Origin: Arthrobacter crystallopoietes
Lineage (GTDB): Bacteria; Actinomycetota; Actinomycetes; Actinomycetales; Micrococcaceae
NCBI RefSeq assembly: GCF_017603825.1
Contig: NZ_CP072014.1
Coordinates: forward strand, 744,001-808,000
DNA length: 64,000 nt
Reading direction: 5' to 3'
Positions 1 through 64,000 of this stretch are shown in pieces. The notes below the pieces were generated by a model that had not been told where the DNA came from, did no database searches, and worked only from the letters and a program-made list of their open reading frames with translations. How positions within the stretch are numbered: position 1 is the first letter of the stretch; each line of letters starts with the position of its first letter. Both the position numbers and the translations under genes were made by a program.

Positions 1-569
1 AGCGTGAAGAGACTGACGGCCAAAGTCGCCAGCAGGGCACCCGCCGGCGCACCCATATTGGCGAAACTCGCTGCGAAGCCGCGCTTCTTGTCAGGCGAGT
101 GTTCCAGTGCCATGAGCATGGCGCCGCCCCATTCGCCGCCGACCGCCAGACCCTGAACCACGCGCAACGTGATGAGCAGGATGGGTGCAATGACGCCGAT
201 CTGCGCGGTTGTAGGCAGGAGTCCGATCAACGTCGTTGCCACGCCCATGGTCATCATGGAGACGATGAGCACGGTTTTGCGGCCAACGCGGTCACCGAAA
301 TGGCCGAAGATCGCGCCGCCCAAGGGGCGGGCAACGTAGCCGGCGGCCAGTGTTCCGAAGGAGGCAAAAGCTGCCATGCCCGGGCCGAGATCGGTGAAGA
401 AGACCTGTCCGAACACGATGGCCGCGGCTGTGGCGTAAAGCAGGAAGTCATAGTATTCGATGGCACTACCGATGAAGCTGGAGGCAAGAATCCTCCGCAT
501 GTGCTTAGTATTCAGGCTCTCATTGGCTGGAGCCTGATGGCGGGTGTCCATACTGGGTGTCGTCGTCAT
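1..569 (-). CDS. MFS transporter, metabolite:H+ symporter type (partial, C-terminus outside window)
   Basis: N-terminal 189 codons of a major facilitator inner-membrane transporter; the rest lies beyond base 1. ATG at 569 begins MTTTPSMDTRHQ. Residues 33-42 (IGSAIEYYDF) are the typical start of TM1 in the MHS subfamily (shikimate, proline/betaine and dicarboxylate symporters). A cytoplasmic loop with FGDRVGRK matches MFS motif A, and RVVQGLAVGGEWGGA is a further MHS signature. The start lies 2 bp beyond the stop of the metallo-hydrolase gene, so the two are almost certainly co-transcribed, and the transporter probably imports the substrate of that hydrolase. The substrate cannot be assigned. 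Confidence 0.88.
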   Translation of the reverse strand, partial: MTTTPSMDTRHQAPANESLNTKHMRRILASSFIGSAIEYYDFLLYATAAAIVFGQVFFTDLGPGMAAFASFGTLAAGYVARPLGGAIFGHFGDRVGRKTVLIVSMMTMGVATTLIGLLPTTAQIGVIAPILLITLRVVQGLAVGGEWGGAMLMALEHSPDKKRGFAASFANMGAPAGALLATLAVSLFT

Positions 570-571
570 CG

Positions 572-1642
572 TCACACCTTTTCTGCAGTAGCGAGGGAAG
601 GAACAGCGTCCCGGGCAAAGGAGATGATCTCCAGATCGTCCGGAACGTAAACCGGGCCGGCAAAGGTTTCTTCGGCCCTGCGCCAGACCGCCGGATCAGC
701 GGTTCCCGGTACAAGATGGTGAAGGGCGAGCGCACGGGCCCCGGCGCGGGTGGCTATTTCGCCGGCCTGCCGGGGACTCGTGTGCGACTTATGGTGGTGA
801 TCCACCGAGGCTTGCGCAATCGCCGGCTCTTCATGGGCATAGGCTTTCTCCACCCAGCCGAAGTCGATAGCCTCGTGCATCAAGAGGTCCGTGTCCTCTG
901 CTAATCGGACCAGATTGTCGCACGGTGCGGTATCCCCGGAAATGGTCACTGAGCCGCCTGCAGTGTCGAAGCGGAAGGCATAGGCAGGAGCGATCGGTGG
1001 ATGCCTGACCAACGTTGCCGTCACCGTCACGAGTTCATCGCGGTAAATTTCGAAGGGTTCCATGTCGGGAGTCGGGTCGGCGTTCGGATGGAAGCCTGCG
1101 GAGTCCGGCACCACAATGTCCTCGGCCTGAAAATATTTCAGGGGTGAGGGGCGTAGAGAATCAATGACCCGGTCGTTGACGTCCGTGGAGTATGCCCGAA
1201 ACAACGTCTCCACCATCTCGCGCGTGCCCAAGGTCGGATTTTCCGGAAACAGCGGCTCGGGCGCGGTGGCGGCACGAGGCGAGGGAAGCGGAAGCATGCC
1301 ACGGTTGCCGGGCCCCAGAATCTTGATGGGCCGTTGGGCCGGGTCCACGATGTGCAGGAACCCGAAAACCGTCATGCTGGCCAAATCGATGGTGTGGTCC
1401 GAATGCAGATGGGTCAGGAACATCCCGCGGATCTGTGGGATCTCGATACCGGCCATCATCAGCTGCCGGCCCACACCATGGCCCATGTCCACCAAGTACG
1501 CCGCCTCGCCGACCATCACCGCGGTTGCAATACCGGAACGTTCGCCCTGCCCGGCCCCCTTCCACCAGCGGGGGCCACCAGCAGTGCCTAAAGCAACGAC
1601 ATGGGGCTTCAACTCATGTGTCGGCACAGTCTCAGTAGTCAT
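572..1642 (-). CDS. Metallo-beta-lactamase-fold hydrolase (RNase Z/arylsulfatase-like)
   Basis: Predicted zinc-dependent hydrolase of 356 residues. The di-zinc motif HLHSDH is at residues 78-83, followed by the later ligand regions ISGDTAP and LHHLVPG, an arrangement shared with RNase Z-like and arylsulfatase-like members. The frame stays open to 1687, but I chose ATG 1642 (MTTETVP) because GGAGGA lies just upstream of it and the 15 extra residues look non-conserved. It is divergent from the LysR gene and immediately upstream of the MFS gene, which suggests a LysR-controlled uptake and hydrolysis operon. The substrate is unknown; lactone, ester and sulfate ester are all possible for this fold. 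Confidence 0.85.
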   Translation of the reverse strand: MTTETVPTHELKPHVVALGTAGGPRWWKGAGQGERSGIATAVMVGEAAYLVDMGHGVGRQLMMAGIEIPQIRGMFLTHLHSDHTIDLASMTVFGFLHIVDPAQRPIKILGPGNRGMLPLPSPRAATAPEPLFPENPTLGTREMVETLFRAYSTDVNDRVIDSLRPSPLKYFQAEDIVVPDSAGFHPNADPTPDMEPFEIYRDELVTVTATLVRHPPIAPAYAFRFDTAGGSVTISGDTAPCDNLVRLAEDTDLLMHEAIDFGWVEKAYAHEEPAIAQASVDHHHKSHTSPRQAGEIATRAGARALALHHLVPGTADPAVWRRAEETFAGPVYVPDDLEIISFARDAVPSLATAEKV

Positions 1643-1756
1643 GGGTCCTCCAGCAAGTAGGCAACGTTCGTCGCAGGTTCTGGACATTAACTATGGAAAG
1701 GATCACAATTTTTGTAAATCACAAGTAAATCAAAATTAATTTAAGGTGAGCTAATA
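1643..1756. promoter_or_regulatory. Divergent promoter region between hydrolase operon and LysR gene
   Basis: An unusually AT-rich gap separates two divergent genes. It contains ACAA-N3-TTGT dyad symmetry near 1705-1720 that would fit a LysR box (T-N11-A). Divergent LysR regulators usually bind such a site and control the neighbouring operon. The assignment rests on layout and weak symmetry only. Confidence 0.4.
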
Positions 1757-2671
1757 ATGCAGATAACCCTCCGTCAGCTGGAGTATTTTCTAGCCGTAGC
1801 GGATCTGGGCTCCGTCAGCGCTGCGGCCCGGCGTTGCCACGTCTCTCCGGGAGGTCTGTCGCTGGCTCTGAATGATCTTGAGGCCGGTCTCGGCGTACAG
1901 CTGATGTTGCGGCGAAAAGCCAAAGGCGCAACTCTGACGTCCGCCGGCCGTTGGGTAGCGGAGCGGGCGCGTTCCATTGTGACGGACGCCGGAGAGCTTC
2001 AGTTCGCAGCCCAGCGGATCCAGGGAGAGCTTGTCGGGCCCTTGAAGGTCGGCTGTTTCGGAACGCTCTCGCCCTGGCTGCTGCCCCGCATCATCGAATT
2101 CTTCGCGACAAACCACCCGGCGGTAGACATTGAACTGGTGGAGGGATCATCAGACCTGCTGCAACAGCTGCTGCTCGACGGCGAGCTGGACGTCTGCCTC
2201 ATGTACTCTCTGCACGTAAATACAGAGCTGGAGCTGACAACAGTCGCCCCTGTCCGGCTTCAGCTACTACTCAGCCCCGACCACCCGCTGGCCGACCAAG
2301 ACGAAATAGCCCTACGCGATCTCGGAGACTCACCGGCCGCGCTGCTGGGGCTCCAGCCGGCGCGTGATCTGGCCGAAACCCAGTTGCGCAACGCCGGCTT
2401 CGAACCGCAGATCAAGTGGCGCAGTACCAACGTCGAAACGATTCGCTCCCTCGTCGCCCGCGGACTCGCCTACTCCGTCCTCATGGGGCGCCCCCTCGGA
2501 GACCAAACCTATGAAGGCCTGCCCCTGGCGTACCGGCGCATCAAAGACGACTTACCGGACAACGCGGTAGTTGCGGCGTATCCGCGAGGCACCGTCCCGT
2601 CCGAGAAGGTCCGTGCATTACTCAGCTACTGTCAGGACGAATTCTCTGCGGACAAGTCGCCGGTGCAGTAG
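1757..2671 (+). CDS. LysR family transcriptional regulator
   Basis: 304-residue LysR-type regulator. Residues 1-62 form the winged helix-turn-helix (LRQLEYFLAVADLGSVSAAA, then LSLALNDLEAGLGVQLMLRR). Residues about 90-295 are the effector-binding domain with the usual GxxxSLVARGLAYSVL-type segment. Length is normal for the family. The gene is divergent from the MBL-fold hydrolase/MFS operon, its likely target. The first helix has GSVSAAARRCHVSPGGLSLAL where many members have SQPALS, so the recognition helix is somewhat unusual. The effector is unknown. Confidence 0.92.
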   Translation: MQITLRQLEYFLAVADLGSVSAAARRCHVSPGGLSLALNDLEAGLGVQLMLRRKAKGATLTSAGRWVAERARSIVTDAGELQFAAQRIQGELVGPLKVGCFGTLSPWLLPRIIEFFATNHPAVDIELVEGSSDLLQQLLLDGELDVCLMYSLHVNTELELTTVAPVRLQLLLSPDHPLADQDEIALRDLGDSPAALLGLQPARDLAETQLRNAGFEPQIKWRSTNVETIRSLVARGLAYSVLMGRPLGDQTYEGLPLAYRRIKDDLPDNAVVAAYPRGTVPSEKVRALLSYCQDEFSADKSPVQ

Positions 2672-2716
2672 GAGAACAGGACTGCCCTGGACGTCGTCGT
2701 ACTCTCCGTTTCATGA

Positions 2717-3391
2717 TCAGGCTTCGAGGTGCTCCAGCAGTTCTGCCTCCGCCTGATCCAGGTAGCCGCGCAGGGCCTCGGCGGCTTCCTCGCGGCGGCC
2801 TTCGGCGAGCAGGTCCACCAGCCCCGCATTGAGTTCCACGTAATGGCTGTGGAAGTCGGGCGCGTGCCGCATCGAGTGGAAGACCAGGCGCATCCGGGCC
2901 AATACCCGGGTCATCACGTCCTGCAGGTCCGTGCTGCCGGTGGCACGGACCAGTTCCGCGTGGAATCGCTGGTTGGCATCGGCCATCTCTGGCACCGATC
3001 CCCGGGCCAGCGCTGCCCGGGCATCGGCAATGATCGTCTTCAGGGCGACTATGTCGAGTTCGGGCCCCCAGAGCACAGCGGCGGGCTCCAGCATCCGGCG
3101 CACGCGGTAGATCTCGCGGACCCCTTCAGCTCCCGGGGAGGCAACCAGGACTCCGCGGTTGGGGATGCGGGTGACAACCTGCTCTCCGGCCAGGACGGTG
3201 AAGGCTTCGCGCAGTGTGTTGCGGGAGACCCCGAAGGAGTCGGCGAGCGCCTGTTCGGACAGCTTGGAGCCGGGCAGCAAGTGCCCCTCGGCGATCCGCT
3301 CGCGCAGCAGTCCGGCCAGCCAAGCCCCCGTGTGGGCATGGGCGGCCCGGTCTCGTGCGGACTCTTCCGCCAGTGATGCGTTCAACGACAT
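2717..3391 (-). CDS. GntR family (FadR/FCD) transcriptional regulator
   Basis: 224-residue one-component repressor. Residues about 20-90 are the GntR winged HTH (LREAFTVLAGEQVVTRIPNRG) and residues 95-215 the all-helical FCD ligand-binding domain, with metal-type histidines (FHAEL, FHSMRH). It is the last gene of the minus-strand pxp operon, 57 bp after the biotin carboxylase gene. It is the obvious candidate to bind the three TTGTTCAACAA palindromes at 7716-7773, since FCD regulators bind short T-rich/A-rich dyads. B. subtilis kip loci also carry a dedicated regulator (KipR), but of the IclR family, so this one is not orthologous. Confidence 0.9.
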   Translation of the reverse strand: MSLNASLAEESARDRAAHAHTGAWLAGLLRERIAEGHLLPGSKLSEQALADSFGVSRNTLREAFTVLAGEQVVTRIPNRGVLVASPGAEGVREIYRVRRMLEPAAVLWGPELDIVALKTIIADARAALARGSVPEMADANQRFHAELVRATGSTDLQDVMTRVLARMRLVFHSMRHAPDFHSHYVELNAGLVDLLAEGRREEAAEALRGYLDQAEAELLEHLEA

Positions 3392-3448
3392 CCCACCAAT
3401 CTACCGACCTATTTGCGAGGGTATGAACCGGGTGCGGCTTTGCGGGAA

Positions 3449-5185
3449 CTAGCCAATGCGGCCCAACTCCTCGCCCTGCACGATGGGAGTCCCCGGCTGC
3501 TGGCCGCCCCGCGTCAGGGTGCCGGCACGGTGCGCCTCGATAGTGGTTTCCATTTTCATGGCCTCGACCACGGCGACCGGAGCGCCCGCGGCCAGTTCGG
3601 CGCCGTCGTCGGCCAGCCATTTGACCAGATTGCCGCTCATGGGGACCACAAGCACCTCTACGCCCACGGCGTCGTCGTTGTCCTGTTGCACTTGAGCGGT
3701 AGAGCCGCCACCATGCAGCAGCGAGTGCAGCAGCTGCGCGGGCAGGCCGATGCGCATGGCCTTGCCGTCGACGTCGATGGTGAGCTCTTCACGCTCGCCG
3801 CCCTGCTCCGCGGCCGCGATTTCGGGTGAGGCCGCCAGCACGGCTGCGAACTCGGTTTCGATCCAGGTGGTGTAGACGCCGTACGCGTCATCCCGGGTGA
3901 AGTCGCCGTCGCGGACCACTGCGCGGTGGAAGGGCAGCACCGTGGGCACGCCCGCAATGACCATTTCATCCAGCGCCACCTTGGCCCGGCGAAGCGCCTG
4001 GGCACGGTCGGCGCCGCGCACGATCAGCTTGGCCATCAGCGAGTCGTAGTCGCCGGGAATGGTCGAGCCGGAACGCACGCCCGAGTCCACGCGCACGCCG
4101 GAGCCGGTGGGCGGCTCGAACGCGGTGATGGTGCCGGGGCCGGGCAGGAAGCCGCGGGCGGGATCCTCGGCGTTGAGCCGGAATTCGAAGGCGTGGCCGT
4201 TGGGCTGCGGGTCCTCGGTGAGGCTCAGCGGCTCCCCCGCGGCGATGCGGAACTGCTCGCGCACGAGGTCGACGCCGGTGGTTTCCTCGGTGACCGGATG
4301 CTCCACCTGCAGGCGGGTGTTGACCTCGAGGAAGGACACGATCCCGTCTTGGCCCACCAGGTACTCGACCGTGCCGGCACCGTGATAGCCGGCCTCGCGG
4401 CAGATGGCCTTGGCCGACTCGTGGATTTGCCGGCGCTGGTCATCGGTGAGGAACGGGGCGGGGGCTTCCTCCACCAGTTTCTGGTTGCGCCGCTGCAGCG
4501 AGCAGTCGCGCGTGCCCACCACCACAACATTTCCGTGCGTGTCGGCGAGCACCTGCGCCTCGACGTGGCGCGGCTTATCCAGGAAGCGTTCCACGAAGCA
4601 TTCGCCGCGGCCGAAAGCGACGGTGGCCTCGCGAACGGCGGACTCGAAGGCGTCCTCGATGTCCTCCATCCGGCGGGCGATCTTCAGGCCGCGGCCGCCG
4701 CCGCCGAAGGCAGCCTTGATGGCCACCGGCAGGCCGTACTGCTCCGCGAAGTCCAGCACCTCGGCGGCGCTGTCCACCGGCCCGTCGCTGCCTGGCACCA
4801 GCGGGGCACCGGCGCGGACGGCAATCTCGCGGGCGGTGACCTTGTTGCCGAGTATGCGAATGGATTCCGGGGTGGGGCCGATCCAGGCCAGTCCCGCGTC
4901 GCCGACGGCCTGGGCGAACTCGGCGTTTTCGGAGAGGAAACCGTAACCGGGATGCACGGCATCGGCGCCGGCGCGGCGGGCGACGTCGATGAGCTTGGGG
5001 ATGTTCAGGTAGGTCTCAGCCCCGGTGCGGCCACCGAGCGCGTACGCCTCGTCGGCCCGGCGCACATGCAGCGCGTCCGCATCCGGATCCGAGTACACCG
5101 CCACGGACGCCAGCCCGGCGTCGCTGCAGGCGCGGGCAACCCGCACGGCGATCTCGCCGCGGTTGGCAATCAGAACCTTTTTCAT
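3449..5185 (-). CDS. Biotin carboxylase with C-terminal biotin carboxyl carrier domain
   Basis: 578-residue ATP-dependent carboxylase subunit. The N-terminus [16 protein letters not shown] and the glycine-rich loop FGGGGRGLK (about 159-167) mark the ATP-grasp biotin carboxylase domain, with [15 protein letters not shown] as catalytic segment. The biotin site EAMKM is near residues 541-545, with Lys about 544. The layout matches actinobacterial acyl-CoA carboxylase alpha chains, but the genetic partner is not an acyl-CoA carboxyltransferase: it overlaps by 4 bp the fused KipI-KipA gene, homologous to the carboxyltransferase part of urea carboxylase. The pair therefore looks like a split urea-carboxylase-type enzyme acting on a small amide, lactam or 5-oxoproline-like substrate. 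Confidence 0.88.
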
Positions 5186-6906
5186 GGACGGGGTCCTTCC
5201 TCGGAAGTCGTGGCGCCGGGCGTGCCGGCGGGCTGCAGGGTGTCCGGGTCGACCAGGACAAAGCGGATGGTGGTTCCGGGCGGCAGCTGCGCCGCCACCG
5301 GCAGATCCTCAGGTACGACGGCGGCAATCACCGGATACCCGCCGGTCACCGGATGATCGGCGAGGAAGAGCACCGGCAGACCGGAGGGCGGAACCTGCAA
5401 CGAGCCGGCGACAACGCCTTCGCTCTTCAGCTCGCCGTCGCGGATCCGTGCCAGCGGTGCGGGTGTTGCCGCGCCCTTCGCGCCATCGGGGAGTTCCAGG
5501 CGCAGGCCGATCCGGTCCGAGGCGGAGCTGGCCAGCCACTTCTGGCCGGTCAGCCGTCCGAGCCCGGCCGGGCCGAACCAATCATCGCGGGGGCCTGCCG
5601 TGATGCGAAGCGTGGCTACTTCGCCGGCCGCAACGCGCAGCGCTGACGGCTCCGCGGCACCAACCACGTGCCGGTTGGTGGTTCTACCGACAGGCAGCAC
5701 CGAACCGGCGGCCAGCGGCGCGGGTCCGAGGCCGGACAACGTATCGGTGGAGCGGCTGCCGAGCACCGACACCACCTCGATCCCGCCACGCACGGCGACA
5801 TACGCCTGCAGGCCGGTGGTTGCGGGGCCGAGGGCCAGAGTTTCGCCGTCGAGCAGTGCAAAGGGTGCATCCTGGGGCGGCCGGCGTCCGGCCGGACTGA
5901 TGGTCAGTTCCACGCGGGCTCCCGTGACCGCCAGCACCTGGTCGCCGCGGGCGCGCAGCACCAGGGAGCCGAACAGGTTCTCGATCACAGCCTCCCCGCT
6001 GCCGTTGCCGACCAGCCTGTTGGCCTGGCGGGCGGCCGGCTGGTCCACCGCGCCGGACGCGCTCACGCCGAGGTCGCCCAGACCCGGCCGGCCCAGATCC
6101 TGCAACAGCGAGCGCAGGCCCGGGGAGACTATTTCGAGGGCTGAAGCAGTAGTGCCGGACTGCTGGGGCTCGTCCGCTGTCAGCGGCACGGACTGTTGTT
6201 GCACCGCGGGCCCCCGCTGCGTCCCTGCCTGCTCGGGCTGCAGGCCTTCGGTGTGCAGCCCGGTTGCTTCGGCCACCGCAGCGACGGATTCGCGTGCGGG
6301 CACAAACCGGACCCGGTCCTGCGGGCGGATCAGCGCCGGATCAGCGCGGTCCAGATCCCACATCACGGTGCTGGTATGCCCTATCAGCTGCCAGCCGCCG
6401 GGAGACTTGCGCGGGTACACCGCCGAATAGCCACTGGCGAGCGCCACGGCGCCTGCAGGCACCGCGGTGCGCGGGGTGTCCCGGCGCGGCACATCGAGCA
6501 CGTGGTCTTCACCCACGAGGTAGGCAAAGCCCGGGGCGAAGCCGCCGAAGGCCGCGGTCCAGAGCTGCCCGGTATGCGCATTGACCACGCCCTCGGGGCT
6601 GAGGCCGGTGAGCCGCGCGACCTCGGCGAGGTCCTCGCCGTCGTAATTTACCGGGATTTCCACAATCTCCCCCGATGCTGCGGGCGCGGCACCGATTTCC
6701 AGACGTTCGACTGCGACGCGCGCCTTGAGCGCATGGGCGCGGGTGTCGCATTTGATCAGCACGGTGCTCGCGGCGGCAAGCACATCGATCTGGCCGGGCA
6801 GCGGAGAGCCGAGCAGGTGCGCGTGCAGGGCCAGCACTGAGTCGAGGCTGGACAGCTCAACGAGCAGGGCGCGCGTGCCGGCGAAACGGAGCCCCGTGAT
6901 GCTCAC
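5182..6906 (-). CDS. Fused 5-oxoprolinase subunit B/C (KipI-KipA; urea amidolyase-related)
   Basis: 574-residue fusion. Residues about 1-210 are the KipI/PxpB (AHS1) domain, with [11 protein letters not shown] and [14 protein letters not shown]; residues about 255-560 are the KipA/PxpC (AHS2) domain, with [27 protein letters not shown] and a C-terminal [16 protein letters not shown] Gln/Pro/Thr-rich linker (about 220-250) joins them. In many bacteria these are separate genes. PxpABC hydrolyse 5-oxoproline with ATP, and the same domain pair forms the carboxyltransferase of urea carboxylase. Both ends overlap neighbours by 4 bp (ATGA), so PxpA, this protein and the biotin carboxylase are translationally coupled. 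Confidence 0.92.
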
Positions 6907-7661
6907 GCGAAGCTCCGGACGCCGACGCCCGCGGTCTCCAGGCCGGTGCGCACGGCGGCTGCCATGGCTACTGAGCCAGGGGTGTCCCCGTGCACGCAGA
7001 TGCTCTCGGCCTGGACTTTGACCACGGAGCCGTCAACGGCGACGATCTCGCCGGACTGTGCCAACCGGACCATGTTCGCGACGACGACCTCCGGATCGTG
7101 GAGCACCGCGCCGGCTTCGCGGCGGGAAACCAGCGTGCCGTCCGGGTTGTACGCGCGGTCTGCGAAGGCTTCGGCTACTCCGCGGAGCCCGGCGGCCTCG
7201 GCCTTGGCCAGCGCCAGCGAGCCCGGCAGCAGCAGCAACGGCAGGTCTGTCCCGAACGCCTGAACCGCGTCGACCACGGCCTGGGCGTGGCCCTCGTGGT
7301 GGACGATCGTGTTGTACAGCGCGCCGTGCGGCTTCACGTAGCGGATGTCCGCCCCCGCCGCGCGGGCCAGCGCCTGCAGCGCGCCCAGCTGGTAGAGCAC
7401 GTCGTCGGCCAACTCGGTCGGAGTGCAGTCCAGGAACCGCCGGCCGAAGCCGGCCAGATCGCGGTAGCCGACGTGGGCGCCGATGGTAACTCCGGCGGCT
7501 ACCGCGTCCCGGCAGGTTTGGGCGATGGTGCTCGGATCGCCGGCGTGGAAGCCGCAGGCCACATTGGCGCTGGACACGGAACGGAAGATGGCGGCGTCGT
7601 CGCCCATCTGCCAGTTGCCGAAGGATTCTCCGACGTCGCTGTTCAAGTCAATAAAAGCCAT
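6903..7661 (-). CDS. pxpA: 5-oxoprolinase subunit A (LamB/YcsF family)
   Basis: 252-residue cytoplasmic protein of the LamB/YcsF family. It starts [15 protein letters not shown], with [13 protein letters not shown] near residues 30-45 and [10 protein letters not shown] near the middle, all family signatures. With PxpB and PxpC it forms the prokaryotic ATP-dependent 5-oxoprolinase. It is the first gene of the minus-strand operon and its start lies 55 bp from the nearest of the three operator palindromes. Because the downstream partner is a biotin carboxylase, the reaction may be carboxylation-assisted ring opening rather than plain 5-oxoproline hydrolysis; this is inference. Confidence 0.92.
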
Positions 7662-7715
7662 GCTGTGACACCCGTCTCGTTGGTTCTCCCATCAAGAATG
7701 CACCACAAACGGTGA

Positions 7716-7773
7716 TTGTTCAACAATTCAGAAAAAGCTTGTTCAACAATCTCTTGCGCGGATTGTTCAACAA
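7716..7773. promoter_or_regulatory. Triple operator: three TTGTTCAACAA palindromes
   Basis: The perfect 11-bp palindrome TTGTTCAACAA occurs three times, at 7716-7726, 7739-7749 and 7763-7773. The copies start 23 and 24 bp apart, so they lie close to the same face of the helix. They sit in the only intergenic gap between the divergent pxp operon and the transporter gene. The likely ligand is the GntR/FCD regulator encoded at 2717-3391. Three evenly spaced copies suggest cooperative repression of both promoters. Confidence 0.82.
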
Positions 7774-7798
7774 CCTGTAATGTCTTTCCCATCGTTCG

Positions 7799-7814
7799 TG
7801 TGACAGTGGTCACC
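7799..7814. promoter_or_regulatory. CRP/GlxR-like site upstream of the Nramp-like gene
   Basis: TGTGACAGTGGTCACC matches the GTGA-N6-TCAC core of the Crp/GlxR family (consensus TGTGA-N6-TCACA). It lies 20 bp before the ATG at 7834, inside the promoter or leader of the transporter gene. The site suggests global carbon-status control on top of the local GntR control. Confidence 0.5.
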
Positions 7815-7833
7815 AATCCAGATGGGATAGACA

Positions 7834-9048
7834 ATGGAAAAAACGAAACCGGCCAAGGTGCGGCCGAATCTCCAGCGCACCGCGCTGCTGGGCGCCATGT
7901 TCCTCATGGCCACCAGCGCCATCGGCCCGGGCTTCATCACCCAGACCACTGTCTTCACGGTGCAGTTGGGCGCGGCGTTCGCCTTCGCCATCCTGCTCTC
8001 GATCCTCGTGGACATCGCCGTCCAGCTGAATGTGTGGCGCATTATCGGCATCTCCGGACTGCGGGCCCATGAACTCGGCAACAAGGTGCTGCCTGGAGTC
8101 GGCTGGTTCCTGGCCGTGCTGGTGTTCCTCGGCGGCCTGGTGTTCAACATCGGCAACATCGCCGGTACGGGCCTGGGCGTCAACGCCATGATGGGCCTGG
8201 ATCCCAAGCTCGGCGGTGCCATCTCCGCCGGCATCGCTATCCTGATCTTCCTCTCCAAGTGGGCGGGCTACGCCCTGGACCGGATTGTGGTGCTGCTCGG
8301 CGCAGTAATGATCCTCCTGATGATCTACGTGGCTATTGTCGCCGCCCCGCCGCTGGGCGAGGCGCTGAAGAATACATTCCTGCCCGAAAAGGTCGACTTC
8401 CTGGTCATCACGACATTGATCGGCGGAACCGTCGGCGGCTACATCACGTATGCCGGCGCCCACCGCATGCTGGACTCCGGGGCCACCGGCGTGGAGCATG
8501 TCAAGGAAATTACGCGCAGCTCGGTCCTGGGAATCCTGGTCACCGGCGTGATGCGCGTACTGCTCTTCCTGGCCATCCTCGGCGTCGTCGCCGGCGGGGT
8601 GACCCTGACCAGCAACAACATGGCGGCCGAGGCCTTCGGTGCAGCCGCCGGCGAAATCGGCATGCGCATGTTCGGCATCGTGCTCTGGGCCGCCGCCCTG
8701 ACCTCCGTGGTCGGCGCCGCCTACACCTCCGTTTCCTTCGTGACGCACACGGGGACCTCGGATCGCAAGCGCAGCCTCATCACCGTCGCCTTCATCGCAT
8801 TCTGCGCCGTGGTCTACCTCTTCCTGGGCCAGGCGCCGCAGCAACTGCTGATCTTTGCCGGCGGATTCAACGGCCTGATCCTGCCGGTCGGCTTCGGGGT
8901 GCTGCTCTGGGTGGCCTGGCGGCGGCGCGACCTGCTGCACGGCTATTCGTACCCGAAGTGGCTGCTGGCGGTGGGCATCGCGGCCTGGCTGCTGACCCTG
9001 TTCCTGGGATGGAATTCCCTGGCCGGTCTCGCGGCGATCTGGAGCTAG
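7834..9048 (+). CDS. Nramp-like membrane transporter (YcsG type)
   Basis: 404-residue polytopic membrane protein with about 11 hydrophobic segments. The N-terminal region [17 protein letters not shown] is related to the Nramp TM1 segment, but the metal-binding DPGN motif is not present in canonical form. This matches the YcsG group found in kip/ycs loci rather than true Mn/Fe Nramps. Its place beside ycsI-type and pxp genes and under the same operators points to uptake of the organic substrate (5-oxoproline or a related amide) or a co-substrate. The transported species cannot be read from the sequence. Confidence 0.85.
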
Positions 9049-9052
9049 GCAG

Positions 9053-9886
9053 ATGAAGGACCTACAGAATCTGGAGAATTTGGACGCCGGGGCAACCTCG
9101 CCCGCACACCGGGGAGCCCTCAGCCCGGCCGAGGCACGCGCGATGTTCCGTTCGGGCCTGGCCGTTCCGACCGCCGGCTGGTCACGTGGGTACGCCCAGG
9201 CGAACCTGATGATCGTGCCGCGCGAGCTCGCCTTCGACGTGCTGCTCTTCGCCCAGCGGAACCCCAAGCCGTGTCCAATCCTGGGAGTGCTCGACGCCGG
9301 TGAGGTCACCGGGCCGCTGCTGGCGGGCGGGGACATCCGCACCGACGTGCCGCGCTATACCGTCTACCTCGACGGACAAAAGGTTGCCGAGCCGACGGAC
9401 ATCAGCGAGTACTGGCGCGATGACCTCGTCACCTTCATCGTGGGCTGCTCATTCACCTTCGAATCGGCATTGCGCGAAGGTGGGATCTCCATCGCGCACA
9501 TTGACCAGAATGTGAACGTGCCGATGTACAAGACCAATGTGCGCTGCGATCCGGCCGGGTCGATCTCGGGCCCGCTGGTGGTTTCCATGCGGCCGATCCC
9601 CGCTTCAAGGGTGGCCGATGCCGTGCGCATCACGTCCCGCTACCCGGCCGTACACGGAGCACCCGTCCACGTGGGAAATCCCGCGGAGCTGGGCATCGGC
9701 GACCTGGGCAGGCCCGACTTCGGCGACCCGGTACAGATTCCGCAGGGCCACATTCCGGTGTTCTGGGCATGCGGTGTCACTCCACAGGCAGCGGTGATGG
9801 AGTCCCGGCCGGCCCTGGCCATCGGACACGCCCCCGGGCACATGCTCATCACCGACGCGCGCGACAGCGACTATCTGGTTCCCTAG
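9053..9886 (+). CDS. YcsI family protein (DUF1445, putative hydro-lyase)
   Basis: 277-residue soluble protein of the DUF1445/YcsI family, annotated as putative hydro-lyases and related to mammalian D-glutamate cyclase, which interconverts D-glutamate and 5-oxo-D-proline. Visible signatures are [16 protein letters not shown] near the start, [15 protein letters not shown], and the C-terminal [20 protein letters not shown] with [10 protein letters not shown]. It begins 4 bp after the transporter stop, with GGAG 8 nt before the ATG. The D-glutamate cyclase connection fits the 5-oxoprolinase genes across the divide. Its stop shares the bases CTAG with the stop of the convergent MerR gene. Confidence 0.88.
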
Positions 9887-10518
9887 TTCGTTGCCGGTCC
9901 GGCAGTCCCCTGCTCCGGAAACCGCTGCATCGCACGCGAGGTCTGGGCCAGGGCGAGCATCCGCAGCAGCAGCTTGCTGTAGAGAAAGGTCCCCACCGCA
10001 ACCGTCCGGACCATCTGGTTCCGCGTGGACTGTTCCTCCACATGGCCGATATCCAGGGCTGCTACCCGATCGACCGCCGCCGCGTAGGTGGACAGCACCG
10101 GGGCGTCAGGGGCCATGCCGAACTCCTCCATCTGGCCGAACAGCTCATTCAGCGAGTTCCGCGCGGGAGAGGGCGCGTCCAGCCACCGTCCGCCGGACAT
10201 CAGCTCCGTGGTCCAGCGGTGGTCCGGAACTGCATCGGCCGGCAGGCCCAGCACCGTCGCCTGCGTCAGGCCGAGCAGGTTGAGCACGTCCACTTCGGGA
10301 TTATCGATGGCGGCGGTCAACGTTTTGATCTTGTCCAGCCCGAGCCCCACCACCTGCCGGAGCAGCCGGATCAGTTCCAGCCGGTCGAGGTGCTCCTGCG
10401 TATACTCGGCGCGGTTGGCGGTGCCAGGTTCCCCGGGCTTGAGCAGATCTTCGCGCAGGTAGAACTTGATGCTGGCAACCGACACACCGCTGTCCTGGCT
10501 CAACTCTTTCAGCTGCAC
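9883..10518 (-). CDS. MerR family transcriptional regulator
   Basis: 211-residue regulator. The start is GTG 10518 ([20 protein letters not shown]), with AAGGAG 6 nt upstream; the longer open frame to 11142 lies antisense to the DUF2306 gene and is rejected. Residues 1-70 are the MerR winged HTH ([15 protein letters not shown], then [29 protein letters not shown]); the C-terminal 130 residues are helical and of unknown ligand. It is divergent from the DUF2306 gene, with GGATAGT/ACTATCC half-sites between them, so it probably controls that gene and itself. Confidence 0.9.
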
Positions 10519-10532
10519 GGGAGGCTCCTTGC

Positions 10533-10589
10533 GGATAGTGGATCGGCCGGCAACTATCCTGTATACGCGAGCGGATAGTAGGACTATCT
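10533..10589. promoter_or_regulatory. MerR-type operator: paired GATAGT inverted repeats
   Basis: Two dyads share the half-site GATAGT. GGATAGT (10533-10539) pairs with ACTATCC (10553-10559), and a tight dyad GATAGT-AGG-ACTATC occupies 10574-10588. The second dyad lies 8 bp before the ATG of the plus-strand gene and overlaps the TATCTT hexamer (10585-10590), which would place transcription start at or next to the ATG. The region is the whole gap between a MerR regulator and its divergent neighbour. Confidence 0.7.
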
Positions 10590-10596
10590 TATAACC

Positions 10597-11085
10597 ATGG
10601 AAACCTGGAACTGGCTCATTGCCACCCATGCCATCGCGGCCGGCTACGTTCTGGTGCTCGGCCCGATGAACATCTTCCGCCGCGCCAAGGACAGAGTGCA
10701 CAAAGCCGTCGGTTTCACCTGGATCGGGGCCATGTACTACCTGTGCATCAGCAGCTTCTGCATCCGGACCGACGGCGGCTTCACCTGGCTGCACGGCCTC
10801 TCCGCGTTCACGCTCCTGACCGTGACCCTCGGCCTGGTCAGCGCCATCCGCGGGAACATCCAGGCGCACCGGGGCAACATGATCGGCAGCTACCTCGGGA
10901 CCGTGATCGCCTTCGTGTTCGCCATCCTTGCCCCGGGCCGGCGGATCCCCCTGCTGTTCTCCGAGCAGCCGGCCACCCTGGCCTTCGCTACCCTGCTGGT
11001 CCTGGCGACTTCGGTGGCACTGTTCTTCACCTTCCGGAGCCTGTTCCGAAAGGCAGCGGTGGAGGAAGAAGCGGCAGTCGCCTAG
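10597..11085 (+). CDS. DUF2306 family membrane protein
   Basis: 162-residue inner-membrane protein with four to five hydrophobic helices. The family pattern is visible: HAIAAGYVLVLGP (TM1), HKAVGFTWIGAMYYLCISSF (TM2), HGLSAFTLLTVTLGLVSA (TM3), then RGNIQAHRGNMIGSYLGTVIA. A histidine begins several helices, a hallmark of this family, some members of which may bind haem or metal. Function is unknown. There is no Shine-Dalgarno sequence before the ATG and a possible -10 sits 6-11 bp upstream, which suggests a leaderless mRNA. Control by the divergent MerR regulator is likely. Confidence 0.82.
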   Translation: METWNWLIATHAIAAGYVLVLGPMNIFRRAKDRVHKAVGFTWIGAMYYLCISSFCIRTDGGFTWLHGLSAFTLLTVTLGLVSAIRGNIQAHRGNMIGSYLGTVIAFVFAILAPGRRIPLLFSEQPATLAFATLLVLATSVALFFTFRSLFRKAAVEEEAAVA

Positions 11086-11120
11086 TACAGCGGCGGGGGC
11101 AGCAAAAATCCGGCCCGCCA

Positions 11121-11172
11121 CCAAAAACAGCGACGTCGGCACCCGCCCAGGTGCCGACGTCGTTGTTTTGTT
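11121..11172. terminator. Bidirectional rho-independent terminator
   Basis: A perfect 13-bp stem (CGACGTCGGCACC, 11131-11143, with its complement at 11150-11162) has a 6-nt loop. It is followed on the plus strand by a T-rich run (TTGTTTTGTT) and on the minus strand by TGTTTTTGG. It sits between convergent genes (DUF2306 ends 11085, aminotransferase ends 11183) and should serve both. Confidence 0.88.
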
Positions 11173-11182
11173 GGAAGGTGCT

Positions 11183-12553
11183 TCAGCCCTCCACGTGGGC
11201 GTCCGCGAGGTCGAACACCTCGTCGAGAATGGCCAGGCCTGCCTGGAGGTCCTCGGCGTTGATGTTCAGCGGCGGTACCACGTGGATCCGGTTGAAGTTG
11301 GCGAACGGCAGCAGGCCACGGGACTTGCACGCCCCGATCAGCTCGTTCATCTCCGGACTCGACGCACCGTACGGGGCCAACGGCTCACGCGTGGCCGCGT
11401 TCTTGACCAGTTCGATCGCCCAGAACATTCCGGTGCCCCGGACCTCGCCGATGCTCGGGTGCCGTTCCGCCATGCGGGCCAGCGCCGGTGCCACCACGCT
11501 CTCGCCGAGCGAGGCCGCGTTCTCCACCATCGATTCATCGCGCATGGCATTGATCGTGGCGACGGCCGCCGCGGAAGCCAGCGGGTGGCCGGAGTAGGTC
11601 AGCCCGCCCGGGTAGGGCCGCTGCGCGAAGGTGGAGTAGATCTCCTCGGAGATGGCTATGCCGCCCAGGGGGACGTACCCGGAGGTCACGCCCTTGGCGA
11701 AGGTGAGCAGGTCCGGCGCCACGTCGAAGTGGTCGATGGCAAACCACTTCCCGGCGCGCCCGAAACCGGACATGACCTCGTCGGCGATGTAGATGATGCC
11801 GTACTTGGTGGCCAGGTCGCGCACGCCCTGCAGGTAGCCCGGCGGCGGCACCATGATCCCGGCGGTTCCCGGGATGGACTCCAGGATGATCGCGGCGATG
11901 TTGGACGCGCCCTCCAGCTGGATGGCGGTTTCCAAGTGCTCCAGCGCGCGCTGGCATTCCTCCGCCTCCGTGGCCGAGTGGAACTGGGTGCGGTAGAGGA
12001 ATGGGGCGTGGAAGTGCACCGTGCCGGCGTTGCCGTAGTCGTTGGGGATCCGCCGCGGGTCGCCGGTGACGTTCACGGCCAGCGCGGTACCGCCGTGGTA
12101 GGACCGGTACGCGGAGAGCACCTTGTACTTGCCCGTGTGCAGCCGCGCCATGCGGATGGCGTGCTCCACCGCGTCGGCCCCGCCGTTGGTGAAGAAGATC
12201 CGGTTCAGGTCCCCCGGCGTAAGCTCGGCAACGAGGCGGGCAGCCTCGGAGCGCGCGTCATTGGCGTGCTGCGGCGCGACGGTGCACAGCTTGCCGGCCT
12301 GCTCTTGGATGGCCGCGACCACCTTGGGGTGCTGGTGGCCGATGTTGGTGTTGACCAGCTGCGAGGAGAAGTCCAGCAGCTTGTTTCCCTCGCCGTCCCA
12401 GACGTATGAGCCCTCCGCCCGGGTGATGACCATGGGCTTGAGCTGCTCCTGCGCGGACCAGGAGTGGAAGACGTGCTTGCGGTCCAGTTCATACGCCCGC
12501 TTCGCGGACGCCAGTTCCGCCTCGGTGAGCGGGGAATCGGTGGTGATGCTCAT
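11183..12553 (-). CDS. Class III aminotransferase (beta-alanine/taurine:pyruvate type)
   Basis: 456-residue fold-type I PLP aminotransferase. The PLP cradle is visible: AYRSYHGGT (about 148-156), Asp258 in IADEVMSGFGRAG and the Schiff-base Lys287 in LTFAKGVTSGY. Sequence style is that of omega-amino acid:pyruvate and taurine:pyruvate aminotransferases, which give semialdehydes. AAGGAG precedes ATG 12553. It follows, with a 27-bp gap, the methylmalonate-semialdehyde dehydrogenase gene in the same direction. The pair would turn beta-alanine into malonate semialdehyde and then acetyl-CoA, or 3-aminoisobutyrate into propionyl-CoA. Confidence 0.9.
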   Translation of the reverse strand: MSITTDSPLTEAELASAKRAYELDRKHVFHSWSAQEQLKPMVITRAEGSYVWDGEGNKLLDFSSQLVNTNIGHQHPKVVAAIQEQAGKLCTVAPQHANDARSEAARLVAELTPGDLNRIFFTNGGADAVEHAIRMARLHTGKYKVLSAYRSYHGGTALAVNVTGDPRRIPNDYGNAGTVHFHAPFLYRTQFHSATEAEECQRALEHLETAIQLEGASNIAAIILESIPGTAGIMVPPPGYLQGVRDLATKYGIIYIADEVMSGFGRAGKWFAIDHFDVAPDLLTFAKGVTSGYVPLGGIAISEEIYSTFAQRPYPGGLTYSGHPLASAAAVATINAMRDESMVENAASLGESVVAPALARMAERHPSIGEVRGTGMFWAIELVKNAATREPLAPYGASSPEMNELIGACKSRGLLPFANFNRIHVVPPLNINAEDLQAGLAILDEVFDLADAHVEG

Positions 12554-12580
12554 GCTGCGCTCCTTAACAACGACGGCGGG

Positions 12581-14074
12581 TCAAGAGTTCTGCGGGAAGC
12601 CAAGGTTGATACCGCCGTGGCTCGGGTCGAGCCAGCGGGAGGTGACCACCTTGCCGCGGGTGAAGAAGTGCACGCCTTCGGCGCCGTGGGCGTGGCTGTC
12701 GCCGAAGAGCGAGTTCTTCCAGCCGCCGAAGGAGTAGTACGCCATCGGCACGGGGATGGGTACGTTGATGCCGACCATACCGACCTCGATCTCGTTCTCG
12801 AAGCGGCGGGCGGCCCCGCCGTCGTTCGTGAAAATCGCGGTGCCGTTGCCGTACGGGTTGGCGTTGATGAGCGCCAGGCCCTCGTCGTAGCTGGGCACGC
12901 GGACCACGGAGAGCACCGGGCCGAAGATCTCGTCGGTGTAGATGGACATGTCCGGCGTGACGTTATCGAACAGGGTGGGGGCGAGGAAGAATCCGTCGCC
13001 CTCGGCATCCGGGGTCACGGTGCGGCCGTCGAGGACCATGGTGGCGCCGGCGGCCTCGCCGGCGTCGATGTAGCCGGCCACCTTTTCGCGGTGCGCGGCG
13101 GTGACCAGCGGGCCCATGTCGGCGCCGCGCGTGCCGTCGCCGATCCGCAGGGTGCGGGTGCGTTCGGCGATCTTGGCCACGAGTTCGTCCGCGATGGACT
13201 CCACGGCGACGATCGCGGAGATCGCCATGCAGCGTTCACCGGCGGCACCGTAACCGGCGTTGACCGCTGCATCGGCAGCCAGGTCCAGGTCCGCATCGGG
13301 CAGGACCAGCATGTGGTTCTTCGCGCCGCCCAGGGCCTGCACGCGCTTTCCGGTGGCGGTGCCCTGCTGGTAGACGTACTGTGCGATCGGCGTGGAACCG
13401 ACAAAGGACACGGACTTGATGTCCTGGTGCTGCAGCAGGGTGTCCACGGCTTCCTTGTCACCGTGCACTACGTTGAAGACGCCCTCGGGCAGGCCGGCTT
13501 CCTTCCACAGTTCGGCCATCCAGTTCGCCGCGGTCGGATCCTTTTCGCTGGGTTTGAGGACCACGGTGTTGCCGGCGGCGATGGCCACCGGGAAGAACCA
13601 CATCGGCACCATCGCCGGGAAGTTGAACGGCGAGATGATCGCGGCCGGACCCACCGGCTGGCGGACGGAGTGGACGTCCACCTTGGTGGAGGCGTTCTCG
13701 GTGTAGCCGCCCTTGAGCAGGTGCGGAATGCCGCAGGCGAACTCCACCACCTCCTGGCCGCGGGAGATCTCGCCAAGTGCGTCGTCGAGGACCTTGCCGT
13801 GCTCGGCGGTGATAATGGCGGCCAGTTCGGGCTTGCGGGCGTTCAGCAGCTCGCGGAAGTTGAAGAGGATCTGCACCCGCTTGGCCAGGGACGTGTCGCG
13901 CCAGAGCGGGAACGCCGCCGTCGCCGCAGCAACCGCATCATTCACCGTGCTGGCACTGGCCAGGGCCACCTTTGAGGTCACCTTGCCGGTGGCGGGATTG
14001 GTCACGTCGGCGAGGCGCGAGCCGGTGGCCGGCGCGGTCTCGGCTCCGTTGATCCAGTGCTGAACAGTCTTCAT
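12581..14074 (-). CDS. mmsA: CoA-acylating methylmalonate-semialdehyde dehydrogenase
   Basis: 497-residue aldehyde dehydrogenase. The start is ATG 14074 (MKTVQHWINGAETA), with AAGGAG upstream; an open extension to 14776 is antisense to the PucR gene and is rejected. The nucleophile Cys282 lies in GAAGERCMAIS, a segment characteristic of MmsA/IolA. ISPFNFPAMVPMWF (about 147-160) is likewise diagnostic and differs from ordinary ALDHs. It lacks the usual general-base glutamate segment (LGGAKNHM replaces LELGGK), as expected for CoA-dependent members. It oxidises malonate or methylmalonate semialdehyde to acetyl-CoA or propionyl-CoA with CO2 release, fed by the downstream aminotransferase. Confidence 0.93.
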   Translation of the reverse strand: MKTVQHWINGAETAPATGSRLADVTNPATGKVTSKVALASASTVNDAVAAATAAFPLWRDTSLAKRVQILFNFRELLNARKPELAAIITAEHGKVLDDALGEISRGQEVVEFACGIPHLLKGGYTENASTKVDVHSVRQPVGPAAIISPFNFPAMVPMWFFPVAIAAGNTVVLKPSEKDPTAANWMAELWKEAGLPEGVFNVVHGDKEAVDTLLQHQDIKSVSFVGSTPIAQYVYQQGTATGKRVQALGGAKNHMLVLPDADLDLAADAAVNAGYGAAGERCMAISAIVAVESIADELVAKIAERTRTLRIGDGTRGADMGPLVTAAHREKVAGYIDAGEAAGATMVLDGRTVTPDAEGDGFFLAPTLFDNVTPDMSIYTDEIFGPVLSVVRVPSYDEGLALINANPYGNGTAIFTNDGGAARRFENEIEVGMVGINVPIPVPMAYYSFGGWKNSLFGDSHAHGAEGVHFFTRGKVVTSRWLDPSHGGINLGFPQNS

Positions 14075-14138
14075 GGGACTCCTTGAGTGCGTGTGGGCTT
14101 GCCCGGGCGTGTGCCGGCATCGTGGTTTCATACTGCCC

Positions 14139-14157
14139 CCGCGGGACGCTCCCGCGG
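14139..14157. repeat. Short perfect hairpin in the mmsA/pucR-type divergent gap
   Basis: CCGCGGGA-CGC-TCCCGCGG forms an 8-bp perfect stem with a 3-nt loop in the 130-bp gap between the divergent genes. It has no T tract. It could be an operator, or a structure in the 5' leader of the dehydrogenase mRNA. Confidence 0.5.
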
Positions 14158-14163
14158 AAGGAG

Positions 14164-14204
14164 CACTGTGTAATCCGTTCCCCTTCGCGCTATACACTGT
14201 GTAA
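14164..14204 (+). promoter_or_regulatory. Repeated CACTGTGTAA operator overlapping the PucR gene start
   Basis: The 10-mer CACTGTGTAA occurs at 14164-14173 and again at 14195-14204, starts 31 bp apart (three helical turns). The second copy lies within the palindrome TACACTGTGTA and ends right at the ATG (14205). A TATACA hexamer at 14191-14196 would place the transcription start at the ATG, so the regulator gene may be leaderless and autoregulated. The binder is most simply the PucR regulator itself. Confidence 0.62.
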
Positions 14205-15812
14205 ATGGTGCTAACGGTTGCCGACGTCCTGCAGTTGCCCGTGGTTAAAGCCGGGGAACCGGAAACCCTTGCCGGCGCGGACAGGCTCGGCGAAGCAGTC
14301 CGCTGGGTCCACGTCGCCGAGCTGAAGGAGCTGTCCGGTCTGCTCGAAGGCGGCGAGCTGGTGCTGACCACCGGCCTGGCCTTCGGGGATTCCCCCCGCG
14401 AGGCGGCAATCTTCCTCCGCGGGCTCGAAGCCGCGGGGGCCGCCGGCGTCGTCGTCGAAATCACCGCCGCGCGGCACAAGGCGGCGCAGGCCCTGCGCGA
14501 AGCCGCCCGCGATGTCGGCCTGCCCGTGGTCCTGCTGGGCCGGAAGGTGCGGTTCGTTGAGGTGACCGAGGTGGTGCACCGCAAGCTGGTCGCCACGCAG
14601 TTGGAGCAGGTGGAAAAGGCCCGCCGCGTGCACGAGGTCTTCACCCAGCTCAGCCTCGAAAGCGCTGGCGCGGAGGAGATTGTCGCGCGCACCGCCGAGC
14701 TGCTGGGTGCGCCGGTGGTGCTTGAGGACGCTTCCCACCTGGTCCTGGCCTTCGACGCCGCTGGCCTGCCCACCATGGAGGTACTGCGCGATTGGGAAGC
14801 CCGCTCGCGGCTGGTGCACTACCGGGAGGAGACCGTCCGCTCCGGCGGCGAGCGCTGGCTCCAGACGCCGGTGGGGATCCGGGGGCACCGGTGGGGCCGC
14901 CTGGTGGTTCCCGTGCTGCAGGAAAATAACGACGACGACGCCGAGTCCGCCATGGTGCTCGAGCGTGCCGGCCAGGCGCTGTCCATCAACCGGATGGCGG
15001 AGCGCGACCAGCTGGAACTCGCCCACCAGGCGCGCGCCGGCCTGGTGCACGAACTCCGCCGGCCTGGCTCCCTGGCCGAATCGGAAGCCCTCGCCCGCAG
15101 CGCGGCCATGGGCCTGCAGCCGGCGCCGCTCTACGTACCGGTGGTCTTCCGGCTGGACCGGATTCCCGGCGAAGAACCCATCGGCACGCAACGGCGGGAA
15201 CGGGCCTTGCTGGACCTGCTGCACCGGGTGATGGCGACCTCGCGCACCACCGCACTGGCGGCCAGCCTGCAGGCCGGATCCATCGCGCTGCTGCTGCCGG
15301 TGCCCGCGAAGCAACTGGCCGATCCGATGCTGGAGCGGATCACAGGCGAGGCCGCCGAGTCCTCCGGCGAACTGGGCTGGACCGTCGGCGTGGGCCGAGG
15401 CCGCCCCGAACTGCTGGCCGCTGCCGCCGCCGGGCTGGACGAAGCCGCGCAGGTCGCCGAGGCGGCCAGCACGCTCAGCAAGGGCACCAAACGCTTCTAC
15501 CGCTCCGGCGACGTCCGGCTCCGCGGCCTGCTCTGGCTGCTGCACGAGGACCAGCGCGTGCAGACTTTCGTGGAGTCGGAACTGGGCGAACTCTTGGCGA
15601 ACGACGACGACGCCGGGCTCGACCTGCTGGAACGGTACCTGGAAAGCGGCGGCAACAAGGCCCAGCTCGCCCGGAGCGGCTACCTCAGCAGGCCCACCCT
15701 CTACGCCCGCCTGGCCAAACTTGAAACCCAGCTCGGCGTCAGGCTGGACGACGCCGAATCGCGCACGTCCCTGCATGTCGCCGTGCTGCTGCACAAGCTG
15801 CTCAACCGGTGA
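14205..15812 (+). CDS. PucR family transcriptional regulator
   Basis: 535-residue regulator with the standard layout: an N-terminal PucR purine-catabolism domain (about 1-130; TVADVLQLPVVKAG, WVHVAELKE, LEGGELVLTTG), a central CdaR GGDEF-like region, and a C-terminal PucR-type HTH (about 475-530; LLERYLESGGNKAQLARSGYLSRPTLYARLAKLE). It is divergent from the mmsA/aminotransferase operon and likely its activator, since PucR-type proteins commonly regulate nitrogen-compound catabolism (purines, GABA, beta-alanine). No Shine-Dalgarno is apparent before the ATG. Confidence 0.92.
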   Translation: MVLTVADVLQLPVVKAGEPETLAGADRLGEAVRWVHVAELKELSGLLEGGELVLTTGLAFGDSPREAAIFLRGLEAAGAAGVVVEITAARHKAAQALREAARDVGLPVVLLGRKVRFVEVTEVVHRKLVATQLEQVEKARRVHEVFTQLSLESAGAEEIVARTAELLGAPVVLEDASHLVLAFDAAGLPTMEVLRDWEARSRLVHYREETVRSGGERWLQTPVGIRGHRWGRLVVPVLQENNDDDAESAMVLERAGQALSINRMAERDQLELAHQARAGLVHELRRPGSLAESEALARSAAMGLQPAPLYVPVVFRLDRIPGEEPIGTQRRERALLDLLHRVMATSRTTALAASLQAGSIALLLPVPAKQLADPMLERITGEAAESSGELGWTVGVGRGRPELLAAAAAGLDEAAQVAEAASTLSKGTKRFYRSGDVRLRGLLWLLHEDQRVQTFVESELGELLANDDDAGLDLLERYLESGGNKAQLARSGYLSRPTLYARLAKLETQLGVRLDDAESRTSLHVAVLLHKLLNR

Positions 15813-15843
15813 GCTTGCGCGGCTGACCCGACCGCCAACCCAC

Positions 15844-15859
15844 CGCGGCGAAGGCCGCG
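15844..15859 (+). terminator. Short GC-rich hairpin after the PucR gene
   Basis: CGCGGC-GAAG-GCCGCG (6-bp stem, 4-nt loop) lies 31 bp after the PucR stop. It has no T tract, so terminator function is plausible for a high-GC actinobacterium but weakly supported. Confidence 0.4.
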
Positions 15860-15862
15860 CCT

Positions 15863-15905
15863 ATACCTAGAACTGCTATGTTTAATGCATTGCAGATCTA
15901 GGTAT
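15863..15905. promoter_or_regulatory. PadR operator: 14-bp inverted repeat
   Basis: ATACCTAGAACTGC (15863-15876) and GCAGATCTAGGTAT (15892-15905) are inverted repeats matching at 13 of 14 positions, separated by 15 bp. The right arm ends one base before the GGAGG ribosome-binding site of the PadR gene. PadR repressors bind long dyads of this kind in their own promoters, so autoregulation of the PadR/membrane-protein operon is likely. Confidence 0.72.
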
Positions 15906-15914
15906 GGAGGCGCA

Positions 15915-16277
15915 GTGCGCATCGACAAGGACCTGGTCGCCGCTTCGGCCACCCCGCTCGTGCTGGGGATTCTGTCGGAGGGCGACCTGTACGGCTACGC
16001 GATCATCAAGCGCGTGAGCGAGCTGTCCGGCGGCGGCATGCAGTGGACCGACGGGATGCTCTACCCGCTGCTGCACCGACTCGAGCGGCTCGGCTATGTG
16101 TCGTCGTCCTGGGGCATGTCCGAGGCCGGGCGCCGGCGCAAGCACTACGCGATCACCCCGACGGGCCGGAATGCCCTCGCCGACCGGCAGGAACAGTGGA
16201 CCGTCGTGGCGGACGCGCTGCGGCAGGTCTGGCAGAGCGCGCAACAACCGCCCGCCGTGATCGAAGGGTGGGCATGA
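15915..16277 (+). CDS. PadR family transcriptional regulator
   Basis: 120-residue small regulator. I chose GTG 15915 (VRIDKDLVAASATPLVLG), with GGAGG 4 nt upstream, over an upstream ATG at 15885 that falls inside the operator. Signatures are LGILSEGDLYGYAIIKRVSEL and GMLYPLLHRLERLGYVSSSW, followed by GRRRKHYAITPTGR (the wing). Its stop overlaps the start of the following membrane-protein gene by 4 bp, a very common PadR/membrane-protein pair. It probably represses both until a membrane-active ligand or stress appears. Confidence 0.93.
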   Translation: MRIDKDLVAASATPLVLGILSEGDLYGYAIIKRVSELSGGGMQWTDGMLYPLLHRLERLGYVSSSWGMSEAGRRRKHYAITPTGRNALADRQEQWTVVADALRQVWQSAQQPPAVIEGWA

Positions 16278-17626
16278 TGGAGCAGCACGCGGAACTGGAA
16301 GCCCAGATCGGCCGATGGCGCGGGTACGTCCAGCGGCGCCGGGCCATCTCCCCCGCCGACATCGACGAGCTGGAGGACCACCTCCGCGAGCAGATCGCCG
16401 ACAGGCAGGCCACCGGGCTCGACGACGAGGAGGCGTTCCTCGTCGCGATCAAGCGCCTGGGCAACCTGGACGCCGTCTCCCGCGAGTTCGCGCGCGAGCA
16501 CTCCGACCGGCTGTGGAAGCAGTTGGTCCTGGTGCCGGAAGATTCCGACGGCGCAGGCACTCCCCCGTGGCGTGAGCTCGCCGTCGTACTTGCCCTTGCA
16601 GTGGGAGCAGGTCTGGCGGTCAAGATCGGGACAATCTGGCTGTACGACGAGGCCGTGCTGGCGCGCAACCTCAGCCTGCTCGTCTTCCCGTTCCTTGGCG
16701 CCTACTTCGCATGGAAGCGCCGGCTCACCGCCTCCGTAGCCGCGATGCTGCTGATCCCGTTCGCCGCGCTGGCGGTGGTGCTCAATGTCTACCCGTTCGT
16801 CTCCGGCGGTTCCACCGAGGTGCTCGCCATCCTGCATGCCCCGGTGGTCCTCTGGCTGCTCGCCGGGGTCGCGTACGTCGGCGGCAGGTGGCGCTCCGAC
16901 AACCGGCGCATGGATTTCGTCCGGTTCACCGGTGAGCTCGCGATCTACTTCACGCTCCTGGCCCTCGGCGGTGCCGTCCTGGTTGGGCTCACCTTCGGTG
17001 CCCTCAGCGTTGTCGGCATAGACCTCGAGCCGGTGATGGAGGACTGGATCATGCCGTTCCCCGTCCCCGGGGCACTGGTCGTCGCTGCGTGGCTCGTCGA
17101 AGCCAAGCAGAACGTCGTCGAGAACATCGCGCCCGTCCTCACCCGCGTCTTCACGCCCCTGACCATCGTCATGCTGCTGACTCTGCTGGCCGTCTTCACG
17201 GCCGCCGGCGGGCTTGTCGACGTCGACCGCGAACTGCTCATCCTCATGGACGCGATCCTCGTGCTGGTCCTGTGCCTGCTGCTCTACGCGATTTCCGCCC
17301 GCGACTCGCTCGCACAGCCGGGCCTGTTCGACGCCCTGCAGCTGATCCTCGTCATCGCGGCCCTCGCCGTCGACGCGGTGATGCTGACCGCAATGCTGAC
17401 CCGAATTGCGGAGTTCGGCTTCAGCCCCAACAAGATCGCCGCGCTCGGCCTGAACCTCCTGCTGCTCGTGCACCTGCTTCGGGCGGCCTGGCTCACCGTC
17501 GGGTTCCTCCGCGGACGGCGGCCGTTCGGCGCGCTTGAGCGCTGGCAGACCCGCTACCTGCCCGTCTACGGCGCTTGGGCAGCCGTCGTCATCCTGGTCT
17601 TCCCGCCCGTCTTCGGCTTCGCCTGA
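16274..17626 (+). CDS. Membrane protein with N-terminal permease-prefix-like domain
   Basis: 450-residue protein starting MMEQHAELEAQIGRW at ATG 16274, overlapping the PadR stop by 4 bp. Residues about 1-85 are a soluble helical domain of the 'permease prefix' type (IDELEDHLREQIADRQATGLDDEEAFLVAIKRLG), usually found on proteins partnered with PadR. About ten hydrophobic helices follow from residue 100. No transport motif is recognisable. It is probably an integral membrane sensor or transporter controlled by the PadR gene. It converges with the formate-THF ligase gene, the stops being 2 bp apart. Confidence 0.82.
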   Translation: MMEQHAELEAQIGRWRGYVQRRRAISPADIDELEDHLREQIADRQATGLDDEEAFLVAIKRLGNLDAVSREFAREHSDRLWKQLVLVPEDSDGAGTPPWRELAVVLALAVGAGLAVKIGTIWLYDEAVLARNLSLLVFPFLGAYFAWKRRLTASVAAMLLIPFAALAVVLNVYPFVSGGSTEVLAILHAPVVLWLLAGVAYVGGRWRSDNRRMDFVRFTGELAIYFTLLALGGAVLVGLTFGALSVVGIDLEPVMEDWIMPFPVPGALVVAAWLVEAKQNVVENIAPVLTRVFTPLTIVMLLTLLAVFTAAGGLVDVDRELLILMDAILVLVLCLLLYAISARDSLAQPGLFDALQLILVIAALAVDAVMLTAMLTRIAEFGFSPNKIAALGLNLLLLVHLLRAAWLTVGFLRGRRPFGALERWQTRYLPVYGAWAAVVILVFPPVFGFA

Positions 17627-17628
17627 TC

Positions 17629-19317
17629 CTAGAAAAGCCCGGTGATTTCGCCGTCGTCGTTCACGTCCATCCGCATCGCGGCTGGCTGCGGGGGCAGACC
17701 GGGCATGGTCATCACCGCTCCCGTCAACGCGACAATAAAGCCGGCGCCGGTTTTGGGAATCAGGTCCCGGACGGTGATCGTAAAGCCGGACGGAGCCCCG
17801 AGCCGCGTCGGATCATCGGTGAAGGAGTACTGGGTCTTAGCCATGCAGACCGGCAGATGCCCCCAACCGTTGGCCTCGATCTCCGCGAGCCGGCGCTTGG
17901 CCGGAATGGCGAATTCCACGTGGTCGGCGCCGTAGATCTGCTGGGCGATCGTCTCGATCTTTTTTTCGACGGCGAGGTCGAGGTCGTAGAGCGGCGAGAA
18001 GTTCTGCGGCGTATCAACGGCACGGGCTACCTTGGCTGCCAATTCATCGCCGCCGGTTCCGCCGCCGCCTTCGGCCCAGACGTCGGCAACGGCCGCCTCG
18101 ACGCCCTTCCGCCGGCACCATTGGAGAATGACGTCCAGTTCTGCCTGCGAGTCCGTGGTGAACTTGTTGATCGCGACTACCGGCGTCACGCCGAACTTCG
18201 CCGCGTTGTCCACGTGGCGCTCCAGGTTCACCAGCCCCTCCTGCAGGGCCGCGGTATCCGGCGTCGACAAGTTCTCCTTGGCCACCCCGCCGTGCATCTT
18301 GAGCGCGCGGACAGTAGCAACGACGACGATGGCCGACGGCGCGAAGCCCGCGGCCCGCGCCTTGATGTCCATGAATTTTTCGGCACCGAGGTCGGAGCCG
18401 AATCCCGCCTCGGTGACCACAATGTCGGCCAGCCGCCGTGCGGTCTGCGTGGCAATGATCGAGTTGCAGCCATGCGCAATGTTGGCGAACGGCCCGCCGT
18501 GGACCAGTGCCGGCGTGCCGGCGATGGTCTGCACGAGGTTTGGCTTGATGGCGTCCTTGAGCAGCATCGCCATGGCGCCTTCGGCACCGAGGTCGCCAGC
18601 GGTGACGGGTTTCTTATCGTAGGTGTAGCCGAAGGTAATGTGGGCAAGCCGCCGCTTCAGGTCCTTCAGGTCGGTGGAGAGGCAGAACACTGCCATCACT
18701 TCGGAAGCCACCGTGATGTCGAAGCCGTCCTCGCGCGGCACACCCTGGGAGGGGCCGCCAAGCCCGACGACGATCTGCCGCAGCGTGCGGTCATTCATGT
18801 CGACGACGCGTTTAAAGGGGATCCGCCGCGGGTCGATGCCGAGGACGTTGCCTTGGTAAATGTGGTTGTCCACCAGGGCCATGAGCGCATTGTTGGCGGA
18901 TGTGATGGCATGGAAGTCGCCGGTGAAATGGAGATTGATGTCGTCCATCGGCAGCACCTGGGAGTATCCGCCGCCGGTGGCGCCGCCCTTCATCCCCAGG
19001 ATCGGGCCCAGGGACGGCTCGCGCAACGCGATCATTGTCTTGTGCCCGGCTTTGGCCAGTGCATCCGCCAGGCCGACGGTCACTGTTGACTTGCCTTCGC
19101 CGGCGGGCGTGGGTGACATGGCGCTAACCAGCACCACGCGTCCGCGCGGCTCCGCCTGGTCCTCGGCGAGCTTAGCCGGATCGATCTTGGCTTTGTAGTT
19201 GCCGTACAGCTCCACGGCCTCGCGCCGTATACCGGCGGCCAGGGCTATGTCCATAATGGGCTTCAGCGTCGCCCGGCGGGCAATTTCAAGATCGGTCAAG
19301 GGGGAGGCAGCAGACAT
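17629..19317 (-). CDS. fhs: Formate--tetrahydrofolate ligase
   Basis: 562-residue enzyme that makes 10-formyl-THF from formate, THF and ATP in the cytosol. The P-loop [13 protein letters not shown] is at residues 68-80, followed by [34 protein letters not shown] and VDNHIYQGN, all highly conserved in Fhs. Length is typical (about 555-560). It appears monocistronic. It would recycle formate or one-carbon units, which oxidative pathways nearby could release. Confidence 0.97.
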
Positions 19318-19962
19318 CTTTGTCCTCTTCCGTCAGCTTGCGGCGTCTATGAAGCCAACGTACCAGTCGATCTCCTTTTTGTGACCGCACAATTGCCGCA
19401 GAGGGACATCCGAGATACTCCGGTGTGTGATGAAGTAACTCCGGTCGGCTTGCCACGCTCAGACGGTGCTGCAGGCCCCGCCACTGTCAACCGTTGACGC
19501 ATCGAGCGCGCCATCGAGCCGTCAAGGCGAAACCTCTCATCCGGACATCCGCATGTTCGGCACTTCCATACTAAGCCGCAGATCTTCCAGCCGACGGGAA
19601 CGTTGGCGCTGACTGAGCGCACAGCATCGTGCTTCTGTGCCGATAACGGACGTTACGTCGTCCAGGTAGCCGTAGAGTACCTGGCCAACCGCGAACTGAG
19701 GCGGCACTGACGAGATGCTCGCCTGCGGCTGCTGCTGGAAGAACCGCTGGAATTGGTGCGAGACCGCGGCAAGGCTTCGCCAGGCCGCCCGTGAACTGGC
19801 AGCCGCTGTTGAGTTGGTCTAACACAAGGGCATTTCAGACAGTGGGTGGGGGCCGAAGAGGGACAGCCACCGGCCTGAAACCGCTCCACCGGCTCGGTTA
19901 TGTTCGGCTGTATTTCCGGGGACAGGATGTACCGGCCGATAGGGTAGTGGTCATGACCGGCC
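19318..19962. other. Degenerate region with no convincing gene
   Basis: 645 bp between fhs and the DUF1016 gene. It has no ORF with a ribosome-binding site. On the minus strand 19537-19818 is open stop-to-stop and reads protein-like (for example GQVLYGYLDDVTSVIGTEA), but has no good start and matches no family I recognise. It may be the decayed remains of a gene. The promoters of fhs (minus) and of the DUF1016 gene (plus) should lie at the two ends. Confidence 0.4.
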
Positions 19963-20964
19963 GTGAAATTGTCCTACCTGTTGAAGGTTCTGAAGGAGAG
20001 GGTGCGCAATTCGCGGGCGCAGGCGTTGCGCACAGTGAATACGCAGTTGATCGGGCTGTACTGGTCGATCGGCCGGGACATTTTGCAGCGTCAGGATGTC
20101 GAGGGCTGGGGGAGTGGCATCATCGCCCGCCTCGCCGAAGACCTCCGAGCCGAGTTTCCGGAAATGAAGGGCCTGTCCCGAAGCAATCTCTTCTATATGC
20201 GGGGTTTTGCTGCCGGCTGGCCGGAGCCAATTGTCCAACAGCCTGTTGGACAATTGCCGTGGGGCCACATCACCGTGCTGCTGGACAAGCTCGAGACAGC
20301 CGAATCCAGAAACTGGTACGCCGCAGCGGCAGTGGAGTACGGGTGGTCGCGGAACGTGCTGCTGAATATGATTATGGGCCAGGCGATGGAGCGCACTGGA
20401 TCCGCGCCCTCGAATTTTACGGAGGTGCTGCCGGCGCCGGGGTCGGAGCTGGCGCAGCAGGCAGCGAAAGACCCGTACAACTTTGAGTTCCTGGGCCTGA
20501 CCGGTGAAGTCGCCGAGCGTGATCTGGAGCAGCGGCTGACCGACCGGATCGTGGAGAACCTGCGTGAGCTTGGACCGGGATTCGCGTTTGTCGGACGGCA
20601 AGTGCATCTGGAGGTCGGCGGTGACGACTTCTACATCGACCTGCTGTTCTTCCACGTCGAGCAGCTGCGGTACTACGTATTCGAGCTGAAGACGGGTCGA
20701 TTCCAGGCCGAGTACGCCGGCAAACTGAATTTCTACGTCGCCGTCGTCGATGACCTGATGAAGCGCGAGTTCCACCACGAGACGGTTGGGATCCTGATCT
20801 GCGGCAGCAAAAACGACCACACGGTCCGCTACAGTCTGGGCCGGTCGACCTCGCCGATGGCGGTCTCGGCGTACACCTACGAGCAGCTGCCGGCCGAGGA
20901 CAAAGCCCTCATGCCCGGCGAAGACCAGCTCACGGCCGCGCTGGACCAGCTGCCGGACGACTAA
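19963..20964 (+). CDS. DUF1016/YhcG family PD-(D/E)XK nuclease
   Basis: 333-residue protein. The N-terminal helical DUF1016_N region (TVNTQLIGLYWSIGRDILQRQ, then GLSRSNLFYMRGFAAGWP) is followed by a C-terminal PD-(D/E)XK nuclease domain with Asp226 (DFYIDLLFF), Glu241 and Lys243 (VFELKTGRF). The start is GTG 19963, the first possible after an in-frame TGA at 19954-19956, so the N-terminus may be slightly shorter than in E. coli YhcG. Members are found near restriction systems and mobile DNA. Here it stands alone between degenerate stretches, which suggests acquisition as a defence or selfish gene. All catalytic residues are present. Confidence 0.87.
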   Translation: MKLSYLLKVLKERVRNSRAQALRTVNTQLIGLYWSIGRDILQRQDVEGWGSGIIARLAEDLRAEFPEMKGLSRSNLFYMRGFAAGWPEPIVQQPVGQLPWGHITVLLDKLETAESRNWYAAAAVEYGWSRNVLLNMIMGQAMERTGSAPSNFTEVLPAPGSELAQQAAKDPYNFEFLGLTGEVAERDLEQRLTDRIVENLRELGPGFAFVGRQVHLEVGGDDFYIDLLFFHVEQLRYYVFELKTGRFQAEYAGKLNFYVAVVDDLMKREFHHETVGILICGSKNDHTVRYSLGRSTSPMAVSAYTYEQLPAEDKALMPGEDQLTAALDQLPDD

Positions 20965-21272
20965 CAGCTGCACGGCAGTTTCCTGAGCAGGGACAGCGAC
21001 ACCAGTCCGGCGTGGCTGCAAGGGCGCGGATCCGGCGACGTTGATGCCACGTGCGACGGAAGATGTATCAGCGTGTCCTATCCGGCAGAATTGATTCATA
21101 TGATGAGATACGCAGATTACAACTTGACATAAGGTACCTTATCGGCGTTGAGTTTCGGGCTCAGGGGTTAGATCGTCAGGTATGCCAGAACGGCCTACTC
21201 AGGCCTTCATAGGACACGCGACGGCCAGCCTCGCGGTGCGGTAACCGAAGCTCTGATAGCATCTTGCCACCG
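20965..21272. other. Gene-free gap with orphan promoter-like element
   Basis: 308 bp between a plus-strand and a minus-strand gene. I see no gene. It contains TTGACA (21124-21129) running into the perfect 14-bp palindrome ATAAGGTACCTTAT (21129-21142), an operator-like element with no obvious target gene. The only downstream frame is a 20-codon ATG ORF at about 21181 without a ribosome-binding site. Confidence 0.5.
21129..21142. promoter_or_regulatory. Perfect palindrome overlapping a -35-like hexamer
   Basis: ATAAGGTACCTTAT is a perfect 14-bp palindrome sharing one base with TTGACA at 21124-21129. Such a layout is usual for autoregulated repressors, including toxin-antitoxin promoters. No gene follows on the plus strand, so it may be the surviving promoter of a deleted module or may act on the minus-strand operon end. 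Confidence 0.45.
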
Positions 21273-23021
21273 TCAACGCGTTGGTGCCTGTAATCGGTTC
21301 ATGGCTCCAAAGAGGGGCGGGCTGATTACTACGGAGCGGCCGTTCTGGATCTGCGAGGTTATCAGGACCTGCCCCAAGGTTGGATCGGCGGTTCCGTCGG
21401 GGTAGCTAAGCGGCGATTGTCCGCCGCTGCCGAAATAGTAAATTCCGTTCAGGCCCCGATAGGTTTCTTCACGCAAAACCTTGCAGGTACCAGACGGTAT
21501 GGTGCTGCCGTTGCGTGCCCAGCTCCAAGCCAATAGTTGCACTTGGTCGTAGGCGGCGCTGGCCTGAGATGGTCCGGGTTCGATGCCGTACCGCAGAAGG
21601 TAGTCGCGATGAAATTTTGTGGCAGACGCAGAGTCAGTCCGACTGGTCACTGAGCTCCAAACTGCTCCATCAGCTAGGGGGCCCAGTAGCTCCTTGAACC
21701 TGGGGATCGAAGCGCCGTAAACGTAATGCACTAGACCTGTGAAATCGTGTTCCTTCAGCAGCCGGTGGAACAGCGCGATCTCGTCCGGAATAAAGTGGGC
21801 AACCAACACCACATCAGGGTTGGATGCGGAGATCTTCCGCGCAATTCTCCGCCAATCAGTCTGCCGAAATGGGGCTGATACCTTAGAACAGATGCTCCAG
21901 CCCACCGAGGACAGAGCGCTTTCGAATCCATTCCCCGTGATGCGGGTACTCGGAGAGTCCATTTCCACGATCGCTACCCTGCGGTTGACAGGCGTGTACC
22001 TTCGGCTATCTTCCAGTTCCTGCAGAAAACGTCGAAAAGCCATTGCATAGTACTTTTCTGACGGACACGTCTGGTAGATCATCCAGTACCGTTCGGGCTG
22101 GTCTCGCACCAATTCAACATGCTGCTCGAAGGTGTCTAGATGCAGAAATGGGTGCCCATAGTCGGCCGCCATGTCAAGGATGAACGGGTTTTCCGCGCTG
22201 ATGTAGTTTGTTGTGATGGCATCCACCCTCGCATCGATCAGCCGTTGCATGGCCCCTCGCACATCGGTTGGGCTAAATAGATCCGCGTCGGCAACGATAT
22301 GCTCCAGAGGCCGTCCCGCGATGCCACCGTTGGCATTAATTTCCTCGACTGCAAGAGCGGAACCGCGAACGTGCTCCTCGCCGTCGTCCGTGGCATTGCC
22401 CGACAATGAAGCCAACGTTCCTAGCAGGATAGGACGGCGCATAGGCGGCAGTGCTGCAAGCGCACTGACCCGGTCAGGATTGCCGGCGAGCATGCGGGCA
22501 AATTTCTCAAGTCCCACGGCTGCGATCGGGACAACCCCGTCGACCCCGCCCGGCACGGGCAGTGCAAGCAGATTGCTGTCCACTGCCAAGGCTGCTAATC
22601 CTGCTCGACCGCGCTGGTCCAGTTTCTGGAGTAGCCGCTCAATTTGTGTGGACACTGTTCGCGGGCTGGTTCCCAGCCGCGCAGCGATTTCGATGTTTGT
22701 CAGTCCTAAGGACACGAGAGTTAAAACATCGATCTCACGTTTAGTGATCCCCAGTGGAAGTACTGCGTAACTTGTGCTCACTAGGGCATGGTCCTGTTGG
22801 TCTCCCCGGCCGCGGTGGCGCTCCATGCGCACCGCGAGCCAAGGTCCACTAGTGCGGAAAATAAACTGTGCTTCCGTGCGGTTGACTAGGAGAAAGCCCC
22901 GGGCAAGCTGGATGAGTTCGGCAGCCGGTGCCGTGCCCATGAGGACAGTTGTGTGTCCGTGGTGGTCTGCTGTGAACTCCGACTGGGACATCATGTACTT
23001 GTTCCATCCGCTTATGACCAT
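21273..23021 (-). CDS. LuxR-type HTH regulator fused to a periplasmic-binding-protein-like sensor
   Basis: 582-residue protein with an unusual architecture. Residues about 1-85 have no recognised domain. Residues 91-147 are a LuxR/GerE HTH (GITKREIDVLTLVSLGLTNIEIAARLGTSPRTVSTQIERL, in parts). Residues about 196-560 resemble the type-1 substrate-binding protein of branched-chain amino-acid/amide ABC systems (LLGTLASLSGNA, AVEEINANGGIAGRPLE, DVVLVAHFIPDEIALFHRLLKE, AAYDQVQLLAW). There is no signal peptide or membrane segment, so the sensor domain is probably cytoplasmic and ties ligand binding to DNA binding. It is the last gene of the ABC importer/HDAC-fold operon, starting directly at the preceding stop, and likely senses the imported compound. 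ATG 22991 or 22994 is an alternative start. Confidence 0.82.
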   Translation of the reverse strand: MVISGWNKYMMSQSEFTADHHGHTTVLMGTAPAAELIQLARGFLLVNRTEAQFIFRTSGPWLAVRMERHRGRGDQQDHALVSTSYAVLPLGITKREIDVLTLVSLGLTNIEIAARLGTSPRTVSTQIERLLQKLDQRGRAGLAALAVDSNLLALPVPGGVDGVVPIAAVGLEKFARMLAGNPDRVSALAALPPMRRPILLGTLASLSGNATDDGEEHVRGSALAVEEINANGGIAGRPLEHIVADADLFSPTDVRGAMQRLIDARVDAITTNYISAENPFILDMAADYGHPFLHLDTFEQHVELVRDQPERYWMIYQTCPSEKYYAMAFRRFLQELEDSRRYTPVNRRVAIVEMDSPSTRITGNGFESALSSVGWSICSKVSAPFRQTDWRRIARKISASNPDVVLVAHFIPDEIALFHRLLKEHDFTGLVHYVYGASIPRFKELLGPLADGAVWSSVTSRTDSASATKFHRDYLLRYGIEPGPSQASAAYDQVQLLAWSWARNGSTIPSGTCKVLREETYRGLNGIYYFGSGGQSPLSYPDGTADPTLGQVLITSQIQNGRSVVISPPLFGAMNRLQAPTR

Positions 23022-24161
23022 TTATCCATTCTGCGTGTGGCTTGCCTCCTGCAAAACCGCATAACTCGGGACGAACTGCGCAAGGACCGCTGCCTTCCGG
23101 ATGGCGTCCTCCTGCCAGGGTTCGACTAATCTTTGTGGATAGCTCTGGAAAAAGTCATGGTAGGGATCATCCACAGCTGATTTCAGACCGGTTAGTTCCT
23201 CTAGCACGGCCATGCCACAGAACGGGACGTAGTGCGCCGAATAGCCGCCTTCGTGGGCAAATACCACATTGCCGTCGGCCAACTCAGCGGCGGCTTGGAT
23301 GACTAGATGCGACATGCGGCGGAAGCCCTCACTAGTGACCATCATGCGGCCCAAGGGGTCAGTGACGGCCGCGTCCATGCCGCTACCCACGATGATCAAC
23401 TCCGGCTGGAACCGCTGGAGCGCGGGTATAACAACCTGCTCCACTGCCCGAACATAGCCCCCGTCTCCAGTACCGGCTGGTAGCGGGATATTTAGGGCAC
23501 TTCCCTCAGCGCCTGCACCGCCGTTTTCCTCCCGGAATCCAGAGTCCACCGGGTAGAGTTGGTCCTGGTGAAGAGACACCGTCAGCACGTTAGGGTCCTC
23601 CCAGAAGACCTTTTGAGTACCGTTGCCATGGTGTACATCCCAATCGACGATTGCGATCCTCTCGATCCCGAATTCTTCCCGGGCGATTTCTGCCGCAATG
23701 GACGTGTTGGCCAAAATGCAGTACCCCCGTCCGCGATCCGGCTCTGCGTGGTGTCCTGCGGGCCGCACAAGTGCATACGCATTGCTGACCTCGCCGGCTA
23801 GGACTCCTCGCACAGCACTGGCCACGGCGCCAGCTGCCAGTCGGGCAATGCGTAGACCCTGCGGCCCGAAGTCTGCGTTTTCGCCCGCATCTCCGCCTGT
23901 GGCATCCAGTTCTTTTAGCCGCAGAAGATATCCCGGCGTATGGACTCGGAGGATTTCCGCATCAGTGACCTCGGTTGCCTCTAGACGCCGCATCTGTTTA
24001 TCGAAGCCACTGACCTCCACTAGTGCGGCAAAACGGCCCTTGGTTGCCGGGGAATCGAAGGATTCATAAGGTTGAATGAATCCTCCGGGCGGAAAAAACC
24101 CCGATCCGTTGCCGGTGTTATGCCAATTGAAAGCCTCGTGCCAAATCCAACCGGTCGTCAT
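23022..24161 (-). CDS. Histone deacetylase-fold amidohydrolase (acetylpolyamine amidohydrolase-like)
   Basis: 379-residue zinc amidohydrolase of the HDAC superfamily, class II style. The start is ATG 24161 (MTTGWIWHEAFNWH), preceded by GAGGAG. Catalytic signatures are RPAGHHAEPDRGRGYC (His137/His138), IVDWDVHHGNGTQ (metal ligands Asp173/175 and His177), the later Asp in GSGMDAAVTDPLGRM and the transition-state region EGGYSAHY. Bacterial members hydrolyse acetylpolyamines or other N-acyl or cyclic amides. It lies 76 bp after the ABC permease gene and directly before the LuxR-SBP regulator gene, so it probably acts on the imported substrate, releasing an acyl group and an amine. Confidence 0.88.
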   Translation of the reverse strand: MTTGWIWHEAFNWHNTGNGSGFFPPGGFIQPYESFDSPATKGRFAALVEVSGFDKQMRRLEATEVTDAEILRVHTPGYLLRLKELDATGGDAGENADFGPQGLRIARLAAGAVASAVRGVLAGEVSNAYALVRPAGHHAEPDRGRGYCILANTSIAAEIAREEFGIERIAIVDWDVHHGNGTQKVFWEDPNVLTVSLHQDQLYPVDSGFREENGGAGAEGSALNIPLPAGTGDGGYVRAVEQVVIPALQRFQPELIIVGSGMDAAVTDPLGRMMVTSEGFRRMSHLVIQAAAELADGNVVFAHEGGYSAHYVPFCGMAVLEELTGLKSAVDDPYHDFFQSYPQRLVEPWQEDAIRKAAVLAQFVPSYAVLQEASHTQNG

Positions 24162-24237
24162 TGTCTGCTCCTCAGTTCGTGTGATGTGTATCCAGATAGA
24201 AACACGGTAGTTCTGCTCGTTGTGTCGCCACAGAGAA

Positions 24238-25287
24238 TCAGGACCGCACGGCGGATCCAGTCTGGAACTTGATGTCCTCATCATCTCGGGATTGTTCGGC
24301 CAGAGCAGCACGGCCTCGATTTTCCCAAGACTTCTTGACAATCTTCTGAATGGATTCGTCCAGGCCTACAGCCACTACCAAAGTCAGTCCCACAATAATG
24401 GTCTGTAGGAACGGGGACGCCTGCAGGAAGACCAACCCATTACGCAGCACGCCAAAAAACAACAGTCCGGCAATCACGCCACCGATGCGACCGCTACCGC
24501 CTGCGAACGCTACGCCACCCAGCAAGACTACGGTTAGCGCACTCATTTCCAGATTGAGCCCGATAGCAGGGCTAGCCGACTGAACCTTCGCGGCCAACAT
24601 TATGCCGGCAAGAGCAGACGACACACCGCAGGCCGCGAACAAGCCGAAACGAATCCTAGCCACGCTGATCCCCATCAGGAAAGCCGCACGCTGGCTGCCG
24701 CCCACCGCGTAAACCTCGCGACCAATGCGATGCCGGTTTAGGACATACCAAGCCAAGGCTATGGCAGCGACAAGCATAACCAAACGCATCGGGACCGGCC
24801 CTATGGCCGCCGTCCCAAGTTCCCTAAACCCGTCCGGCAGCTCGCTCCGAGTCACTGTGCGCCCGTTGGTCATGAGCATCGCATACCCGCCCCAGACGCT
24901 AAGGAAACCCAGTGTCACCACAATTGGATTGAGCCCTAAATAAGCTACGAGGAATCCGTTCAGCATTCCGGCAAATGCGCCGAATATGAGACCGACGGCT
25001 ATGCCTAGGACAATTGAGTCGGTCGCGCTCATGGTCAGGGCCGCATTCACTGCAGCTGCAGAGGCAATAGAGCCAACGGACAGATCTACAGCTCCTGAAA
25101 TCAAGAGCATGGCCAAGGGCAGGGCGATGATCCCGAGCTCCGCGATCTGTAGCATGACATTCATGGCATTGCCCATGCTCAGGAACCTCGGGTTTAGCAG
25201 CGAAAAAAAGATGATCAGCAGGACAAGGGCCATAAAGATCCCGTTGCGCGCCATGAGAGTCTTAAACTCCCCCACGGATTGTTTCAT
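24238..25287 (-). CDS. ABC transporter permease, ribose/sugar type (RbsC-like)
   Basis: 349-residue membrane protein of the RbsC family with about ten helices. Signatures are LLISGAVDLSVGS, GFLVAYLGLNPIVVTLGFLSVW and LGGVAFAGGSGRIGG, the usual permease coupling loop region. Its ATG shares one base with the stop of the ATPase gene (TAATG), so the two are translationally coupled. Together with the ATPase and the lipoprotein binding protein it makes a complete CUT2-type importer. The neighbouring genes argue for an amine/amide-type ligand rather than a sugar, but that is inference. Confidence 0.92.
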   Translation of the reverse strand: MKQSVGEFKTLMARNGIFMALVLLIIFFSLLNPRFLSMGNAMNVMLQIAELGIIALPLAMLLISGAVDLSVGSIASAAAVNAALTMSATDSIVLGIAVGLIFGAFAGMLNGFLVAYLGLNPIVVTLGFLSVWGGYAMLMTNGRTVTRSELPDGFRELGTAAIGPVPMRLVMLVAAIALAWYVLNRHRIGREVYAVGGSQRAAFLMGISVARIRFGLFAACGVSSALAGIMLAAKVQSASPAIGLNLEMSALTVVLLGGVAFAGGSGRIGGVIAGLLFFGVLRNGLVFLQASPFLQTIIVGLTLVVAVGLDESIQKIVKKSWENRGRAALAEQSRDDEDIKFQTGSAVRS

Positions 25288-26795
25288 TATGCGACTTCTT
25301 CCTTAGGAGACGTCCGGTCGGACAGTTCGAGAAGTGTTGACAGCAATTCGCCCCCGAAACGGGAGGTACGGTCTACAGGGGCGGTTCGGCCTCCGTACAT
25401 GACGTAGGCCCTGTCGCACAGCAGGGTGATCTCATCGGATTCTGCCGAAGCAACCAAGACCGACGTCCCTTTTGCAGCCATGGCACGCACAGCCCCAGCA
25501 ATATCGGCCTTGGCCCCCACGTCGACCCCCTGCGTCGGCTGAGCCAGGAGCAGGACGCGCGGAGGGCGGGGAAACATCCACCGAGAAATGAGGTGCTTCT
25601 GCCGGTTTCCACCGCTGAATTCATCAATGGGCGCCTCACTGTCCGGCCCTAAGATGTTCAATACAGCCCGCGCACGGGCGTATTCCTGCGTGCCTGCCTT
25701 CGGACCGATCCAGAATCCCCGATGTGCGGCGTCCCTGTACCAAGGTAAGAAAACGGTGTCAAGAGCCGAGGCTCCTGATACCAAGCCATCGTTCTCCCGG
25801 TCCGCAGGCACGAGGTGGACTCCATGCCGGATTGCGTGGGCGGGTGAGGCGACAGCAACCCGGCGGCCGTCTAGCCTGAAACCGAACCTGCCGTGCATTC
25901 CGAACATACTTTCAAGAAGCGTAAACTGCTCACCGGCTGCCATGCCGAAAAGTCCGACTACTTCTCCAGCTTGACAAGAAATACCGGCGGCAGGCTCCTC
26001 ACACCCGATAGATTCGTGTTCCGAGGGGCGAGCAACGACAAACGTGCCGGTCTTTGCATCCGGTGCTAGTGCCTTGGCGAGCAATTGTCCGTCGAAGTCC
26101 CCGGCGGGTCCGTCGACTTCCAACCGGCCGGACCGAAGGACCAGAATCCGCTGGCATACATCGAGGATGTCTGGCAGGCGGTGGGACACATAAATGACAG
26201 CCACCCCGTCGGCTGCCAGATTCCGGATCAGTCGGTGCAGGGCGACAGTTTCCGCGCGGCCGAGTGCGGCCGTTGGTTCATCAAGCAGTAGGATCTTTAT
26301 TTCACCGCGAAGCATGCCGCGGGCCAGGTCCACCAATTGGCGTTCGCCGAGTGACAGGGTGCCCACGATCAAGTCCAAGTCCAAGTCCGCTCCGACCCGG
26401 GCCAAGGCTCTACGCGCCGCGCCTGACCTGTCCCTGCGGAATAGCTCGGATTGTCCCAGGAAGAGATTGTCGAGGATGCTCAAATTTGGGGCGAGGGCCG
26501 GTTCCTGGTGGATAACCGTGACTCCGCGCCTAGCCATATCCATCGGAGTAGAGCGGGTGCTGACCTCTGTGCCGTCGATCAGGAAAGCGCCAGAGGTGGC
26601 AGGGAAAACACCGGAAACAACATTGAACAAAGTAGATTTGCCCGCCCCATTGTGTCCCAGCAGACCTACTATTTCGCCGGGCGCTATGCCAACACTGACC
26701 GAATCGAGCGCCCTGGTGGCTCCAAACTCGACCGTCAGAGAGCTTAGTTTCAGGACCGCCGGCAGCGGACCGCGTCCTTCAGACAGGTTTTCCAT
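25287..26795 (-). CDS. ABC transporter ATP-binding protein, RbsA-like tandem ATPase
   Basis: 502-residue protein with two nucleotide-binding domains. The first has Walker A GHNGAGKST (about 47-55), signature LSLGERQLVDLARG and Walker B LLLDEPTAALG. The second is degenerate at Walker A (GLFGMAAGEQFTLLE), as in other CUT2 ATPases, but keeps FSGGNRQKHLISRW. The gene starts 5 bp after the binding-protein stop and overlaps the permease start by one base. Confidence 0.93.
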   Translation of the reverse strand: MENLSEGRGPLPAVLKLSSLTVEFGATRALDSVSVGIAPGEIVGLLGHNGAGKSTLFNVVSGVFPATSGAFLIDGTEVSTRSTPMDMARRGVTVIHQEPALAPNLSILDNLFLGQSELFRRDRSGAARRALARVGADLDLDLIVGTLSLGERQLVDLARGMLRGEIKILLLDEPTAALGRAETVALHRLIRNLAADGVAVIYVSHRLPDILDVCQRILVLRSGRLEVDGPAGDFDGQLLAKALAPDAKTGTFVVARPSEHESIGCEEPAAGISCQAGEVVGLFGMAAGEQFTLLESMFGMHGRFGFRLDGRRVAVASPAHAIRHGVHLVPADRENDGLVSGASALDTVFLPWYRDAAHRGFWIGPKAGTQEYARARAVLNILGPDSEAPIDEFSGGNRQKHLISRWMFPRPPRVLLLAQPTQGVDVGAKADIAGAVRAMAAKGTSVLVASAESDEITLLCDRAYVMYGGRTAPVDRTSRFGGELLSTLLELSDRTSPKEEVA

Positions 26796-26800
26796 AGGTG

Positions 26801-27778
26801 CTACTTAGCCGATTCGGTGTAGAACTGGTCGGCGTTCTCAGGCGTTACGCGGGTCGAGGCGATGTTGATATTACCCTTGAGCGTTCCTTCAGCCGCACCC
26901 AGCAGCAGTTCCACATTCTTCTCGGCCAGCTCCTTGGCAGGCAGAATGTAGCCCAGCCTCCAAATGCCCTCCGGATCCTTGATCAGGTCGAGAGACTCGT
27001 CCGTCGCGTCCAAAGCGCCAAGCAAGTAATCGGGATCGTGGGCATCGACACCGTGTTCCATCAGCGCGCGATAGGCGCCGATCATTTGCCCGTCGCCCGT
27101 GGAAAGCCACACCTTCGTATCCGGATTCGCGCTGAGTTGGCTGCGCGTATTCTCCATCCCGTCCTCGACTGTCAGGGCCGGCATGTCGGCAATCTTAACG
27201 TGTGCTCCAGCATTCTGCAGGCCCTTCTTAATACCTTCGGTCCGGTCCCGGCCAAGATCGGTTTCGTAATAGCTGAAGAGGCCGACCGGGACTTCGGCGG
27301 AGCCGTATTTATCAACAATCCATTTGCCCGCTTCTTCGCCAAGTGCAACACCATCCTGAAAATTGTCGATCACCAATGCGCCCGTGATTCCATCCCATTC
27401 AGTTGCGTAGCCGACCACCGGAATACCCGCGGCGTTTGCCTGCTCAGTGACGGCAGCCATGGAGTCGGACTGAACGGGATAACCCATAATTGCCTTCACA
27501 TCTCCTCGTTGGATCCATGACTCCCAACTCGACACCTGGTTCTGGATATTCCACTGCGGATCATCACTCAGTAGTTCATATCCTGCCTTTTCGATAGCCG
27601 GTTTCATGTACGCCAGTTCGTCCACCCATATCTGAATGTCCAATCCAGCAAAACTCATGGCTACCGCTCCCTTGGAGCCAGAATCTGCTCCTTCGGCACC
27701 GGCTGATCCGCAGCCCGACAGCACAAGGGAGGCCGCGAGCCCCGCTGCGGCGACAAAGGGAATGGCGCGTAGTTTCAT
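26801..27778 (-). CDS. Substrate-binding lipoprotein of the sugar-type ABC importer
   Basis: 325-residue exported binding protein. The signal peptide MKLRAIPFVAAAGLAASL ends in the lipobox LSGC with lipidated Cys23, so it is anchored outside the membrane. The mature part reads as a type-1 periplasmic-binding fold (IMGYPVQSDSMAAVTEQANAAG, GVALGEEAGKWIVDKY, VWLSTGDGQMIGAYRALMEHG). It is the first gene of the operon that continues with the ATPase, permease, HDAC-fold hydrolase and LuxR-SBP regulator. The promoter faces the divergent polysaccharide-deacetylase gene across two matching operators. Confidence 0.92.
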   Translation of the reverse strand: MKLRAIPFVAAAGLAASLVLSGCGSAGAEGADSGSKGAVAMSFAGLDIQIWVDELAYMKPAIEKAGYELLSDDPQWNIQNQVSSWESWIQRGDVKAIMGYPVQSDSMAAVTEQANAAGIPVVGYATEWDGITGALVIDNFQDGVALGEEAGKWIVDKYGSAEVPVGLFSYYETDLGRDRTEGIKKGLQNAGAHVKIADMPALTVEDGMENTRSQLSANPDTKVWLSTGDGQMIGAYRALMEHGVDAHDPDYLLGALDATDESLDLIKDPEGIWRLGYILPAKELAEKNVELLLGAAEGTLKGNINIASTRVTPENADQFYTESAK

Positions 27779-27890
27779 TGTTTCTCCTGTTTCGGTCTGT
27801 CCAACATCAATGGCCGCATCTCCGACGCGTAAACCAAGTAAGTTCGCAAATTCCTTGTGTAATAGGACACACTGCTACAGCCATAGGCAA

Positions 27891-28002
27891 CATGCGTCAT
27901 ATGACGTACGGGATGTAACAATTTTGGTTCTTCCGCTGTGGCACGTTGCCCTACCCCAACCTCTATCCATGGCCACGGTGAAGATACGTCAAATGACGCA
28001 TG
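27891..28002. promoter_or_regulatory. Divergent control region with two inverted copies of a 20-bp operator
   Basis: The perfect palindrome CGTCATATGACG (27895-27906) and the near-identical CGTCAAATGACG (27987-27998) lie 92 bp apart. In extended form the first copy (27891-27910) matches the reverse complement of the second (27983-28002) at 17 of 20 positions. They flank the centre of the 303-bp gap between the importer operon and the plus-strand catabolic operon, so one regulator probably controls both, possibly by looping. The LuxR-SBP protein is the best candidate; LuxR-family sites are dyads of similar size. Confidence 0.72.
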
Positions 28003-28081
28003 ACTGTTGCCAAGAGTTTCAGAAGAATGGGTCATCTGCAGGAAGTCGATTGGCGGCATAGAAGAAAGCAGAGGTAGAGAA

Positions 28082-28879
28082 ATGTTCGATTGGCCTCAAG
28101 GTCATCGTTACGGGGCGACGGTGAGCTTTGACTTCGACGCAGAAGAGGTATGGGTTGGCGAAAACCCTGAAAACGCCTGCAGACCGGGCGTCCTGTCCCA
28201 AGGGGCTTACGGCCCGAAGGTCGCCATGCCCCTGATCCTGGACCTGCTCGAGCGGCACGGTGTCGCCGCCACTTTTTTCATATGCGGCCGCGATGCCGAG
28301 CGTCACCCGGAATCCATCCAATCAATTCTGGCGGCGGGCCACGAAATCGCCCATCACGGCTATACGCATATATCGCCGACCGTGCTGTCCCTCGAGGAGG
28401 AAACTATCGAGATCAAGCGTGGGCTCAAAGCATTGCAGGACCTAGGAGCAGAGGTTGCAGGTTACCGTTCGCCCTCATGGGACTTCAGCGACAAGACGCT
28501 CGACCTACTGCAATCCCACGGGTTTGAATACTCCTCCAATCTGTTGGACGACATCGTCCCCTACCGTCACGCCTCACATGATCTTGTTGAACTGCCCGTG
28601 TCGTGGATCCTGGACGATGCGCCGCACTTCTGGTTCGCAAACGATACATGGGAGAAGACGATACGGTCCCCGCGAGAAGTGTTGGACGTCTGGCTTCCCG
28701 AGATTGACGGCATCGCCTCACTGGGAGGTCATGTCATGCTCACCATGCACCCAATGATCATTGGACGACCCTCCCGACTTGAGATGCTAAATTCCGTGCT
28801 TGCACATCTAGCCACCACGGGTGCCTGGATCCGAACCGCCCGGGAAACTGCCCAACTGGTAAGCGGACGAGTCCCATGA
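28082..28879 (+). CDS. Polysaccharide deacetylase-family amidohydrolase
   Basis: 265-residue NodB-fold metal hydrolase. The start is ATG 28082 (MFDWPQGHRYGATVSFDFDAEE), with AGAGG upstream. Motif 1 is SFDFD (Asp17/Asp19), motif 2 HEIAHHGYTH (His91, His92, His96) and motif 3 YRSPSWDFS. It has no signal peptide, so it is cytoplasmic and unlikely to act on cell-wall polysaccharide. Soluble relatives include PuuE-type allantoinase and cyclic imidases that open rings by C-N hydrolysis. Its stop overlaps the next SDR start by 4 bp. A second paralogue sits at 53929-54852 in another catabolic cluster. Confidence 0.88.
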   Translation: MFDWPQGHRYGATVSFDFDAEEVWVGENPENACRPGVLSQGAYGPKVAMPLILDLLERHGVAATFFICGRDAERHPESIQSILAAGHEIAHHGYTHISPTVLSLEEETIEIKRGLKALQDLGAEVAGYRSPSWDFSDKTLDLLQSHGFEYSSNLLDDIVPYRHASHDLVELPVSWILDDAPHFWFANDTWEKTIRSPREVLDVWLPEIDGIASLGGHVMLTMHPMIIGRPSRLEMLNSVLAHLATTGAWIRTARETAQLVSGRVP

Positions 28880-29676
28880 AGATGCATTTAGAAGAGACAA
28901 CCGGGGCAGAGATGCCCGGCCGGGTTGCCATAGTGACCGGCGCCGCTCAGGGACTTGGCAAATCTATTGCCTCCTCTTTGCTCGGAGCCGGCTACCGGGT
29001 TGTCGCGAGCGATATCGCGCCTTCCCTACCCGAGTCCCTGCATGCCCACAACGGAACCAGTTTGGTCCATGCAGTCACCGACATGGCCGGCCTCGCATCC
29101 GCACGTGAATTGGTGGATCTGGCCATGGACAGCTTCGGTCGCTGCGACGCCGTGGTGAACAATGCCGGCGTAGGGGGGCCCAGCATCGGCTTTCATACAA
29201 CTACGAATGAGCAAATAGCCCGTGTTCTGGAGGTGAACCTGTTGGGCGCCGCCCGGCTATGCCGTGAGGCCATCCCACACCTGCGCAGAAGCGGCCAAGG
29301 GCGCATCATCAACATCGGATCATTATTCGCTGACCATCCAGCACCTAATGGGGCAGCCTATTCCATGTCCAAGGCTGGCTTAGCTGCCCTGACTCGGTGC
29401 ATCGCAGTCGAGGAAGGCATGCACGGGATTACCGCCAACACTATTGCGCCGGGCTACATCTTGACGGAAATGCATGAAGAGGAGGTGGCGATGCAGGCGC
29501 AGCGGCAGGGGATCCCGTTTGAGGAACATTTGGAGCAGTTGCGTTCCACCGTACCGCTCCAGCGGCACGGCACTGGACGCGACGTGGCAGGAGCCGTGTT
29601 GTGGCTGCTCTCGGGAGATGCAGCATATGTTTCCGGGCAGACGATTCATGTCAATGGGGCCTTGGTCTCGTCATAA
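28876..29676 (+). CDS. SDR family NAD(P)-dependent oxidoreductase
   Basis: 266-residue classical short-chain dehydrogenase. The cofactor motif TGAAQGLGKS is at 21-30, NNAG at 95-98, and the catalytic pair Tyr162/Lys166 in AAYSMSKAG with the Ser in NIGSL. The acidic residue after beta-2 (VASDIA) favours NAD+. It overlaps the preceding hydrolase gene by 4 bp (ATGA). It probably oxidises an alcohol or reduces a keto intermediate in the pathway; the substrate is unknown. Confidence 0.9.
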   Translation: MKMHLEETTGAEMPGRVAIVTGAAQGLGKSIASSLLGAGYRVVASDIAPSLPESLHAHNGTSLVHAVTDMAGLASARELVDLAMDSFGRCDAVVNNAGVGGPSIGFHTTTNEQIARVLEVNLLGAARLCREAIPHLRRSGQGRIINIGSLFADHPAPNGAAYSMSKAGLAALTRCIAVEEGMHGITANTIAPGYILTEMHEEEVAMQAQRQGIPFEEHLEQLRSTVPLQRHGTGRDVAGAVLWLLSGDAAYVSGQTIHVNGALVSS

Positions 29677-29734
29677 CAGAATTACCGCCCTAGCGGTTGT
29701 AACGACAATTTCGGCAGAAAGGGCCTCAACGTTG

Positions 29735-30883
29735 GTGGCAGGAAAATTTCCAAGAATTAGAGTTTCCGGGGGTCCCTTTGAAAGGGGACATCAATACGGG
29801 TCACAGGCGCAGGGGCAGGTGCTGGCGGCTCGGGCTGGCTATGAGCAGTCCTTCGCCCAGGCGGGGCTGCGATGGTCCGATGCCGTGGTATTTTCCGAAC
29901 GCTATCTGGAGCCCGTCCGGGATTCTTTCCCGTGGCTGATGACTGAGATAGAAGGAATTGCCGACGGGGCAGGAATCCCTTTCGAGGATATCTTTGCCAT
30001 GAATTGCCGCACCGAAATCCTCTGGGCAGCATTCACGGACCGCGCCGGCGAGAGAGCTCGGCGGTACGGAAGCGAATGCAGTTCATTCGCTCTCACTCCA
30101 GCGAGGACTTCGTCCGGCCATACTCTCGTGGGACAGAATTGGGACTGGCTGCTGCACGGCTTCGAAAGTGTGGTGCTGTTGGAGGTGGAGCGAGAAGACC
30201 ACCCCAATTTCGTCACGATCGTTGAAGCGGGGCTGCTGGCCAAAACCACACTGAATTCCGCAGGCCTTGGTATAGCTGTCAACACCTTGGTCTCTTCCCT
30301 GGACAACGGGCAGAAAGGTGTGCCATTCCATGTTCTGATCCGCGCCCTAGCAGACTGTCGGACAGCTTTCGATGCCGTTGAAACTTTGTCCTCCCATTAC
30401 CGGGCCTCATCAGGGAACTTCGTCGTCGGCGGCCCAGGCGGAGGGATTCTTAATATCGAAACGGCGCCAGGGGATGCCCGGACCGTCCGGCCGTTGATGG
30501 CCCGCAGCGGGGCACTGCTCCACACCAATCATTTCCTAGAAGAAATAGTCGGCGGCCACGACCTTGCTGGCAACGCGATGGCTGACAGCTTCATTCGCCT
30601 CCAGCGTATGCGCGAACTCGTAGCCGGGCGTCAGGAACCCTCCACCATCGACTCCCTCGACCTTGCTTTGAAGGACCACGTGGATTTTCCTGGCTCCATC
30701 TGCTGCCACCCAGACCCCCGGTTCGCCGAAGCCGAACGTTGGTCCACAGTCATGTCCGTTGTGATGGATCTTGAAGACCGGACCCTCCATCTGGCCGAGG
30801 GAAACCCCTGCGAAGCAAGGCGAGAGCCGTTGGACTTCCGCCCGTTCCTGACCAACGTCCTCGAGGGAGCACCCCGTGTCTGA
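29735..30883 (+). CDS. C45 family peptidase/acyl-CoA:6-aminopenicillanate acyltransferase-like hydrolase
   Basis: 382-residue Ntn-type hydrolase of the C45 family. Start choice is difficult: GTG 29735 or TTG 29732, both after AGAAAGGG; I use GTG. Cys115 in YGSECSSFAL is the expected nucleophile exposed by self-cleavage. Supporting motifs are GIADGAGIPFEDIFAMNCRTE, HTLVGQNWDWLLHG and SSGNFVVGGPGGGILNIE. The family includes isopenicillin N acyltransferase and amidases that cut N-acyl amides. In this operon an N-acyl amidase role, complementing the HDAC-fold enzyme, is the simplest reading. It overlaps the next SDR gene by 8 bp. Confidence 0.82.
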   Translation: MAGKFPRIRVSGGPFERGHQYGSQAQGQVLAARAGYEQSFAQAGLRWSDAVVFSERYLEPVRDSFPWLMTEIEGIADGAGIPFEDIFAMNCRTEILWAAFTDRAGERARRYGSECSSFALTPARTSSGHTLVGQNWDWLLHGFESVVLLEVEREDHPNFVTIVEAGLLAKTTLNSAGLGIAVNTLVSSLDNGQKGVPFHVLIRALADCRTAFDAVETLSSHYRASSGNFVVGGPGGGILNIETAPGDARTVRPLMARSGALLHTNHFLEEIVGGHDLAGNAMADSFIRLQRMRELVAGRQEPSTIDSLDLALKDHVDFPGSICCHPDPRFAEAERWSTVMSVVMDLEDRTLHLAEGNPCEARREPLDFRPFLTNVLEGAPRV

Positions 30884-31607
30884 GCTCGGCCCGGTATTAG
30901 CGATCACCGGAGCGGCCTCAGGAATTGGCGCGTCCACCGTCCAGCTTGCACTCAATAGCGGCTACCGGGTCGTGGCCCTAGACAAGAAGACACCGGAGTT
31001 CACCGAAAGGGATGAGTTGCTCCAGGTCTCTTGTGATATCACGGAAGTGACTGCACTCGAACAGATTCTAGAACGCGTGGAAGAACGCTGGCCGGAGGGG
31101 TTGGAAGCGCTAATCCACTGTGCCGGCATCTACCGAACATCAGCTTCGGAGGACGCGGACTTAGCTTTGTGGCAGGAAGTCCAACACGTGAATGTCACCG
31201 GAAGCTACTTGGTCGCCTCGGTGTTGGGACGGCCGATGCTCAGACAGGGCAGAGGCAGCATCGTCTTTCTGAGTTCGATCGCCTACTCGCTCGGGGATGG
31301 GCGGGAGCCCAGTGCCGCCTACGCGGCCAGTAAGGGCGCCGTTGTATCACTCGGCCGTCAGTTAGCGGCCGAGTGGGGGCCCCGCGGTGTCCGGACAAAT
31401 GTGGTGGCTCCCGGCGTCATCGATACCCCAATGACGACCATCGTCAACAACGTGGAGGGCCTAGGCAAGGTCTTAGAAAACATTCCGCTGCAACGCCTCG
31501 GGGAGGCCGAAGAGGTTGCCCAGGCCTGCCTATACCTGGCTAGCCGGAACGCCAGCTACGTCAACGGAGTCGTTCTTCCGGTGGATGGCGGTCAAACCAT
31601 TGTTTAG
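30876..31607 (+). CDS. SDR family oxidoreductase
   Basis: 243-residue short-chain dehydrogenase starting at GTG 30876 (MSELGPVLAITGAASGIGAS), overlapping the C45-family gene by 8 bp. Cofactor motif is TGAASGIG at 11-18, catalytic Tyr149/Lys153 in AAYAASKG, and the acidic end of beta-2 (ALDKK) suggests NAD+. It is only distantly similar to the SDR three genes upstream, so the two probably act on different steps. The GGAG upstream lies inside the preceding coding sequence. Confidence 0.9.
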   Translation: MSELGPVLAITGAASGIGASTVQLALNSGYRVVALDKKTPEFTERDELLQVSCDITEVTALEQILERVEERWPEGLEALIHCAGIYRTSASEDADLALWQEVQHVNVTGSYLVASVLGRPMLRQGRGSIVFLSSIAYSLGDGREPSAAYAASKGAVVSLGRQLAAEWGPRGVRTNVVAPGVIDTPMTTIVNNVEGLGKVLENIPLQRLGEAEEVAQACLYLASRNASYVNGVVLPVDGGQTIV

Positions 31608-31710
31608 GCCGCCGACGCCGGACATAGATCACGTAAGTCCATATGAGTCTTCAGAGTCAGACCCGACTTCTAACCACTAAACATCGCCATCAATTTTCCT
31701 AAGGAAACCC

Positions 31711-33057
31711 ATGATCCCTGCCACGAGCACGGCACAAGAAATAAGCCTAAGCCGTGTACTCAGGCTGCCATCTGCAGTCCTGTTCGGTTTGGCCTACATG
31801 CTCCCGTTGACGGTCTTTACTACCTTCGGCATCGTCAACCAGCTGACCGAAGGCCACATCATCTCTTCCTATATCGTCACGCTCGTGGCGATGCTGTTCA
31901 CGGCGGCCAGCTATGCCAAGATGGCACGCGCCTTTCCGGTCGCCGGCTCCGCTTACACCTACACCCGCAAAACATTGGGCGGACACATCGGTTTCATGAG
32001 CGGGTGGACACTGCTGCTGGACTACCTGATGATGCCGATGATCACGTACCTCGTGATCGGCATCTACATGGAAGCAAGCTTCCCCGCGATTCCCCAAGCC
32101 GTTTGGATTGTCCTGTCGATGGTCGTGGTCACCGGGCTCAACATCCTCGGTATCAAACTGATCTCGAAGACCAGCAGCATTCTCTTAGCCGTGCAGGCCG
32201 TGTTCCTGATCGTTTTCGCGGTGATGGCGCTGCGTGCGGCTTCCGGGAATCCGATGCCCTCCATCGTCGACATGCTCATTGGCCAGGGTCCCGGCGTCGC
32301 CGTGATCTTCTCGGGTGCCGCGATTCTGTGCCTGTCCTTCCTCGGCTTTGACGCTGTCTCCGCCCTCGCCGAAGAAACCGTGGACGCACGGCGGATCGTG
32401 CCCAAGGCAATCATTCTGGTCACATTGATCGGCGGTCTGCTGTTCATCGTCATCTCGCTGCTGGCCAACCTGGTTTTCCCGGATTGGACGGCCTACTCCA
32501 GCGTTGACGCGGCGGCGTTGGATGTGACCCGCGCCGCAGGAGGACCGTTCCTTGAGGCGTTCTTCACGGCTGCCTACATTGCCGGATGCTTCGGGGCAGT
32601 GCTGGCATCCCAGACGACCGTCTCCCGCATCCTCTTTTCCATGGGTCGGGACGGCGTCCTTCCACGGCGGGTCTTTGGCTACGTGCATCCCAAGTACCGG
32701 ACGCCTATCTACGCCATCGTGATTGTCGGAGCAATCGGCCTCATTGCGCTGGTCATGGATCTTACGCTCGCTTCATCACTGATCAGCTTCGGCGCTTTAG
32801 CCGCCTTCAGCATGGTCAACCTGTCCGTCATCAAGCATTACTACATCAAAAACGGCCAGCGCCGTGGAATAGACCTCCTCCGATATCTGGTAGCTCCCCT
32901 GTTGGGCCTGGCCCTGTGCGTCTGGCTCTGGACAAGCCTGTCCCCGGTCGCTTTCGTCGTCGGCATCGGCTGGATGCTGGCCGGTCTGGCTTACCTGGCC
33001 ACGATGACCCGAGGATTCAGGCAGAGCCCGCCGGAGCTCAACCTCGCTGACGACTAG
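31711..33057 (+). CDS. APC family amino acid/polyamine permease
   Basis: 448-residue inner-membrane transporter with about 12 helices. Signatures are FGLAYMLPLTVFTTFGIVNQ, FPVAGSAYTYTRKTLGGHIGF (the APC TM3 region) and FLGFDAVSALAEETVDARRIVPKA. The TAAGGA ribosome-binding site is clear. It lies 103 bp after the second SDR gene and 76 bp before the hydantoinase A gene. Given the putrescine/GABA-type enzymes downstream, polyamine or amino-acid uptake is likely. Confidence 0.92.
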   Translation: MIPATSTAQEISLSRVLRLPSAVLFGLAYMLPLTVFTTFGIVNQLTEGHIISSYIVTLVAMLFTAASYAKMARAFPVAGSAYTYTRKTLGGHIGFMSGWTLLLDYLMMPMITYLVIGIYMEASFPAIPQAVWIVLSMVVVTGLNILGIKLISKTSSILLAVQAVFLIVFAVMALRAASGNPMPSIVDMLIGQGPGVAVIFSGAAILCLSFLGFDAVSALAEETVDARRIVPKAIILVTLIGGLLFIVISLLANLVFPDWTAYSSVDAAALDVTRAAGGPFLEAFFTAAYIAGCFGAVLASQTTVSRILFSMGRDGVLPRRVFGYVHPKYRTPIYAIVIVGAIGLIALVMDLTLASSLISFGALAAFSMVNLSVIKHYYIKNGQRRGIDLLRYLVAPLLGLALCVWLWTSLSPVAFVVGIGWMLAGLAYLATMTRGFRQSPPELNLADD

Positions 33058-33133
33058 CCGGCAGCACCTTCCCTACCCTCGGCCGCGACCGCGTCGTCGT
33101 CCGGCCTCAAACCCTGAACTGAAAGCAGTAACG

Positions 33134-35194
33134 ATGACTACTACTTCCGTGCCCCGATGGACCGTGAGCATCGATGCGGGCGGCACCTTCACCGATGCCA
33201 TTGCCCGCTCGGATGACGGCCGTTCACTGGTTGCCAAGGTTGCCTCGACACCGGCCGATCCCTCGCATGGACTCACCAACGCTGTTGCAGAACTAGCGGC
33301 TCAAGGCATGCCGCTCGAGGATGTAGCACTGGTTTGCCACGGCACCACCGTTGCCACCAACGCCACCTTGACCGGTAACCTGGCCACAGTCGCGCTGGTG
33401 ACAACCAAGGGCTTCCGCGATGTTCTGGCCTACCGGCAGGGCAGCCGTCCCGACGTTTACAGCCTCTCGCCCGAACGACCCCGTGAACTCGTCGATCGCT
33501 ATGCCCGCTTCGAGGTGGATGAACGGATCAGCAGCGACGGGAGCATCCTCCGGCCGCTGCGCGACGAGGACGTCGCCGCAGTCCTCGACGGCATTGCCGA
33601 GGTGCAGCCCGAAGCCATCGCGGTCAGTTTGCTCTTCAGCTACCTCAACCCGGTCCATGAGCACCAGCTCCTGAGCGCGATGGAAGCGCGTTTCCCGGAT
33701 ACTCCGATCACCATCTCCAGCCAGGTGGCCCGCGAGTTCCGGGAATACCCGCGGACCGCGACCACCGTGATCAATGCCGCCCTGCGCCCCGTAGTGGCTG
33801 CCTATCTGCAGCGCGCTGCCACCGCCCTGGAAGGCAGCGGCGTCGCCGCCCCGTTCCAGGTCATGCAGTCAAACGGGGGCTGCGTTCCCGCCGAACGGGC
33901 CGGCGCGCAAGCGCATCGGCTGATCCTCTCCGGGCCGGCAGGCGGCGTGAGCGGACTAGTGCGTGCAGCAGACGAACACGGCCTCAACAATGTCATCAGC
34001 CTCGATATGGGCGGCACCAGCGTCGACGTCTGTTTGGTTCGTGATTCGAAGGCTCCATACACGAGCACGCAGGAAGTGCAGGACCACGTCCTGGTCGCTC
34101 CTACCGTGGACATCCACACCATCGGTGCCGGCGGCGGAAGCATTGCCTGGGTAGACCGGACGCAACGCCTCCGCGTTGGCCCCCAGTCGGCCAAGGCCGT
34201 CCCCGGTCCCGCCAGCTACGGACGCGGCGGTACGGAGGCAACGCTGACGGATGCCCACGTAGTGCTGGGAACCCTGGGCACGGACGCTCTCGCCGGCGAC
34301 CTGCGCCTGGACAAGACCGCCGCCGAAACAGCGGTAAAGGAAATCGGCAGCCAGCTGGACATGGAAGTGCCCGAGGCCGCGGAGGCGATCCTGGCCATCG
34401 CGCTTGCGCATATGGTCCGGGCAGTCCGCAAGGTCAGTGTGGAGCGCGGACTCGATCCGCGTGAGTTCACCCTTTTCCCCTTCGGCGGTGCCGGCCCGCT
34501 GCACGCGGGCATGCTGCTGCGCCACCTCGGCCTGGCCAGCGTAGTTGTGCCGCTGCAGCCAGGGCTCTTCTCCGCCGACGGACTGCTGGCCGCCGGCCTC
34601 CGGGTCGACGACGCGCAGACGGTACTCAAGCCCGTCAGCCCCGATGCGCTGCCGCCCATCAGGGACTGGCTGGAGGAACGGCGGCGGGCCCTGACCGACC
34701 AGATCATTTCCGACGGGGCCGCCGCAGATACCGTGGAAGTCCAAGCCACCATTGACGCCCGCTATCTCGGACAGGGCTATGAGCTCACCGTCAACGTGGA
34801 GGGCACAGATCTTGAGCAGCTCACCCAAATCGCCGAGAAGTTCCATCCTGCCCATGCCGAGCTTTACGGCCACAGCTCCCCGCAGGAAACGGTAGAGATG
34901 GTCACGGTTCGGATTGCCGCCACCGGACAATTCCAACGTGTGCCGTCCTCCCCTATCGCGCAGGGAACCGCAGAGCTTCCGGAGAACGCAATGATCGGCA
35001 CCCGGTTTGTCCGGCTGCCCGGCAGCGGTGAAACGGAGACCATCGTTCTCAACAGGTCCAAGCTCTTGGCCGGCAACATCATCACGGGTCCGGCGATCAT
35101 CACCCAGATGGACGCGACCACAGTCATGCTCAAAGGCCAGACCGGCTTGGTAGCCGCCAACGGCGACATCATCATCACGGAGGACAAGAAATAG
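33134..35194 (+). CDS. Hydantoinase/oxoprolinase subunit A (HyuA-like, ATP-dependent)
   Basis: 686-residue ATPase subunit of the hydantoinase A/oxoprolinase family. The phosphate-binding loop DAGGTFTDAI (about 14-23) and the second LDMGGTSVDVC are the acetate/sugar kinase-like ATP motifs; HTIGAGGGSIAW and FPFGGAGPLHA are family-specific. With the HyuB-like partner 2 bp downstream it forms an ATP-driven enzyme that opens hydantoins, 5-oxoproline or lactams, as in OplBA for caprolactam and pyrrolidinone. In this context 2-pyrrolidinone or a related gamma-lactam feeding into GABA is a good candidate. Confidence 0.92.
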   Translation: MTTTSVPRWTVSIDAGGTFTDAIARSDDGRSLVAKVASTPADPSHGLTNAVAELAAQGMPLEDVALVCHGTTVATNATLTGNLATVALVTTKGFRDVLAYRQGSRPDVYSLSPERPRELVDRYARFEVDERISSDGSILRPLRDEDVAAVLDGIAEVQPEAIAVSLLFSYLNPVHEHQLLSAMEARFPDTPITISSQVAREFREYPRTATTVINAALRPVVAAYLQRAATALEGSGVAAPFQVMQSNGGCVPAERAGAQAHRLILSGPAGGVSGLVRAADEHGLNNVISLDMGGTSVDVCLVRDSKAPYTSTQEVQDHVLVAPTVDIHTIGAGGGSIAWVDRTQRLRVGPQSAKAVPGPASYGRGGTEATLTDAHVVLGTLGTDALAGDLRLDKTAAETAVKEIGSQLDMEVPEAAEAILAIALAHMVRAVRKVSVERGLDPREFTLFPFGGAGPLHAGMLLRHLGLASVVVPLQPGLFSADGLLAAGLRVDDAQTVLKPVSPDALPPIRDWLEERRRALTDQIISDGAAADTVEVQATIDARYLGQGYELTVNVEGTDLEQLTQIAEKFHPAHAELYGHSSPQETVEMVTVRIAATGQFQRVPSSPIAQGTAELPENAMIGTRFVRLPGSGETETIVLNRSKLLAGNIITGPAIITQMDATTVMLKGQTGLVAANGDIIITEDKK

Positions 35195-35196
35195 CC

Positions 35197-36855
35197 ATGG
35201 AAACCATCGACAACCGGCAAACCGTGGACACAGTGACCTTTGAAGTCATCTCCTCAGCCCTGCACTCAATCGCGGAGGAGATGGGCGTGATCCTCAAGCG
35301 CTCCAGTTACAGTCCCATCATCCGCGACATGGACGACTTCTCCTGCGCCCTGTTCACTCCGGACGGGGACCTGGTGGCGCAGGCTGACTACATCCCTGCC
35401 CAACTCGGCGCCATGTCCCTGGTGGTGAAGGCCATCATCGAACGCTGGGAAGGAAAGATCAACGACGGCGACGCGTTCATCTGCAACCACCCGTTCCTTG
35501 GCGCAATGCACCTACCCGACGTCAATGTGGTCACACCCATTTTTGTGGACGGCCGGCTCGAAGGGTGGAGCGGCACCGCGGCACACCATATCGACGTCGG
35601 CGGTGTGAACCCCGGCAGCGAAGGCCCTGAGCTCGAGGATATCTTCGCTGAGGGGCTGATCCTTCCTCCTGTACGGCTGTCCATTGCGGGCACAGAAAAT
35701 CCGGATGTCATCTCCATCATCACCGACAACATCCGCGACCCGCTCAGCACCGTCAGCGACCTGCGGGCACAACGCGCCGCCTGCATCCTGGGCTACCAGC
35801 GGCTGAACGAACTGGCGGAACAGTACGGCATGGACGTGCTCTCTACCGTCATGTCCCGTTCCCTTGACGTTGTAGAGAAAGCGGTTCGCAATTCCCTGCT
35901 GGACCTTCCGGACGGCACCGGCGAAGCCGAAGGGTTCCTGGACGACGATGGCCTCGATGGTCCGCCCACCCGCATCCATGCCAAGGTCAGCAAGACCGGC
36001 GACACACTTACCATTGACCTATCCGGCTCCAGCGCCCAGGTCCGTGGCGCCATGAACGTACCCTGGGCCAGCGCCCGTGCCGGAATCGTCTACGCTGTAC
36101 GCGCTGTAGTGGCCCCGGACTTGGGCGCCAACGATGGACTGCTGCGCGCCGTGAATGTGATTGCGCCCAAGGGCAGCGTCCTCAATCCCGAGGCACCGGC
36201 GGCAGTCTCTATCCGCCACAACACCTGCCAGCGCTTCGCCGACACCCTGATCCGCGCACTGACCGATCTGTGGCCCGATGAATCGGTCGGCAGCAGCACC
36301 GTCAGCTTCTTCTGCATGAACGTGGGCAGCACCTCGCCGGTGACGGGACGCCCGGCGGTGATGGCCGACGTCGTTGGCGGCGGCACCGGAGGAACCAGGT
36401 TCGGTGACGGGGTGGACGGCGTTGACACTTATATGTCCAACGTTGGCGTGATGCCCGCCGAAGTGGTGGAGACGAACTACCGGATCCGGATTTTGAAGAA
36501 CGAGTTTGTGCCCGGATCACAAGGCACCGGAAAGTACAACGGCGGAATGGGGCTGCGCCGCGAATACCAAATCCTGGAACACCCGCAACGCGCCACCTTC
36601 TATGCCGAGCAGACCAACGGCAGCTTCTCGCCTGAGGGCGCGGCCGGCGGCGGGGCCGCGCACGCAACGCGGATCACCCTCATCACTCCGGATGGAACTG
36701 AGCACGAAGTGGCGACGAAGACCTCCACCACGCTTCAGCCCGGCACAGTGGTTCGCGTAGAAACAGCCGGTGGCGGCGGCTTCGGTCCGGCCGCCGAGCG
36801 CCCGGCCGAACTGAAGGCAGCCGATCTGCGTGACGGCCGGCTGGTGCTGGGATGA
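35197..36855 (+). CDS. Hydantoinase/oxoprolinase subunit B (HyuB-like)
   Basis: 552-residue partner of the upstream A subunit. Signatures are LKRSSYSPIIRDMDDFSCALFTPDGDLVAQADYIPAQLGAM (in parts), FICNHPFLGAMHLPDVNVVTPIF and WSGTAAHHIDVGG with a metal-type His-His pair, plus GTGKYNGGMGLRREY near the C-terminus. ATG 35197 begins 2 bp after the A-subunit stop. The last 4 bp overlap the FAD oxidoreductase start, so the three genes are translationally coupled. Confidence 0.92.
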   Translation: METIDNRQTVDTVTFEVISSALHSIAEEMGVILKRSSYSPIIRDMDDFSCALFTPDGDLVAQADYIPAQLGAMSLVVKAIIERWEGKINDGDAFICNHPFLGAMHLPDVNVVTPIFVDGRLEGWSGTAAHHIDVGGVNPGSEGPELEDIFAEGLILPPVRLSIAGTENPDVISIITDNIRDPLSTVSDLRAQRAACILGYQRLNELAEQYGMDVLSTVMSRSLDVVEKAVRNSLLDLPDGTGEAEGFLDDDGLDGPPTRIHAKVSKTGDTLTIDLSGSSAQVRGAMNVPWASARAGIVYAVRAVVAPDLGANDGLLRAVNVIAPKGSVLNPEAPAAVSIRHNTCQRFADTLIRALTDLWPDESVGSSTVSFFCMNVGSTSPVTGRPAVMADVVGGGTGGTRFGDGVDGVDTYMSNVGVMPAEVVETNYRIRILKNEFVPGSQGTGKYNGGMGLRREYQILEHPQRATFYAEQTNGSFSPEGAAGGGAAHATRITLITPDGTEHEVATKTSTTLQPGTVVRVETAGGGGFGPAAERPAELKAADLRDGRLVLG

Positions 36856-38264
36856 CCACCACAACCGCGCCCACTGACCGAGTACAGAGATCCCTGGCCC
36901 ATACGAAATATTCGTCGGTTTGGTTCGAAGGGATCCAGCGCGAACCTGCCAACAAGCTGATCGGGCGGCACAGCTGCGACCTGCTCATTGTCGGCGCTGG
37001 CTTCGGCGGGCTCTGGGCAGCCATGCGCGCGAGAAAGCGTCATCCGGACTGGGCGATCACAGTTGTGGACTCGCACGAAGTCGGCCAGGCGGCGTCTGGC
37101 CGCAATGGCGGATTCGTCTCCTACAGCGTTACTCACGGCCTGGCCAACGCCTTGGCCCGCTGGCCTAAAGAGGCCGACGTGCTGGAGCGGATCGGACTCG
37201 AAAACCTCCGCGGTTTCAAGGCCGAGCTCGATGAAGCCGGCATTGACGGCGGGCTAAGCACCGCAGGCAAACTGCAAGTAGCCCTCAAACCACATGAGCT
37301 GGCAGAGCTGAAGGCGACGGTGGAACCGGCCCGCAGCTTCGGCCGACCACTCGAGCTGCTCTCCGCTGAACAGACACGGGCCCGGATCAATTCACCGTCC
37401 TTCATCGGGAGCGTGTACGACCCGACCGGCACGATGCTGATCGAGCCTTACCGTCTGGTGTGCGGCATGAAGGAGTATCTGGAAGCCCAAGGCGTGGCAT
37501 TCTTCGAGAATTCCCCGGCCGGCTCTCTCTCCGATGCGAACGGGCGAATGGAAGTTTCGACCCCCTACGGCCACATCACCTCCAACCGGGTCATCCTGAC
37601 CACCAGCGCCTTCCCTTCCCTGCTCCGGCGGAACCGCCTCGCCACCGTCCCTGTCTACGACTACGCCTTGGCCACCGAGCCCCTGACCGAAAAGCAGTTC
37701 GCCTCGATCGGCTGGGCAGGCCGCGAAGGACTGACGGATGCAGCCAACCAGTTCCATTACTCGCGCATAACTGCGGACGAGCGGATCCTGTGGGGAGGCT
37801 ACGACGCTGTCTACCACTATGGCAGCCGGATTTCACCGGAGCTCGAACGGCGCCCGGGAACCTTCCGGCTCTTAGCCGAGCAGTTCTTCCAGACGTTCCC
37901 GCAGCTCGAGGTGGACTTCAGCCATGCCTGGGGCGGCGTGATCGATACTTCCACCCGGTTCTCGGCCGCCTACGGCACCGCGTACGGCAACAAGGTCGCC
38001 TACGCCATCGGCCACACCGGCCTCGGTGTGGGCGCCAGCCGCTTCGCAGCGGACACCATGCTGGATTTGCTGGCGAGTGAACGCACTGAACGCACCTCGC
38101 TGTCCATGGTCCGGCGCCCGACCATACCGTTTCCGCCGGAACCGGTACGAGCCGCAGGCATCAACCTCACCCGTTACGAACTGGCCCGCGCCGATCGTAA
38201 TGCCGGTAAACGGGGCTTGTGGCTGAAAACATTGGACGCGCTCGGACTCGGATTCGATTCGTGA
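36852..38264 (+). CDS. FAD-dependent oxidoreductase (PuuB/DAO-like amine oxidase)
   Basis: 470-residue flavoprotein of the D-amino-acid oxidase fold. The Rossmann motif GAGFGG (48-53) is followed by SGRNGGFVS (82-90), typical of PuuB-type gamma-glutamylputrescine oxidases and related enzymes. The C-terminal AIGHTGLGVGASRFAADT closes the FAD site. The ATG overlaps the HyuB-like stop by 4 bp. Expected chemistry is oxidation of a primary or secondary amine to an aldehyde or imine, which fits the aminoaldehyde dehydrogenase encoded next. Confidence 0.87.
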   Translation: MTTTTAPTDRVQRSLAHTKYSSVWFEGIQREPANKLIGRHSCDLLIVGAGFGGLWAAMRARKRHPDWAITVVDSHEVGQAASGRNGGFVSYSVTHGLANALARWPKEADVLERIGLENLRGFKAELDEAGIDGGLSTAGKLQVALKPHELAELKATVEPARSFGRPLELLSAEQTRARINSPSFIGSVYDPTGTMLIEPYRLVCGMKEYLEAQGVAFFENSPAGSLSDANGRMEVSTPYGHITSNRVILTTSAFPSLLRRNRLATVPVYDYALATEPLTEKQFASIGWAGREGLTDAANQFHYSRITADERILWGGYDAVYHYGSRISPELERRPGTFRLLAEQFFQTFPQLEVDFSHAWGGVIDTSTRFSAAYGTAYGNKVAYAIGHTGLGVGASRFAADTMLDLLASERTERTSLSMVRRPTIPFPPEPVRAAGINLTRYELARADRNAGKRGLWLKTLDALGLGFDS

Positions 38265-38606
38265 CGGTCAGTCCGTGCTCACCGTCTCGCCTAAGTGTGA
38301 ATGTGCTGGACAGCCGAACAGGACCAGCGGACTGCGACGTACGCATGGTCATGTACCGATGCAGACAATTGGCGTTGCTGGGTGCAGGCTGGCACACGCC
38401 ACCGAACCCATTACCCCCGGGCTACCTATGTCCCGGGCTGGAGTTCGATGCGCAACCCTTGATCCGCTCATCGTGCCTATTTGGACATCCAAGCAATCCT
38501 CTTCAAATGTAACTTTCAGGTCTCGGACTTCTAACACCGCTAAGGAAGATCAGCTTCCCTAGACAGTCAGCAAAGCAGATGGCACAAATATCGACTCGGA
38601 GCAGAC
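38265..38606. other. Intergenic gap with a possible ABC-ATPase fragment
   Basis: 342 bp between the FAD oxidoreductase and the aldehyde dehydrogenase. No intact gene. The only notable content is a short minus-strand coding fragment near 38490-38537 (separate entry) and, at the 3' end, the presumed promoter and GGAG ribosome-binding site of the dehydrogenase. Confidence 0.55.
38490..38537 (-). pseudogene. Possible N-terminal remnant of an Opp/Dpp-type ABC ATPase
   Basis: Reading leftward from GTG/TTA at 38537, the frame gives LEVRDLKVTFEED, a near-perfect match to the conserved first strand of oligopeptide-type ABC ATPases (LLEVRDLKVTFxTxxG). After that the frame loses all resemblance, with no Walker A. 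It may be a deletion scar from an ABC transporter operon. The fragment is short enough that chance is possible. Confidence 0.3.
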
Positions 38607-40130
38607 ATGATTCAGCAAACTGAACTATCCGGCAAGCACCAGTTTATTGACGGCCGGTACCGCGAAGGCCGCGGCAACGAGACCAAACGGGTCAATCCCG
38701 CCACCGGCGAGCCCGCCGAGATCATCCGCTATGCCAGTACGGACGACGTCGACGACGCGGTCGCCGCGGCCAGACGGGCCTTCGGCACGTGGTCGCGGCG
38801 CACGCCGGCCGAGCGCTCCGACGCACTGCTGAGCCTCGCCGCAGAGCTGGACCGCCGGAGAGACGAAATTGCGGCCGTCGAAACCGCGCAGACCGGCAAG
38901 GCCATCCGCCTGGCCACGGAATTCGATGTCCCGGGCACCATCGACAACGTCTCCTTCTTCGCCGGCGCCGCCCGGCAGCTGCAGGGCCTGGCCGCCGGCG
39001 AATACGGCGCCGGCGGCACGTCGATGATCCGCCGCGAACCCATCGGCGTGATCGGCTCCATCGCCCCCTGGAACTACCCGTTCCAAATGGCCGGCTGGAA
39101 AATCCTGCCCGCCATCGCCGCCGGCAACACCATCGTGCTCAAACCCTCCGAACTCACCCCCGGCACCTCCCTCATCTTTGCCGAAGCCGCCACCGCCGCC
39201 GGCATCCCGGACGGCGTGATCAACATCGTCACCGGCACCGGAACCGTCGCCGGCGAACACCTCGTCAGGCACCCCGACGTGGCCATGACCTCCTTCACCG
39301 GCTCTACCGCCGTCGGACGCAAAATCATGGCCCTCGCCAGCGAAACCGCCAAACGCGCGCATCTGGAACTCGGCGGCAAAGCACCCTTCGTGGTCTTCGA
39401 CGACGCGGATCTCGAAGCCGCCGCCCACGGCGCAGTCGCCGGGTCCATCATCAACGCCGGCCAGGATTGCACCGCCGCCACCCGCGCCTACATCCAGCGC
39501 CCGCTCTTCGACGCCTTCACCGCCCGCGTCGCCGAACTCATGGACCAGGTCATCGTCGGCGACCCCACCGAGGAGGCCACGGACCTCGGCTCGCTGATCA
39601 GCCATGCCCACCGCGACAAGGTCGCCGGTTTCGTCGACCGCGCCCGCGCCAACGGCGCCACCATTCTCGCCGGCGGCCACGCGCCCGGCGGCGACCTTGC
39701 CGCCGGCGCCTACTACCGCCCCACGCTCGTGGCCGGCGCGGCGCAGGACTCCGAGATCGTGCAGGAGGAAGTCTTCGGCCCCGTGCTTACCGCGCTGCCC
39801 TTCGACACGGACGACGAAGCCATCACCCTGGCCAACGACACCCCGTACGGGCTAGCCGCCTCCGCCTGGACCAACGACCTCAACCGCTCCCTGCGCGCCA
39901 GCGCCGAAATCCAGGCCGGCTGCGTCTGGATCAACGACCACATCCCGATCGTCTCCGAAATGCCCCACGGCGGCTTCAAGGCCTCAGGCTTCGGCAAAGA
40001 CATGTCCGCCTACTCGCTCGAGGACTACACCAACACCAAACACGTCATGCTCAGCCGCGACAAAACACCCCACAAAGACTGGCAAAACACGATCTTCCGC
40101 AGCACCAATATGCCGGCGTCCCAGCCATGA
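38607..40130 (+). CDS. Aminoaldehyde dehydrogenase (gamma-aminobutyraldehyde/betaine-aldehyde type)
   Basis: 507-residue NAD(P)-dependent aldehyde dehydrogenase. The cofactor region APWNYPFQMAGWKILPAIAAGN (in parts), general base Glu254 in LELGGK and nucleophile Cys288 in NAGQDCTAATR are all present. NAGQDCTA is characteristic of 4-aminobutyraldehyde dehydrogenases (PatD/PuuC type). The codon use is strikingly GC-rich (runs of GCC/GGC) compared with the aminotransferase gene that follows. Likely reaction: 4-aminobutanal to GABA, downstream of the aminotransferase and/or the FAD oxidase. Confidence 0.9.
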   Translation: MIQQTELSGKHQFIDGRYREGRGNETKRVNPATGEPAEIIRYASTDDVDDAVAAARRAFGTWSRRTPAERSDALLSLAAELDRRRDEIAAVETAQTGKAIRLATEFDVPGTIDNVSFFAGAARQLQGLAAGEYGAGGTSMIRREPIGVIGSIAPWNYPFQMAGWKILPAIAAGNTIVLKPSELTPGTSLIFAEAATAAGIPDGVINIVTGTGTVAGEHLVRHPDVAMTSFTGSTAVGRKIMALASETAKRAHLELGGKAPFVVFDDADLEAAAHGAVAGSIINAGQDCTAATRAYIQRPLFDAFTARVAELMDQVIVGDPTEEATDLGSLISHAHRDKVAGFVDRARANGATILAGGHAPGGDLAAGAYYRPTLVAGAAQDSEIVQEEVFGPVLTALPFDTDDEAITLANDTPYGLAASAWTNDLNRSLRASAEIQAGCVWINDHIPIVSEMPHGGFKASGFGKDMSAYSLEDYTNTKHVMLSRDKTPHKDWQNTIFRSTNMPASQP

Positions 40131-40182
40131 GCTGCCGAAAGATTCTGAAACAAGCTTCCTTACACCCCACTAGGAGATAGCG

Positions 40183-41562
40183 ATGACCGAAACTCTGTAC
40201 AGTACCGAAACCCGCCTCAAAACCGCTGCCCGAGACCACCTCTGGATGCACTTCTCGCCCCAGCCCCAGTCATATGAGGAGCTGCCCATGATCGTGCGCG
40301 GCGACGGCGCCTACGTGTACGACGACGCAGGACGCAAATACCTGGACGGCCTCGCCGGCCTGTTCGTGGTCCAAGTCGGCCACGGCCGGACTGAACTCGG
40401 AGAAGTCATGGCACGGCAAGCCTCCGAACTGGCATTCTTTCCGTTGTGGTCATATGCGAATAAACCGGCAGCAGCACTAGCCGAACGTCTCGCCCACCTC
40501 GCACCGGGCGACTTGAACAAAGTCTTCTTCACAAACAGCGGAAGCGAAGCCGTCGAGTCCGCCTGGAAGCTCGCAAAACAATACTTCCGCCTGATGGGCA
40601 AACCACAGAAGCATAAGGTTCTGTCCAGAACCACGGCCTACCACGGCACCACGCACGGTGCTCTGTCCATTACCGGCATTCCGGAACTGAAGCATGATTT
40701 CGAGCCCCTGGTGCCCTCGACGCACCGTGTTCCGAACACGAACTTCTACCGGGCAGAGCATTACCCGGACGACATTGTGGCATTCGGATTATGGGCTGCC
40801 GATCAAATCGAAGCGCAGATCCTGGCTGAGGGACCGGAATCCGTTGCCGCAGTCTTCCTGGAACCAGTGCAGAACGCAGGCGGGTGTTTCCCGCCACCGC
40901 CAGGATATTTTGAGCGAGTACGCCAGATCTGTGACCAATACGATGTCCTGCTCGTCAGTGATGAAGTCATCTGCGCCTTCGGTCGACTCGGCACATATTT
41001 CGGCGCAGAAAAGTTCGGCTACACGCCCGACATCATCATCTGCGCCAAAGGACTAACCAGCGGCTACGCGCCCATGGGTGCAATGATCGCCTCCGACCGA
41101 TTGTTTGAACCATTTGCCTCAGGAAAATCCTTCTTCAAACACGGCTACACGTTTGGCGGCCATCCCGTTGCCGCCGCCGTTGCCATGGCAAACCTGGACA
41201 TCTTCGAACGAGAAAACATCAACGAAAACGTACTGGACCGGGAAGCTCTGTTCCGGTCCACCCTGGAAAAGCTGCTGGACCTGCCGCTCGTCGGCGATGT
41301 CAGGGGAGACGGATACTTCTACGGCATAGAACTGGTCAAAGACAAAGGAACCAAAGAGACTTTCACGCCCGAAGAAAGCCAACGAATCCTGAAGACCTTC
41401 CTCTCCAAACAACTGTTCGAAAATGGCCTGTACTGCCGCGCGGATGACCGGGGAGACCCTGTCATCCAACTCTCTCCCCCGCTCATCGTCGGGGAATCGG
41501 AATTCAATGAAATGGAACAAATCCTTCGCGCCACACTCACAGCCGCCGAATCACTCCTATAG
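40183..41562 (+). CDS. Class III aminotransferase (putrescine/polyamine:pyruvate type)
   Basis: 459-residue PLP enzyme. Catalytic Lys289 lies in IIICAKGLTSGYAPMG, Asp260 in VSDEVICAFGRLG, and the phosphate-binding motif FTNSGSEAVESAW is at about 116-128. HLWMHFSPQ near the N-terminus is typical of the SpuC-like polyamine/omega-amine:pyruvate group, as is FKHGYTFGGHPVAAAVA. It follows the aldehyde dehydrogenase by 52 bp, with GGAG before ATG 40183. Putrescine plus pyruvate to 4-aminobutanal plus alanine is the simplest proposal. Its base composition is visibly lower in GC than its upstream neighbour, which suggests separate origins. Confidence 0.9.
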   Translation: MTETLYSTETRLKTAARDHLWMHFSPQPQSYEELPMIVRGDGAYVYDDAGRKYLDGLAGLFVVQVGHGRTELGEVMARQASELAFFPLWSYANKPAAALAERLAHLAPGDLNKVFFTNSGSEAVESAWKLAKQYFRLMGKPQKHKVLSRTTAYHGTTHGALSITGIPELKHDFEPLVPSTHRVPNTNFYRAEHYPDDIVAFGLWAADQIEAQILAEGPESVAAVFLEPVQNAGGCFPPPPGYFERVRQICDQYDVLLVSDEVICAFGRLGTYFGAEKFGYTPDIIICAKGLTSGYAPMGAMIASDRLFEPFASGKSFFKHGYTFGGHPVAAAVAMANLDIFERENINENVLDREALFRSTLEKLLDLPLVGDVRGDGYFYGIELVKDKGTKETFTPEESQRILKTFLSKQLFENGLYCRADDRGDPVIQLSPPLIVGESEFNEMEQILRATLTAAESLL

Positions 41563-41579
41563 TTCACCTATCACGCGCC

Positions 41580-41622
41580 GCCCCGAAAGTTGTACTGAGA
41601 ATTTAGTTCAAATTTTCGGGGC
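41580..41622 (+). terminator. Hairpin after the polyamine aminotransferase
   Basis: GCCCCGAAA (41580-41588) pairs perfectly with TTTCGGGGC (41614-41622), with two more pairs after a one-base mismatch. It begins 17 bp after the aminotransferase stop. It also abuts the transposase remnant, so it could alternatively be part of an insertion-sequence end. Confidence 0.5.
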
Positions 41623-41640
41623 AGTTGTGTAAGGGCGCAG

Positions 41641-41721
41641 TTCGACGCCTTGCCGTACCATCTGAAGGAATACATCCGCTGGTACAACAACGAAAGGATC
41701 TCGACAAAGCTCAAGGGATAG
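41641..41721 (+). pseudogene. IS3-family transposase C-terminal remnant
   Basis: The frame reads FDALPYHLKEYIRWYNNERI and then STKLKG before a stop at 41719-41721. WYNNERI-TKLKG is the conserved end of IS3-family (IS150 group) integrase domains, which normally continues LSPVQYR. The rest of the element is missing, so this is a deletion scar marking the left edge of the mobilization-gene segment. Confidence 0.75.
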
Positions 41722-41725
41722 ACTC

Positions 41726-42982
41726 TTACTTCCCTCTTCCGTATGTAGCGATTTGTCGGGCGGGACTGCTCTTGGCCCGCTCCGCGCCCATGGATACCCC
41801 GGTTCGGGTCTTTTTTGCCTTGGCCGCGCCGCTTCCCATGGTGACGGCCGCGCTGGGGTGGGTACCCTCGCCCCGGGCGGCGGCGAGACGGCCACGGATT
41901 TGGGTTTCGTTCGCCCCGCTGTTTTCCAAGGATTCAGCGAACTTCTTGTGGTGTTCGGTTGAGCCGTAGCCGGCGGCCGAGGCGGTTTCTGCTTTTAGTC
42001 CCTGGTCTTGGAGCCGGTTGCTGTCGTTGCCGGTGACGCGGTTTTCGATTTCGCGGCCGATGCCTTCGAGGCGCGCGAAGAGTTCCTTCTCGGCCCGTTC
42101 GTATCGCTGTTCCATTGACGCCGACCGGGAGCCCTTGAAACCACCCTCGGCCAGGAGCTTGGTTTCGTGCATTTCCTTGGCGGCTTTCACGAACGCTGGA
42201 TCCGTGAAGTGCGAGTCGTCGGCACCGTTGACGTTCGCGGTGGTTTCTTTGCGGAGCTGGTCGATGTCGGGACCGTGGATCCCGTCCTTGCCAATGAGGA
42301 ACATGCGTATCTTCACTTCGGCGTCGGCAGCCGCGGCGGCTTTGGGGGTCTTCGCGTTGTGGGCCCGCTGCAATGCCTGTGCCAGCTCCGGGCTGGCCAG
42401 GTATTCAACGGGCACTTGGTGGCGTTCCATTTCAGGGGCGAGTTTCCCGGCCTGTGAGCGGAGTTCTTCGGCGCGGGCCGCTGCGAGCAGCTGCATGGCT
42501 TTTTCGTGTTCGGCGGCGGCCTTGCGGGTCTGTTCCTGGCTGCGCGCCAGCTCCTCCTGCCGGGCCTTTTCGGTCGCGATGGTTTCGATCCCGGATTCGA
42601 GGTAGGCGGTGTCCGCGCCGACGTCGTGGGTGTCGATGCCGTACCGGGTAAGGACTTCCTGACGGATCTTCTCCGACGCCTCCAAGGCTGTCGGGTGGTC
42701 TTTCCAGCCCTCAGCGACAGCATAGGCAGTGGCGATGTCGGCCGGCTGCGCCTTGTCCCACCACTGATCCTTGTGTACGGCGGCGAGTGCCGCGTGCGCT
42801 GCGCTGCGCTCTGCCGCGAGCCGCGTCTGGGCTTCGTGCGCGATCTGGGAGTCCAGGTGTTCCTGCTGCCGCCGGGCTTCCTGCCGGCGGCGTGCCAGGG
42901 TTTCGGCAATACGTGAGGCTAGCAGCAGTGATTGCCGCATACCGTTATCCAGAACGTCGTCGATGCCGTCTGCTTCACTCAT
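41726..42982 (-). CDS. Coiled-coil mobilization-associated protein of unknown function
   Basis: 418-residue, strongly charged, mostly helical protein starting MSEADGIDDVLDNGMRQSLL at ATG 42982, preceded by AAGGGGA. Long Ala/Glu/Arg/Gln runs at about 25-75 and 140-200 predict coiled coils. The C-terminus is Ala/Gly/Lys-rich and basic. It begins 33 bp after the relaxase remnant in the same direction, an arrangement usual for plasmid or ICE accessory proteins encoded beside MobA/TraA relaxases in actinobacteria. I recognise no catalytic domain. It appears intact, but its partner relaxase is not. Confidence 0.65.
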   Translation of the reverse strand: MSEADGIDDVLDNGMRQSLLLASRIAETLARRRQEARRQQEHLDSQIAHEAQTRLAAERSAAHAALAAVHKDQWWDKAQPADIATAYAVAEGWKDHPTALEASEKIRQEVLTRYGIDTHDVGADTAYLESGIETIATEKARQEELARSQEQTRKAAAEHEKAMQLLAAARAEELRSQAGKLAPEMERHQVPVEYLASPELAQALQRAHNAKTPKAAAAADAEVKIRMFLIGKDGIHGPDIDQLRKETTANVNGADDSHFTDPAFVKAAKEMHETKLLAEGGFKGSRSASMEQRYERAEKELFARLEGIGREIENRVTGNDSNRLQDQGLKAETASAAGYGSTEHHKKFAESLENSGANETQIRGRLAAARGEGTHPSAAVTMGSGAAKAKKTRTGVSMGAERAKSSPARQIATYGRGK

Positions 42983-43015
42983 GGGTATTCCCCTTTGCAC
43001 TAGTGACGTGATTTT

Positions 43016-44374
43016 TTATCGGTCGAGGCCCGGCCCGGTGCCGAGCCGGCCGGGCTGGTAGGTTCTCGCCGGTGCCGCCGGGGTTGGTGTTGTGGGCACC
43101 ACCGATCCCGGGCGGATGGGTGCCATGCCGCGCATGGCGATATCCACGGCCCTGGGCTTGACTGACGCTGTGGCGGGCTCCTCTCGGGCTGCTACCGGTA
43201 CGGGTTTGGGCATGGTTGCAGTGAAGGGTGCCAGCTGGTTCTCGACCACTGACCGGATGCGCTGGGCTTCCCGGGTCCGTCCGGATTGGGCGTGCATTTC
43301 GTACACGGCGAAGGCGGTGTTGATCAGCTGCACCATGAGTGCCGTCTGCGCTGCCGTCTTGTCCTTGCTGGACGCTGCCATGAACAACATCGCGGTGCCG
43401 GCGATGGACGGCAGTGCGACGGGCTTGCCGTGCTGCCGCGGTGCCCGCAGCTGGGCTGTGCGGGACAGTTCAGCGGCTGTGGCCGCCAACGGCCCGGGGA
43501 CCGGTTCGAGCCGGTACGACCATGCCGCGAAGGCACCGGAAACTTCCCGGGCGGCTTTAGCCCAGGTGGCGTGATCATCACGCGGGACAGCGCGGAGCCG
43601 GTCCGCTAAAGCGGTCGCGTTGCGCGTGTAGTCCACCCATGCCTGTACCGGTGGTGCCGCCTTCTCCGGACCGGTCCTGGCCACCTTGCGCTTGTTCCGT
43701 GCCGCGGCGTTCCACTCCGCCGCAGCCTCCGTCGCCGCCTGCGGCGAGTCCGGCCATCCTTCACGCAGGGCACCGAGCTTCAGGTCGGAGGCGAGGCTGC
43801 CGCCGCCGAACCAAATAGGCCGCTCCCCCGGTTTCGGCCGCTCGGCAACCGAGTACCCAACGATCACATCCGTCGTGTTCTTCGCGAACCGCGGGCGGAC
43901 CAGCAAGCCGGTGTCGCGGGCCCGGCGGACGAACTCCGCCTCCGTCACGGAAGCGCCGGCGCTGGCACGCACCTTATGGGCCAGCGACGCACGGTGCATC
44001 TCCCGGTCTTCCCGGATGGCGGTGGCTTTCTCGGCGCGCTCGTAGCCACGGGTGGCGTGCACCGTAGAGAGCTGCTCCATGCCGTATTTGATTTCGAGTT
44101 CGCGGCAGGTTTTCTGCGCGCGTTTGTAATCGCCGTGAGTGGCGGCCTTGGTGCCGTCCTCACGGACCAGGGACACCGCGATATGGATGTGGTGGTTGCC
44201 GTTCTCACTGGTGCCGTGGTTGACCGCGGCCCACCGGCAGCGTGCCTTGCCGCTTGTCTCGGTGAAGCCCATGGCGTCCACAAAGTCGTTGGCGATATCG
44301 CCCCACTGCTGGTCCGTAAACGGGCCTTCTTCGGCGCGCACGTTCAACGAGCAGTGCCACGTGCGCTGCCGCTG
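43016..44374 (-). pseudogene. Relaxase/mobilization nuclease, N-terminally truncated
   Basis: The frame carries the relaxase histidine motif NGNHHIHIAVSLVRE (His53, His55 counted from the TTG at 44347) and WAAVNHGTSE ahead of it, followed by a long C-terminal region ending in a Pro/Thr-rich tail. Homology-like reading extends to about 44374 (RTWHCSLNVRAEEGPF), but the usual first 60-100 residues, including the expected catalytic tyrosine, are absent; an in-frame TGA lies at about 44399-44401. The gene is therefore a 5'-truncated relaxase from a mobilizable plasmid or integrative element. ORF 43016-44347 could still be translated from TTG. Confidence 0.75.
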
Positions 44375-44575
44375 ATTGGAAGCGCATGGCCAAACGGGTC
44401 AGGCTGGTTTGGCGTGCCTCTTGCGCTTGCCGCAGTCATTCTCGGCGGTGGATTTGCTGTCGCTATAGCTTTAGTGCGACATCAGCACGAAATGGCTCGG
44501 GCCGCCACCCGGCTCGCCTTTTATGAGGATGCATTGAACCAGCTAAGGACGTCGGAAGCGAGCCCGGCGGAATAG
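44375..44575 (+). pseudogene. Fragment of a small membrane protein
   Basis: On the plus strand the frame reads GSGWFGVPLALAAVILGGGF, then AVAIALVRHQHEM and a charged tail ending TSEASPAE at a TAG ending 44575. This is one transmembrane segment plus a short cytoplasmic tail. Upstream the frame runs into the antisense of the truncated relaxase, so the true 5' end is missing. The junction at about 44375-44400 joins two broken genes. Confidence 0.4.
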
Positions 44576-44654
44576 CAAGAGGTTGCTCGAGGAACACCAG
44601 CGGCGTGTCCACTTACTCGGCTTGCAGACAGTAGAGCGGCGGATATCCCCGCTG

Positions 44655-46070
44655 CTAGGAACCCTCGTGCGCCTCCTCGGTTGATTCTTCCTGCACTTCT
44701 TCCGTGACCACCCTAAACGTCGGCCAGCAGTTCTCGTCTACTGCGACAGCCTTCAATCCCTCAATGCTTCGAACCGATTCACTGGTCATGTGGAGTTTAT
44801 GATTGCTTGAGCCAGGGCCAATCAGCGCAAGCCGAATCGAAAGGTGACGGATAACCACTGCGAAAAATCGGCCAAGTATGCCCGTGACGGAAGGATCCGG
44901 GGTCAGCGAGGGTTGGAAGTGCTTGCTCTTGTTGTAGTTCTTGGCGATTGCTTTTGCCAAGACCACAGGGTCAAAGGGACAATTACTCAAATCCAGCTCG
45001 GAATGAACGATGCACCTGAGCACCCAGGTGGAATGACTTCCCTTTTTACGGCTATAGGTTTCTTCTACGCGTTCAACTTCTCCGAGTTCCTTGCCAAGGC
45101 TCTCGGCGACAATGCCCATATAAATAACGCGATCCACTGAAGAAAATCGTTCCCTACGCAGCAGATCTGCGGCAGGAAGGATGGCGTCGTAATGATGAGA
45201 TTGGCTGGTTAGCCATCTACTTAGCTGGTCCTGATCCACATGATCGACAGAAGATATGTGGTTATTCCTATATCCATTGTCTGACGAAGCGGGTTCTGTC
45301 TCCGAGAAGGTGGAGAAATGGACCAGCCTCGAGGCGCTATCTTCCCTGCGCAATCGAGCGAAATGATCTTCAAAGGCTGCTTTCTCACCACTGCTAAGGA
45401 TGAGAAGAGCTCTAAGCTGACGGTGGATCGCCAAGTGCCTGTCAACGGGGGCTGGCGTCTCAGAGACGGTCTTAATCTCACCAAAAACAGTGAATCCAGA
45501 AGTTCGGCTGCCCATCCTCGCTGACCATGAATTGGTGAGTTCGACTTGGAGATCACCTAGGTCCAAGGTGACGGGGTCAATTTCGATAGATGCGAATGAG
45601 GTGTCGTTATAGCCGGATACTTTGTTCTTTCAAATGGTGCGACTGATGGGGCTTTTCTCGAGCCATGCACTCAACGCGGGGATTCGCGAATGCACCGCGG
45701 ATAGGCGAAGCGCTTCACTGTTTTCAGAGGCATACGAACCGTAAAGCATCGCCCTCGGCCGAAGGGTAAATTCAGTGACTCCAAAGAAGTTGTGCCGCTT
45801 TTGGATGACGACACATTCATGGAAAGTTGCGGTGCCGTCGACGCTGGAGAAAACGAGAGTATTAGGTATGGCCTTGCCCTCGGACCACAATTCAAGGTGG
45901 TCATATGTAGCATCTAGGCTCGAAGAGGCGACCCCGGGATACGAAATTTTGAGCAATGGACCGTAGTCCTGGTCCATCAAGAACGTCGCGAAAATCTGCG
46001 CGGTATCTTGCCCATCGAACACAAGTCCAGTAGAAGATTCACCAGCGTTCAGATCCACCAATTTTCGCAT
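44655..46070 (-). pseudogene. ApeA-like (HEPN anti-phage family) protein split by an in-frame TGA
   Basis: Two open frames (45630-46070 and 44655-45566) are in the same reading frame, separated only by TGA at 45630-45632; read through, they give one protein of about 471 residues. The first part has a beta-rich pattern ending VTEFTLRPRAMLYGSYASEN and AWLEKS, like the ApeA N-terminal domain. The second continues with VELTNSWSARM and a helical C-terminal half (ERFSSVDRVIYMGIVAESLG) in the HEPN position. I do not see a clear HEPN RxxxxH motif. Length and order fit the ApeA abortive-infection family, but the match is by eye. Either a decayed defence gene or a sequencing error at one base. Confidence 0.5.
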
Positions 46071-46293
46071 GTGTCGATCCTAGATGTGGAGGTTGTTGCT
46101 CTGCCATGATCTCGTCAAAGCCAGCATATGCCGTTGTTGCGAACATCGTCGATAAGACAGATAGATGAGACATTCGAGCTCGCCTAACCCCCGCGCAGCA
46201 TTCCTGTGGCCCCCGCAGCGCATCTTGTAGTGGCAATCGATCGGGACTGCCCCGGGTTTCGTTGACTCTCGGGGTTGATGGTTTTCAGGCGGC

Positions 46294-46404
46294 TTAAAGG
46301 CCGGTTTCGATTGTCTCAAACTCGATCGGCGTCAGCCTGCCAAGGGCACGCTGGCGGCGCCGGCGGTGGTAGGTCTTCTCGATCCAGGTCACGATGGCCG
46401 CTGC
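46294..46404 (-). pseudogene. IS3-family transposase C-terminal remnant
   Basis: The minus-strand frame reads AIVTWIEKTYHRRRRQRALG and then RLTPIEFETIETGL before a stop at 46294. This is the conserved end of an IS3-type integrase domain (ALG-LTP-EFE). Nothing upstream continues the transposase. It marks the right edge of the mobilization/defence segment and overlaps the 5' end of the following HTH gene. Confidence 0.75.
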
Positions 46405-46771
46405 CGGGAACTTGTCCGCATTGCTTCACGCCGCCAACACAGTGAACTGGCCGGGCCGCCGCATCGCCCAGGAAGCGCACAAGCACGGTGTTCCCGTCGC
46501 CTACACGTCGATCGCCAAGTACCTGCGCAGCGTTCCGCAGACGCCATCCGAATCGGTGCTGGAAGCATTTTCCGTCGCCCTGAAGATCCCTATGGTCCAG
46601 CTGCTGGAAGCGGCCGGCATTCCTCCAGGTGAACTGGAGCCGTTTGTGCTTCCGGAGCGGGCCAACCGGCTGACCGTGCGTCAGCGCGAGGTCATCCTGC
46701 ACATGGTGAGGGTCCTGCTCAACGAAGACGACGAGCCTGCTTCAGGTGCGACCTCCGAACGCAGCCGTTGA
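46394..46771 (+). CDS. HTH transcriptional regulator with disrupted 5' end
   Basis: 125-residue ORF. It contains a lambda-repressor-like HTH: RRIAQEAHKHGVPVAYTSIAKYL then SESVLEAFSVALKIPMVQLLEAAGI, with a helical tail (RQREVILHMVRVLLNED). Its first codons lie inside the antisense of a transposase remnant and there is no ribosome-binding site before ATG 46394. The original start was probably replaced when the insertion sequence entered or deleted. Residue 8 onward reads like a natural N-terminus. The regulator may be non-functional. Confidence 0.55.
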   Translation: MAAAGNLSALLHAANTVNWPGRRIAQEAHKHGVPVAYTSIAKYLRSVPQTPSESVLEAFSVALKIPMVQLLEAAGIPPGELEPFVLPERANRLTVRQREVILHMVRVLLNEDDEPASGATSERSR

Positions 46772-46840
46772 TGAGCTCATCCAAAATCTGGTGGTGCGGC
46801 ACTTCTTCTACTATTCGAGGTCGTCAGTAGATGCTTGCGA

Positions 46841-47062
46841 TTAATGCGGACCCTGCTTACACACCGAACACACGCCTGGTGTCACTAGCCCCTCTGCATA
46901 GGCATGCGGAAATAAGGGCGCGTGCCCCCAGGCGTCATTCTTGCAGGCTTCGCCGCTCGTACAGCGGCCGCAACATGTGTGGCCGACCTCGTTACTGAGG
47001 TCGTTGTAGCCGTGCTTTAGGCAGCCGTTGTGTTGGCAGGTCCAAGATCCAATAAGTGTCAT
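46841..47062 (-). CDS. Small Cys/His-rich protein, probably zinc-binding
   Basis: 73-residue protein starting MTLIGSWTCQHNGCLKHGYN at ATG 47062, with GGAG 9 nt upstream. It has nine cysteines: Cys9 and Cys14 with His17, a central HTCCGRCTSGEAC cluster and a C-terminal CSVC pair. The spacing suggests one or two structural zinc sites. I recognise no family. It lies just outside the transposase-bounded segment; small proteins of this kind are common on plasmids and phages. Confidence 0.55.
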   Translation of the reverse strand: MTLIGSWTCQHNGCLKHGYNDLSNEVGHTCCGRCTSGEACKNDAWGHAPLFPHAYAEGLVTPGVCSVCKQGPH

Positions 47063-47280
47063 CGTGGAAGTCTCCGGTGGGTGCGGGTCGGTCCATCCAA
47101 GTATCCATGCTGGCTCACGCCGCTAGCTTCAGCCCTTCACGAGCTGGACTGGTCGCGCATGAGGCTACAGCGGCCATCTGAGGAATGCAGCCGGCCTACC
47201 CAGAAGTCCGGCGCTACAATTCTCGACAGCGATCCGAAGCTTTTTTGGCCTGTAAGGGTAAACCTTTCAGTTGGGGAAAC

Positions 47281-49146
47281 TTGAATATCACTTTCGCACT
47301 GCCGCGCGCGCGGCAGTCTCTCTACGCAATGCTTGTCGCGGCCGTCCTTGCTGTCGGACCGCTGGCCGGTGCAATTCCCGCACAGGCAGCCGATGCATTC
47401 CTGCAGGGGCGGGTTGTGGATGGATCGGGCAAGCCACTTCAGGGCATCCAGGTCTCTGCATTCAGTGGCGCCGATGCTGGAGCCACGGGCGTGCCTGCCG
47501 ATACGACCGGAACCACCAACACGCTCGGCCAATACAGCCTCGCCCTGTCCAGCGACCGCTCCTACCGGCTCCGGTACAGCGACACGCAGACCCGTCTCGA
47601 CGGTCCCTACATCACCGAGTGGCACCGGAATGCAGCTGGGCCCGAAACAGCCGGTCCGGTGACCGTCGCTTCGCCTGGCATTACACTGCCGGACACGTCC
47701 TTGGCTGCACCTGTCCTCGAGCAGTTCACAGATGCCCCCGTGCCAGTCCTTAGCGGTACAAGCGCTCCCGGCACAGTTCTCACCGTGGACCCCGGCACCT
47801 GGAGCCCGGAACCGGTCCTGACCTACGCCTGGTACCGGAACGGAGCCTATATTGGCAGCGGAACCAGCCTGACCGTAAGCCCGTCTTACGGTGGCGGGAA
47901 CCTAACCGTAAGGGTCACGGCCAAGAAGTCGGGGTATGCCACCACCACCCGCGAATCCGCACCGGTGTCCGTTCCGTTGTCCGAGTGGGCCCCGCCCACT
48001 CCCACAATCACCGGTGTACCCCAAGGCGGCTCTCTACTCCAAGTCGAAACGGGTTACGTTCCGGGTGGGATCTATGAGTTCCAGTGGTTTGGGGACGGAT
48101 CCCCAATCACACCGCGCAGCTCCAACTACCGCCACTACACCCCTCAGACTGCAGATGCCGGTAAGCGCCTGTCTGTTCAGGTAACCTACACGATTCCTGG
48201 CTTTCACCCGGTCACACGCAACTCCGCGCCCACCCACCCCATCGTGCTCAGAACCTTTGAGCCGGGAAGCCCGACGATCAGCGGAACCGCGAAGGTCGGA
48301 GAAACGCTGACGATGGATCCGGGTATCTGGAAGCCGGCACTGGTTCAGAATCACTACAAGGTCGAATGGGTGCGCGACGGTGCCGTAGTTGACATGCAAT
48401 GGATGGACTCCTGGTATTTCCACACCGCCGCTGGCAAGTACACCTTGACCGCTGCCGATCTGGGCAAGACGATCAGCGTCAAAGTGACAGCCAGGGGAAC
48501 CGGCTACGAAACCGCCTCCGCGACATCGGCCCCGACCACTCCGATCGCCGTCGGCACAATCAAAGCCCCGAGCTTTAGTATCGAGGTCGCCTCCAGCCGT
48601 ATCGGTACTTCATGGTATGCACGGACACCCTCGACGTGGACGTCAGGAACGACCCGTAAATATCAGTGGTACAGGGACGGCAAGGCCGTTACCGGGGCAA
48701 CGAAGTGGACCTACAATCCAACGATCAACGACTTGGGGACGCACACCTACACGGTCCGAGTCACCGCTTCAAAGCCCGGCTACGCGACTGTCACTACTAC
48801 TACGGCTCCCTCCTCCGTGACCGTCACCAAGGGCGTCTTCTCCATCGTCGATCCGATGCCCGCCCCGGCTGGCACGAAGAAGGCTGGTTACACCCTTACT
48901 GCCCCATACAGCAACGTCTCGTGGTCATCGTTGTCTGTACCCGACCCGGATATGTCTCCCACCATCCGGTATCAGTGGTACCGCGGCAGCACCGCCATCA
49001 ATGGCGCAACAGGGAGGACGTACAAGCTGGCCGGCCTGGACTCGGGCAAGACGATCAAAGTGCGTCTGGCATCCAGCCTCCCCGTCGGTACAACACTGCG
49101 TATGGCCACTCGAAAGCCACCACGGTCATTGCCAAGGGCACTCTAA
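47281..49146 (+). CDS. Secreted protein with tandem Ig-like repeats (frameshifted near the 3' end)
   Basis: Exported protein. I chose TTG 47281 (MNITFALPRARQSL), with GGGGA upstream; the frame is open from 47185. A signal peptide ends at about IPAQAAD. A carboxypeptidase-regulatory-like domain (LQGRVVDGSGKPLQGIQVSA) is followed by five Ig-like repeats of 85-95 residues with the pattern ISGTxKVGxTLT, YQWYRxGxAIxGATxxTY, GKTIxVxVTxxxxGY. The sixth repeat continues out of frame at about 49092-49403: one missing base near GTCGGT/ACAAC shifts the frame and yields a premature stop at 49146. Repeats of this type are common in surface or secreted actinobacterial proteins. Confidence 0.75.
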   Translation: MNITFALPRARQSLYAMLVAAVLAVGPLAGAIPAQAADAFLQGRVVDGSGKPLQGIQVSAFSGADAGATGVPADTTGTTNTLGQYSLALSSDRSYRLRYSDTQTRLDGPYITEWHRNAAGPETAGPVTVASPGITLPDTSLAAPVLEQFTDAPVPVLSGTSAPGTVLTVDPGTWSPEPVLTYAWYRNGAYIGSGTSLTVSPSYGGGNLTVRVTAKKSGYATTTRESAPVSVPLSEWAPPTPTITGVPQGGSLLQVETGYVPGGIYEFQWFGDGSPITPRSSNYRHYTPQTADAGKRLSVQVTYTIPGFHPVTRNSAPTHPIVLRTFEPGSPTISGTAKVGETLTMDPGIWKPALVQNHYKVEWVRDGAVVDMQWMDSWYFHTAAGKYTLTAADLGKTISVKVTARGTGYETASATSAPTTPIAVGTIKAPSFSIEVASSRIGTSWYARTPSTWTSGTTRKYQWYRDGKAVTGATKWTYNPTINDLGTHTYTVRVTASKPGYATVTTTTAPSSVTVTKGVFSIVDPMPAPAGTKKAGYTLTAPYSNVSWSSLSVPDPDMSPTIRYQWYRGSTAINGATGRTYKLAGLDSGKTIKVRLASSLPVGTTLRMATRKPPRSLPRAL

Positions 49147-49403
49147 AGGCGTCCACCCCGACGATCTCCGGCACGAAGAAGGTCGGCTACCGTCTAGCGG
49201 CCAACCCGCGAACCTGGACGGCCAGCACAAAGTTCACCTACCAGTGGTACCGCTCTGGCAAGGCCATCAAGGGCGCCACCGGCCGCACCTACAAGCTCGT
49301 CACCGCGGATCGTTACGACACGATCAAGGTGAAGGTCACCGGTTACCAGACCGGTTACAACACCGTGGCGAAAACATCGACTGCAACCTCGAAGGTTTGG
49401 TAG
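49092..49403 (+). pseudogene. Out-of-frame sixth Ig-like repeat of the preceding gene
   Basis: In the frame one base off, the sequence continues YNTAYGHSKATTVIAKGTLK, then a full repeat STPTISGTKKVGYRLAANPR and FTYQWYRSGKAIKGATGRTY, ending in TSKVW at TAG 49403. It is clearly the natural C-terminus of the gene beginning at 47281. Restoring one T after GTCGGT would rejoin it. Confidence 0.8.
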
Positions 49404-49948
49404 CCGGTTCCTTGGACATTTTCCTAGTGTGGCATGTCTCCGACACGCCCGGTTTGCGGACCGCTCCCCTACCCGCCACAGCAGCGAGGACGGGGAGTCG
49501 GTCCGGGACGAGGAAGAAAGCGACGGCCTGAATATCCTCGGTGTCTACGCCACCAGTTTAGAAACCGAGGCGCGGAGGAACGAGCCCGAACCCAACTGAT
49601 CATCACCCAACTGTATTGATCAGAAAGGCGGCCGGCGCAGTACCATCGATCGGATCCTGCGCCACCTGAGCCCGGCTCCTTCAAACTCTTCGTCGTCCAT
49701 TTCCCGCCTCGCGTTCGCGAATCCGCTCGTTCGCCGCTTGCAGCTCTCCTCGACGACTCCTTCGTCAGAGATTCTGGCGATGCCGTACTTGAAGAAGTCG
49801 GCAGACGAATGGATGAAGGCTGGAGAGGCGACCCCGACTAGGAGGGGAGATCTGGGTGCGTATCTCTTGAAGGGCTTGTCGGTGCATGGATAGCACGTCA
49901 ACGGGTGGCTAGACTGTGGTGAATCGTTACTCATGTTGGGGGAATTTC
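49404..49948. other. Gap between the two Ig-repeat protein genes
   Basis: 545 bp. There is no gene I can support. On the plus strand a stretch at about 49670-49840 reads protein-like (FKLFVVHFPP, DDSFVRDSGDAVLEEVGRRM), and the minus strand has an ORF over 49620-49994, but neither has a recognisable family or a ribosome-binding site. It may hold a decayed gene. TAGACT at 49910-49915 is a possible -10 for the next gene. Confidence 0.4.
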
Positions 49949-51829
49949 GTGAGCCGTGTTTTTCGGGCAGCCATCTCTGCCGGCCTTGCCGCAAGTGTCG
50001 CCTTCTCGGGCGTGGTGGTGGCCTCTCCGGCCGTTGCCGCCTCGACGTATCCCTGCGGATCTGAATCTTCGTCCGCTGTCGGCACCCTTGTGTCCCTGGC
50101 GCTGCCTGCCACCGCCACCGCTGGCAACGAGTTGCGGATGCCAGTGAAGATCAACTGCGAAGGGGATCGTCAGGCAGTGCTGGCGCGTATGCAGCTCGTG
50201 TTCGAAAACGACCAGGGCATCACCACGACCATCAGCGTGGACGAAGCCGGGATCGAAGCAGGGCCGGCCGAGGGCTTCGTCCAGGCATATACGGTAACTG
50301 TTCCTACGGCGGGCGGCGCCCTGCCGGAAGGGCTGCAGCGGCTCGTCCGTGCGACCCCGATCATGGAGGCCGTCCCGCAGTTCCCCTCCGGCTCACAACA
50401 GCCGCGCTACTCGCGTGCTTACGTCCACCCCTACCTGTCGCTGCACCGGCCCGTCGACTGGGAAGTGCGGGTGGGACATCCGACCCATGCGGCTCCGACT
50501 CCGGAGGTTCCCTGGGCATTCACGGCAGGTGTCCCGGCAGAGGTGCGCTTTCCGGCATGGGGTCGAGGAGCTGTCCTCAGCTACCGTTGGTTGCTGGAGG
50601 ACGGAACCGTAGTCTCCGACCGTAAAGAATACGTCCCGGCGGTGGGAAGCCTGGCGCGCCTCGTTGTCACTGGGTCCTGGCCGGACGGAACAGTGCACGA
50701 GCGTTCCTCGAGGCTCGTCCGTACCGTGGACGCCGGCGGAGGGTTCAACGACGTCACCGTCACCGGCCCGGCAGTGCCCTACAGTGAGCAGGCCGTCCGG
50801 GCCACAAGGACCGCACCCGTCCAGTCCTCCAGGTCCGGCTGGTACCGGCTAAGGTCCGACGGAGCTTTTTCGACGACTCGTGAAGCCGCAGCCGAGTCCT
50901 GGTACCCGAAGCCGACGGATGTGGGGCAGCGTTTCCAATTCATTGAAAACGGCCTCCGCCAGTACGGCACCTCGCCGATTGTCACCGTCGGCCCCGCCCC
51001 GTTGCCCGCCGATCGGCGCAGCGGTTACGTCCACGGCGACACACTGGTGAACACGGTGGCAGAACTGTTGCCGCGGCTCCAACCCGGCTACCGGATGACC
51101 GCCCATAACCCCTGGCCCGTCGGCCAGACGGTCACCTACACGTGGCTGCGCGACGGCAAAGCCATTCCCGGGGCGACGACGCCCACTCATCAGCTGGCGG
51201 TCGCCGACGCCGGCACCACGATCCAGCCGGTCGTCCGCACGTCCAGCCCCGGCTACGTAACCAACGAGGCCAAAGCCAAGGCAGTGAAGATCCCGCTGGT
51301 GAAACTGCAGTCGGCCAAGCCCCTCGTCCACGAGCCTGCGCGGGTGGGCGTGACCCTGCGGGCGAGGACGCCCGGGTGGACCGCCGGTACGAGATTCAGC
51401 TACCAATGGCTCCGGGATGGTCGGGCCATACCGGGGGCGACCCGTTCAAGCTATGCGGCCACTGCTGCCGACCGGAACCACGTCGTGCAGGTCCGTGTCA
51501 CCGGCACCCAGCCCAAATACACGACGGCCACTCAAATCAGCGCCCACAACCTGATCAATTACGGTGTCCTGGCCGCTCCCACACCCCGCATCACGGGCAC
51601 GGCGCAAGCCGGACGAACGCTCACAGCACAGGCCGGAACTTGGACTTCCGGAACCAAGCTCCAGTACCAGTGGTACCGAAACGGCAAAGTGATCAAGGGC
51701 GCTACGAGGACTACCTACCGGCTGGCCGCTGCCGACAAAGGGCAATCCGTCAAAGTCCGGGTCCGCGGAATCAAGGCCGGATTCACCGGACAAGACCGGT
51801 TCTCCGCCGCTAAGCGCATCGCCCGCTGA
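49949..51829 (+). CDS. Secreted protein with C-terminal Ig-like repeats
   Basis: 626-residue exported protein. GTG 49949 (VSRVFRAAISAGLAASVAFS) follows GGGGGA with good spacing; an upstream GTG at 49916 has none. The signal peptide ends at about SPAVAAS. An N-terminal region of about 300 residues with no family I know (beta-rich; YPCGSESSSAVGTLVSL, RQAVLARMQLVF) is followed by at least three Ig-like repeats related to those of the upstream protein (TYTWLRDGKAIPGATTPTH, FSYQWLRDGRAIPGATRSSY, LQYQWYRNGKVIKGATRTTY). The two genes probably arose from a shared repeat module. Confidence 0.82.
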   Translation: MSRVFRAAISAGLAASVAFSGVVVASPAVAASTYPCGSESSSAVGTLVSLALPATATAGNELRMPVKINCEGDRQAVLARMQLVFENDQGITTTISVDEAGIEAGPAEGFVQAYTVTVPTAGGALPEGLQRLVRATPIMEAVPQFPSGSQQPRYSRAYVHPYLSLHRPVDWEVRVGHPTHAAPTPEVPWAFTAGVPAEVRFPAWGRGAVLSYRWLLEDGTVVSDRKEYVPAVGSLARLVVTGSWPDGTVHERSSRLVRTVDAGGGFNDVTVTGPAVPYSEQAVRATRTAPVQSSRSGWYRLRSDGAFSTTREAAAESWYPKPTDVGQRFQFIENGLRQYGTSPIVTVGPAPLPADRRSGYVHGDTLVNTVAELLPRLQPGYRMTAHNPWPVGQTVTYTWLRDGKAIPGATTPTHQLAVADAGTTIQPVVRTSSPGYVTNEAKAKAVKIPLVKLQSAKPLVHEPARVGVTLRARTPGWTAGTRFSYQWLRDGRAIPGATRSSYAATAADRNHVVQVRVTGTQPKYTTATQISAHNLINYGVLAAPTPRITGTAQAGRTLTAQAGTWTSGTKLQYQWYRNGKVIKGATRTTYRLAAADKGQSVKVRVRGIKAGFTGQDRFSAAKRIAR

Positions 51830-52331
51830 TCCCTGGCAGGAGCTGGCCGCACACTGAAAACGGGATGAATACTTCTTCAAAACCAGCAGGGGCCGCGAGC
51901 CCGCCAAAGCGTCCAGTTGAAGTACACCTCAACCTGACGTCAGGTGAGCGGCCGGAACCCCGTCAGGATAGACTCCCATTTCCCCAATTTCTGACGTTCT
52001 GCGACTCGGGTCTTAGAGTTCACTCTGACAGGACGCGAACTTCCGTTTGCCGGCCTTCGACAGCGGTTTGGCCTCAGCACTGATCTCCATGGCACCTTCG
52101 ACATATTCACGGTTATCAGCGATGAAGAACCGCGGTTTCCAGGGCACACAGGACCAAGCACCAGGAGACGTGGAGGGCCGGATGAATTACTCGCGTCGGT
52201 ATGGAATTCCTAGCGAATCCGCATATCCGGTTTCATATCGGACGGTTACCTCATCGACGTCGGGGCCATCACCGTCCGGCATGGTTAATGCCCTTCGTCC
52301 GGCGCTGACCGTACACGCCGACATTGCTAAA
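51830..52331. other. Gene-free gap
   Basis: 502 bp between a plus-strand and a minus-strand gene. No ORF with a start signal. A minus-strand open stretch near 52020-52150 (PRFFIADNREYVEGAMEISA) reads like coding sequence but is short and unassigned. No strong terminator hairpin seen. Confidence 0.4.
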
Positions 52332-53243
52332 TCAGAATGTCGCTGGCGTGTTCACCCAGATGAGGTGGGCAGGTACCGTTCCCGGGTTGTGAAAACTGTG
52401 CGGCCGCGTGCTCGGGAATGTCGCGGAGTCCCCCGGTCCAAGGTGGTGCACCTCGATCGTGTCGAGAACGAGATTGATTTCCCCGGTCATGACCACTAGG
52501 AAATCTTCTCCCGTGTGAGTGATCGCTTCACGTATTCCGCATCCGGGTTGGACCACGATCGACTGCGGCTGCAGGGCGGTCGCAGATCGGTACAGCAACT
52601 CGATGGTGACGCCCTCGTCGTTTAGCGGTAATGATGGACGTTCCGCGGCCCGGACGACTGTCCCGCTTTCCGGTGGCGCGGTGCCGAGAAGTTCCGGAAC
52701 CGTTGTTCCGAGCGCATGGGCGATTTTCGAGATCCGACCGGTGTTCGGTTTGTTCAGTCCGCGCTCGAATGCTCCCAGAGCTGAAGGACTGATTCCACTC
52801 AATTTGGCAAGGTCGCGAAGGCTCATGCCCTGCTGGAGGCGCAAGGCCTTCGCCCGGGCGCCGACCGGATCGGCGGGAGCCGGAGACGGTTCCATGGAGC
52901 TTGGCGGTACGACCTCTTCGCTGAGTGCCTCTCGCACGCCGGTGAGGGTCATAGCCTTGGTGTCGAGAAGGTCCCGGATCGTCTGAAGGCGCTCGAGATC
53001 CCGCGGCGAGTATCGCCGCTGGCCACTGTCTGTGCGCAAAGGGTTAATGAGCCGCTCGTGTTCCCACAAGCGGATGCGTGCCGTCGGCACCCCGAGGATG
53101 CTTGCGACATGCCCGATCTTGAGAATGGGCGCTTCAGCGGCCTGTTCTTCATTCCCGGCCTGCTCCTGGCCGATGCCGGTCGTGATGGTTCTCTCCTCCT
53201 GCCCCGCTGCCAGAAAAGTTCTCCTGAAAGATGAGTGTTTCAA
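52332..53243 (-). CDS. MerR-XRE-cupin fusion transcriptional regulator
   Basis: About 303 residues with three modules: a MerR-type HTH (about 40-108; LKIGHVASILGVPTARIRLWEHERLI), an XRE/lambda-repressor HTH (about 128-187; RLQQGMSLRDLAKLSGISPSALGAFERG) and a C-terminal cupin (about 205-300; VVQPGCGIREAITHTGEDFLVVMTGEI in parts). XRE-cupin proteins such as PuuR are common; the extra MerR domain is not. The start is uncertain: the strong site GGAGGAG precedes an ATC codon at 53184-53186 with no ATG/GTG nearby, so I give TTG 53243. It lies upstream of, and in the same orientation as, no catabolic gene, but faces the cluster at 53.9-61.5 kb. Confidence 0.78.
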   Translation of the reverse strand: MKHSSFRRTFLAAGQEERTITTGIGQEQAGNEEQAAEAPILKIGHVASILGVPTARIRLWEHERLINPLRTDSGQRRYSPRDLERLQTIRDLLDTKAMTLTGVREALSEEVVPPSSMEPSPAPADPVGARAKALRLQQGMSLRDLAKLSGISPSALGAFERGLNKPNTGRISKIAHALGTTVPELLGTAPPESGTVVRAAERPSLPLNDEGVTIELLYRSATALQPQSIVVQPGCGIREAITHTGEDFLVVMTGEINLVLDTIEVHHLGPGDSATFPSTRPHSFHNPGTVPAHLIWVNTPATF

Positions 53244-53928
53244 TCGATCATATAGTGTTCGCTGCACCAGACATGAAAGAAGCCGCACAAGCACTGAAGG
53301 AAGCCGCACAAACGGTGCGACGCCGTCCTCTGACATGCGGCCGTTGCAGGCGGCGAACATGAAGAAGCAGGCGGCGCCAGCATGCCCGTGCCGCACAGGG
53401 CGTGTTGATGGGAACTTGTCGGTCCGGACCTCGTTGGGGGAAGAGTTCCGAACTCGGCACAGCTGCCTGCAGTGCCGACGGAACGAATGCCGCGGCACCG
53501 GGTGGCTGCTGTTGCCCTTGGCGGAGGCATCCGTTGCCGACGGCACCGTTCCCGGTCCCGCCGGGTCTCGAGGCGTGTGGAGGCAGGATGGGTATTGCTT
53601 TTGGAATGGCCCGGTGTTCCTGTTCATAGGCCACGCCTTTGGAATTTCGGAACTGACTGCGCCGGTATAAGCATGGCCACCATGTCGTCTTACGAGTATG
53701 ACGACGGGGCCCCTACGTTCACGGACATAAGCTTGTTTTCAATCTCGACCCCGCGGAGGACGCTGATATGCAGACGTCTGTTAGTTACACGGTTCCGAGC
53801 GTGGGCGCAGCCTCCGAGAAGGCCTGCGCCCACGCGCCGAAAGGCGGCTCCTGCACGTTCGCGCCGACGCCGGCAGCTAACCTATCCCTGGGCAAGAGCG
53901 ACAAGATGCAAGCTTGGCATCCAGCGGT
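53244..53928. other. Gap upstream of the fusion regulator
   Basis: 685 bp without a supported gene. It should hold the promoter of the regulator (minus). It contains a 12-bp perfect hairpin at 53799-53835 and a 12-mer GAAGCCGCACAA repeated about 23 bp apart near 53279 and 53302. A 74-codon plus-strand ORF at 53768 has GGAGG upstream but overlaps the deacetylase end and lacks any family features. Confidence 0.45.
53799..53835. terminator. Perfect 12-bp hairpin downstream of the deacetylase operon
   Basis: GCGTGGGCGCAG (53799-53810) pairs with CTGCGCCCACGC (53824-53835) around a 13-nt loop. It lies 94 bp after the stop of the minus-strand polysaccharide-deacetylase gene and has no T tract. A terminator for that operon is the likeliest role. 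Confidence 0.55.
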
Positions 53929-54852
53929 TCATTTATCAGGGGTTCCAGGTGCAAAATCGCGCGTTCCCACGCCCATGGCGGCCCCATCGTAGTATGGCAA
54001 GCGGACTTCGCGGGGAACATAGGATCCTTGATCAACGGACTCAACCACGTGCCGGGCAATCTCCTCAAGCGTGGCGAACCATACATCGCCCTTGTCTTGC
54101 ATGTAGGTGATCATCTTATCCACTTCCCGGCAACGAGCCAGGCGCCCGCTTACAAACGGATGCCAAACCGAAACCCACATACCGCCAAACTCCCAGGCAG
54201 CATCAAATTCGCTAAGGAACACCTCCATCGCGCGCCCCGGGGAGCTAATCGGCATCGTATAGCCGAAATCCGGCATGTGCGTGTAATGGGGCCAATCGTC
54301 CAGTGCCCAGTGAGTCGGCAGCTCAACGAGCTTTCCAGCACCTCCATCTATCAAATAGGGGACGTCGTCTCCCATCAACGATGAATCGTAGAGGAAGCCG
54401 TTTTCTCCGAGTAGCTTGGCGGTAACTTCGGAGAAGTTATACATCGGTGACCTGAATCCTCGGGGTCGGGAACCTGTAAACTTCTCGAAGACGCCGATCC
54501 CCCTCTCCAGCCAATAAGCCTGATCCTCGGGAGAAAGTGAATTCGGGTTCTCGTGCAGGTAGCCGTGATGCGCCAGCTCATGTCCGCCATCCAGTATTGA
54601 CTCGACCAAGTGGGGATAGCGCTCGATGCACCATGACGGCACATAAAAGGTCTGCTTGATACCGTGGCGCCTGAACATTTCAAGGATGCGCGGAATCGCA
54701 ACTTCATCGTACCGAAGCCAGGAGTTTGGTGACACCAGGCGGTGGGCACGGTCCGGATGGTCCAGAAGCAGCGTACTGTCCGAGTCCATATCGAAGCTTA
54801 GCGCCACGGCTACCTTCGCACCGTTAGGCCACTGAATAGGGTTGGCGATCAT
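53929..54852 (-). CDS. Polysaccharide deacetylase-family amidohydrolase
   Basis: 307-residue cytoplasmic NodB-fold hydrolase, ATG 54852 (MIANPIQWPNGAKVAVALSFDMDSD in parts). Metal and catalytic motifs: SFDMD (Asp21/Asp23), HELAHHGYLH (His95, His96, His100) and FRSPMYNFS. It has no signal peptide. It is a clear relative of the 28082-28879 protein (similar motif spacing, SP-YNFS versus SPSWDFS) but longer. With the RidA, M20 amidohydrolase and NCS1 permease genes next to it, a C-N ring-opening or deformylase/deacylase role on a small N-compound is more likely than glycan deacetylation. Confidence 0.9.
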   Translation of the reverse strand: MIANPIQWPNGAKVAVALSFDMDSDSTLLLDHPDRAHRLVSPNSWLRYDEVAIPRILEMFRRHGIKQTFYVPSWCIERYPHLVESILDGGHELAHHGYLHENPNSLSPEDQAYWLERGIGVFEKFTGSRPRGFRSPMYNFSEVTAKLLGENGFLYDSSLMGDDVPYLIDGGAGKLVELPTHWALDDWPHYTHMPDFGYTMPISSPGRAMEVFLSEFDAAWEFGGMWVSVWHPFVSGRLARCREVDKMITYMQDKGDVWFATLEEIARHVVESVDQGSYVPREVRLPYYDGAAMGVGTRDFAPGTPDK

Positions 54853-54882
54853 GCGGTGACTCTCCTAAATGATCGAAGTCTT

Positions 54883-55314
54883 TTAGTCTCTCCGCGGAAT
54901 GACAGCTATTGCCTCCACCTCAATGAGAATGTCGTCCAGCATAAATCCTGAGCATCGGACCGCGGTCCCGGCGGGGCCCGGCTCCTTAAGGAATTCCAAA
55001 CGCACGCGATTCATCTTTTCCCAAAAATGCTGCACGTCCTCCCCGGACCCTTCAAATGTGTAGAAGGTGTTGAACTTCACAATGTCGGTCATCTCGGCCC
55101 CGGCCTCTTTGAGAACCTTTTGGATGTTCTCGAAGACGTTTCTGGTCTGCACTTCGATATCGCCCTTGCCGATCACGTTGTTATTGTGGTCAACAGAAAT
55201 CTGGCCGCCGACAAAGATGGTCTCGTAGTCGCCGCTTACTTTCCAGCCCTGGGTGAAGGGAGTCGGCACCGGCCAGTCCCAGAGGTCAGCGGGCATGATG
55301 CGGGTTTTGTTCAT
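54883..55314 (-). CDS. RidA family protein
   Basis: 143-residue RidA/YjgF/YER057c protein, ATG 55314 (MNKTRIMPADLWDWPVPTPF), preceded by AAAGGAA; a further in-frame ATG at 55332 is less well placed. FVGGQISVDHNNNVIGKGDIE and GPAGTAVRCSGFMLDDILIEVEAIAV show the trimeric fold, with the usual arginine (in VRC) that binds the substrate carboxylate. RidA proteins hydrolyse enamine/imine intermediates; those inside catabolic operons often act as dedicated deaminases (for example RutC or 2-aminomuconate deaminase). A dedicated step is likely here. Confidence 0.9.
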   Translation of the reverse strand: MNKTRIMPADLWDWPVPTPFTQGWKVSGDYETIFVGGQISVDHNNNVIGKGDIEVQTRNVFENIQKVLKEAGAEMTDIVKFNTFYTFEGSGEDVQHFWEKMNRVRLEFLKEPGPAGTAVRCSGFMLDDILIEVEAIAVIPRRD

Positions 55315-55359
55315 TATCGTATTTCCTTTCATTTAGCGCGTCGCGAGGAATACGCGACG

Positions 55360-56580
55360 CTACGCATTTGTATCCAACACCGAGAGGCAGGCTTCGTAGG
55401 CAGTGCGAATGCCCACCTCGAGCGTGGGGACCGGATCCGGATAAAAGAACGGGGAATGATTCCTCGGGATCTGCTCATTCCCCATAACGCCTTCAGGAAG
55501 ACCGCCGATAAACCAGTACGCACTCGGCGCGCCGATAGCTTCCCCCAGCAGTCCGAAGTCTTCGCTTGCGAGGCGGGGCTTTCCGTATCGCACATTCGTC
55601 TCGCCCAGCGCGACATCGAAACGCGACTTGATGTCCGAGATGAGGACAGGGTCACTATAAAGATGCGGGAAGCTGTTAATCACACTGATCGACGGTTCGG
55701 GAGCAGCGAAGGCTGAAGCAACACCACCGATAATTCGCTCGACCGCCCCCATCAACACCTTTCTGGCGTCCAGGTCAATAGAGCGGATGTTGATGGTAAA
55801 TTCGGCCTCAGCGGGGATGATGTTTTCCTTGGTGCCCGCGTGGAAGGTGCCAACGGTCACAACCCCGGCACTTAGTGGATCAAGATTACGGGACACGGCA
55901 GACTGCAGCGCGACAACCATATTGGCGGCGATCACGACGGGGTCGACGGAGTCTTGCGGCTGTGACCCGTGTCCGCCGATGCCTTTGACCGTGACGCGGA
56001 GTGAATCGCCCATGGCCATGGTGTCGCCCACAACGAGCTCGACGGAGCCGGCAGCCAGAGGCCAGACGTGCAGCCCAAAGACGCAGTCAGGTAATTGCGC
56101 GATGTCCCACAGACCGTCGTCGAGCATTGCGCGTGCTCCCTCACCGGTCTCTTCTCCAGGTTGAAATATGAGGATTAGAGTGCCGGACCACCTGCCTACG
56201 TCAGCTTTCATTTGCCGCGCCAGACCGAGGGCTACCGTCATGTGAATATCGTGTCCGCAGGCGTGCATCACGGGTACTTCGGAACCTGAACGATCGCGGG
56301 CTTTGACTGCGCTGGCGTGAGATGCCCCGGTCTCCTCACGCACAGGCAGGCCGTCCATGTCCGCGCGAAATGCCACGGAGGGGCCGGCACCGTTTTTCAA
56401 GGTCCCGACAAGTCCGGTTCCCCCACAGCTGCGAACCTCAAAACCCAGTTGTTCCAACTCGCGTCGGATAAACGCAGATGTTTGAAATTCTGCCATTGAT
56501 AATTCAGGGTTCGCATGTAGCTGCTTGTAAATTTTCAGAAGTTCATCGTCAACAGCCAAAACACTCTCCTCTAGCCGCAT
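55360..56580 (-). CDS. M20 family amidohydrolase (aminoacylase/hippurate hydrolase type)
   Basis: 406-residue metallo-amidohydrolase, ATG 56580 (MRLEESVLAVDDELLKIYKQ), with GGAAGGGG upstream; 15 further upstream codons are rejected. Cys108 and His110 in MHACGHDIHMT and the Glu pair in FQPGEETGEGA (about 140-148) are M20D signatures, as are FGLHVWP and GGHGSQPQDSVDP. Members cleave N-acyl amino acids, hippurate and indole-acetyl amino acids. It lies 45 bp before the RidA gene in the same operon, so it probably releases an amino acid or aromatic acid from an amide intermediate. Confidence 0.92.
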   Translation of the reverse strand: MRLEESVLAVDDELLKIYKQLHANPELSMAEFQTSAFIRRELEQLGFEVRSCGGTGLVGTLKNGAGPSVAFRADMDGLPVREETGASHASAVKARDRSGSEVPVMHACGHDIHMTVALGLARQMKADVGRWSGTLILIFQPGEETGEGARAMLDDGLWDIAQLPDCVFGLHVWPLAAGSVELVVGDTMAMGDSLRVTVKGIGGHGSQPQDSVDPVVIAANMVVALQSAVSRNLDPLSAGVVTVGTFHAGTKENIIPAEAEFTINIRSIDLDARKVLMGAVERIIGGVASAFAAPEPSISVINSFPHLYSDPVLISDIKSRFDVALGETNVRYGKPRLASEDFGLLGEAIGAPSAYWFIGGLPEGVMGNEQIPRNHSPFFYPDPVPTLEVGIRTAYEACLSVLDTNA

Positions 56581-56702
56581 AACCGCCCCTTCCGTCAATA
56601 GATGATGTGCAGTAAAACATTTCAAATTTCATTCGTGTTGATCTCGCGATTGCCAGAAACACGCTTCCTCCTGGAGTCGTAGCAGGACTGCAGCAGGTTT
56701 AC

Positions 56703-56747
56703 GGGTGTTGCCCCGGTAGTGTGACCGCCGCGGCCGGGGCAACACCC
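56703..56747 (-). terminator. Strong hairpin after the NCS1 permease gene
   Basis: GGGTGTTGCCCCGG (56703-56716) pairs perfectly with CCGGGGCAACACCC (56734-56747), a 14-bp stem with a 17-nt loop, starting 6 bp beyond the permease stop on the minus strand. It has no T run, but its strength and position make it a terminator or attenuator between the permease and the M20 gene. Confidence 0.72.
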
Positions 56748-56752
56748 TCCGG

Positions 56753-58264
56753 TCACTCCGGTACGGAGGCGGACGCCGGATTTTTCAAGGCAGGTGATGC
56801 CGTAGAGGTTTCCCCTTTTGCCGGCAGTTCCAGCTGCTCGGGGGAGATGAGTCGGAAGACTGTATACAGCGCGACCGCGACGATCGTACTGACAAACATG
56901 CTCAGGTCGGCTCCGCCGAAAGCGTCAGCCAAAACGCCGTTGTAGACGTCGCTCTTGACGAACAGGAGCGCCACAAGCACGCCGGCCGCATACGCTGCCG
57001 TAGACCGCCAGTTCCATCCCCGGTTATACCAATACGCTCCGCCGCGAATCCCCTTCTCAAAGACCTGAAGGTCCAGCGGCCATAGCCGGCCCTTCTGGAA
57101 CAGGAAACTAGTAAAGCCCACGGCAGCCCATGGCAGCACGAAGACGGCAATGATGGTCACAAAGCCCGAAACGATAACGGCGGCGTCCCATACGAAAGAT
57201 CCCAGAAATACCAGGAGCAAAGATATGACACTTAGAACAACTGTCGCCGGCAGCCGACGCAAGGCCGGGATAACCGAAGAAGCGTCGAGTCCTGACCCGT
57301 AGAGCGCAAACCCGCCCTGGTCAAAGGCGCCGATGAGCGCTATTAGAACCAGTGGAAGCACGAACCACGAAGGAACGACACTAACCACACCGTCACCAAA
57401 GGACATCTGGTCAGCCGCGAACAAAGTGGAAACATAGATGCCGACGATCAGGGCAATGAGGACGCCTAGACTAACCCCGAGGGACATGCCGAGGAAAACG
57501 GACCGGTCATTCCATCTCTTTCGGCTGATATACCGGGTAAACCCGTTAGCGAAAGGCATGTAAGAGACCGGCAGCTGCATTGCAATTACGAATGTCGCAA
57601 CCCAGGCCACCCAGTATTCGGAAGGACTCAAAGTGCTTGCCTGAGTCTCGAGCGTGCTCCCGAAGGCGGAGAACGTCGTCGCCACCATCACTGCAAGACC
57701 CAACAGCACTAGTGGGATGACGTATTTTTGAAGCTTGACGAGCAAATCATGACCAACCAGCGCGATAATGATAAGCGCTGCCATGATCACCAGATACGAT
57801 ATCGCCCGCAAGGCATCCGATGTCCCGCTCCCGGTCATCCTGGCCACCCCCGCGGCAACCATATCTCCGCAGACCCACACGGTCAGGGCGAGGTAGCCTA
57901 CGCCGATAAAGAGAGCCTTAAAGGAACCCAGTAGGCGGCCTTTTACCCCGTAGCAGAAACCCGTGCTGACAGCGCTGTTGGTGCCGGTTCTGGGTCCCAG
58001 GAGAGAGAACAAGCCGAACATCACTGCACCAACGATCGTGCCGAGTGTTGTCGCAGTTACAGCGCTCCAGAAATCGAGCCCAAAGACAACCGGCAGCCAT
58101 CCCAGGATCATGATGCCGAAGGTCAGTTGTGCACCGACAAATACCCGGAAGAGATTAGAGGGTGTCGAGTCCCTCATATCATCCGGCACGTAATCAATGC
58201 CCCGAAGTTCGAAATTGACAGTCTTGCCAGCGGTCCCCGGCTCGGGCCGGATCGGTTCAGCCAT
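56753..58264 (-). CDS. NCS1 family permease (purine/cytosine/allantoin/hydantoin type)
   Basis: 503-residue inner-membrane transporter with about 12 helices. FGLFSLLGPRTGTNSAVSTGFCYG (in parts) is the NCS1 TM3 region, and PVSYMPFANGFTRYISRK is also characteristic. Relatives carry cytosine, purines, allantoin or 5-substituted hydantoins in symport with a cation. Start MAEPIRPEPGTAGKT. In the cluster it is the only transporter and probably imports the N-heterocyclic substrate of the HpaB-type monooxygenase, cyclase and deacetylase-fold enzymes. Confidence 0.9.
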   Translation of the reverse strand: MAEPIRPEPGTAGKTVNFELRGIDYVPDDMRDSTPSNLFRVFVGAQLTFGIMILGWLPVVFGLDFWSAVTATTLGTIVGAVMFGLFSLLGPRTGTNSAVSTGFCYGVKGRLLGSFKALFIGVGYLALTVWVCGDMVAAGVARMTGSGTSDALRAISYLVIMAALIIIALVGHDLLVKLQKYVIPLVLLGLAVMVATTFSAFGSTLETQASTLSPSEYWVAWVATFVIAMQLPVSYMPFANGFTRYISRKRWNDRSVFLGMSLGVSLGVLIALIVGIYVSTLFAADQMSFGDGVVSVVPSWFVLPLVLIALIGAFDQGGFALYGSGLDASSVIPALRRLPATVVLSVISLLLVFLGSFVWDAAVIVSGFVTIIAVFVLPWAAVGFTSFLFQKGRLWPLDLQVFEKGIRGGAYWYNRGWNWRSTAAYAAGVLVALLFVKSDVYNGVLADAFGGADLSMFVSTIVAVALYTVFRLISPEQLELPAKGETSTASPALKNPASASVPE

Positions 58265-58270
58265 ATTCGA

Positions 58271-58400
58271 TCACCCTCTATTTAGGATTGCGTCGGCGCG
58301 GAGGGGAAAGCCGCTCCCACCGCAGATATTAAGTGGCAGGCCTCTGAGTTCGACGCCGCGTACCTCCACGCCACCGGCGGCGGCCGCAGATGCTGCCTGT
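58271..58400 (-). pseudogene. C-terminal remnant of a second cyclase-family gene
   Basis: Just downstream of the intact cyclase gene the minus strand reads GVEVRGVELRGLPLNICGGS then GFPLRADAILNRG before a stop at 58271. This parallels the end of the intact protein (RVLYLGLPLNIRGGTGSPIRAVAI). It is therefore the tail of a paralogue, left by deletion or by recombination between tandem copies. Upstream of this tail no homology continues. Confidence 0.7.
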
Positions 58401-58419
58401 CTTGGATCCGCGGACACGG

Positions 58420-59175
58420 TTAGCCGGCCTGGCGGATGGCGACAGCGCGGATCGGAGAGCCTGTGCCGCCCCGGATGTTAAGGGGCAGACCGAGGTAGAG
58501 CACGCGCTCGTTCTTGATTCGCGAGAGGTTGGTGAGGCTTTCGGTATTGACGATGCCGTACTCGGCGCAGACGACGTGGGCGGAGAACTCCGCGTCCTCG
58601 CTGCTGTCGATGCTCATCTGGTCCACGCCAATGTTCACGACACCCTGCTCGGCGATCCACAGGGCCGCCTCATGTGACAGGCCCGGGTTCCGTTCCGCGT
58701 ACGCGAGTTCCGGCCAGACGCGGTCACCGTAGCCGAAGTGCAGCAGCAGAACGTCCCCGCGGCGGATCTCCTGCCCGCTGGCGGCGACGGCCTGGACGAG
58801 CTTCTCCTGGGAGAGCAGCTCCACGTCCGATTCCACGAAGGGTTCGACATCGATGCACACGGCCGGACCGTAATAGAAGGCCAACGGCGACTCGTCGAGT
58901 TTGGGACCGTCCTTCGCGTACTCGAAGATGGCGTCCGTATGCGTGCCGACGTGTTCGCTGATGAGCAGGTTGTGGGCTTCGAACCCGCACGTCGTCTTCC
59001 ACTTCTCCATAAACTGGTCGTGCGTCTGGTTGACCATGATGAAGGTCTTCTGATGACCGAACCACTGAGGCATGCCCTCGTAAATCGGACGGGTCAGGTC
59101 AATCACGTCAAGGGAGCGGTCCAGCAGATCGGTGCCCAGCTTCGGAAACGTTCGATTGGTCGTTTCAATGCTCAT
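58420..59175 (-). CDS. Cyclase family protein (kynurenine formamidase/isatin hydrolase-like)
   Basis: 251-residue metal-dependent hydrolase. HVGTHTDAIFEY gives the diagnostic HxGTHxD motif (His75, His79, Asp81), and VIDLTRPIYEGMPQWFG is the usual N-terminal DLxxPI-G-P segment. Family members open N-formyl amides and lactams, including formylkynurenine and isatin. AAGGAAAA precedes ATG 59175. It lies between the HpaB-type monooxygenase gene and the NCS1 permease gene, separated from the former by a very strong hairpin. The same active-site family is seen again as the adjacent remnant. Confidence 0.9.
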   Translation of the reverse strand: MSIETTNRTFPKLGTDLLDRSLDVIDLTRPIYEGMPQWFGHQKTFIMVNQTHDQFMEKWKTTCGFEAHNLLISEHVGTHTDAIFEYAKDGPKLDESPLAFYYGPAVCIDVEPFVESDVELLSQEKLVQAVAASGQEIRRGDVLLLHFGYGDRVWPELAYAERNPGLSHEAALWIAEQGVVNIGVDQMSIDSSEDAEFSAHVVCAEYGIVNTESLTNLSRIKNERVLYLGLPLNIRGGTGSPIRAVAIRQAG

Positions 59176-59211
59176 GGTTTTTCCTTAGGTTGGTCGTTTC
59201 GGGGATTGGGG

Positions 59212-59256
59212 GGGGTGAGCGGGGCCGCGGTCAGCGGCCGCGGCCCCGCTCACCCC
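59212..59256 (-). terminator. 19-bp perfect hairpin between monooxygenase and cyclase genes
   Basis: GGGGTGAGCGGGGCCGCGG (59212-59230) pairs with CCGCGGCCCCGCTCACCCC (59238-59256) with no mismatch; the loop is 7 nt. It begins 2 bp beyond the monooxygenase stop on the minus strand. It is far stronger than a typical terminator, has no T tract, and separates two genes that face the same way, so it may end one transcript, protect its 3' end, or lower expression of the cyclase gene. Confidence 0.8.
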
Positions 59257-59258
59257 TG

Positions 59259-60764
59259 CTACCGGCTGCGGGCGAGAAAGTCGCGGACGAACTGTGCGCT
59301 CTTATCGCGGCCGACGTGCTGGTACACGATCTCGGCGACAAACGCCGGAGGAGTCGCGTTGACCTTCTCGAACAGACCGAGGCGGCCGGCGTTCGCACTG
59401 GCGGTGAGGTCCCAGGCGAAGTTGAAGAGCTGGTTCTTTCCGAACGCGTCGATGTCGTGCCCGGGAAGGAACGATTTCAGCTTCGGGCCGAACTCCGGGT
59501 GCTCCCAGATCTCGGTCGGCCACCGGGAGATGAGCCCCTGGCCGCAGAGGTCTTTCAGCTTCGAGATGACGTTGTCGTACTCGGAAATCGAGTAGTAGCG
59601 GCCGGCGGAAACCAGGCCCGGATTGGGGACCTCCACCCCGTTCCAGTTCTCGCTTTCCGCGATCGCTGAGATCGAGAAGCCTTTGAGGACCTGGGCGTAG
59701 GTTGTGATGTCCGCGATCGTCCGGCGCACGCCCGGGATCTTGTCGGTGCCCAGGGTCTCGGCGATCACCTGGGCGGTGCCGGCGAAGAGTTCGGCACGAT
59801 AGGCGAGGCGGGTGAGGATGTGCCAGAACACGAACACGCAGCTGTCGAAGTATGCCGTGAGCAGCTCCGTATTGCCCAGGCTGAACACGAGGTCCTTTGG
59901 AAGCACCGCGTCGTCGAAGAGGATGATCTGGTCGACCTCCTCGCCGAGCACCCCGATGGGATTGTCAACGGGGTTTTGCTTTTTGTGCAGGGCGGGCTCA
60001 CGGGTCACGAGTGTTACTCCCGGCAGGTTGACCGGGATCGCTGCCCAGATGGCAGCGTCCGGACCCAGGCCTTCGCCGAGGGTCGTCGACAGTGTGAAGA
60101 AGTGCGAGATGGAGCCGGAACTCCCTGCGATTTTGCTTCCCCGGAGCATAATGCCCTCGTCGGTCTCGCCGACGACGCGCAGGGTGCCGGGACGTTCGTT
60201 TCGCGGCACGCGGCGGTCGGATTGCGGGTCGGCGATGAGGTCGGTGCTCAGCAGATTCAGCCTGCTGGATTGGTCCACAAAACGGCGGATGTTCTCTGCA
60301 AAGACGGGGTTTTCCTTCTCGATCCGGTCGATGATCGCAAGGAAGCCGAGCGACATCGCCGGGCCGTACTCCGGGGGACGCCCGAACATGCCGAGAGTAC
60401 GCTCACCGGTCGCGCCAATCTGCTCCCGCTTGAGGAAAAGGTCCTCCTTGTTGCGCGGGATGTGCCACCCGCGGGCTCGGCGGTCACCTGCGTCGTCCAG
60501 GTAAGTCAGGGTGTTGCGGTATTTTTCGTCGAACTGCATATCCATGACGCTTGCGAACGTGTGGGCTGAAGGCCCGGTCGTCGGATGTTCGGTGACGTCC
60601 GGAATTTCCTTGCCCTGGCTGTCAATTACCCGACGGCCGTCGCGAAGTGACTCCAGGTACTGGGCACCGGAGAGCAGATGTGGTTCGGTGCCTTGATTGA
60701 GGATTTCCTGGACGTTGCGCATGGCGTTGACGGACGCGAACGCTTGTACGTTTTCTATGCTCAT
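59259..60764 (-). CDS. HpaB family FADH2-dependent monooxygenase (4-hydroxyphenylacetate 3-monooxygenase-like)
   Basis: 501-residue oxygenase component of a two-component flavin monooxygenase. I chose ATG 60764 (MSIENVQAFASVNAMRNVQE), with AAGGAA upstream, over ATG 60776. Family features: AQYLESLRDGRRVIDSQGKE at the N-terminus, HIPRNKEDLFLKR, LRGSKIAGSSGSISHFFTLS, and the acyl-CoA-dehydrogenase-like helical C-terminus (RLAYRAELFAGTAQVIAETLG). It uses FADH2 supplied by the flavin reductase encoded upstream. HpaB relatives hydroxylate phenols, indoles and pyrrole-2-carboxylate. The amide/lactam-opening neighbours point to an N-heterocycle rather than 4-hydroxyphenylacetate, but this is inference. 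Confidence 0.88.
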   Translation of the reverse strand: MSIENVQAFASVNAMRNVQEILNQGTEPHLLSGAQYLESLRDGRRVIDSQGKEIPDVTEHPTTGPSAHTFASVMDMQFDEKYRNTLTYLDDAGDRRARGWHIPRNKEDLFLKREQIGATGERTLGMFGRPPEYGPAMSLGFLAIIDRIEKENPVFAENIRRFVDQSSRLNLLSTDLIADPQSDRRVPRNERPGTLRVVGETDEGIMLRGSKIAGSSGSISHFFTLSTTLGEGLGPDAAIWAAIPVNLPGVTLVTREPALHKKQNPVDNPIGVLGEEVDQIILFDDAVLPKDLVFSLGNTELLTAYFDSCVFVFWHILTRLAYRAELFAGTAQVIAETLGTDKIPGVRRTIADITTYAQVLKGFSISAIAESENWNGVEVPNPGLVSAGRYYSISEYDNVISKLKDLCGQGLISRWPTEIWEHPEFGPKLKSFLPGHDIDAFGKNQLFNFAWDLTASANAGRLGLFEKVNATPPAFVAEIVYQHVGRDKSAQFVRDFLARSR

Positions 60765-60921
60765 GATTTCCTTCATGGGTCGTGGTGAGGATGGAACGGG
60801 TAGAGATGGTCTAAACTCCGGTGGCAACGGCCGGTGTCCCGCGCATCACCGGGCCCCCTGTACCGGGTCTGGCAGGGCTCACGGCGCTGCAGCTATGCGG
60901 CCCGGAGCGCACGCAAACAAA

Positions 60922-61482
60922 TCAGATAGCGGAATGCGTACCCAGCTGATGCCAGGTGCGCCCGTGGTAAACAAGCGGGACGGACGTCTCCGCCGCGGCC
61001 GCGTCAGGAACCGAGGCCTGCACGATGTGCGCAACGCAGATTACCGAGTTTCCTGCTTCCAGGCGGTTCACGATGTGCCCGCGCAGCCACGCGTACGTCT
61101 CTTTAAAGACGGGCTCCCCCGTTGGCAGACGCGTCCAGGCCGACTTATCCGCAAACCGGTCGACACGACCGGTGGCACCCAGCTGCGCTAGCCGCAGGTG
61201 CTCGGAACCAAGCAGGTGAACGACTACGGTGTCCGCTTCCAGGAAGACCGGGGTGCTCCACGAGAGCGCTGATAGCGAGAAAGTCACCAGTGGCGGTTCG
61301 GTGCTGACCGAGGTGAGCGAACTGATCGTCATCGCGGCTGGGCCGTTGCCGGCGTCTGCCGCAATAACGGAGACTCCGGCCGGATGCATGCGGAACGCGG
61401 ACTTGAAGGTGTCGACGTCGATGGAATCGCGCAGTTGCGCAGGAGGCACCAGAGTCTCCAAACGAGAGGGTGCAGTAATCAT
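60922..61482 (-). CDS. Flavin reductase family protein (HpaC-like)
   Basis: 186-residue NAD(P)H:flavin oxidoreductase. ATG 61482 (MITAPSRLETLVPPAQ) is preceded by AAGGAG; ATG 61500 lacks a good site. Signatures are FRMHPAGVSVIAADAGNGPAAMTISSLTSVSTEPPLVTFSLS (in parts) and a C-terminal PLVYHGRTWHQL. It supplies FADH2 to the HpaB-type oxygenase 157 bp downstream in the same orientation. A CRP/GlxR-like site lies about 160 bp upstream. Confidence 0.9.
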   Translation of the reverse strand: MITAPSRLETLVPPAQLRDSIDVDTFKSAFRMHPAGVSVIAADAGNGPAAMTISSLTSVSTEPPLVTFSLSALSWSTPVFLEADTVVVHLLGSEHLRLAQLGATGRVDRFADKSAWTRLPTGEPVFKETYAWLRGHIVNRLEAGNSVICVAHIVQASVPDAAAAETSVPLVYHGRTWHQLGTHSAI

Positions 61483-62601
61483 GAGGTTCTCCTTTTTCAT
61501 GTTGCAGCGGCGTCGCACGCCCTTGAACTACTTGCCGTCGAAGACTTAGGCACACCCGCCCAGACTGCGAGGTGTGCACCGCGATAGCGGAAGGCCATTA
61601 GTTGCGAGCCGCGGGAACTATCGCGGCGCCTCCCCCAAGGTGACCTTCATCACTTCATTGCTTATGCGACTACCTTACACATGTGCTGCAGAGTTTGCAC
61701 TAGAAATTTAAAAAATTTAGAAATTCCGCACATCGAGCTAGTGAGGCACGCGTCTTGACGAAGAACCCGTCCATTGCGTCGTGCTGACAAGCCAAAGGTT
61801 CGTCGGTCACGAAGGCCTTGGAGCGTTCCGGGTAATCTCCATCCATCCGGCAAGCTCGACGGTCACGGGGTAAGCAACGGAGGACAGCATCTCCATATGG
61901 GCTAGCTGCTCGCCGAAGGCAAAGCGTCCGTCCGCCAGGATGCTAGAACCCTATGGAATGCTCCACGCCCCGCACCCACTGAGACGGATGCCTCCCTCAG
62001 GGCAACGCCGGCAATATCCCCTACCAGGACTCCCCGCGCGTCCGTTCCGTTCCGCCGGTTACCACCGGCCTAAGAAACCCCTTATTGAAACTCCGGCTCA
62101 CTCCAAGCGTCCCCGCAGTCGCACAAGCCGGTCCTTTACCGCGACCCTTGATTGCCACACGATTTCAGCAGAGGAAGTATCGGCGCGCTGAAAAGGACCA
62201 CGATTTGTCCCGAGGAACGGAGGAACGAAAATCGTAAGAATTTTCTTCCAGGGGACACGTTGTAGATGAGACACATATTCTTCTTCGAAGAACATGGTGC
62301 TGCACAAGCAGTAAGAATCGGGCCGTTCTTTCGATGTCTTCGCTTGGCGGCTTGCCGCTGTCTGTCGCTCTTCTCTGCACAGCGACACGCATAGCGGCGG
62401 TTCTCACGAGTACCACCATGAGTATCATCCGGTTCTATGCTCGTTAGACCCCTCATGTCTCAGGGGGAAGATACCCCACAAAATTTGATTCAACAGGGAC
62501 TGGTCATGATTGAGCACTCTGAAGCGCCGTCTAGCCCTAATCGCGCGCAAAGCGATAGCGGTAAACTGATACGGGAAATCACCGATGACGGGGAGAGTCC
62601 C
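61483..62601. other. 1.1-kb control region between the flavin reductase and LacI genes
   Basis: No supported gene. It holds a CRP/GlxR-like site (61640-61653), an AT-rich stretch around 61700-61725 with repeated AGAAATT/AAATTT that suits a promoter of the minus-strand operon, and a minus-strand open frame of about 45 codons near 61820-61955 (GRFAFGEQLAHMEMLSSVAY) that looks like a coding remnant but matches no family I know. The LacI gene's promoter should lie at the right end. Confidence 0.45.
61640..61653. promoter_or_regulatory. CRP/GlxR-like site upstream of the flavin reductase gene
   Basis: GTGACCTTCATCAC is an exact GTGA-N6-TCAC core. It lies 157 bp upstream of the flavin reductase start and downstream (in the minus direction) of an AT-rich promoter-like stretch. 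Carbon-status control of the monooxygenase operon is plausible. Confidence 0.45.
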
Positions 62602-63630
62602 ATGGAAGATACGCGGGATACTTCACCCGTTACTATGGCAACCCTTGCCAAGCGGGTCGGAGTGCACATCTCGACGGTTTCGCGGGCGTTGCAGGAACCG
62701 CGGCAACATACGACCAACAAGACCACCCTGATAATCAGGGAGCTGGCCGACCAACTCGATTTTCAGCCGGATGCCACAGCTTCACGGTTACGGACCCGCC
62801 GCAGCCGGCTCATCGGCGTCACGGTCCCGAGCCTGACCGATCCGGTTCACGCCACCACCTATGAAGGCATCGACAAGCAGGCCTTGCGCAGAGGCTACTC
62901 GACCATGTTGAGCATGTCGGCCAATCTTGATGATCGCTCTCCCAGCCGCGCCAACAGCCTTATCCGCAGCCGTGTCGAAGGAATCATCATCCAAGACACC
63001 TTTGAGGGCGATCTCCTCCCGGCGACTTTGCGGAAGCGGCACATACCGTATGTGATGTGCCTGAGGAAGAACGACAACGAGGTTTCAGTCGCGGTCGACG
63101 ATCTGCTGGGTGGACGGTTGGCTGCTGAGCATCTGGCGGCAGCGGGACATACGGAGATAGCGATCATTTCGCCTGATAGTTCAGTGAGCACGGGCAGGGA
63201 CAGAGTCGAAGGCTTTCGGCGCCGCATGCTGGAATTGGGCACAAGGATTGACGATTCACGGATAGTCCCTGCGGGATTCGATATTGCCTCCGGCCAGCGC
63301 GCCGCCGAAACGCTGCTTGACTGGCCTAAACTTCCCACAGCCATCTTTGCCAGCAACGACCTGACTGCCGCCGGCATCATGTTCAGGCTCCGGGAGGCAG
63401 GGATAACGATAGGGCGCGACGTCGCCCTGGTCGGCTACAACGACATAGAAATTTCCAAGCATCTGCCGGTGCCTCTGACCACCATTGCTTCCCCTCTGCA
63501 TGAGGTGGGAGCCAGAAGCCTCGACACCCTGGTCGAGGCCATCGAAGGCCGCACGCCACGCTCCTTGAAACTCACGCCGCAGCTGCTCGCCAGGGAATCA
63601 ACACTTGCATTCGCTCCGGTGAACGCCTGA
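62602..63630 (+). CDS. LacI family transcriptional regulator
   Basis: 342-residue repressor. I chose ATG 62602 (MEDTRDTSPVTMATLAKRVG), with GGGGAG upstream, because LacI proteins begin a few residues before the HTH; the frame is open from 62437 and ATG 62506 is another option. Residues about 11-58 form the HTH and hinge (TMATLAKRVGVHISTVSRAL, DFQPDATASRLRTRRSRLIG), and about 65-335 the sugar-binding-like effector domain (AIFASNDLTAAGIMFRLREAG, DVALVGYNDIEISKHLPVPLTTIA in parts). It may bind the perfect palindrome at 63893-63906. It is divergent from the monooxygenase operon across a 1.1-kb gap. Confidence 0.92.
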   Translation: MEDTRDTSPVTMATLAKRVGVHISTVSRALQEPRQHTTNKTTLIIRELADQLDFQPDATASRLRTRRSRLIGVTVPSLTDPVHATTYEGIDKQALRRGYSTMLSMSANLDDRSPSRANSLIRSRVEGIIIQDTFEGDLLPATLRKRHIPYVMCLRKNDNEVSVAVDDLLGGRLAAEHLAAAGHTEIAIISPDSSVSTGRDRVEGFRRRMLELGTRIDDSRIVPAGFDIASGQRAAETLLDWPKLPTAIFASNDLTAAGIMFRLREAGITIGRDVALVGYNDIEISKHLPVPLTTIASPLHEVGARSLDTLVEAIEGRTPRSLKLTPQLLARESTLAFAPVNA

Positions 63631-63892
63631 TCTTTTCCGAACAGCTTCCGCCGTCCTGCTCCAAGCGTTTGCTCTCATCATGGCCGTGAAGATGTTGGCC
63701 TGCTCCGTGTGACCCCGTCTGTTCCCGCCTGGGCTGGAACACCGTTAGTTCGCGGTCGCGACTTGGCCGCTCTTTCTGCCTCCCCGCCATCAAGCCATGT
63801 CCTTGCCGGGCATCCCGTTCCAGGCGGGATCCTCAGCACGACTGCATATCCTTCAGGTCGCGGGGCCCGCTAAGCAATCTCAAAAAAATTTC

Positions 63893-63930
63893 TGCAATCG
63901 ATTGCAATGTCCTCTTGCCCTCGCTAAAGT
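63893..63930 (+). promoter_or_regulatory. LacI-type operator overlapping a sigma-70-like promoter
   Basis: TGCAATCGATTGCA (63893-63906) is a perfect 14-bp palindrome with the central CG usual for LacI-family operators. It overlaps TTGCAA (63902-63907), which serves as -35, with TAAAGT (63925-63930) as -10 at 17-bp spacing. Binding there would block the promoter. The regulator at 62602-63630 is the obvious candidate; the target gene lies outside the window. Confidence 0.75.
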
Positions 63931-63949
63931 TGTTGCCCAGAGGCATCAA

Positions 63950-63967
63950 AAGTGATGGGGATCACTT
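63950..63967. promoter_or_regulatory. CRP/GlxR-like site downstream of the rightward promoter
   Basis: AAGTGATGGGGATCACTT is an inverted repeat with the GTGA-N6-TCAC core (63952-63965). It lies about 20 bp after the -10 hexamer, in the predicted leader, so binding would be expected to repress. Confidence 0.5.
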
Positions 63968-64000
63968 CCGCTCCGGGGCCTGATGCCGGTATTCGCTCTC

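Follow-up and report, generated by a model that had tools for sequence, protein, structure and literature searches.

A LuxR-type regulator with a binding-protein sensor domain beside amide-hydrolase genes in Arthrobacter crystallopoietes

Why would the last gene of an importer operon encode a substrate-binding-protein domain joined to a LuxR helix-turn-helix (HTH), and what could such a protein sense? The question is raised by a locus of Arthrobacter crystallopoietes that we analyzed within a stretch of 64,000 nucleotides (contig NZ_CP072014.1, positions 744,001 to 808,000), referred to here as the window.

Domain architecture of the fusion protein

The open reading frame (ORF) at 21273..23021 (minus strand) encodes a LuxR-SBP one-component regulator of 582 residues, whose start may be Met1, Met10, or Met11. 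Pfam placed GerE at residues 93-145 (PF00196; E 3.1e-12, 46.4 bits against a cut-off of 23.5) and Peripla_BP_6 at residues 198-527 (PF13458; E 7e-29, 102 bits against a cut-off of 31.7), with a further Peripla_BP_5 match (E 6.6e-14), while two transcription-regulation families of PHROGs matched the HTH region only. The AlphaFold model of the full protein has a mean pLDDT of 79.6. The HTH (residues about 91-152; 22566..22751, minus strand) resembles LiaR/DegU/NarL-type domains (Z 10.5-11.1) and is followed by a linker of lower model confidence (residues 153-195; 22437..22565, minus strand), with 10-residue pLDDT means of 81, 56, 72, 58, and 65 over residues 151-200. Export signals were assessed by a plain hydropathy scan rather than a dedicated predictor; neither a signal peptide nor a membrane helix was seen, the top 19-residue value (1.73, residues 151-169) lying within the linker. 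The preliminary description of a cytoplasmic one-component regulator with its HTH N-terminal to a type-1 sensor is thus borne out, and both domains were found in one chain in all 10 members of an alignment of relatives (E<=0.001).

The sensor domain (residues 196-582; 21276..22436, minus strand) begins where it had been placed but runs to the C terminus at residue 582 instead of ending near residue 560. Its assignment to the periplasmic-binding fold held both in the 102-bit profile match and in the comparison of the model with the binding protein 3h5l (Z 46.1, 2.9 A, 382 residues; profile E 3.7e-83). The AmiC structures 1pea, 1qnl, and 1qo0 followed at Z 35.4-35.6 over 340-343 residues (35.6 for 1qo0), in a fold class that also includes Leu/Ile/Val and aromatic-acid binders. 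The binding protein 3h5l, from Silicibacter pomeroyi, groups with the sensor in one clade along the entire domain, C-terminal tail included. Importer-type members of that clade differ from the fusion in having Tat-, lipoprotein-, or other leader-like N termini and liv-type importer genes.

Ahead of the HTH, and folded with it, residues about 12-86 form a small unit (10-residue pLDDT means, 83-93) that we call a PAS-like domain (mapped as residues about 12-90; 22752..22988, minus strand), a label taken from fold resemblance. Its top Foldseek matches were VqmA (Z 10.4, 6.8 A, 142 residues) and EL222, which we take to be PAS/LOV-LuxR one-component regulators. In VqmA and EL222, the signal is taken by the PAS/LOV domain, without a binding-protein sensor; the fusion shares with them a PAS-like domain ahead of a LuxR HTH, but a binding-protein sensor is present only in the fusion of the window. 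The preliminary description had missed the PAS-like domain, as well as the DmfR-like resemblance and the amide theme presented below.

Several familiar classes were considered and rejected. No REC domain, autoinducer-binding domain, LacI HTH, or LacI-family sensor was matched by Pfam in the fusion at E<=0.1, nor was GAF matched. A quorum-sensing LuxR of the LuxR/RhlR type would carry the autoinducer domain where residues 1-90 are instead modelled as a small PAS-like domain, and a NarL-type two-component response regulator would carry REC. An exported ABC binding protein was set aside because the HTH and linker precede the domain and the hydropathy scan gave no signal-like stretch. Regulators of the LacI/XylR type also combine a binding-protein-fold sensor and an HTH in one cytoplasmic chain, but their HTHs are of other families, whereas the pairing found here is GerE with Peripla_BP_6.

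Gene company and relatives of the fusion

The regulator gene closes an importer/hydrolase operon, as had been proposed. On the minus strand, it is preceded in order by an exported lipoprotein-like binding protein (26801..27778; Peripla_BP_4 in Pfam, hydrophobic leader ending LSGC), an ABC importer ATPase of the sugar (AraG/XylG-like) type (25287..26795; Pfam, NCBIfam), a permease (24238..25287; BPD_transp_2 in Pfam), and a histone-deacetylase (HDAC)-like amidohydrolase (23022..24161; PF00850, E 9.3e-79; ATG at 24161 after GAGGAG), whose stop codon is directly followed by the ATG of the regulator. The nearest PDB sequences of this amidohydrolase include HDAH, propanil hydrolase, and dimethoate hydrolase. 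The importer as a whole is of AraG/XylG/RbsB kinship, i.e., of the sugar type, and its RbsB-like exported protein belongs to another subfamily (Peripla_BP_4) than the sensor (Peripla_BP_6). These are different Pfam families, and the idea that they are the same receptor twice was rejected. The suggestion that one fold serves outside for uptake and inside for sensing is consequently only partly right for the window. Taken literally, it holds for two relatives (L032 and L080), in which the fusion's cluster also encodes an importer-type binding protein belonging to the clade of the sensor. With importer twin and sensor twin side by side, these loci would allow a direct comparison of receptor and sensor.

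A second operon diverges on the plus strand. It begins with a NodB/polysaccharide-deacetylase-like amidohydrolase (28082..28879; PF01522; ATG at 28082 preferred to TTG at 28007) and continues with a short-chain dehydrogenase (SDR; 28876..29676; Pfam), a C45/AAT Ntn-type acyltransferase-amidase (29474..30883; PF03417, NF040521; true start probably downstream of 29474), a second short-chain dehydrogenase (30876..31607), an amino-acid permease (31711..33057), hydantoinase/oxoprolinase A (33134..35194) and hydantoinase B (35197..36855), and an FAD-dependent oxidoreductase (DAO; 36852..38264), the last three being of the kinds named NmpA, NmpB, and NmpC in N-methylpyrrolidone degraders. An aldehyde dehydrogenase (38607..40130) and a class-III aminotransferase (40183..41562) follow on the same strand. 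Reading the NodB-like enzyme as a cyclic-imide hydrolase draws on its kin only, as described in two papers (PMC9304392, PMC3084791). No ANTAR match was found among the 10 window genes scanned.

Fusions of this kind amounted to 16 proteins at 15 loci, the window included, in Actinomycetota and Alphaproteobacteria. The pairing is as rare as had been supposed, with at least 5 of the 394 genomes sampled from the class carrying it; the genome surveys took the best three candidates per genome at E limits of 1e-30, 1e-60, and 1e-40, and their counts are lower bounds. For gene company, all 15 loci were searched with tblastn (E<=1e-15); the window was represented by 33 kb, and two near-copies (L077 and L079) were counted twice. 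A NodB-like amidohydrolase gene lies near the fusion in 14 of the 15; 8 loci have a nitrilase and another 6 an Ntn acylase, and no locus has both. The NodB gene of L034 was found in this way, having been missed by greedy non-overlapping ORF selection. A broken Paracoccus locus (L028; three plasmid records) stands outside the 15 loci and the tree, but is included in the 16-locus site count given below. Among 27 importer-type relatives of the sensor, a gene for an HDAC-like amidohydrolase, a dimethylformamidase, a nitrile hydratase, or a NodB protein was found within the stretch retrieved around 17; the remaining 10, some of them on short contigs, have no amide-hydrolase label.

A tree placed the 16 fusion sensors on one side of a branch and the 27 importer-type relatives on the other (support, 100/99), and the fusion-only branch was present in all 200 bootstrap trees, so that one origin fits. 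The two groups also differ at single residues: D267 occurs in 15/16 fusions and 0/27 importer-type proteins, Q551 in 15/16 and 1/27, W501 in 16/16 and 6/27, and Y528 in 16/16 and 5/27.

The head of the protein may point to another set of relatives. When a profile of the PAS-like domain and HTH was run against the non-fusion ORFs of the loci, the best scores went to four regulators (L082-L085) beside importer operons. The PAS-like profile alone matched these weakly (E 2e-4 for L085, 0.002 for L084, 0.022 for L082, and 0.025 for L083); other non-fusion LuxR proteins were unmatched at E<=0.1, and the profile did not match the fusions of L027, L077, and L079. One of the four is 27% identical over 352 residues, along its length, to the product of the LuxR gene beside dmfA1A2 on pAMI2 (L105), which from its position is presumably DmfR. 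The pAMI2 protein itself matches the fusion profile mainly within the HTH and did not match the PAS-like profile at E<=10. N,N-dimethylformamide (DMF) is reported to switch on dmfA by way of DmfR, an activator of the LuxR family (PMC4543880). Like the fusion, DmfR is a LuxR HTH regulator adjoining amide-hydrolase genes, and the similar regulators of L082-L085 appear to have their PAS-like/HTH half in common with the fusions; the binding-protein domain, however, is missing from DmfR. Conversely, the DmfR-like regulators have an extra N-terminal half (with a GAF match, below the gathering score, in one of the four scanned) that is absent from the window fusion, whose ORF begins straight after the hydrolase stop.

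Candidate operator palindromes

A 20-bp palindrome occurs twice in the divergent promoter region between the two operons (27779-28081), as CATGCGTCATATGACGTACG at 27891..27910 and as GATACGTCAAATGACGCATG at 27983..28002, which agrees with the earlier proposal of 27891-28002 as a likely binding region and makes both candidate sites. They are conserved at 20/22 and 21/22 positions in Arthrobacter hankyongi, whereas elsewhere between the two operons 134/247 positions agree. With at most one mismatch, the 16-bp core has three matches in the 4.38-Mb genome, of which the window palindromes account for two, and a reversed control pattern did not occur in that genome; the patterns were written after the window sites had been seen, so these low expectations are not an independent test. 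Independent support for an operator is its recurrence at other loci. A matrix built from four sites reached 27.3 bits between the nitrilase and regulator genes of L027, whose regulator is 30% identical in alignment A2, and 25.9 bits between the NodB and importer genes of L080, while maxima in 20 Markov-shuffled copies per locus were 14.5 and 14.4, respectively. At 8 of the 16 loci, the site search was weak or failed: the broken locus L028 as well as L031, L034, L035, and L078 yielded no convincing site, and L032, L077, and L079 gave only sub-threshold palindromes. Among the DmfR-like loci, the outer-arm pattern matched once in L085 (at 9739, ahead of the regulator ORF) and not in L082, L083, L084, or the pAMI2 stretch. 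Contact between the regulator and the palindromes is a prediction from footprinting by sequence comparison.

A scan of 27600-28200 restricted to sigma-70 promoters scored none. This leaves no transcription start against which to position the sites, and any sign assigned to the control is a guess.

A proposed amide-sensing mechanism and its alternatives

We consider the odds somewhat better than even that the fusion is a cytoplasmic, ligand-gated one-component activator with an amide-type ligand that binds the two palindromes at the importer/hydrolase operons. The sensor domain would close on an amide-type molecule, be it a lactam, a cyclic imide, an N-acyl amine, or another substituted amide, which gene company suggests to be a compound handled by the neighboring importer and hydrolases. 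Closure would be passed via the linker to a putative dimer of the PAS-like/LuxR part, which in turn would bind the two palindromes. The importer-amidohydrolase-regulator operon would most likely be activated, and the NodB-SDR-C45-SDR-permease-HyuAB-oxidase operon most likely too; because the regulator is the last gene of an operon that it would activate, positive feedback would result.

The closest functional parallel is AmiC-AmiR of Pseudomonas aeruginosa, in which a type-1 binding-protein fold senses amides for an amide-hydrolase operon. AmiC is cytoplasmic and a separate protein acting on the antiterminator AmiR, whereas the window sensor, which shows 18% identity to AmiC when the structures are aligned, shares its chain with a DNA-binding LuxR HTH. 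By this analogy, the best explanation may be an AmiC-AmiR in one chain that serves amide, lactam, or imide use.

The same regulator and sites could instead work by repression, the protein leaving the DNA on amide binding (AmiC- or LacI-like logic) so that the operons are derepressed. We regard this as fairly unlikely. The sites do lie within the divergent promoter region, no promoter hexamers were found against which to place them, and the titles of 1pea and 1qnl describe AmiC as a negative regulator, but LuxR-HTH one-component proteins are mostly activators. A good sigma-70 consensus is also absent, as activator-dependent promoters predict, within a scan that covered this promoter type, and DmfR, to which the head is closest among studied regulators, is reported to be an activator (PMC4543880).

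It is likewise unlikely that the ligand is a sugar, an N-acetylated sugar, or an amino acid, with the amide theme reflecting only an N-acyl group. Such a ligand would suit the AraG/XylG/RbsB-like importer of the window, a type found in 6 of the 15 loci, the annotation of NodB-like enzymes as polysaccharide deacetylases (the best PDB match of the window protein and its best NCBIfam match, the latter below cut-off), and the amino-acid binders of the fold class. However, the sensor and the window importer's binding protein come from different clades, members of the sensor's clade that have importers of their own lie beside genes for dimethylformamidase, nitrile hydratase/amidase, and HDAC-like amidohydrolases, and importer type varies across loci while NodB is constant.

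That the binding-protein domain is a ligand-free module for oligomerization or protein contact, with control exerted through the PAS-like domain or a partner, appears improbable. The fusion-specific D267, Q551, W501, and Y528 suggest a new contact surface, but Y273, T297, Y325, W390, and Y435, present in all 16 fusions and presumed to line the cleft, are kept in 20, 25, 27, 27, and 26 of the 27 importer-type proteins, and 17 of the 51 near-invariant fusion positions are near-invariant in those proteins too. It is highly improbable that the protein is an ordinary ABC binding protein whose start was called wrongly, as the public label "ABC transporter substrate-binding protein" of the plasmid relatives in L026 and L027 would suggest. 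The HTH shares the reading frame of the sensor and is conserved in 10/10 members scanned, no fusion (0/16) has a hydrophobic stretch of set strength before the sensor, although only 8/27 importer-type proteins pass that threshold, and the RR and lipobox-like motifs seen by eye in importer-type leaders mark a clearer difference than hydropathy.

The fusion probably arose in a single event that attached an amide importer's binding protein to the C-terminal half of a DmfR-like LuxR activator. We give an even chance to a distinct, single-origin regulator class, spread over Actinomycetota and Alphaproteobacteria, in which such a head acquired the importer's own binding protein, mostly of the Tat type, with its ligand class kept. 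Tat substrates fold before export, and a Tat-type clade may therefore have been ready for cytoplasmic work. A 2012 census of 991 LuxR proteins from 53 actinobacterial species lists no binding-protein fusion in its Table 1 (PMC3466318), and a literature search, judged on titles and abstract openings and with most subscription journals outside its scope, found no LuxR head with a binding-protein sensor; such fusions may so far be unrecorded. If correct, the proposal would provide a new sensor layout and an operator open to testing, show how an uptake receptor can evolve into a gene switch, and offer a candidate part for biosensors of lactams, imides, or other amide solvents and agrochemicals. 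Most likely, then, a binding protein of a normally exported kind is kept inside the cell to sense amide-type compounds and switch on the genes for their import and breakdown.

A LuxR-type regulator with a binding-protein sensor

The regulator gene at 21273-23021 on the minus strand is an ORF of 582 residues in which a GerE HTH (residues 93-145) and a Peripla_BP_6 domain (198-527) both score far over the Pfam cut-offs. The best fold match of the sensor domain is the importer binding protein 3h5l (Z 46.1, 382 residues, 28% identity), and AmiC also matches it (Z 35.4-35.6). The Pfam scores and the 3h5l match bear out the preliminary description, which had proposed a fusion of a LuxR HTH to a substrate-binding protein (SBP) lacking an export signal; no such signal was found in a hydropathy scan. 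Both AlphaFold models (mean pLDDT of 79.6 for the whole protein and 88.4 for residues 1-162) contain an additional small beta-rich domain at residues about 12-86, which that description did not mention. The top Foldseek matches of the shorter model were VqmA and EL222, PAS- and LOV-LuxR proteins, respectively. A second-look alignment with VqmA spans the small domain and the HTH, though at 6.8 Å, and "PAS-like" is therefore used as a fold label only. Four residues conserved mainly in the fusions, i.e., D267, Q551, W501, and Y528, are candidate contacts between the sensor and the head formed by the PAS-like domain and the HTH. Sensor and HTH also lie within one chain in LacI and XylR regulators, which the fusion resembles in this respect without being a member of either family. 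Among the LuxR partners given in the accessible part of a 2012 census of 991 actinobacterial proteins (REC, PAS, AAA, HDc, CHD, FHA, PKc, TPR, and CSP), a binding-protein domain is missing (PMC3466318), and, judged otherwise by title and abstract, nothing relevant to this pairing was found in the open-licence literature, which covers few subscription journals.

Eight loci were recovered by a scan of contigs from 84,980 species with alignment A1. A plasmid search added two intact fusions and a broken one, the latter in three Paracoccus records, and a class sample added four more genomes. Including the window, this amounts to 16 fusion proteins in 15 loci, with Kaistia (L031) contributing two and the Arthrobacter hankyongi locus being carried under two handles (G009/L029 and L030). 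GerE, Peripla_BP_6, and Peripla_BP_5 were detected in 10/10 members of a further alignment, A3, and the six fusions outside it match the A3-built sensor and PAS-like plus HTH profiles. As lower bounds, the fusion occurs in 2 of 10 same-genus genomes (that of the window included), in 5 of the 394 in the class sample, and in 1/385 and 1/398 genomes sampled from the class and phylum of Kaistia, both being the Kaistia genome itself. In Kaistia hirudinis, the two regulators (L031, 9890-11653 and 18754-20622) flank a single importer/NodB/penicillin-acylase operon. The genes for the regulator, NodB, and the nitrilase of Paracoccus pantotrophus (L028) look fragmented and adjoin nmp-like genes.

Gene company of the fusions and of their importer-type relatives

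The minus-strand row of the window encodes a lipoprotein-like binding protein, an ATPase, a permease, an HDAC-like amidohydrolase, and then the regulator, which thus closes an importer/hydrolase operon as previously claimed. HDAH, propanil hydrolase, and dimethoate hydrolase are among the nearest solved relatives of the HDAC-like protein. The divergent plus-strand row comprises NodB-like, SDR, C45/AAT, SDR, and amino-acid permease genes, followed by HyuA, HyuB, FAD oxidoreductase, aldehyde dehydrogenase, and class-III aminotransferase genes. Steps of the described N-methylpyrrolidone pathway involve a HyuA/HyuB-type N-methylhydantoin amidohydrolase, an amino-acid oxidase, and a succinate-semialdehyde dehydrogenase (PMC12866759). 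The plus-strand cluster would represent this kind of pathway rather than a proven substrate. The window HyuA, HyuB, and oxidase share 28-38% identity with their counterparts in L026, L028, and L078. For the NodB-like protein, an XrtA-system polysaccharide deacetylase ranked best and PuuE allantoinase third in NCBIfam, all below cut-off, and the best PDB match was the polysaccharide deacetylase 3rxz, followed by HpPgdA (3qbu). HpPgdA-like enzymes are described in two reports as related to PuuE and to cyclic imide hydrolases (PMC3084791, PMC9304392). Just past the catabolic cluster, a MobA/VirD2-like relaxase gene (43016-44347, E 1.1e-10) possibly marks a mobile-element border. A PucR-family regulator gene lies upstream of the region (14205-15812), and PucR genes also adjoin the related clusters L026 and L028. 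Two window ORFs, 19951-21099 (382 aa) and 41726-43000 (424 aa), had no Pfam match.

Across all 15 fusion loci, tblastn detected a NodB-like gene near the fusion in 14, the exception being L078. A nitrilase-superfamily gene is present in eight (L026, L027, L033, L034, L036, L037, L077, and L079) and an Ntn-type acylase, either C45 or penicillin amidase, in six others (window, L030, L031, L032, L035, and L080); the two were found together in 0/15, and neither was found in L078. An HDAC-like gene was detected in just two of these loci, those of the window and of A. hankyongi. The type of importer differs between loci: six have a sugar-type importer (window, L030, L031, L033, L035, and L036), and two, L032 and L080, have a liv-type one together with a binding protein that belongs to the clade of the sensor.

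At least one amide- or nitrile-hydrolase-type label was found near 17 of the 27 importer-type relatives, which are SBPs of the sensor's clade. These neighbors include HDAC-like genes (L040, L082, L085, and L089-L095), dimethylformamidase (L038, L039, L082, and L085), NodB (L032, L080, L081, and L086, and at greater distance L093), and, in L041, aldoxime dehydratase, amidase, and nitrile hydratase. No such label was found in the fetched stretches of the other 10 (L083, L084, L087, L088, and L096-L101), some of which are short contigs. The hydropathy threshold for leaders was reached by only 8/27 proteins. By eye rather than by automated calling, 19/27 leaders carry a twin-arginine-like motif, with an RK variant in L032, and five (L082-L086) carry a lipobox-like motif. 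Most importer-type proteins thus look Tat-type and would therefore fold in the cytoplasm ahead of export. In L089-L092, the HDAC plus importer operons are adjoined by a further type of regulator, encoded by long ORFs (910-1061 aa) that include a LuxR HTH.

Operator-like palindromes between the divergent operons

The stretch between the divergent operons contains two operator-like palindromes of 20 bp (27891-27910 and 27983-28002) with a spacing of 92 bp, and the pair recurs in A. hankyongi with a spacing of 93 bp. Between the two species, the palindromes are conserved at 20/22 and 21/22 positions versus 134/247 in their surroundings. With up to 2 mismatches, the 18-bp form gives four window matches (two places, both strands) versus 0.12 expected, the pattern having been written from those same sites. 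The core with up to 1 mismatch occurs in three places genome-wide, and its reversed control in none. A matrix built from the four sites of the window and A. hankyongi, with 20 shuffled copies per locus as the control, scored 27.3 in the expected gap of L027 (shuffled maximum, 14.5) and 25.9 in that of L080, where a further site between the regulator and HyuA scored 17.6 (shuffled maximum, 14.4). The outer-arm pattern CATRCG-N8-CGYATG, with up to 1 mismatch and 0.0-0.8 matches expected per locus, precedes the nitrilase genes of L026, L033, L036, and L037 and has further hits elsewhere in L033 (one), L036 (two), L078 (one), and L085 (one). By either method, a site is present in the expected gap in 8 loci (window, L029, L026, L027, L033, L036, L037, and L080) out of 16, the broken L028 being counted in the 16. 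Neither scan found one there in L028, L031, L034, L035, or L078, and L032, L077, and L079 have locus-best palindromes only, all below threshold.

Origin of the fusion and proposed mode of action

A maximum-likelihood tree built from 43 sensor domains places all 16 fusions on one side of a branch (100/99; 200/200 bootstrap trees). Under midpoint rooting, applied for drawing only, the nearest group comprises L082-L085, L087, and L038, and each of L082-L085 has a LuxR regulator adjoining its importer operon. When all ORFs of the fetched loci were searched with the PAS-like plus HTH profile, these four regulators were the best non-fusion matches (82.7-101.4 bits; next L002, 71.8). At E<=0.1, the PAS-like part by itself matched no non-fusion LuxR proteins other than these four, and these weakly (E 2e-4 to 0.025); it also failed to match the fusions of L027, L077, and L079, which counts against a link of the four to the fusions. 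One of the four aligns lengthwise with the LuxR gene product adjoining dmfA1A2 on plasmid pAMI2 (27% over 352). For this pAMI2 protein, the match to the fusion profile lies in the HTH, and the PAS-like part used by itself gave none. The "AAK beta-lactamase" predicted at 6096-6359 on the same pAMI2 stretch (L105) seems to be spurious and overlaps with an IS3 transposase gene. In L085, the outer-arm hit (9739-9758) precedes the standalone DmfR-like regulator ORF adjoining the importer operon; judging from this hit, present at only one of these four loci, the operator may be older than the fusion.

From the regulator's architecture, its conserved gene company, and the conserved sites, we infer a mode of action in which the sensor domain would close on an amide-type ligand. 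The fusion would work similarly to AmiC, an amide-sensing binding protein, without being an AmiC member. A dimer would bind the palindromes, raising transcription in both directions, and, since its gene is the last of the operon, the regulator would feed back on its own expression.
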